This document shows, in pieces, positions 1 through 21,942 of a stretch of DNA of 21,942 bases (position 1 is its first letter; each line of letters starts with the position of its first letter). A program made the position numbers and the translations under genes. This stretch comes from a virus: the IMG/VR virus record IMGVR_UViG_3300020420_000067, positions 1 to 21,942 of that record; one strand, 5' to 3'. The notes beneath the pieces are model-generated. The model was not told the DNA's origin, searched no databases, and saw only the letters and a list, made by a program, of their open reading frames with translations.

Positions 1-3000
1 GCAAAGTCTTCACCACTAGGAGAGTTATTTCTAAGTCTAGGTGCAAGTATGACACCTTGAATCTTACCACCTGAGTTATAAAAACTAGGTGTGGTAGATG
101 GGCCTACCTGTGTTTCAATCTGTGTATTACTAATAACTCTAGTAATTAATGATCCATTGTAATAAGGATCTCCTCCTTTTGGATAGAATTGTTTTGTAGC
201 ATAGTTATCCTGAGAACATGAGAATAAGATAGACTCAGTTTTTAATTTAATATTTCTACCAACACCAGCTGCGGTTGTGATTCCATGAACTGCTGGTAAG
301 AAGGCAGTCATAATACCAATAGATTCATTATAATCCGCATGATTGATATTGTATTCTACTCTTGTAGAAACACCAACATTCAAAGTCACATTGTTAGATG
401 TTACGGCAGTTGGATATAATGCAGCGTTATGTGCAGGGTCAGTCGTACGAGGATATGGATGTTCTGTTGCATATTGATCCATAGAACAAGCATAAACCAA
501 TCCGCCTGTTGCTAAACCAACACTAGTCGTAGTTGATAATCCATGTGAGGTATCAGTGGTTATTGTTGCTAATCCACTGTTTGCGTCATAAGTTGCATTA
601 GTTACATTGAACTTGACTCTAGATGTGATACCTACGTTAATTGTGAATGTATCTGTCGTAGAAGTAACAACACCAACTTCCACATTGTGTATAGGATCAG
701 TTGTTCTTGGATATGTGTGATCAGTGGCATAGTTGTCCTGAGAACATCTCCATGTATATGAATCTGTTGCAAGACCAATAGTGTCTCTAGCAATTAACAT
801 TCCATTAAGATCTGCGTTCTCAAATGTGTGAATATAATTACCACCGCTGATAACAGAGTCAGCAGCTGCAGAAACAAAAATATGTTCTGATTGATTAGAT
901 GATTTTCCTACATCCAGAGTAATTGTAGTATCTGTTGTAGAAGTAATTTTAACAGCAGTATTGTAAGCAGGGTCTGGGCCAGATATACCGCTTGCCCTTG
1001 GGTAGAAGTGATTTGTCGCATGATTATCTAAAGCACAGGTAAATTTGAATCCCCTAGTCTTAAGTTTTACAGAAGTTCCTTTCTTAAGTGTATGAGATCC
1101 AATGTCCACAGTCATCAAACCAGTAAACGGATCAAAAGATCCACTTGTGGGACTGTGGTAAACTAGAGGTGAAGTTCCAACGTTTACAGAGAACTTATCT
1201 AAGTCTACGGTGGTTACTGATAACCACTTTTGATCTGCTGGATCTTTAGCTCTTGGATAACTCTTAATAGTCTTCCGTTTATCCATAAAGCATCTAAATC
1301 TTATGGAATTTCTTTCAAACTGAACTCTATTACCAGTCACCATTCCATGTCCAGCAACTGTACATGTCATAATACCAGATCCAGCATCATAAGTTGCAAA
1401 AGTGACACTCTTAGGTAACGCACCATTAAATCCGTGTACATTGGAGAACACGGTCATGATACCTGTAGTTGCAGTATAGGCTGCAGTAGTAATACCGTAG
1501 TTAACTATTGTTGACACGCCAACATTGATTGTTATAGTGTCAGCAGATGTAGAACCAATACCGACTGATACATTACCACCGATAGGATCATCAGGACGAG
1601 GATATGCGTGTTCTGTTGCAAAATTATCTCTAGCACATGTGAATCTTATAGATGCAGTATTGATACCAACAGTGTCTCTAGCTTTCTTAAGACCACCAGT
1701 AGTTGCACTCTGGAACCAGTGTGCATTTACAATGGTAGATACACCAACATTTACAGAGAATGTATTTACACCGACATGATAGATTGGTAGCCACTCATTC
1801 AAGAATGGATCAGAATATCTTGGGTATGCCTTAGTTGCAGTATATCCATCTAGATCACATTTGAATGAAATTGATTCTAAGTCAAACTTGACATACTCAC
1901 CAGCAACGAAACCATGATTTGCAATGGTTGGTTCTAGTACACCAGTACTAGCATTATACGTCGCCGTCGAAATTGTATGAGCTGAGTGATCGTAATAAGA
2001 GTGTCCAGCACCCACGTTAAGTACAAGTTCACCTGTACCAGCATTGTATGTGGATGTTGATATAGAACGTTCCTGTATTGTAGAAGGCCCAACTCTTACC
2101 TCAAAGGTATCTGTAGTTGCAGAAACGATTCCTAGATTTGTATTATACGCTGGGTCTGTCTTACGAGGATACGCATGAACAGTTGCATAGTTATCTTTAG
2201 CACACTTGAAGTTCAAAGAACCTTCTGCAATTTGAACCAATTGAGTTGGTCTTTCTATAGCATTTGCAACTGATGACTGATACCAGTATGGGCCATAGTC
2301 TCCACCACCAGTAATGACCGCATCAGTTCCAACACCAACTAAAGTATATGGATAATCACCACCAGCAAGAACACCACCAACCGCCACACCCTGATTAGGT
2401 ATGAATGTATAGATGTTTGCTCCACCAGTAGCTCCAACATCAACAGTGAATATTGTACCAGCACAACTAACAATACTTACTGGTTTATCGTAGTAAGGGT
2501 CTTGTGGTCTTGGATAGAAGTGACTAGATTGGAAACCGTCTTGTTCACATCTAAATCCAAGAGCTCCAGCTTTGAACTTGATAGTTTCTCCAGCTTGGAA
2601 ACCATGTAGTCTGTCAAGAGAAACAGTCATGATACCCAACGCTGGTGTATAATCTGCAAACCTTATGTTATATGGAACTATGGTTGTGATACCAGCATTG
2701 ACTGTGATGGTTGTTCCAGCAACACTAACAATAGGTACAGCGGTGTTGTAAGTAGGATCTTTTGATCTAGGATAGTACTTAGTTACAGTGTTTTGGTCAG
2801 CAGTACATGTAAATCCAAGTGAACTATCTCTAAACTTAATACTTTGTCCAGCCTCTAAGTCATGAACTCCAATACTCATTGTCATGATACCTACAGACGG
2901 TGTATAATCCGCTCCAGACACAGTGTAATCTACTCTAGTAGTAATACCAGCAAAGACCTCAAAAGTGTCAGTTGTCTTGTTTGATATTGGAACCCAATTG

Positions 3001-5915
3001 TTACTTAGAGGGTCTGTAGATCTTGGATAGTATTTTGTTGATGTAAATTGATCTAATGAACACTTCCAACCGATAGAATTATCTGCAATTCTAACCATGT
3101 CTCCATTTGAGAATCCATGACTAGGAACTGTTATAGTTAAGATACCTACAATTGGATTATAGTTAGCAGTTGTAAGTGAATGTTGACTAGGTCCTGTCAA
3201 ACCATGTCCATTAAGAGTCAATAATAATGAACCAGTACTAGGAGTATAATCAGCATCTGTAGGTGTGATTTGTGATCCACCAACTATTTGAACAGCATTA
3301 GTATCTGCACTTACAAATTGATGTGCATAATCGCCACCAATTTTTATTGTTTTTTCATCAGAACTTACATATGTGTGTGCATAGTCGCCACCAGCAAAGG
3401 TAGATGTTGCAGTTGCACTGTAGAACCCATGTAGATAAGGTCCTCCAGTTAGTAATGGCTCATCTACTGAACGGAGGAATTGATGAGGATAATCACCACC
3501 ATATATGATTGCCCCAGCAACTGCCTCTTCAAATCTGTGAATGTATTGATTCTTGACACGAGATATACCCACATCCATTGAAAGCCCAGTGCCAGCATAT
3601 CCTGTAATTGGGATAGAAGTATCGTATGCAGTTGATCTACTTCTTGGATAATAATGATCTTTTGCACCATTATCTAAAGCACATGTAAATGCAAGACCAG
3701 TTAAGATAACATCTTTACCTACCTTGTATCCATGAGGTGCTGCAGTCGTTACAGTTAGAACTCCAGTTACATTATCATACAACGCACTGGAAACACCTAA
3801 TGCAGGGTCATAATCGCATGTAAAGGCAATACCAGATAGTATTACACAATCATCTTCTGTAAGATTATGATTCTTTCTAGTTGTGACAGTTGCAATACCA
3901 GATGTCTCATCATACTCAACATGACCAACTTGAACAGCTGGAGCACTGGTAAATGTGACTGCTACACCAGTTACGTTTACAAAGTCATCAGTTTCTAATT
4001 CATGTCCTTCAAATGGTATGAATGAACCAACACCAGCTGTCGCAGTGTGAACACCAGTGGTTGTTACTGCCATACCAATGTTCACTGTAAAGTTTGTTGC
4101 ACTTACAATACCTGTGACACCAAAATATTTTTGTGAATCTGATGGGAAAGTCTTACTTCCAATACTGGTATCAAATACAATATTAGACAACTTGACAACG
4201 TTTGAAGTCGTTAGTCCATGAGCAGATGCTGCAGTAATTGTTGCAACACCAGAGAATGACTCAAAATCTATTTGAGATATATTAATACTTGTTCCGTCCT
4301 GAGCACCATGAGCAGTAACTGTTGTAATACCGTTAATTGGTGTTTGTTCCAGATATTGAATTGTTTTGGGTTTATAGAATCCAGTTCCACCTTCCACAAT
4401 ACTAAAACTTGTAATTATACCCGCTTCTGCTCTGTTTACAACACCACCACTTACATAATTATGTTCAAATGTAGAGATACCAACGAAAGCTCTGAATGTA
4501 TTCGCAGTGTGTCCACTTAAAACATCAAAACCAATTACATTTCTACCTTCCATGATTGCAGTATCAACGCCTGCTTGCACCAATCCCCCGCTAACATAGG
4601 CTAATGGTTGCGTACTGACACCACAATCAACTAATACGTTTAAGTTATCAATAATTTCTACAACAGGATATGCGTCTTCCCTGAAAGTAAATGTAGATAT
4701 TCCCTCTGTTACCTGAACCTGTTTTATTAATAAACTTCTACTTTGGTTAGTTGCAGTTCCTAGATAATGACCACCTGTTACACCAATGGTTGTAATACCA
4801 GTTATGTAATTATAACCAAAGGTATTAATATTTCTTAGAGCAGATACTGGAGTAAATGTAAATCCAGCACCAGTAATTCTTACTCTGTCATTTTCTACAA
4901 ATCCATGAGGACTACTAGTGGTGAATGTACATATACCAGCGATATGATTATAGTCTGCGGTAGATATAGCAACTGCACTTCCTGATGATGTTCCAAGAGT
5001 AGCGCTGAGACTTGCACCATAACCTTGAGATGATCTGACTGTTATTTCTGGTATTGCCCTATATCCTTGTCCCTTTCCTTCTATCTGTATAAATTCAAGA
5101 CTACCAGTTGTTCCAACACCGACTCTTGCAGCAGCTTTGATTGGTAAGTAGTATCCAGAACCTGACTGTAATCCTACTTTGTTAATTCTTCCAGCTCTAG
5201 GAACTCCACTTAGAAAATTAAGTTTGTTTTCTGATGAATCTACGACTTCAAAATCTAGGCCAGGTGTCTGAACAACATTGTTAATTAGAATAAACGGATT
5301 GTTACTTATATCTACTCCTGTATTGACATTGTTGTAGAGAGAAGTGACTACACCTAAGTTCTCACTCACAGTAAATTGTGTGCCTGCAACTCCTGTAAAT
5401 TCTAATGCTATATCATCAAGAATAACGTTTTTATCTGCTGTATCAAATGGATCTAACTTCCTAGAGAACAATCTGCCAGAGAAAGAAGAACTAGTCTTAA
5501 GACCTATAGGACCTGCTTGTCCATATGGTGCATCTGTAAAGAATATATTATCATCTATAATATTATAATCACCAGTAAACACTGAACTAAGTCCAACACC
5601 ATGACTTGTAGATAGAGTTCCAAAGGCACCTCTCTCCACAACCACCTGTGAATTGGTAGTCGTACTGAATACAGGATAGTATCCTACACCAGTGTTAAAT
5701 ATGATAATTTCAGATATTGTACCAACACCACTAATGACAGGGAAAAATACACCTTCTGTTGCTGGTGTGGTTGTTCCCTCAATAGTAATCTTTGGAGGAT
5801 CGGTTGCAGCATACCCTGTACCTCCGTCTAAAACTTCAATTTGGTAAACACCATATACTGAGTTAAATGACGGTCTGAGTAGAGCTCCTGATCCTGGCGT
5901 AACTCTTGTTGACAT
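1..5915 (-). CDS. Giant repeat-rich virion (tail/fibre-like) protein, C-terminus outside the window
   Basis: The frame opens at ATG 5915-5913, preceded by a good ribosome site (GAGG, 5 nt upstream), and stays open to the left edge, giving at least 1971 codons. It starts MSTRVTPGSGALLRPSF, 8 nt after the stop of the 340-aa gene, so the two are probably co-transcribed. The N-terminal third has beta-rich modules of the GGTGY / GKGQGYRAIPEITV type. From about residue 550 it becomes a string of modules of the form xTPxxGIMT..HGF..G..V, followed by a 14-residue C-x2-D-x8-Y-P-R core (12 copies) and DP-x-YN. A block of five 18-residue GGDYxH repeats lies at residues about 788-877. All motif copies sit in one frame, so there is no frameshift across this stretch. 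No transmembrane segment or enzyme motif was noticed. Similar giant proteins are known in cyanomyovirus virions. A role in fibres or host contact is inferred from repeats and position. Confidence 0.88.
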   Translation of the reverse strand, partial: MSTRVTPGSGALLRPSFNSVYGVYQIEVLDGGTGYAATDPPKITIEGTTTPATEGVFFPVISGVGTISEIIIFNTGVGYYPVFSTTTNSQVVVERGAFGTLSTSHGVGLSSVFTGDYNIIDDNIFFTDAPYGQAGPIGLKTSSSFSGRLFSRKLDPFDTADKNVILDDIALEFTGVAGTQFTVSENLGVVTSLYNNVNTGVDISNNPFILINNVVQTPGLDFEVVDSSENKLNFLSGVPRAGRINKVGLQSGSGYYLPIKAAARVGVGTTGSLEFIQIEGKGQGYRAIPEITVRSSQGYGASLSATLGTSSGSAVAISTADYNHIAGICTFTTSSPHGFVENDRVRITGAGFTFTPVSALRNINTFGYNYITGITTIGVTGGHYLGTATNQSRSLLIKQVQVTEGISTFTFREDAYPVVEIIDNLNVLVDCGVSTQPLAYVSGGLVQAGVDTAIMEGRNVIGFDVLSGHTANTFRAFVGISTFEHNYVSGGVVNRAEAGIITSFSIVEGGTGFYKPKTIQYLEQTPINGITTVTAHGAQDGTSINISQIDFESFSGVATITAASAHGLTTSNVVKLSNIVFDTSIGSKTFPSDSQKYFGVTGIVSATNFTVNIGMAVTTTGVHTATAGVGSFIPFEGHELETDDFVNVTGVAVTFTSAPAVQVGHVEYDETSGIATVTTRKNHNLTEDDCVILSGIAFTCDYDPALGVSSALYDNVTGVLTVTTAAPHGYKVGKDVILTGLAFTCALDNGAKDHYYPRSRSTAYDTSIPITGYAGTGLSMDVGISRVKNQYIHRFEEAVAGAIIYGGDYPHQFLRSVDEPLLTGGPYLHGFYSATATSTFAGGDYAHTYVSSDEKTIKIGGDYAHQFVSADTNAVQIVGGSQITPTDADYTPSTGSLLLTLNGHGLTGPSQHSLTTANYNPIVGILTITVPSHGFSNGDMVRIADNSIGWKCSLDQFTSTKYYPRSTDPLSNNWVPISNKTTDTFEVFAGITTRVDYTVSGADYTPSVGIMTMSIGVHDLEAGQSIKFRDSSLGFTCTADQNTVTKYYPRSKDPTYNTAVPIVSVAGTTITVNAGITTIVPYNIRFADYTPALGIMTVSLDRLHGFQAGETIKFKAGALGFRCEQDGFQSSHFYPRPQDPYYDKPVSIVSCAGTIFTVDVGATGGANIYTFIPNQGVAVGGVLAGGDYPYTLVGVGTDAVITGGGDYGPYWYQSSVANAIERPTQLVQIAEGSLNFKCAKDNYATVHAYPRKTDPAYNTNLGIVSATTDTFEVRVGPSTIQERSISTSTYNAGTGELVLNVGAGHSYYDHSAHTISTATYNASTGVLEPTIANHGFVAGEYVKFDLESISFKCDLDGYTATKAYPRYSDPFLNEWLPIYHVGVNTFSVNVGVSTIVNAHWFQSATTGGLKKARDTVGINTASIRFTCARDNFATEHAYPRPDDPIGGNVSVGIGSTSADTITINVGVSTIVNYGITTAAYTATTGIMTVFSNVHGFNGALPKSVTFATYDAGSGIMTCTVAGHGMVTGNRVQFERNSIRFRCFMDKRKTIKSYPRAKDPADQKWLSVTTVDLDKFSVNVGTSPLVYHSPTSGSFDPFTGLMTVDIGSHTLKKGTSVKLKTRGFKFTCALDNHATNHFYPRASGISGPDPAYNTAVKITSTTDTTITLDVGKSSNQSEHIFVSAAADSVISGGNYIHTFENADLNGMLIARDTIGLATDSYTWRCSQDNYATDHTYPRTTDPIHNVEVGVVTSTTDTFTINVGITSRVKFNVTNATYDANSGLATITTDTSHGLSTTTSVGLATGGLVYACSMDQYATEHPYPRTTDPAHNAALYPTAVTSNNVTLNVGVSTRVEYNINHADYNESIGIMTAFLPAVHGITTAAGVGRNIKLKTESILFSCSQDNYATKQFYPKGGDPYYNGSLITRVISNTQIETQVGPSTTPSFYNSGGKIQGVILAPRLRNNSPSGEDF
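177..3683 (-). repeat. Twelve copies of a C-x2-D-x8-Y-P-R protein motif
   Basis: Each core is exactly 42 nt (14 codons) in the frame of the giant gene: 177-218 (ends YPK), 447-488, 705-746, 996-1037, 1251-1292, 1596-1637, 1818-1859, 2163-2204, 2508-2549, 2766-2807, 3021-3062 and 3642-3683. Examples are CSQDNYATDHTYPR, CALDNHATNHFYPR and CAKDNYATVHAYPR. Start-to-start spacing is 222-291 nt in seven intervals, exactly 345 nt in three, and 621 nt in the last. The Cys and Asp are invariant among the copies read. Most copies are followed by D-P and then a beta-rich stretch such as TDTFTINVG. The repetition is at protein level and the DNA has diverged, so this is old duplication rather than a recent tandem array. 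Confidence 0.9.
3285..3554 (-). repeat. Five tandem 18-residue GGDYxH repeats
   Basis: Five consecutive 54-nt units within the giant gene, read from 3554 downward: KNQYIHRFEEAVAGAIIY, GGDYPHQFLRSVDEPLLT, GGPYLHGFYSATATSTFA, GGDYAHTYVSSDEKTIKI and GGDYAHQFVSADTNAVQI. Tyr-4 and His-6 are kept in every unit and an aromatic stands at position 8. Single, more diverged relatives occur elsewhere in the protein: GGNYIHTF near 825-855, and GGDYPY and GGDYGPYW near 2290-2370. The exact 18-residue period suggests a repetitive beta fold or stalk, which is an inference. Confidence 0.85.
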
Positions 5916-5923
5916 TTATTCCT

Positions 5924-6946
5924 CTATATGATGTTGATAGAACTACTGCAATAAACTCTGGTAACTCCAGTGCTATCACGAATTATGCTAAACGTTAGTA
6001 TATCATCATTACTCGTAGCAGGCGGAGGATTACCACCAACCCATTTAACACCGTTTGCAATTTGAGTGCCGTTTACTGTAGTTGCATCACCATAAGTATA
6101 TCCAACTCCAGCATTGTTTATAAGTGTAACTGTAGTTGCTTTACTATTCTGACCACTAACATTAGTGAAAGCCCATGTCGTAATCGAAGTCGTTATACCA
6201 CCTAATATCACAGAACCCTGAGATACATCCATAGTTATTGTGCCGCCTGCACTTACAGTCAGTGTATCACTAAAGTTCCCTACAACTCTTTCCGTAATAT
6301 CGGAATTAAAGTTGACTTGATCCATCAGGGTACTTGCACCACTGACTAGAACATCACCTTGTACATCTAATCTACATGTTGGAGCAGTAGAACCTATACC
6401 AGTATATGCCTCGTTCGTAACTACAAAAGATTTGTTATCGCTTACTGCAGCATCTGATACTCGCAATCCATGTCCAAGTCCTTTTGCAACTGCCCAAATA
6501 GTTGGTCTTTCAGCAGAGAATGATGCAACTTCTAATTGCGATGTAGGTAAAGATGTTCCAATGCCGACCATACCGTCAGCCTTAATTCGGAACATGGTTG
6601 TTGCAGTTCCAACTTCAATAGGGCCATCTGCAATCGCACCAGGCTGTTGAATTGTAATTTTACCAATATCACCATAACTCGTTGTTACAACACCACTCGT
6701 GTTGATGTTTATATCATCAGAAACACTCGCTGCGATTCCAGCAGCAACAGATGTTGATGCAATACCAGCATTTGTAGAATAACCAGCAGTGCTAGCAAAA
6801 GAAACAAAACTTACAAGGTTAGCACCATCTCCGAATATATCGTAGATTTCGTTGAAGTTATTATTGATCTTTATAGTCCCTGCCAATAGGGTATCGCCCG
6901 TCCCATCATTGGGAGCCGAACCAGTACTAATCCCTTGTTTAGCCAT
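5924..6946 (-). CDS. Tail-fibre-like virion structural protein (340 aa)
   Basis: The N-terminus carries the NDGTGDTL...KINNNFNEIYD element (residues 13-36), which recurs at the start of many cyanophage and other phage tail or baseplate-fibre proteins and probably acts as an attachment segment. It is followed by a low-complexity Ala/Ser/Gly stretch (about 50-75) and two copies of the fibre-shaft motif GIGTxxPTxxLxV (residues 128-140 VGIGTSLPTSQLEV and 183-195 GIGSTAPTCRLDV). The C-terminal third is beta-rich and ends in SSSINII. The gene lies between the 3002-aa protein and the giant protein and has its own perfect late promoter box 22 nt before the ATG. The ribosome site is weak. It is probably a trimeric fibre or fibre adaptor, though it has no T4 gene name I can defend. 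The start is chosen because the conserved N-terminal element begins there. Confidence 0.85.
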   Translation of the reverse strand: MAKQGISTGSAPNDGTGDTLLAGTIKINNNFNEIYDIFGDGANLVSFVSFASTAGYSTNAGIASTSVAAGIAASVSDDININTSGVVTTSYGDIGKITIQQPGAIADGPIEVGTATTMFRIKADGMVGIGTSLPTSQLEVASFSAERPTIWAVAKGLGHGLRVSDAAVSDNKSFVVTNEAYTGIGSTAPTCRLDVQGDVLVSGASTLMDQVNFNSDITERVVGNFSDTLTVSAGGTITMDVSQGSVILGGITTSITTWAFTNVSGQNSKATTVTLINNAGVGYTYGDATTVNGTQIANGVKWVGGNPPPATSNDDILTFSIIRDSTGVTRVYCSSSINII

Positions 6947-6968
6947 TACTTATTGAAGTCTTTTTTGT

Positions 6969-6976
6969 TATTTATA
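6969..6976 (-). promoter_or_regulatory. T4-type late promoter box TATAAATA
   Basis: On the minus strand TATAAATA begins two bases after the TAA stop of the 3002-aa gene and ends 22 nt before the ATG of the 340-aa gene. It is identical to the classical T4 late promoter -10 element, which is recognised by the phage sigma factor gp55; T4-like cyanophages use close variants. It would let the fibre-like genes be transcribed separately from the gp25-gp6 operon. Confidence 0.75.
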
Positions 6977-6977
6977 G

Positions 6978-9900
6978 TTAATATGGAGGGTTATCATCCA
7001 TAGTAGCAAATGTGTTGTCAATTGTGGTCACACTTGAGTTCACTCTTTTGGTATCATAATAAAAACCAGTAGCTACTGTACTGTTTGAAACAGCAGTCCT
7101 TGCCTGAGCAAATGTTGAGTCACCTACTTGTTTTACCTTCAAGAATTCGTCATCTAACTTGATGACATCTCCCTTTGAAATAGATGCAATACCAGTCGTT
7201 ACTGATATTCCCTGATCTGTTGGTCCGACAGAATCGGCAACTTGGACAGATAACTTCTTGTTCGTAATAGGAGTTTGTATAATATTATCAATTAAGATAA
7301 GAGCTTGTTTATTTGGTTCTGCAACCTTGAGGAAGTGTGTTCCAGTTCCTAGACCAGTAAAGGTGAAAGGAAGCGAAGTTGATAAACCAGAAATTCTAAA
7401 CTTAACATCATCTATCTTTTGTACAAATAAAGTGTCAGGCATAACATTAGTTCCTAACTCCACAGGAGAAAGTAAGATGTTATTGGTTGGTGTTGTTCCC
7501 CCAAGGTATGTACCAGCGATAGAAATAATATTAGTAGAAGCATATCCAGTTCCTCCAGTTACAACCTCAACCTCAGTAACATCCAAATTACTATCCCTAG
7601 TAACATTAAATGTTGCACCTGTTCCGCCAAACTCTGGTACAGTTGATGGAACATTAGTGTATGTTGTTGTAATACCAGTTCTAGATCCTGTTGTTTTAGT
7701 AACTGGGAAGGTAAGATTATTAGCTGGGGTTGCACCACCCAAATATGTACCAGCGATACTTACGTTGTCGGTAACGAAGTAATCAGTTCCACCATTAGTT
7801 AGAACTACTGCTGTTGATATACATTGTCCAGTGGTTTGATCAAAATCAAACCTAACTTGGAATGTAGCACCACTACCTCTAGTAGAGATGCCAGGCACAC
7901 CACCTTCTGCCATTCCAAATCCATAAAATCTAAACGCTGGGCCAGGAGGATTCTCTGTGACTGCAATTCCAGTAACAGGGCCTGGAATCTGTATGTTATA
8001 TCCATTTTCATACATTGCACTACCACCGACACCAGATGTTTTAACAGCCATGACAATATCTCTAGATCCTGTAGTATGAGAAGTAGTAGCAATACCAATC
8101 TTAGAACCACCTTGAGTGTCTAATAAAATTGATTGTCCACTCTGGAAATTATGACCCACAATACTAATAAGGTTGGATGCAATATCTACATCGGCAGATG
8201 CTGCAGCATTATATGATTTCTTGAATACAGGTGATCCGCCTACAGTCAATCCAAACTGTTTACTACCAACTAGTGTTCCTGTTCTGTCATGTGATCCATT
8301 AAAACCAGAAGATATATCATCAAGATTCAAGACTTTATTAGTCTTGTTCATAATGAAACTCTTAATTGGTCTGCCTTCTGGGAAGAAGATTCTTTGTACA
8401 GAACCATTTTCTAATTGATCATCCTCAGTAACAACTGCAAAGTTATCTCTCTTGCCCATATACATTTCATTATCAATATTGACAATCAACTTAACGCTTG
8501 TATCTACTGCCTTGACTCTCATGTTAGTAGACTTAGCAATTCCTACAGTAGCGACATTGGCAATAGGATCACTTTCTATAATCAGATCCGAGAACTCTAA
8601 GAAACCTGATGGGTGAACAATAGATTTAACTGATTCTTTCCATGTTGAATATGGTAGTTTACTCTTGATTGAGTATGAGAACTTCTGGAAATAGAAGTTA
8701 TCCGATAACCTCTGACTGAAATCGTTGAGAATACCAACGTTCATGTCATTCTTAGAAACTTTATCTCTAGTTACGCCAAGAGTAGTTCTGACTCTAAATC
8801 TATTAACATCTCTAACTGAACCAAGAAGTTGTGACACCTCACCAAACAACTTATCGCCAGGCAAGAGAGTACCAATGGTATCTCTCAATCTAAGTTGACT
8901 GATCTTACCATTCCAACCATTCTCAGCAACAAAACCTTCAAACTTAGTGGATGTGACTTTTTCACCAGACAGGTACTTAGCATCATCAATAATTGTCATA
9001 TTGAACTTAGCCATGTCATTGTAGTTGACAATAGAACCTAAAGTAAAGTCATCATCATAATCACCCAGTGTTACAGTAGAGATGCCAGGAGCATTTGCCA
9101 TACTGAATGTGACAGTGGCATTTTCAGTACTAACTCCTGTTACATTGAAGAATGAGAAGTCATAGTCGGCAGAGTTAAAGTTAGCCTCTCCATTAAGTTT
9201 AGATGCTGGTGTTATTCTACAGTTTTCTACAAACACTTGATCACCAATAGCAAATGGTAACTTAGTTTCTGTACTTGCAAATCCAGTTGTTACTGGTCTA
9301 TTGAACTGTGCATCCAAAAGAAGTTCAGCAGTTACAGTTGTACCACTGTGAGTAATCGCATCAATGTCATATCCATTAGAATTATTAGTTGTTATAATAC
9401 TAAGAGGTTCACTAAACTCAAAAGCATTTTGAATTATATTAACCTTATCTACAGATCCCCCTGATATAGTTGCTTCAATTGACACATTACTATTACCTCT
9501 TACTGCAAGTTTAGGAGGTTGATTATATCTTATACCACCATCTATTACTCGTATCTCATCCATCCTTGCAATACCACTTACATCAACTATAGCAGGGACA
9601 CTTAAGAATGGCAATAGTGTAGGGTCAGTTGGATAGTCAAATCCATCTTTGATTCTTTCTACAATGTCTATTTGACCAATCTCAGGAGAAGAAACTTTCA
9701 CAATGGCATCTTGACCTTGGGTACTTGCAAAACCAATGACTCTAGGTAAGATAGTATATCCTTTGCCTGGGAAATTGATTTTAGTAGAGTTGATAGGCCC
9801 TCTTGCATTTTTAGATGCAGTGCTATATGTGATTGTACTTACACCAACTCTCGATATAAGTTTCTGTGGCTCAGGAGGTTTTTCTTTTAAGTTGAAAGTA

Positions 9901-12900
9901 AATGTAGTATCATCTTTATTGATGATTGCATGATCAGTCTTTAGAACAACATTTTTGAAAGTAATATTGTTTCTACCTACAACTTCGGTGTCAGATGTGC
10001 CATATAACTTTCTATTGTCAGAAGGAACTATAGGAGTTAGACTATAGAATGTCTTTGAAGGCCAATTGTTTGTTGTATTGATAGTTACTGTGGCGTTTGC
10101 ATTTCCAGATATGCCGCTTCTTGTAATATTAAATCCAGTATCATTAGTTCCGTTAACATCTAATTTTTCTTTAAAAGTAATATCTTCAAAGAAGTCAAGT
10201 CTCATGTCTAAAAGACTTTGATCAGATACGTCAAATGTGATTGTATTACCAGTCGTAAACTCTAGTGGTGGATTGACTTTTGCAATGTAACTTAAATTAT
10301 TAGAGGATGCTTCACTAACAGTTGATATTGATACTGGGTTAGAATCAAATACATCTGCCTTATACTTACAAAGTTGAATGGCATCACTACTTTCTCTAAG
10401 AATAAAATACGTCTCATTATTGACTAAACCAGTAATAGTATTACCATTGTTATAGAATACAACCTTATCTCCACTCTGTAGAGAATCATCGGGTATTGTA
10501 ATTTCAGTCAAGTCTGTTGAGAAAGCAGATACGGCAAATCCTATTCTACCTGTAGTGACTTTAGCAATCACTGGATCGTATCTAACTACAGTTGTTTCGG
10601 TAGATTGTGGTAAAGCGTCTAATGTGATAACATCATCAGTCAATAATCCATGAGCTGATGTTACTCCCACTTCACCAAAGAATCTTTCTACCTTAGATGT
10701 TACTTTAGGGAAGTTAGTTGTAAATGAATGTGCAAATCCAGAATTAGAAGCCACATTGTAGAACCATACTGCATCACCTGTAGTAGGAATACCAGTAGTG
10801 GACAATCCAATATAATCTGGTTCAAAGTTAACTGCATATACATCACCATTATTAGGAAGAACCTCTGTACCAACACCAGATGTTGCTCCAGCAGATACTT
10901 TCGCCCATACAAGAGAAGTTCCACCAATACCCATATTATAGGTTAGCTTTTGTCCTGTAAAGAAAGTATGATCTTTAATATAGATTCTTTGTTGAGGAAC
11001 GAATCTATTTTCAACTGTTTGTACCGTGCTTAGACCAGTAAGAGGTAATGTATAGTGTGTGCCAGTAGAACCAACACCAACTGTCTGTTGTGGGTTGAAA
11101 TAGGTGATAGTGTTCTCAAAGGTGTATCTCATCAATGTAGAGAATCCTATTGGGAATGAGAACTTCTTCGGTTTCAAAATAATATTGTTTGTTCCGACTG
11201 CATGAGTCATTGCAGCACCAACAAAGTTTTCTCTGTTTACAAAGAACCTAGAGAACTGTGAATCGATAGCAGTAATGGTAAACGACTCAGTTCCAATTCC
11301 AATAGTGTCATTTACAGCAAAACCACTTACATCAGTAACAAAGATGGAAGTACTAGGGCCTGTTGTGCTTACATTACCTAACTCTACTGAAAGACCACAA
11401 GTTTTGTTATTAACGGTAACTTTCTTAGCTCCATTGAACTCTGTGAAGTCAGATGTGCTAATACCACTGATTATTAGAGTTTCACCGTTTGCAACCTCGT
11501 GTGGAATACTTGTTATACCTACAATTTCATTTTTATTCTTTACTAGCTCAGTTTCTGTAAAAGTAGTGACTCCAATCTGCACTGTGGAGATAGGTTTACC
11601 CAAAACAGATCCAACGACAATATTTGCTCCAGTTCCATCGGTTCCAGTGCCGTCTAGGTCTAATACATCATCTACTTTGTATCCATCCCCTCTAGAGAAG
11701 ATAGTTACGGAAGAAATACCAGAACTCTTGATTTTAGTGACTTCAAACTCTTGTTTTAAGGCATCTCTGACATCATCTATCAAATCATAGTCAGAATTAC
11801 CATATGAGAGATAATATGGAGCTACGTTTCTTGTAAGTTCTCTTTCAGTGATGTCAATATCCTGATTGAAGAAAGTTACGAAGTTTTCATCGATAGGAGT
11901 GTCTTTAAATGATCCACCAATCAAATATGGGAATTTTGGTTTGGCAATACCACTAGAATCAACATCTACGCTGTAGAAGTAAGCATATACACCATCTGGA
12001 TACTGTGGAGTCACACAATAGCGTCCACCATGCACATCTAGGTCTCCTGAGTTGTCAAAGATGTAATCATTGGTGAAATATCCAAAAGCAAAGCCAGGAG
12101 GTCTCAGACCCGACCTTAGAGTAGTATCAAGAATGTATCCTGACTGTAATCTTTGTATTGCTCCTCCTGTTGGAGTCTGATAACCATAAGGACCGTAAAT
12201 TGGATTACCATCATAAGCAAATCCAAGTATAGGTGAGTGGAAGGCGTTAGGTGTCTCAATATTACCCGAATCAATGTTATCTCCAAGTTGGAATCTAAGT
12301 TTTTGTGGAGGATAGATACCGATTGTCTGTAATTGGAAGGCAGGGTTCGTACTTGGTTTAGTAAGTAGCGAATCTTCGTCACTTATGATAGCATCGTTCT
12401 TTAAAACTTGGTTTATTGTCCACTCTTTAACATCTGCTATAAATTTAGCATTTTTACCTCTATTTTGAAGATCCAGAGTTGTTGTCGCTGAATCATAACC
12501 AATACCACCATCAAGAATCGTAATACCAGTTATTTTATTGTTAGTAATGATTGGTTTGATATCTGCAAAACTACCTGTGGGACTATAGACGATAATATCC
12601 GAGTCTGGACGGTATCCTTTACCAGCAGCAAGTATCTGAACGTCTACAATTGATCCGTCAATGATAATCGGCTTCAATAGTGCTGTAGATACCACTGTAG
12701 CGATTCCAACATCAGGTCTCCTGTGGAAATCCATGATATTAGTGCAACCGTAACCAACACCACCCTCTTCTAAGTAAACACTTTCAATTTCACCAAACAC
12801 TAAGGGTTCGAGCTCTGGTTTGATAATAGTTGTAGCAGCGATACCAGATAAACTCTCTACGTTTACTACTATAGGTGGGTATTTTATAGTATGTTTGCCT

Positions 12901-15900
12901 GATCCAAATCCACTAATTACAACTGTTTTATTTTTGTTATAATTCGTTAGATTTCTTTGTGAGGAAACACCAACATCACATAATCTGAATCTATTGCTGT
13001 CAATTACCTTAACTGCATATTGTGTTGTTGTAGAAAGACCGCTTGCAACAGTTCCTTCAGTAGAATATTCAACAATCTCACCATTTCTGAAATTATGATT
13101 ATATGCAAGTACATAATCATCAGATGTACTAATACCAGACTGTGTATCTCCGTTTACTGATCTACCTTGTATAATTACTTTCTTATTTGAGTACCCAGAA
13201 CCAGAGTTTTTGACATAAATCTTGGTTATTGTATTTTTAGCTAACAATGAAGTAAACTTATGGAAACCATAACTGATATTTCCAATGTCTACTGTATTGA
13301 TGCCTACTTTTGCATCTTCTGGTGTTTTGAATAACTTAATTGTCTTCTCATTGACGACACCAGCATAGTATGTCGATCCATCAACGATATTAACGATAGG
13401 TGGGTTGCCTCTAGAGTCATATACTATAGCTTCACCTTCTTCAAAGTTATGTCTCTCTGGAAAGGTGACACTTTCATCAAATGTATCAACTGATGTACCA
13501 TCAGCCTTGAAGTTGGATACTAGATTACCTCTGACAAGGTTAGATTCAAGAACTGCACCACTTCCGTTACCACCACTAACAGTGATCTTGGGTTTCTCTT
13601 GATATCCGATGCCAGGAGTAACTAATTTGACTTCTCTGAAAGATCCAGATACGTTAGCATGAGCAACAGCACCAAATCCCTGAGAATCATTAATAATCAG
13701 TGGAGGACCTGTAATAACATCATAGTCTTGGCCTGGATTTGTAACTTCTAGCTTGGATATGTTACCATGAAAGATCTGTTCATCAAAAACAGTGGGTGGA
13801 AATACCTCAACACCATTAGCCAGCAAACCAACTGGTCTATTTTTTACCTCTCTCTTGTTTGGGTCATCAAATAAATTTTTCTGCTTGTAGTAAGGATACT
13901 TTCTAAGAATTTTCTGGTTCTTGAGTGTTTTATTCTCCCAACCTGACTTGTAGATGTATTGTCCAGCAGTGTTAGTCTTTATAGCGATGTATTTTTTAGA
14001 AAATACGTCAGCTCCACTGAAAGATAGATTAAAGTCAGTCTCGTTGATTTTAGTTACAAAATAAACACCAGTATTGATGCCACTGTTGGTTGTATTGTCC
14101 CAATAGATCTTATCACCAGTTACATAGTTGTGAGCTAGGAGTTGATTAGGGGTCGCTCCCACCGTGAAGGAGGGATCATACGATTGAATGGTATAAGTAA
14201 ACCCACCACCGAGTAAAGGTGTCCCAAAACCGTCTGTAACCTCTATTGCGCTGGATTTTACAAATACTTTATTGTCAGTTGCAAAGATTGGATAGTTTGG
14301 TAGACCAGCAGAAGCGATATAGAAGAATTCTTCGTTCTTATCTAAGTAACTGTTTTGAACACCAACAGGAAACTCATCTACACCAGCAAAGTAGTCGGAA
14401 TTGTGTTCTGCCTTAGTAACAGTCTTTGTAATTGTTGTTAAGTTAGCTGGAACTGTTCCAGATGTTTGTATGACAATGGTATTTGAGTAAATCTTAGAAA
14501 GGTTAGTTGCATCATACTCAATATCTTTGACTGTTACTTGAATTTGATCGCCATTATCATTTTTAAGAATTAATATCTCATCAATGTAGAAAACAATCGA
14601 ATCAAACAACTTAAGTCTGTATGTATTGACGTTTACCTGATTGATGGAAGAAATATTGTGAGACGAAGGTATGTTATAGATCCAGTTGTTGAACTGTGGA
14701 GTATCACCTAAGTCTCTACCGAAAGAAAGTAACTTTAGATTGTCACCAATCTGCATATTGGTTGATTGACTTGTATCAGCTTCATCAATAACATTAACAA
14801 GTCTAAACTCCATCAATGATGTCTGTCCAAATCCAGCATAAGAGTATGCAAGCTTGTTTTCAAGAACATCAGCACCAAAAACTAATGAAGTGGTAACACC
14901 AGAGATTCCTAAGAACTGGTTTATTGTTTTATCAGTGTAAGATAGAGTTAGAAAGTTATCACCAGCTCTGGGTCTTACTAAAAGAGATCCACTTTGACCA
15001 AATCCAACCGTAGAGTCAACTACAAGACTGGTCGCATCTTCATTAGTGACCTCTAGTGCTTTTGTTTTACCAGGCACTTGGAAATTACCATCAAATGATG
15101 TGGAGTCAAGAGACATCTCATAGAAGTCTGTCTGGTTGATCGGTCTGTACTCAACATTATAGATTGAAGCACTTACAGTACCAATACCAGATACGTCTTG
15201 ATACAAGAAATTACCAACTGACTGTAAAGGTTGTGCAGCTGGAGTTAAGTTCTCAAGAAGAACGTGTTTAGTTTTGAAATATACGTTTGCAGAAGAAACA
15301 ATAGTCTGATCAATTGGTTTGAGCAGTTCAATATCTTCACCATACAAAAGTTTGAAAAGAATCTGATATGAAGAGTCAGTTCCCTTCGACATGTAGAAGT
15401 CTTTTGCCCTAGTTAGAACGTTTGTTACAGATGTTCCACTTACGAAGTTTCTATTTTCAAATCCAGGCAGAAACTCTGTTTTAAACTTTGTAAAAAATTC
15501 TTGTAGGAACAGATTACTTAAATTAGTAACTGTTGCACCAGTATTATGTGCAGATGCAGAACTTTGTAGGAAGTTTAGGAACTCAGCATTGTCCTCTTGT
15601 GATATCTGATCGATACCACTGAATCCTCTTGCACATCCAGTAAAGGATGTAGAAGTTTTACCAGTATATGTTATTATCTCTTCGCCAATCTTAAGTAAAC
15701 CGTATGTATCTGGCCAACCAGTAGTTGAAGTTACGTTGATTGTGGTTGATGCAGCAAAAATAGGAGCAGTAAGAGTGGTTGATGCTATTAAACTTTCACT
15801 ATTGAACGCACTTATCTGTCTATACTCAGGAAGATTGTTCGCTAGGTCAATTACACCAGACTTATGTTCTTGTGAAGCGTAATATTGTTTTAAAAAGCTC

Positions 15901-15986
15901 GCAAACTTAGGAGACTCCTGATTTAAAAATTCTGGAATCTGCGATTTTATGACATGAGAGATTTTTACTCTTTTTATTTCTGCCAT
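6978..15986 (-). CDS. 3002-aa baseplate-associated virion protein with a YHYH domain
   Basis: The ATG directly abuts the TAA of gp6 (TAAATG), with AGG overlapping the gp6 end as ribosome site. The N-terminus contains FLKQYYASQEHKSG and NLPEYRQI (31-57), then GEEIITYTGKTSTSFTGCARG (101-121, an inserted beta module), FFTKFKTEFLPG (164-175) and KGTDSSYQ..LYGEDIELLKP (201-224). This layout is familiar from large cyanomyovirus structural proteins. Many beta modules of the type GGxGYxxxPxIxxxGxxGxGA follow. Residues about 1245-1342 form a YHYH-family domain: GFAYDGNPIYGPYGY at 1255, then DLDVHGGRYCVTPQYPDG and YAYFYSVD. The C-terminal 300 residues hold a duplicated module with SIAGTYLGG. T4 has gp7 (1032 aa) after gp6, so a wedge or peripheral baseplate role is likely by position. 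No clear gp7 similarity can be seen, so no symbol is given. Confidence 0.9.
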   Translation of the reverse strand: MAEIKRVKISHVIKSQIPEFLNQESPKFASFLKQYYASQEHKSGVIDLANNLPEYRQISAFNSESLIASTTLTAPIFAASTTINVTSTTGWPDTYGLLKIGEEIITYTGKTSTSFTGCARGFSGIDQISQEDNAEFLNFLQSSASAHNTGATVTNLSNLFLQEFFTKFKTEFLPGFENRNFVSGTSVTNVLTRAKDFYMSKGTDSSYQILFKLLYGEDIELLKPIDQTIVSSANVYFKTKHVLLENLTPAAQPLQSVGNFLYQDVSGIGTVSASIYNVEYRPINQTDFYEMSLDSTSFDGNFQVPGKTKALEVTNEDATSLVVDSTVGFGQSGSLLVRPRAGDNFLTLSYTDKTINQFLGISGVTTSLVFGADVLENKLAYSYAGFGQTSLMEFRLVNVIDEADTSQSTNMQIGDNLKLLSFGRDLGDTPQFNNWIYNIPSSHNISSINQVNVNTYRLKLFDSIVFYIDEILILKNDNGDQIQVTVKDIEYDATNLSKIYSNTIVIQTSGTVPANLTTITKTVTKAEHNSDYFAGVDEFPVGVQNSYLDKNEEFFYIASAGLPNYPIFATDNKVFVKSSAIEVTDGFGTPLLGGGFTYTIQSYDPSFTVGATPNQLLAHNYVTGDKIYWDNTTNSGINTGVYFVTKINETDFNLSFSGADVFSKKYIAIKTNTAGQYIYKSGWENKTLKNQKILRKYPYYKQKNLFDDPNKREVKNRPVGLLANGVEVFPPTVFDEQIFHGNISKLEVTNPGQDYDVITGPPLIINDSQGFGAVAHANVSGSFREVKLVTPGIGYQEKPKITVSGGNGSGAVLESNLVRGNLVSNFKADGTSVDTFDESVTFPERHNFEEGEAIVYDSRGNPPIVNIVDGSTYYAGVVNEKTIKLFKTPEDAKVGINTVDIGNISYGFHKFTSLLAKNTITKIYVKNSGSGYSNKKVIIQGRSVNGDTQSGISTSDDYVLAYNHNFRNGEIVEYSTEGTVASGLSTTTQYAVKVIDSNRFRLCDVGVSSQRNLTNYNKNKTVVISGFGSGKHTIKYPPIVVNVESLSGIAATTIIKPELEPLVFGEIESVYLEEGGVGYGCTNIMDFHRRPDVGIATVVSTALLKPIIIDGSIVDVQILAAGKGYRPDSDIIVYSPTGSFADIKPIITNNKITGITILDGGIGYDSATTTLDLQNRGKNAKFIADVKEWTINQVLKNDAIISDEDSLLTKPSTNPAFQLQTIGIYPPQKLRFQLGDNIDSGNIETPNAFHSPILGFAYDGNPIYGPYGYQTPTGGAIQRLQSGYILDTTLRSGLRPPGFAFGYFTNDYIFDNSGDLDVHGGRYCVTPQYPDGVYAYFYSVDVDSSGIAKPKFPYLIGGSFKDTPIDENFVTFFNQDIDITERELTRNVAPYYLSYGNSDYDLIDDVRDALKQEFEVTKIKSSGISSVTIFSRGDGYKVDDVLDLDGTGTDGTGANIVVGSVLGKPISTVQIGVTTFTETELVKNKNEIVGITSIPHEVANGETLIISGISTSDFTEFNGAKKVTVNNKTCGLSVELGNVSTTGPSTSIFVTDVSGFAVNDTIGIGTESFTITAIDSQFSRFFVNRENFVGAAMTHAVGTNNIILKPKKFSFPIGFSTLMRYTFENTITYFNPQQTVGVGSTGTHYTLPLTGLSTVQTVENRFVPQQRIYIKDHTFFTGQKLTYNMGIGGTSLVWAKVSAGATSGVGTEVLPNNGDVYAVNFEPDYIGLSTTGIPTTGDAVWFYNVASNSGFAHSFTTNFPKVTSKVERFFGEVGVTSAHGLLTDDVITLDALPQSTETTVVRYDPVIAKVTTGRIGFAVSAFSTDLTEITIPDDSLQSGDKVVFYNNGNTITGLVNNETYFILRESSDAIQLCKYKADVFDSNPVSISTVSEASSNNLSYIAKVNPPLEFTTGNTITFDVSDQSLLDMRLDFFEDITFKEKLDVNGTNDTGFNITRSGISGNANATVTINTTNNWPSKTFYSLTPIVPSDNRKLYGTSDTEVVGRNNITFKNVVLKTDHAIINKDDTTFTFNLKEKPPEPQKLISRVGVSTITYSTASKNARGPINSTKINFPGKGYTILPRVIGFASTQGQDAIVKVSSPEIGQIDIVERIKDGFDYPTDPTLLPFLSVPAIVDVSGIARMDEIRVIDGGIRYNQPPKLAVRGNSNVSIEATISGGSVDKVNIIQNAFEFSEPLSIITTNNSNGYDIDAITHSGTTVTAELLLDAQFNRPVTTGFASTETKLPFAIGDQVFVENCRITPASKLNGEANFNSADYDFSFFNVTGVSTENATVTFSMANAPGISTVTLGDYDDDFTLGSIVNYNDMAKFNMTIIDDAKYLSGEKVTSTKFEGFVAENGWNGKISQLRLRDTIGTLLPGDKLFGEVSQLLGSVRDVNRFRVRTTLGVTRDKVSKNDMNVGILNDFSQRLSDNFYFQKFSYSIKSKLPYSTWKESVKSIVHPSGFLEFSDLIIESDPIANVATVGIAKSTNMRVKAVDTSVKLIVNIDNEMYMGKRDNFAVVTEDDQLENGSVQRIFFPEGRPIKSFIMNKTNKVLNLDDISSGFNGSHDRTGTLVGSKQFGLTVGGSPVFKKSYNAAASADVDIASNLISIVGHNFQSGQSILLDTQGGSKIGIATTSHTTGSRDIVMAVKTSGVGGSAMYENGYNIQIPGPVTGIAVTENPPGPAFRFYGFGMAEGGVPGISTRGSGATFQVRFDFDQTTGQCISTAVVLTNGGTDYFVTDNVSIAGTYLGGATPANNLTFPVTKTTGSRTGITTTYTNVPSTVPEFGGTGATFNVTRDSNLDVTEVEVVTGGTGYASTNIISIAGTYLGGTTPTNNILLSPVELGTNVMPDTLFVQKIDDVKFRISGLSTSLPFTFTGLGTGTHFLKVAEPNKQALILIDNIIQTPITNKKLSVQVADSVGPTDQGISVTTGIASISKGDVIKLDDEFLKVKQVGDSTFAQARTAVSNSTVATGFYYDTKRVNSSVTTIDNTFATMDDNPPY
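7455..7885 (-). repeat. Two-copy module with SIAGTYLGG near the C-terminus of the 3002-aa protein
   Basis: Two consecutive modules of about 80 residues share GATFxV..., VVxxGGTxY, SIAGTYLGGxTPxNN and a following P-V. The conserved 11-nt piece GTACCAGCGAT (plus strand) occurs at 7747-7757 and 7510-7520, exactly 237 nt (79 codons) apart. This points to an in-frame internal duplication of a beta module. Confidence 0.75.
11960..12255 (-). other. YHYH-type domain inside the 3002-aa protein
   Basis: The encoded stretch (residues about 1245-1342) contains HSPILGFAYDGNPIYGPYGY, a long insert, then DLDVHGGRYCVTPQYPDGVY and YFYSVD. These are the hallmark blocks of the YHYH domain family, which is found in secreted bacterial proteins and in large cyanophage structural proteins. 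The eponymous Y-H-Y-H string itself is not present here. The domain's biochemical function is not established. Confidence 0.75.
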
Positions 15987-17861
15987 TTACCTTGTGTAGA
16001 TTGTTTCGCTAGCGTAACTAGATGTTGTGACGTATGATGTAGCAGATGTATTCTCACCAGAGGATACAACATCAGGAAGTGCATTTACTGTACTGTTGGT
16101 AACGTCTAATTGTAAGTACAGATCTTTGAGGGCGATAACATCATTAGAATCAGGTATTGCTTCAACTTGAATCAATCCATTTGCCAATGTAGACCCTGTT
16201 ATATTTACCACATCTAAATTGATCTCGCCATGAACGTAATCTACAGTCCCAGCATCGTTCTTGACGATAAGAGGAAGGTTGTTTACAAGTTTAAAGAACA
16301 CAAGTTTACCAAATGCAGTTCCAGCCGTAGGAATATCACCAAGATATAAAGTTCCGTCTATACCACTAACGGTAAATCCTGTAGAACGTATGCCATATCC
16401 GTTTGGTTGGTCATAAAAGGCATTTCCGTAGCAAAGTTCATAAGTTGCGAATGTATTGAGTTCAGGCGTAAGATCTCTTCTCATCTTAACTCTAGTAATG
16501 TTAGAAGTTACACCTCTTCCAGAGTCATCAATCAATCCAACCACTTTAGAGTATTTGAATCTGCCACCAAAGTCATTAATGTCAGATGATTTTGAATATG
16601 CAGTCAAAGCCTTGGTTACTGATGTAATTAATTCTGTTGCATCACTGACGGAGTTAGTGTTATAGTAAACAGAAGTATCGACTTCAACATAAAGATACTT
16701 AAGATCAATAATTTCGGGTTTGATACCAGCAATTGAATATTGTTTCAGTTGTCTAGAGATATCATCTTTTGTGATCTGTGAAAGGAACGAACCATTTCGA
16801 GGTTTGATGGAAATGAACACTTTTCCATACTCAGGTGGATCTAACTCCTCCCCACCGTAGGCGGTCACAGACTCGACGTTAGGATATACGAATGGAATGA
16901 TACCAGAATAGTCACTTGCCGTTACTGCACGGTATTGTGATGAGTATATGCGAGGTGCCAGATATTTAATTGAACTTGTTGCCTCAATATCGTCTCCCAT
17001 TGAAGCTTTATTGGTAGTTGATATAAGTGAGATACCAGTTGTGACAGATAATCCTTGATCATCTTCTAAAATTCCAACAAATGAGAAATTTTTAGCATCA
17101 TTTCCAAGTCTTCCGTTCGTTACGATGTAAGAAACCGTGACGATTGCTCCAGCAGGCGGTTTTTTACCTAAAATTCCGTCTCCAAATAAAATTTCGTATT
17201 GTTCATCTTCAATTTCTTGAATTAAGAAGAGTTTTGACGTAGCATCAACTCTTAAAATGTTATCATATAGCGTATAAATCTCTTTTGTCGTAGATTCGAC
17301 TGTAACACGAATAGAAGTTGTGTCAACATTAGCATTTGGAAGGATAAAACGCTGATTTGGTTGTGAATAATCAATCTGAAAAGTTTTTTGAAGGTAAACG
17401 CCTTCATAAATGTTCAAATTTTCAAAAAGTGCGATATTATTTTCGTTTGTTGTAGCAACAAAGTCGTCTGGAATTGAAAAAATGTAAGATCCGTTGACTT
17501 GATTACCCAATGCAACTTGTCCAGCCTTCAAAGTTACGATTCTAGTGTCATTACTGTACATATCAACACTAAAGTTGATAGTTGCCATTGCAGATCTACT
17601 TGATCTTGGTACATAACCAATGTTTCTAGCAAGTGCAACCACGTTTTCACGCAAAGTCGCACTGTCGAGGAAGCACTCATTGACTGCCATGTTAGTATTA
17701 TAGGCAGTAATGTAAGTATTGTACGCTAAAAGATCAATTAGAGTTGAAAAGTTCGATCCTTCAAAGTCAAAATCAGCAAAATCACTGTTTACTCTGAGGT
17801 AATCTTTGATTTGAGCTCTAAGATCAGCAAAGTCTAGGTTTGTAAACTGGTTAAATGACAT
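15987..17861 (-). CDS. 6: Baseplate wedge protein gp6
   Basis: The protein is 624 aa, close to T4 gp6 (660 aa), and belongs to the gp6/gpJ baseplate family that forms the inner wedge ring of contractile tails. Visible family features are the N-terminal LDFADLRAQIKDYLR, DLLAYNTYITAYNTNMAVNE (43-62), LARNIGYVPRSSRSA (77-91) and the core FGDGILGKKPPAGAIVTVSY (226-245). A late domain around SDYSGIIPFVYPNVESVTAYGGEE resembles the gpJ middle region, and the C-terminal part is Thr/Ser-rich. The start ATG shares one base with the stop of gp25 (TAATG) and the stop abuts the next gene, so the genes are translationally linked. The gp25-gp6 order is the same as in T4. Confidence 0.95.
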   Translation of the reverse strand: MSFNQFTNLDFADLRAQIKDYLRVNSDFADFDFEGSNFSTLIDLLAYNTYITAYNTNMAVNECFLDSATLRENVVALARNIGYVPRSSRSAMATINFSVDMYSNDTRIVTLKAGQVALGNQVNGSYIFSIPDDFVATTNENNIALFENLNIYEGVYLQKTFQIDYSQPNQRFILPNANVDTTSIRVTVESTTKEIYTLYDNILRVDATSKLFLIQEIEDEQYEILFGDGILGKKPPAGAIVTVSYIVTNGRLGNDAKNFSFVGILEDDQGLSVTTGISLISTTNKASMGDDIEATSSIKYLAPRIYSSQYRAVTASDYSGIIPFVYPNVESVTAYGGEELDPPEYGKVFISIKPRNGSFLSQITKDDISRQLKQYSIAGIKPEIIDLKYLYVEVDTSVYYNTNSVSDATELITSVTKALTAYSKSSDINDFGGRFKYSKVVGLIDDSGRGVTSNITRVKMRRDLTPELNTFATYELCYGNAFYDQPNGYGIRSTGFTVSGIDGTLYLGDIPTAGTAFGKLVFFKLVNNLPLIVKNDAGTVDYVHGEINLDVVNITGSTLANGLIQVEAIPDSNDVIALKDLYLQLDVTNSTVNALPDVVSSGENTSATSYVTTSSYASETIYTR

Positions 17862-18277
17862 TATACTCTAGTTGATTGTAGGATAAAGTCTACTTGTTGT
17901 CTTGGAGCTGTAATTCCGACTATATCGTAGGCTATTGTTACGTTTAATATTGTAGTATCTTGCGGATAAACCACTCTTGTCACGATATTTGTGACTCTAG
18001 GTTCGTAGTTTTCAAGTAAAATTAAAATTTCATCCTCTAAATCCAAGGCAATGTCTTGAGTTGCTTGTTCAAACATGAAATCTTCTATCTTACTACCCAA
18101 AAGTGGGTTGTAAAAACGTTCTCCTATTCGTGTTCTGACGAGATTCTGTACAGAACGCTTGATTGCGTCCTCATTATAGAAGACTCCAATGTCATCTGTA
18201 ATGGGATGCTTAGCAAAAGAGAGGCTAATATCTCTAAAATCCAAGCTCGTTCTTAAATTGTCGTCAATACTAGGCAT
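17861..18277 (-). CDS. 25: Baseplate wedge protein gp25 (lysozyme-like fold family)
   Basis: The protein is 138 aa; T4 gp25 is 132 aa. The family (gp25 / GPW) starts wedge and sheath assembly at the tail baseplate. Diagnostic blocks are FAKHPITDDIGVFYNEDAIKRSV (21-43), TRIGERFYNPLLGSKIEDFMFE (49-70) and the EPR motif in YEPRVTN (91-97), followed by a beta-rich end with the IAYDIVG block and QQVDFILQS. No lysozyme activity is expected for the phage family members. The ATG shares one base with the TAA of the preceding 46-aa gene (TAATG), with AAGGA as ribosome site. It is in the same operon as gp6. Confidence 0.95.
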   Translation of the reverse strand: MPSIDDNLRTSLDFRDISLSFAKHPITDDIGVFYNEDAIKRSVQNLVRTRIGERFYNPLLGSKIEDFMFEQATQDIALDLEDEILILLENYEPRVTNIVTRVVYPQDTTILNVTIAYDIVGITAPRQQVDFILQSTRV

Positions 18278-18417
18278 TATTCCTTAGATTCGTTTAAGTT
18301 TTGCTTCCTTTTTTCGTCATTAGCATCATCACCAACAACTTCACGCAGTACATTCTCTTCTTTTTTAGGGTTAATGTAAAAATCTTCGTAAGATTTATCC
18401 CAATCTTCCAATCTCAT
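18277..18417 (-). CDS. Small charged protein (46 aa) heading the gp25-gp6 operon
   Basis: I do not recognise this protein. It reads MRLEDWDKSYEDFYIN at the start and ends KRKQNLNESKE. About half the residues are charged, there is no membrane segment, and it is probably largely disordered or helical. It is supported as a gene by its place: it begins 23 nt after a late promoter box, its stop overlaps the gp25 start by one base (TAATG), and nothing else explains the 140-nt leader. It is expected to be a late protein made together with the wedge proteins, perhaps a small assembly or virion component. The alternative is a translated leader that feeds ribosomes to gp25. Confidence 0.7.
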   Translation of the reverse strand: MRLEDWDKSYEDFYINPKKEENVLREVVGDDANDEKRKQNLNESKE

Positions 18418-18440
18418 CAGTAAATATGCTATTCAAATTC

Positions 18441-18447
18441 TATTTAG
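18441..18447 (-). promoter_or_regulatory. Late promoter box CTAAATA for the gp25-gp6 operon
   Basis: On the minus strand TGTCTAAATAG contains CTAAATA, the variant of the T4 late box (TATAAATA) associated with marine T4-like phages. It lies 23 nt before the ATG of the 46-aa gene and just after a terminator that ends the preceding unit. That is the expected place for the start of the structural operon. Its spacing to the start codon matches the perfect box at 6969-6976. Confidence 0.65.
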
Positions 18448-18451
18448 ACAC

Positions 18452-18483
18452 AAAAAAAGACCTTTTGATCAAAGACCAAAAGG
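18452..18483 (-). terminator. Rho-independent terminator
   Basis: The minus strand reads CCTTTTG, a 9-nt loop, CAAAAGG, then TCTTTTTTT. This gives a 7-bp perfect stem (arms at 18477-18483 and 18461-18467) followed by a T tract at 18458-18452. It lies 25 nt after the stop of the 51-aa gene and just before the late promoter, so it insulates the upstream unit from the structural operon. Confidence 0.8.
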
Positions 18484-18507
18484 AATTTAAAGAAATTTGA
18501 TTGTTTT

Positions 18508-18663
18508 TTAACCAGCAGCGAGTGGAGATTGACCAGTATTAGAGTTTGCCGCAGCTTTTTTTCTTGCTTGAGCACTCACATCATACTGTCCAACTATACT
18601 TCCACCAGCGAATCCCTGACTTTCGACGTTATGGGGTGCCAATTTAGGATTTGAGTCTGCCAT
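18508..18663 (-). CDS. Small hypothetical protein (51 aa)
   Basis: It reads MADSNPKLAPHNVESQGF at the start, then GGSIVGQYDVSAQARKKAAAN, and ends QSPLAAG. It is Ala/Ser/Gly/Asn-rich with one short helical segment around AQARKKAAAN, and has no membrane segment, Cys or known motif. I do not recognise it. Its ATG is 17 nt after the stop of the 63-aa gene and a terminator follows 25 nt after its TAA, so it is the last gene of the unit. A box GATAAATA ends 19 nt before its start, so it may also be expressed late. The ribosome site is weak (ACGG). Low complexity and position next to baseplate genes would fit a minor virion protein, but this is a guess. Confidence 0.65.
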   Translation of the reverse strand: MADSNPKLAPHNVESQGFAGGSIVGQYDVSAQARKKAAANSNTGQSPLAAG

Positions 18664-18680
18664 TTTTAACCGTTTTTCTT

Positions 18681-18872
18681 TTATTTATCTGGAACAGCTC
18701 TTAATCTTTCTTTGGAGACACCTTCACCAAGGTAAAATTCCAATCTCATTTTTGCATTGCTCTCATTTAGACCCACATCTCTCTTAGGATCTTGTACTGC
18801 CCAACCCTGTGTGGTAAGTTCTTCAACTTTCCACACTTGACAAACTGAGCCGTAAGCTTCTAATGAACTCAT
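18681..18872 (-). CDS. Small hypothetical protein (63 aa)
   Basis: The sequence begins MSSLEAYGSVCQVWKVEELTT and continues with WAVQDPKRDVGLNESNAK and a C-terminal EFYLGEGVSKERLRAV. It looks like a compact alpha/beta soluble protein with two Trp residues, and I do not recognise a family. The ATG lies one base after the TAA of the 252-aa gene (TAAAATG), with AAGGG about 10 nt upstream, so the two are very likely co-transcribed from the promoter at 19655-19683. Confidence 0.75.
   Translation of the reverse strand: MSSLEAYGSVCQVWKVEELTTQGWAVQDPKRDVGLNESNAKMRLEFYLGEGVSKERLRAVPDK
18683..18690 (-). promoter_or_regulatory. Possible late promoter box GATAAATA
   Basis: The minus strand GATAAATA differs from the T4 late box only at its first base. 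It overlaps the last codons and stop of the 63-aa gene and ends 19 nt before the ATG of the 51-aa gene, similar to the geometry of the other two late boxes here. Because it overlaps coding sequence (Asp-Lys-stop), chance occurrence is possible. Confidence 0.4.
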
Positions 18873-18873
18873 T

Positions 18874-19632
18874 TTAAATTACCCTTGTTTTTTCGTGACC
18901 AACACGGATCTTAGGATCTATCCAGATCTCCATACCCGCTTCTTTTGCATCGAGACAGAATGAAACATCCTCTCCACACATATCTTGTACCTCGCCTGAA
19001 TCAAAGACTTGCATCTTAGGAGCAAACCAAGGATACTTCATCTCTTTATGCTCAAAGACTCCGTGCTTGATAAGTAACCAACCGAAACCAGTGTAGTCAA
19101 CTGTGAATGGTTTGCGTCTGCGAGATATAGATTCAATTGTTTCATGATTCATGACTCCGCCATTCTTTGCAAAGTCTTCTTCTTCTAACCAGTGTGCAAC
19201 AGATGTAGTCTTACCATCTTCTGTACAATACCAACCGCCAGCGATATCTTTCTGCATCCATACAAGTCTGTAGAACTTCTCTGTATCAAATACGATATCG
19301 GAGTCAATCCATAACTGATAGTCATACTTGAGTTTTCCATCCCAAGGAATCTGATCTGGTCCTCTGAGAACGTTCGCACCTAGGCACTTACACCTTGCGA
19401 AGTTAACCATTGAACTGTAGTCCTGTGAGATCTGTATCGAAGATCCGTTTTGAACTAGGTCAAAGCACAGTTGAACGAAAGCTTTAAGGAAGATATATGA
19501 TACTCCTCTTCCTGGCAGACAGAAAACTATTGCTTTACCTTTTGCTAATGCTTTTGCTTCCTCTAGATTAAAGTCGTCTTCGACTTTCTTCGCCTTCGGA
19601 GCATTAGCTTTTACTGTAAACCCTTTTGCCAT
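18874..19632 (-). CDS. Putative GT-A-type glycosyltransferase (252 aa)
   Basis: After a Lys-rich, probably flexible N-terminus (1-30) comes a beta-strand/loop, KAIVFCLPGRGVSYIFLKAF (33-52). Then come VNFARCKCLGANVL (76-89), the DxD-like metal/nucleotide-sugar motif in YQLWIDSDIVFD (D110, D112), and GGWYC (132-136). The C-terminal part has DYTGFGWLLIKHGVF (179-193), CGEDVSFC (219-226) and the end block IRVGHEKTR (H246). Strand-DxD, a later E/D acceptor-site motif (GED) and a C-terminal His are the usual order in GT-A folds. The donor and target are unknown; virion decoration or DNA/host glycan modification are options. It is preceded by its own sigma70-type promoter and followed one base later by the 63-aa gene. 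The ribosome site before the ATG is poor. Confidence 0.7.
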   Translation of the reverse strand: MAKGFTVKANAPKAKKVEDDFNLEEAKALAKGKAIVFCLPGRGVSYIFLKAFVQLCFDLVQNGSSIQISQDYSSMVNFARCKCLGANVLRGPDQIPWDGKLKYDYQLWIDSDIVFDTEKFYRLVWMQKDIAGGWYCTEDGKTTSVAHWLEEEDFAKNGGVMNHETIESISRRRKPFTVDYTGFGWLLIKHGVFEHKEMKYPWFAPKMQVFDSGEVQDMCGEDVSFCLDAKEAGMEIWIDPKIRVGHEKTRVI

Positions 19633-19654
19633 AACATTTTGTAATTACATTGTA

Positions 19655-19683
19655 AGTATAACACCTTTCACTCAATCTGTCCA
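19655..19683 (-). promoter_or_regulatory. Sigma70-type promoter for the glycosyltransferase unit
   Basis: The minus strand has TGGACA (19683-19678), a 17-nt spacer, and TATACT (19660-19655), a near-consensus host sigma70 promoter. The -10 ends 22 nt before the ATG of the 252-aa gene. It implies early or middle transcription by host RNA polymerase, in contrast to the late boxes downstream. Confidence 0.65.
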
Positions 19684-19691
19684 GTGTTATA
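19657..19691. repeat. 8-bp inverted repeat around the promoter
   Basis: TATAACAC (19657-19664) and GTGTTATA (19684-19691) are perfect inverted copies separated by 19 nt. One arm overlaps the -10 hexamer and the other lies just upstream of the -35. This could be a regulator's operator or a weak hairpin after the oxygenase gene. There is no T tract after it, so a terminator is less likely. Confidence 0.55.
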
Positions 19692-19707
19692 TTATATAGT
19701 CAACAAA

Positions 19708-20358
19708 TTAGAGAAACTCCTGACTATTACAGGGACCTAGAGGCATTTGCTGATCATAGATTCCGCCGTAAACCATACTGTTGATTGTGATGTCACCAGC
19801 TACGGAGATTCTCTTTTCATCAGTTAACCAATGGGGGTAAACCGCATGATAGCAGTCACTTGGGAATAATATGAGATGTCCTTCGTTGTATTGCTTTTCT
19901 AATTTCCAGTTGACCTTACGAGTTCTACCTACAATATCAGTATAGGTCAGTATGAAGTCCCCTGCTTCTGGGTGCATAGTATGTGGAGTATGTTGTTCTT
20001 CCTGTGCATTGGATGGTATCTTCAACCATGCTACAAAAGAGAATACTGCATCATGATTATGTAAAGCTTGGTATTCTCCCTTACCAGTTCGATTGACCCA
20101 GAACTTCTGAAAGGTAAGTTCATGTATATGAGTTGTCTTGAGTTTCTCTGGGAATCCCCACTCTTTGATATATTCTCTGACCGCTTCGTTTAATACTTCT
20201 TTTTGAAATCGATTGTTATCATCTATTAACATCCACTGTTGATGTGATTTCTTTGGCTCATACTTCTCAATGAGAGAGTGTAGGAAATCTGTGTGACTCT
20301 TCTCCAATGTCACATCCAGAAAGCCGTAGTTAGGCGGATTAATCTTCTTGCTTTTCAT
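19708..20358 (-). CDS. Putative 2-oxoglutarate/Fe(II)-dependent oxygenase (216 aa)
   Basis: The layout matches the phage 2OG-Fe(II) oxygenase families: FQKFWVNRTGKGEYQALHNHD (83-103) with the metal-binding H-x-H-D cluster at 100-103, AGDFILTYTD (132-141), LILFPSDCYHAVYP (162-175) with the distal His171, and the 2OG-binding Arg in EKRISVAGDITIN (R183). Such enzymes hydroxylate or demethylate protein, nucleic acid or small substrates using O2 and 2-oxoglutarate. They are abundant in T4-like cyanophages, with targets mostly unknown. The exact metal triad (H100 or H102/D103, plus H171) is not certain from sequence alone. The start overlaps the end of the 56-aa gene by 20 nt; AAGG lies about 10 nt upstream. 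A promoter follows its stop. Confidence 0.8.
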   Translation of the reverse strand: MKSKKINPPNYGFLDVTLEKSHTDFLHSLIEKYEPKKSHQQWMLIDDNNRFQKEVLNEAVREYIKEWGFPEKLKTTHIHELTFQKFWVNRTGKGEYQALHNHDAVFSFVAWLKIPSNAQEEQHTPHTMHPEAGDFILTYTDIVGRTRKVNWKLEKQYNEGHLILFPSDCYHAVYPHWLTDEKRISVAGDITINSMVYGGIYDQQMPLGPCNSQEFL

Positions 20359-20509
20359 TTTTAATCACCTTTATCTCCTCGTTACGGAGTTCATCGTCAG
20401 GATAGTGTTTAAAGTATTCTCTGAGATACTCAAGTTTATGTTTTACGTCATAGTCTGGTATTTTCTCCATTACGAGACTATCGCCAATGTAAACGTTATA
20501 TGTACTCAT
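20339..20509 (-). CDS. Small hypothetical protein (56 aa)
   Basis: It starts MSTYNVYIGDSLVMEKIPDY and ends in a charged tail (RNEEIKVIKNEKQED). The middle HKLEYLREYFKHYPDDE suggests a helix. I prefer this ATG (20509) over one five codons upstream (20524), because GGGA lies just before it and the MSTYxVYIGD opening resembles starts of other small phage proteins. The gene overlaps the 55-aa gene by 14 nt at its start and the oxygenase by 20 nt at its end, a typical phage packing pattern. The family is not recognised. Confidence 0.7.
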   Translation of the reverse strand: MSTYNVYIGDSLVMEKIPDYDVKHKLEYLREYFKHYPDDELRNEEIKVIKNEKQED

Positions 20510-20663
20510 CTTCCCATTCTGCAAGCATATCTTCTAAGTCCTTGCGAATGTCAGGATGATACATGAGGTGATTATCGTTCTCTAATCTAAACTGAATTGA
20601 TTCGTAGATGAGTTCGAGTTGTCCAGCGTCGAGTTCGAGCTGCATTGTTTCTTCTAGTTTCAT
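20496..20663 (-). CDS. Small acidic hypothetical protein (55 aa)
   Basis: It reads MKLEETMQLELDAGQLELIY, then FRLENDNHLMYHPD, and ends LEDMLAEWEDEYI. It is acidic and probably all-helical (two helices), with no Cys and no membrane segment. The family is not known to me. Its ATG overlaps the stop of the 183-aa gene (ATGA, 4 nt), the classical sign of translational coupling, and its own end overlaps the next gene by 14 nt. Confidence 0.75.
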   Translation of the reverse strand: MKLEETMQLELDAGQLELIYESIQFRLENDNHLMYHPDIRKDLEDMLAEWEDEYI

Positions 20664-21211
20664 TTGTCACTATCTATACATTCTAACTTCTTCCGATACT
20701 TTCTACGGCCAGTCACTACCTTCTCCATTTGTTTGTCACTATATCGATTCGTATAATATCCCTTACTCTCTAAGAGTTTGGCAGAGTCGTCCAACGCGGT
20801 TATTTTTTGAATCATGATAATGGTAAATAACTGATCAACTTTCGTAAGTAACCATATATCTCGTCCCCCACAGTTTAAGAAAGTATTCAGAGCATCAACG
20901 CCGCCGCCCATACTCTCTGGGTCGATATGATTTGCATTACTATGTGCAGCAACAATCACTACATCAGTACTGCCATCATACTTCTCCACTTCCTCTGCCA
21001 CCACTTCCCAGAAGTCATATGCAGAGAAATAGTCATATACCTTTCTAAACCTGAGACTTGCCTTCTTTGCAAAGGGACATCGAGGTCCATCATACTCAGG
21101 ATTGACAGGATCATTCTCCTGTAGATGTGCTACCCAGTCATTCGTAAAATTCTCTAGATGATCAAGTGGATGACTAATAACTCTGCTCCTCCAACTTACA
21201 CTCGTCCCCAA
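20660..21211 (-). CDS. Conserved-looking hypothetical protein (183 aa, or 172 aa from an ATT start)
   Basis: The protein contains HPLDHLENFTNDWVAHLQ near the N-terminus, a GPRCPFAKKASLRF block (one Cys followed by Pro-Phe-Ala), VYDYFSAYDFWEVVAEEVEKY, a strand TDVVIVAAHSN with HIDPESMGGG, NTFLNCGGRDIWLLTKVDQLFT, and a basic C-terminus (RRKYRKKL). It is a mixed alpha/beta soluble protein; a CPFAKKA motif recurs in uncharacterised cyanophage proteins as far as I recall. The outermost start is TTG at 21211, without a ribosome site and overlapping the 66-aa gene by 38 nt. An ATT at 21178-21176 has GGAGG 9 nt upstream and only a 3-nt overlap, and may be the true start. The 3' end overlaps the 55-aa gene by 4 nt. 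Function unknown. Confidence 0.8.
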   Translation of the reverse strand: MGTSVSWRSRVISHPLDHLENFTNDWVAHLQENDPVNPEYDGPRCPFAKKASLRFRKVYDYFSAYDFWEVVAEEVEKYDGSTDVVIVAAHSNANHIDPESMGGGVDALNTFLNCGGRDIWLLTKVDQLFTIIMIQKITALDDSAKLLESKGYYTNRYSDKQMEKVVTGRRKYRKKLECIDSDK

Positions 21212-21374
21212 TACAGGAAGAGTACGACAAACTATCTGTATGATACGAACGATAGATTTTCGCCCATATCAAATCGAACTCTTCCTCAGTTAAGTTCTTA
21301 AACAAACACTTATCATCATAATATATGTGATAAGACTTTACTCCTTTATCCGCTGTGGTACTTGAATAGTCCAT
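21174..21374 (-). CDS. Small conserved phage protein (66 aa)
   Basis: The core SYHIYYDDKCLFKNLTEEEFDLIW (residues 14-37, a short beta hairpin then a helix) is of a type often seen in small, uncharacterised T4-like cyanophage proteins. The rest is IYRSYHTDSLSYSSCIGDECK, with two Cys residues four apart. The ATG has an excellent ribosome site (AGGAGG, 4 nt before). The gene overlaps the end of the 107-aa gene by 37 nt. No function is known. Confidence 0.8.
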   Translation of the reverse strand: MDYSSTTADKGVKSYHIYYDDKCLFKNLTEEEFDLIWAKIYRSYHTDSLSYSSCIGDECKLEEQSY

Positions 21375-21661
21375 GCTCCTCCTTTTAATTCTACCATTTT
21401 GAACTTCTTCTTGTTACGCTCGATCTCCAATAACCAACTCTCATTCATAGTACTGCCATACTCAATGGGGTTCATACCGACAAAATCAAGTATTGCACTG
21501 TCTACCATAAAGAATAAACTATCCCATGTCAGTGTATGCTGTAATGCACTCGCTATCTGTTCAACTTCATACTCAGAGAGTTCCTGCCCAGTGACTTGCG
21601 CCCGACATTCAACTAACTCAGTGAGATCAATTACGATCCTGTTATTCTTATATATCGCCAT
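21338..21661 (-). CDS. Hypothetical protein (107 aa)
   Basis: It starts MAIYKNNRIVIDLTELVE and continues with a helical segment (ELSEYEVEQIASALQHTLTW), a moderately hydrophobic stretch (SLFFMVDSAILDFVGM) and a charged helix (LLEIERNKKKFK) before a beta-rich end (GGAWTIQVPQR). The hydrophobic stretch is short and interrupted by Asp, so I do not call it a membrane anchor. AGAGGA precedes the ATG. It follows the upstream partial gene by 20 nt and overlaps the next gene by 37 nt, so it belongs to the same transcript. The family is not recognised. Confidence 0.75.
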   Translation of the reverse strand: MAIYKNNRIVIDLTELVECRAQVTGQELSEYEVEQIASALQHTLTWDSLFFMVDSAILDFVGMNPIEYGSTMNESWLLEIERNKKKFKMVELKGGAWTIQVPQRIKE

Positions 21662-21681
21662 AATGTCCTCTTTACAATTCC

Positions 21682-21942
21682 TTAATCAAAAGATATACCT
21701 TCCTCATCAGGAAGATCAAGTAGTTTCTCTTCAACCCAATGCTCTTTATTATCAATACCAGCTGCCTCTACATATGCCATGATCTTTCTATCCACTTGCT
21801 TGTAGATGGGATGTAGGTCAATATCCATTCTGATATCATGAGCTATCTCTGCCACTTGCTTTTCAGTTAAACAATGATCAGGATGAAGAAGATCACAACA
21901 AGGGATCCTCTTCTCTATCAGCTGATTAATGTTTATACGAAT
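21682..21942 (-). CDS. C-terminal part of a hypothetical protein (N-terminus outside the window)
   Basis: An open frame enters from the right edge and ends at TAA 21684-21682, giving 86 residues. It contains NQLIEKRIPCCDLLHPDHC, LTEKQVAEIAHDIRMDI, and the C-terminal VEEKLLDLPDEEGISFD. It looks alpha-helical and acidic, with three Cys and several His residues in the first part. No ATG lies early in the visible part, so the true start is beyond the edge. The frame lies 20 nt upstream of the 107-aa gene on the same strand. Its family is not recognised. Confidence 0.65.
   Translation of the reverse strand: MRININQLIEKRIPCCDLLHPDHCLTEKQVAEIAHDIRMDIDLHPIYKQVDRKIMAYVEAAGIDNKEHWVEEKLLDLPDEEGISFD

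Follow-up and report, generated by a model that had tools for sequence, protein, structure and literature searches.

A small repeat unit with a near-invariant Cys, predicted to fold as a beta-barrel, in giant virion proteins of T4-like marine cyanophages

Beta-barrel repeats are a known kind of component in phage tail proteins; what is unusual in the repeat analyzed here is its very strict Cys signature. Its closest described relatives are protein clusters and annotated genes of phages. PHROG 1276 (unknown function), PHROGs 701 and 18802 (virion structural) and PHROG 5342 (tail fiber) were each matched by 125-128 of 137 diverse units; unit 3 alone matched the same PHROGs at E-values of 3e-13 to 1e-7, while the whole protein matched them in up to 13 stretches. 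These PHROGs are, however, unnamed whole-protein clusters and describe neither the repeat unit nor its fold and Cys signature. Among individual proteins, SSSM7_103 of Synechococcus phage S-SSM7 (YP_004324156.1; full length 3,001 aa) is 78% identical over 1,971 aa and carries the same twelve cores, its name of "gp7, baseplate wedge subunit" being an annotation only. SSM1_102 of phage S-SM1 (T4-GC 969) lies at the corresponding place after gp6 and contains two C-x2-D-x7-YPR units, but only these two in 6,180 aa. Mass spectrometry detected SSM1_102 in purified S-SM1 virions (PMC3037559), in agreement with an earlier note on this DNA that had taken the repeat protein for a phage virion protein. 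No Pfam or NCBIfam model covered the unit above cut-off, and no paper describing it was found in the literature searched.

The whole stretch of DNA analyzed (the window) is a 21.9-kb piece of a T4-like marine cyanophage that is kin to S-SSM7, and all genes discussed lie on its minus strand. Their order is gp25 (17861-18277), gp6 (15987-17861), a 3,002-aa YHYH-domain protein (6978-15986; Pfam E 2e-19), a T4 gp9/10-type connector (5924-6946) and the repeat-bearing giant virion protein (3..5915), whose 1,971-aa open reading frame is cut by the window end. Contig L003 carries a 2,996-aa open frame of which residues 1-1,971 are identical to the window protein. The YHYH protein resembles PHROG 2885, a baseplate wedge cluster. 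In S-SSM7 the gene order is the same and gp8 comes next after the repeat protein gene, which thus has the place of T4 gp7, between gp6 and gp8 in a T4-like baseplate cluster. The gp7 family was absent among the Pfam and NCBIfam hits of the repeat protein, and no PDB chain matched it by sequence at E<=10. Since one 5,195-aa gene (gp7) fills the gp6-gp8 interval in P-SSM2, the YHYH protein and the repeat protein appear to be fused in that phage.

Exactly twelve 14-residue cores of the form C-x2-D-x7-Y-P-[RK] run from position 3683 down to 177 in a single minus-strand frame. With positions numbered from the Cys, these are core 1 (CALDNGAKDHYYPR, 3642..3683, H at +9), core 2 (CSLDQFTSTKYYPR, 3021..3062, K at +9), core 3 (CTADQNTVTKYYPR, 2766..2807, K at +9), core 4 (CEQDGFQSSHFYPR, 2508..2549, H at +9), core 5 (CAKDNYATVHAYPR, 2163..2204, H at +9), core 6 (CDLDGYTATKAYPR, 1818..1859, K at +9), core 7 (CARDNFATEHAYPR, 1596..1637, H at +9), core 8 (CFMDKRKTIKSYPR, 1251..1292, K at +9), core 9 (CALDNHATNHFYPR, 996..1037, H at +9), core 10 (CSQDNYATDHTYPR, 705..746, H at +9), core 11 (CSMDQYATEHPYPR, 447..488, H at +9) and core 12 (CSQDNYATKQFYPK, 177..218, Q at +9, where S-SSM7 has H). 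All twelve have the same Cys, Asp, Tyr and Pro, and the last position is Arg in 11 cores and Lys in one, just as the earlier note had described, except that its spacing of eight residues between Asp and Tyr must be corrected to seven, the number that a 14-residue core contains. Successive cores are 621, 255, 258, 345, 345, 222, 345, 255, 291, 258 and 270 nt apart. The core motif was not found on the forward strand of the window, and shuffling the protein 2,000 times never produced even one core.

Cys is scarce elsewhere in the protein. The 1,971-aa fragment has 18 Cys residues, of which 12 lie inside cores, and the remaining protein contains 0.33% Cys. One Cys outside the cores, Cys700 (3816..3818, minus strand), belongs to a degenerate half-unit, FTCDYDPALG, just ahead of unit 1. 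A relative of the unit with a short hairpin (FDTSIGSKTFPS, 4071..4265, minus strand) lacks the Cys, Asp(+3) and YPR; several orthologues have a relative of this type in the corresponding position, which makes it useful as a natural control when asking what the Cys does.

Per-unit alignments contained 7 to 49 orthologues for units 1-11; unit 12 was left uncounted because no orthologue passed the filter. Across these eleven units, the Cys was present in 437/437 aligned orthologous units, 43 of which use the other codon, TGC, and the Asp in 434/437, again with both codons in use. The DNA of the twelve cores is on average 59% identical (range, 38-81%). Since Cys and Asp are kept despite codon changes and diverged core DNA, the earlier suggestion that selection acts on the protein is supported. 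Position +9 is fixed as His among the orthologues of units 1, 4, 5, 7, 9, 10 and 11 and as Lys among those of units 2, 3, 6 and 8, and this fixation by unit position indicates that the duplications are older than this clade. Over all units, Lys at +9 accompanies Met or Leu at +2 and Ala or Ser at +7.

The whole unit spans ~75-90 residues, with the core in its second half, and has the consensus A-x-Y-x-P-x-T-G ... H-G-L-x2-G ... S-L-x-F-T-C-x2-D-x5-[HK]-x-Y-P-R-x2-D-P ... I-x2-V-T ... T-x-T-V-N-V-G. A profile search of the kind that the earlier note had proposed recovered 2,049 units in 236 of 311 loci, and a single unit used as query matched 302 annotated phage records, all of them named as Synechococcus or Prochlorococcus phages, cyanophages or unassigned marine viruses. 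The conserved Cys is, as had been claimed, unusual for this protein, yet the domain that carries it is widespread. The unit is carried both by baseplate-wedge giants after gp6 (P-SSM2 gp7, 5,195 aa; S-SM1, 6,180 aa; P-RSM6, about 8,570 aa) and by tail-fibre-like genes that stand apart (Syn1_101, S-SCSM1 gp026). Proteins with one unit only exist, and many phages, S-RIM2 and S-RIM8 among them, have the unit at a single place. The unit is absent from S-SZBM1_208, a virion protein of 6,619 aa encoded at the same genomic position as the repeat protein, and so is not required there. Cellular genomes gave 23 pattern matches, but no relative of the unit pair was confirmed at any of them.

The P-RSM6 protein (CPXG_00128; locus L071) had 18 units in the stretch read. 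P-RSM6 is listed among the cyanophages reported without long tail fibres or their genes (PMC9146016), and giants such as its about 8,570-aa virion protein may stand in for long tail fibres. Many distant loci reached with the P-RSM6 query matched only query residues about 650-990, and the three whole records checked all lacked the unit. On the L026 contig (G003:C1; 41155-42057), a second unit-bearing open frame (1,484 aa) is present besides one of 3,005 aa; because these frames are separate, the module may serve in two structures of the same virion.

AlphaFold2 models were built from the sequences of the window and related loci, the one-unit model on 137 diverse rows. The earlier note had called for a structure prediction of two adjacent units; whole units 3 and 4 (2406..2933, minus strand) were modelled as two small beta-barrels with a mean pLDDT of 92.8. 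The one-unit model reached a pLDDT of 91.8, and the barrels of the two-unit model are arranged as in an independent S-SSM7 viral model (TM 0.86). In the model of unit 3 alone (2682..2918, minus strand), the predicted strands are E3-6, E11-15, E26-28, E34-37, E46-49, E60-67 and E70-74; the Cys is residue 38, directly after E34-37, where the hairpin of E34-37 and E46-49 has its base, the Asp lies in a short turn, and [HK]-x-Y is on strand E46-49. We read this fold as a probable closed small barrel from the order of the modelled strands and from weak fold matches.

Solved structures gave no fold match at E<=0.001 and no significant sequence match. The top names (eIF2 gamma, alphavirus envelope proteins and V-ATPase) look like chance small-barrel resemblance, none being significant. 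Pfam PF16190 (E1_FCCH) matched the N-terminal strand region weakly, at 24.2 bits with the whole protein as query against a gathering threshold of 29.5; only 8 of 137 units matched it at E<=0.1, and the best Pfam stretch excludes the Cys/YPR hairpin. In agreement with this weak Pfam match, E1 FCCH structures were also among the weak fold matches (mouse E1 2v31 at rank 7, probability 0.44; Uba6 at rank 11, probability 0.35). Because the Pfam match is below cut-off, the hairpin is uncovered and no fold match reaches E<=0.001, we draw no connection to ubiquitin chemistry.

Conservation was quantified across 302 non-redundant units (70% identity). The Cys is present in 99% and Pro(+12) in 100%, while Asp(+3) is present in 86% and His or Lys at +9 in 88% (Lys in 29%). 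When the Cys column was masked in the profile, 315/319 non-redundant units still had the Cys, as did 312/318 when the whole motif was masked; the invariance is therefore not an artefact of the search. Asp(+3) and His/Lys(+9) are lost jointly (p=1e-7), and Tyr(+11), Arg(+13), Asp(+16) and Pro(+17) form a second covarying block (p from 9e-9 to 2e-23), all of these p-values ignoring the shared ancestry of units. Cys and Pro(+12) persist where either group is lost: FSCTYSGG-GNGDYPR keeps the Cys without Asp and without His/Lys, and FSCTSNGG-GNLASPS keeps it without Asp/His/Lys and without Tyr-Pro-Arg. A reading of Cys and Asp as one site is not supported, since the Asp is missing from 14% of units with the Cys kept and is lost instead with the +9 residue.

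The pattern of residues around the Cys points to its orientation. Large hydrophobic residues occupy -11, -9, -4 and -2 in 99-100% of the 302 units and +11, +23 and +25 in 93-98% (95-100% for the set -11, -9, -4, -2 and +11), while position -1 is polar in 98%; by this strict inside/outside alternation, the Cys falls on the hairpin face that looks toward the core. The Cys was present in 599/600 YPR units versus 0/13 distinct short-hairpin units of the FPS type, and its absence from the short-hairpin relative indicates that it goes with the long hairpin.

Taken together, the sequence patterns and models lead us to favor, with a probability of roughly 0.6, a reading in which the Cys is a buried structural thiol of the long hairpin and the conserved charged residues are ion-pair clamps, which would agree with the structural role suggested earlier for a Cys that is under extreme constraint. 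The units would be small beta-barrels strung along a very large baseplate or tail-fibre protein of T4-like marine cyanophages, with the motif forming one extended beta-hairpin per barrel. Strand F-T-C would lead into a short helical turn holding the Asp; the chain would then return as strand [HK]-x-Y and run on to a fixed Pro-Arg-x2-Asp-Pro corner. We infer that the Cys side chain points inward alongside Leu(-4), Phe(-2) and Tyr(+11), its small thiol being buried and unpaired and closing the core at the hairpin base, and that the loop is clamped on its outer side by two ion pairs, probably Asp(+3)-His/Lys(+9) and Arg(+13)-Asp(+16). Arrayed in tandem, the barrels would then extend as an arm on the baseplate or fibre. 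The choice of His or Lys at +9, fixed per unit across orthologues, is not explained by simple ion pairing. Furthermore, occasional Ala, Ser or Val would usually be expected at a core position with a purely structural role, and the occurrence of the Cys at 99%, stricter than the neighboring Phe (88%), hints at some use of the thiol.

Such a use could be covalent, with the unit Cys stapling the arm after assembly in oxic seawater through a disulfide between chains or through a different bond, such as one to the +9 Lys. The near-invariance of the Cys beyond that of its hydrophobic neighbors would fit this reading, as would the exposure of phage fibres to oxidizing water and the position of the +9 His/Lys, which in the modelled register would be on the same hairpin face two positions off. 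However, each unit has one conserved Cys column rather than the two of a disulfide-stabilized domain, which excludes the intra-unit form of the cross-link that the earlier note had raised; the Cys lies on the core face, many phages carry the unit at a single place, a Lys-Cys bond cannot use His instead of Lys, and no partner residue covaries, the Cys itself being unvarying. We therefore consider a covalent role unlikely, although inter-chain or Cys-Lys bonding keeps some probability because the Cys varies less than core residues ordinarily do. It is also rather improbable that each barrel has an active thiol, at the hairpin base next to His/Lys and Asp, that acts as a covalent or redox-switched staple after assembly; if so, the phage arm would carry a dozen regularly spaced thiol switches of two sub-types set by unit position.

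The earlier note had also offered metal binding, in which Cys, Asp, His(+9) and perhaps Tyr would hold Zn or Fe in each unit. Asp and His/Lys are mutually dependent, and Cys, Asp and His occur together in 55% of non-redundant units, rather than in all of them as in a metal-binding repeat, but the only plausible third ligand, +9, is so often Lys, always so in units 2, 3, 6 and 8 of the orthologues, and the Cys so often stands without the Asp that we regard a metal site as very unlikely. Iron has been proposed in other phage tail fibres, with an HxH motif for it, but the unit consensus contains no HxH. The YPR hairpin could instead be a receptor-contacting surface whose residues are kept for host binding, given that some unit-bearing proteins are annotated as tail fibres (Syn1_101, S-SCSM1 gp026). 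Variation is expected of receptor-binding loops, however, whereas this hairpin is the most conserved part of the unit across Synechococcus and Prochlorococcus phages and its hydrophobic face would be turned inward, making this reading highly improbable as well.

Giants of up to about 8,500 residues are part of the baseplate and fibres in common ocean cyanophages and are mostly annotated "structural" or "hypothetical"; a searchable domain with a sharp signature (F-x-C and Pro at +12) makes them easier to annotate and offers structural biologists a target of 80 residues, and a reactive thiol, if there is one, would be a new way to harden phage fibres. Two genes 5' of gp25 in the window were judged by eye: the product of 19708-20358 resembles a 2-oxoglutarate/Fe(II) oxygenase, and that of 18874-19632 is glycosyltransferase-like.
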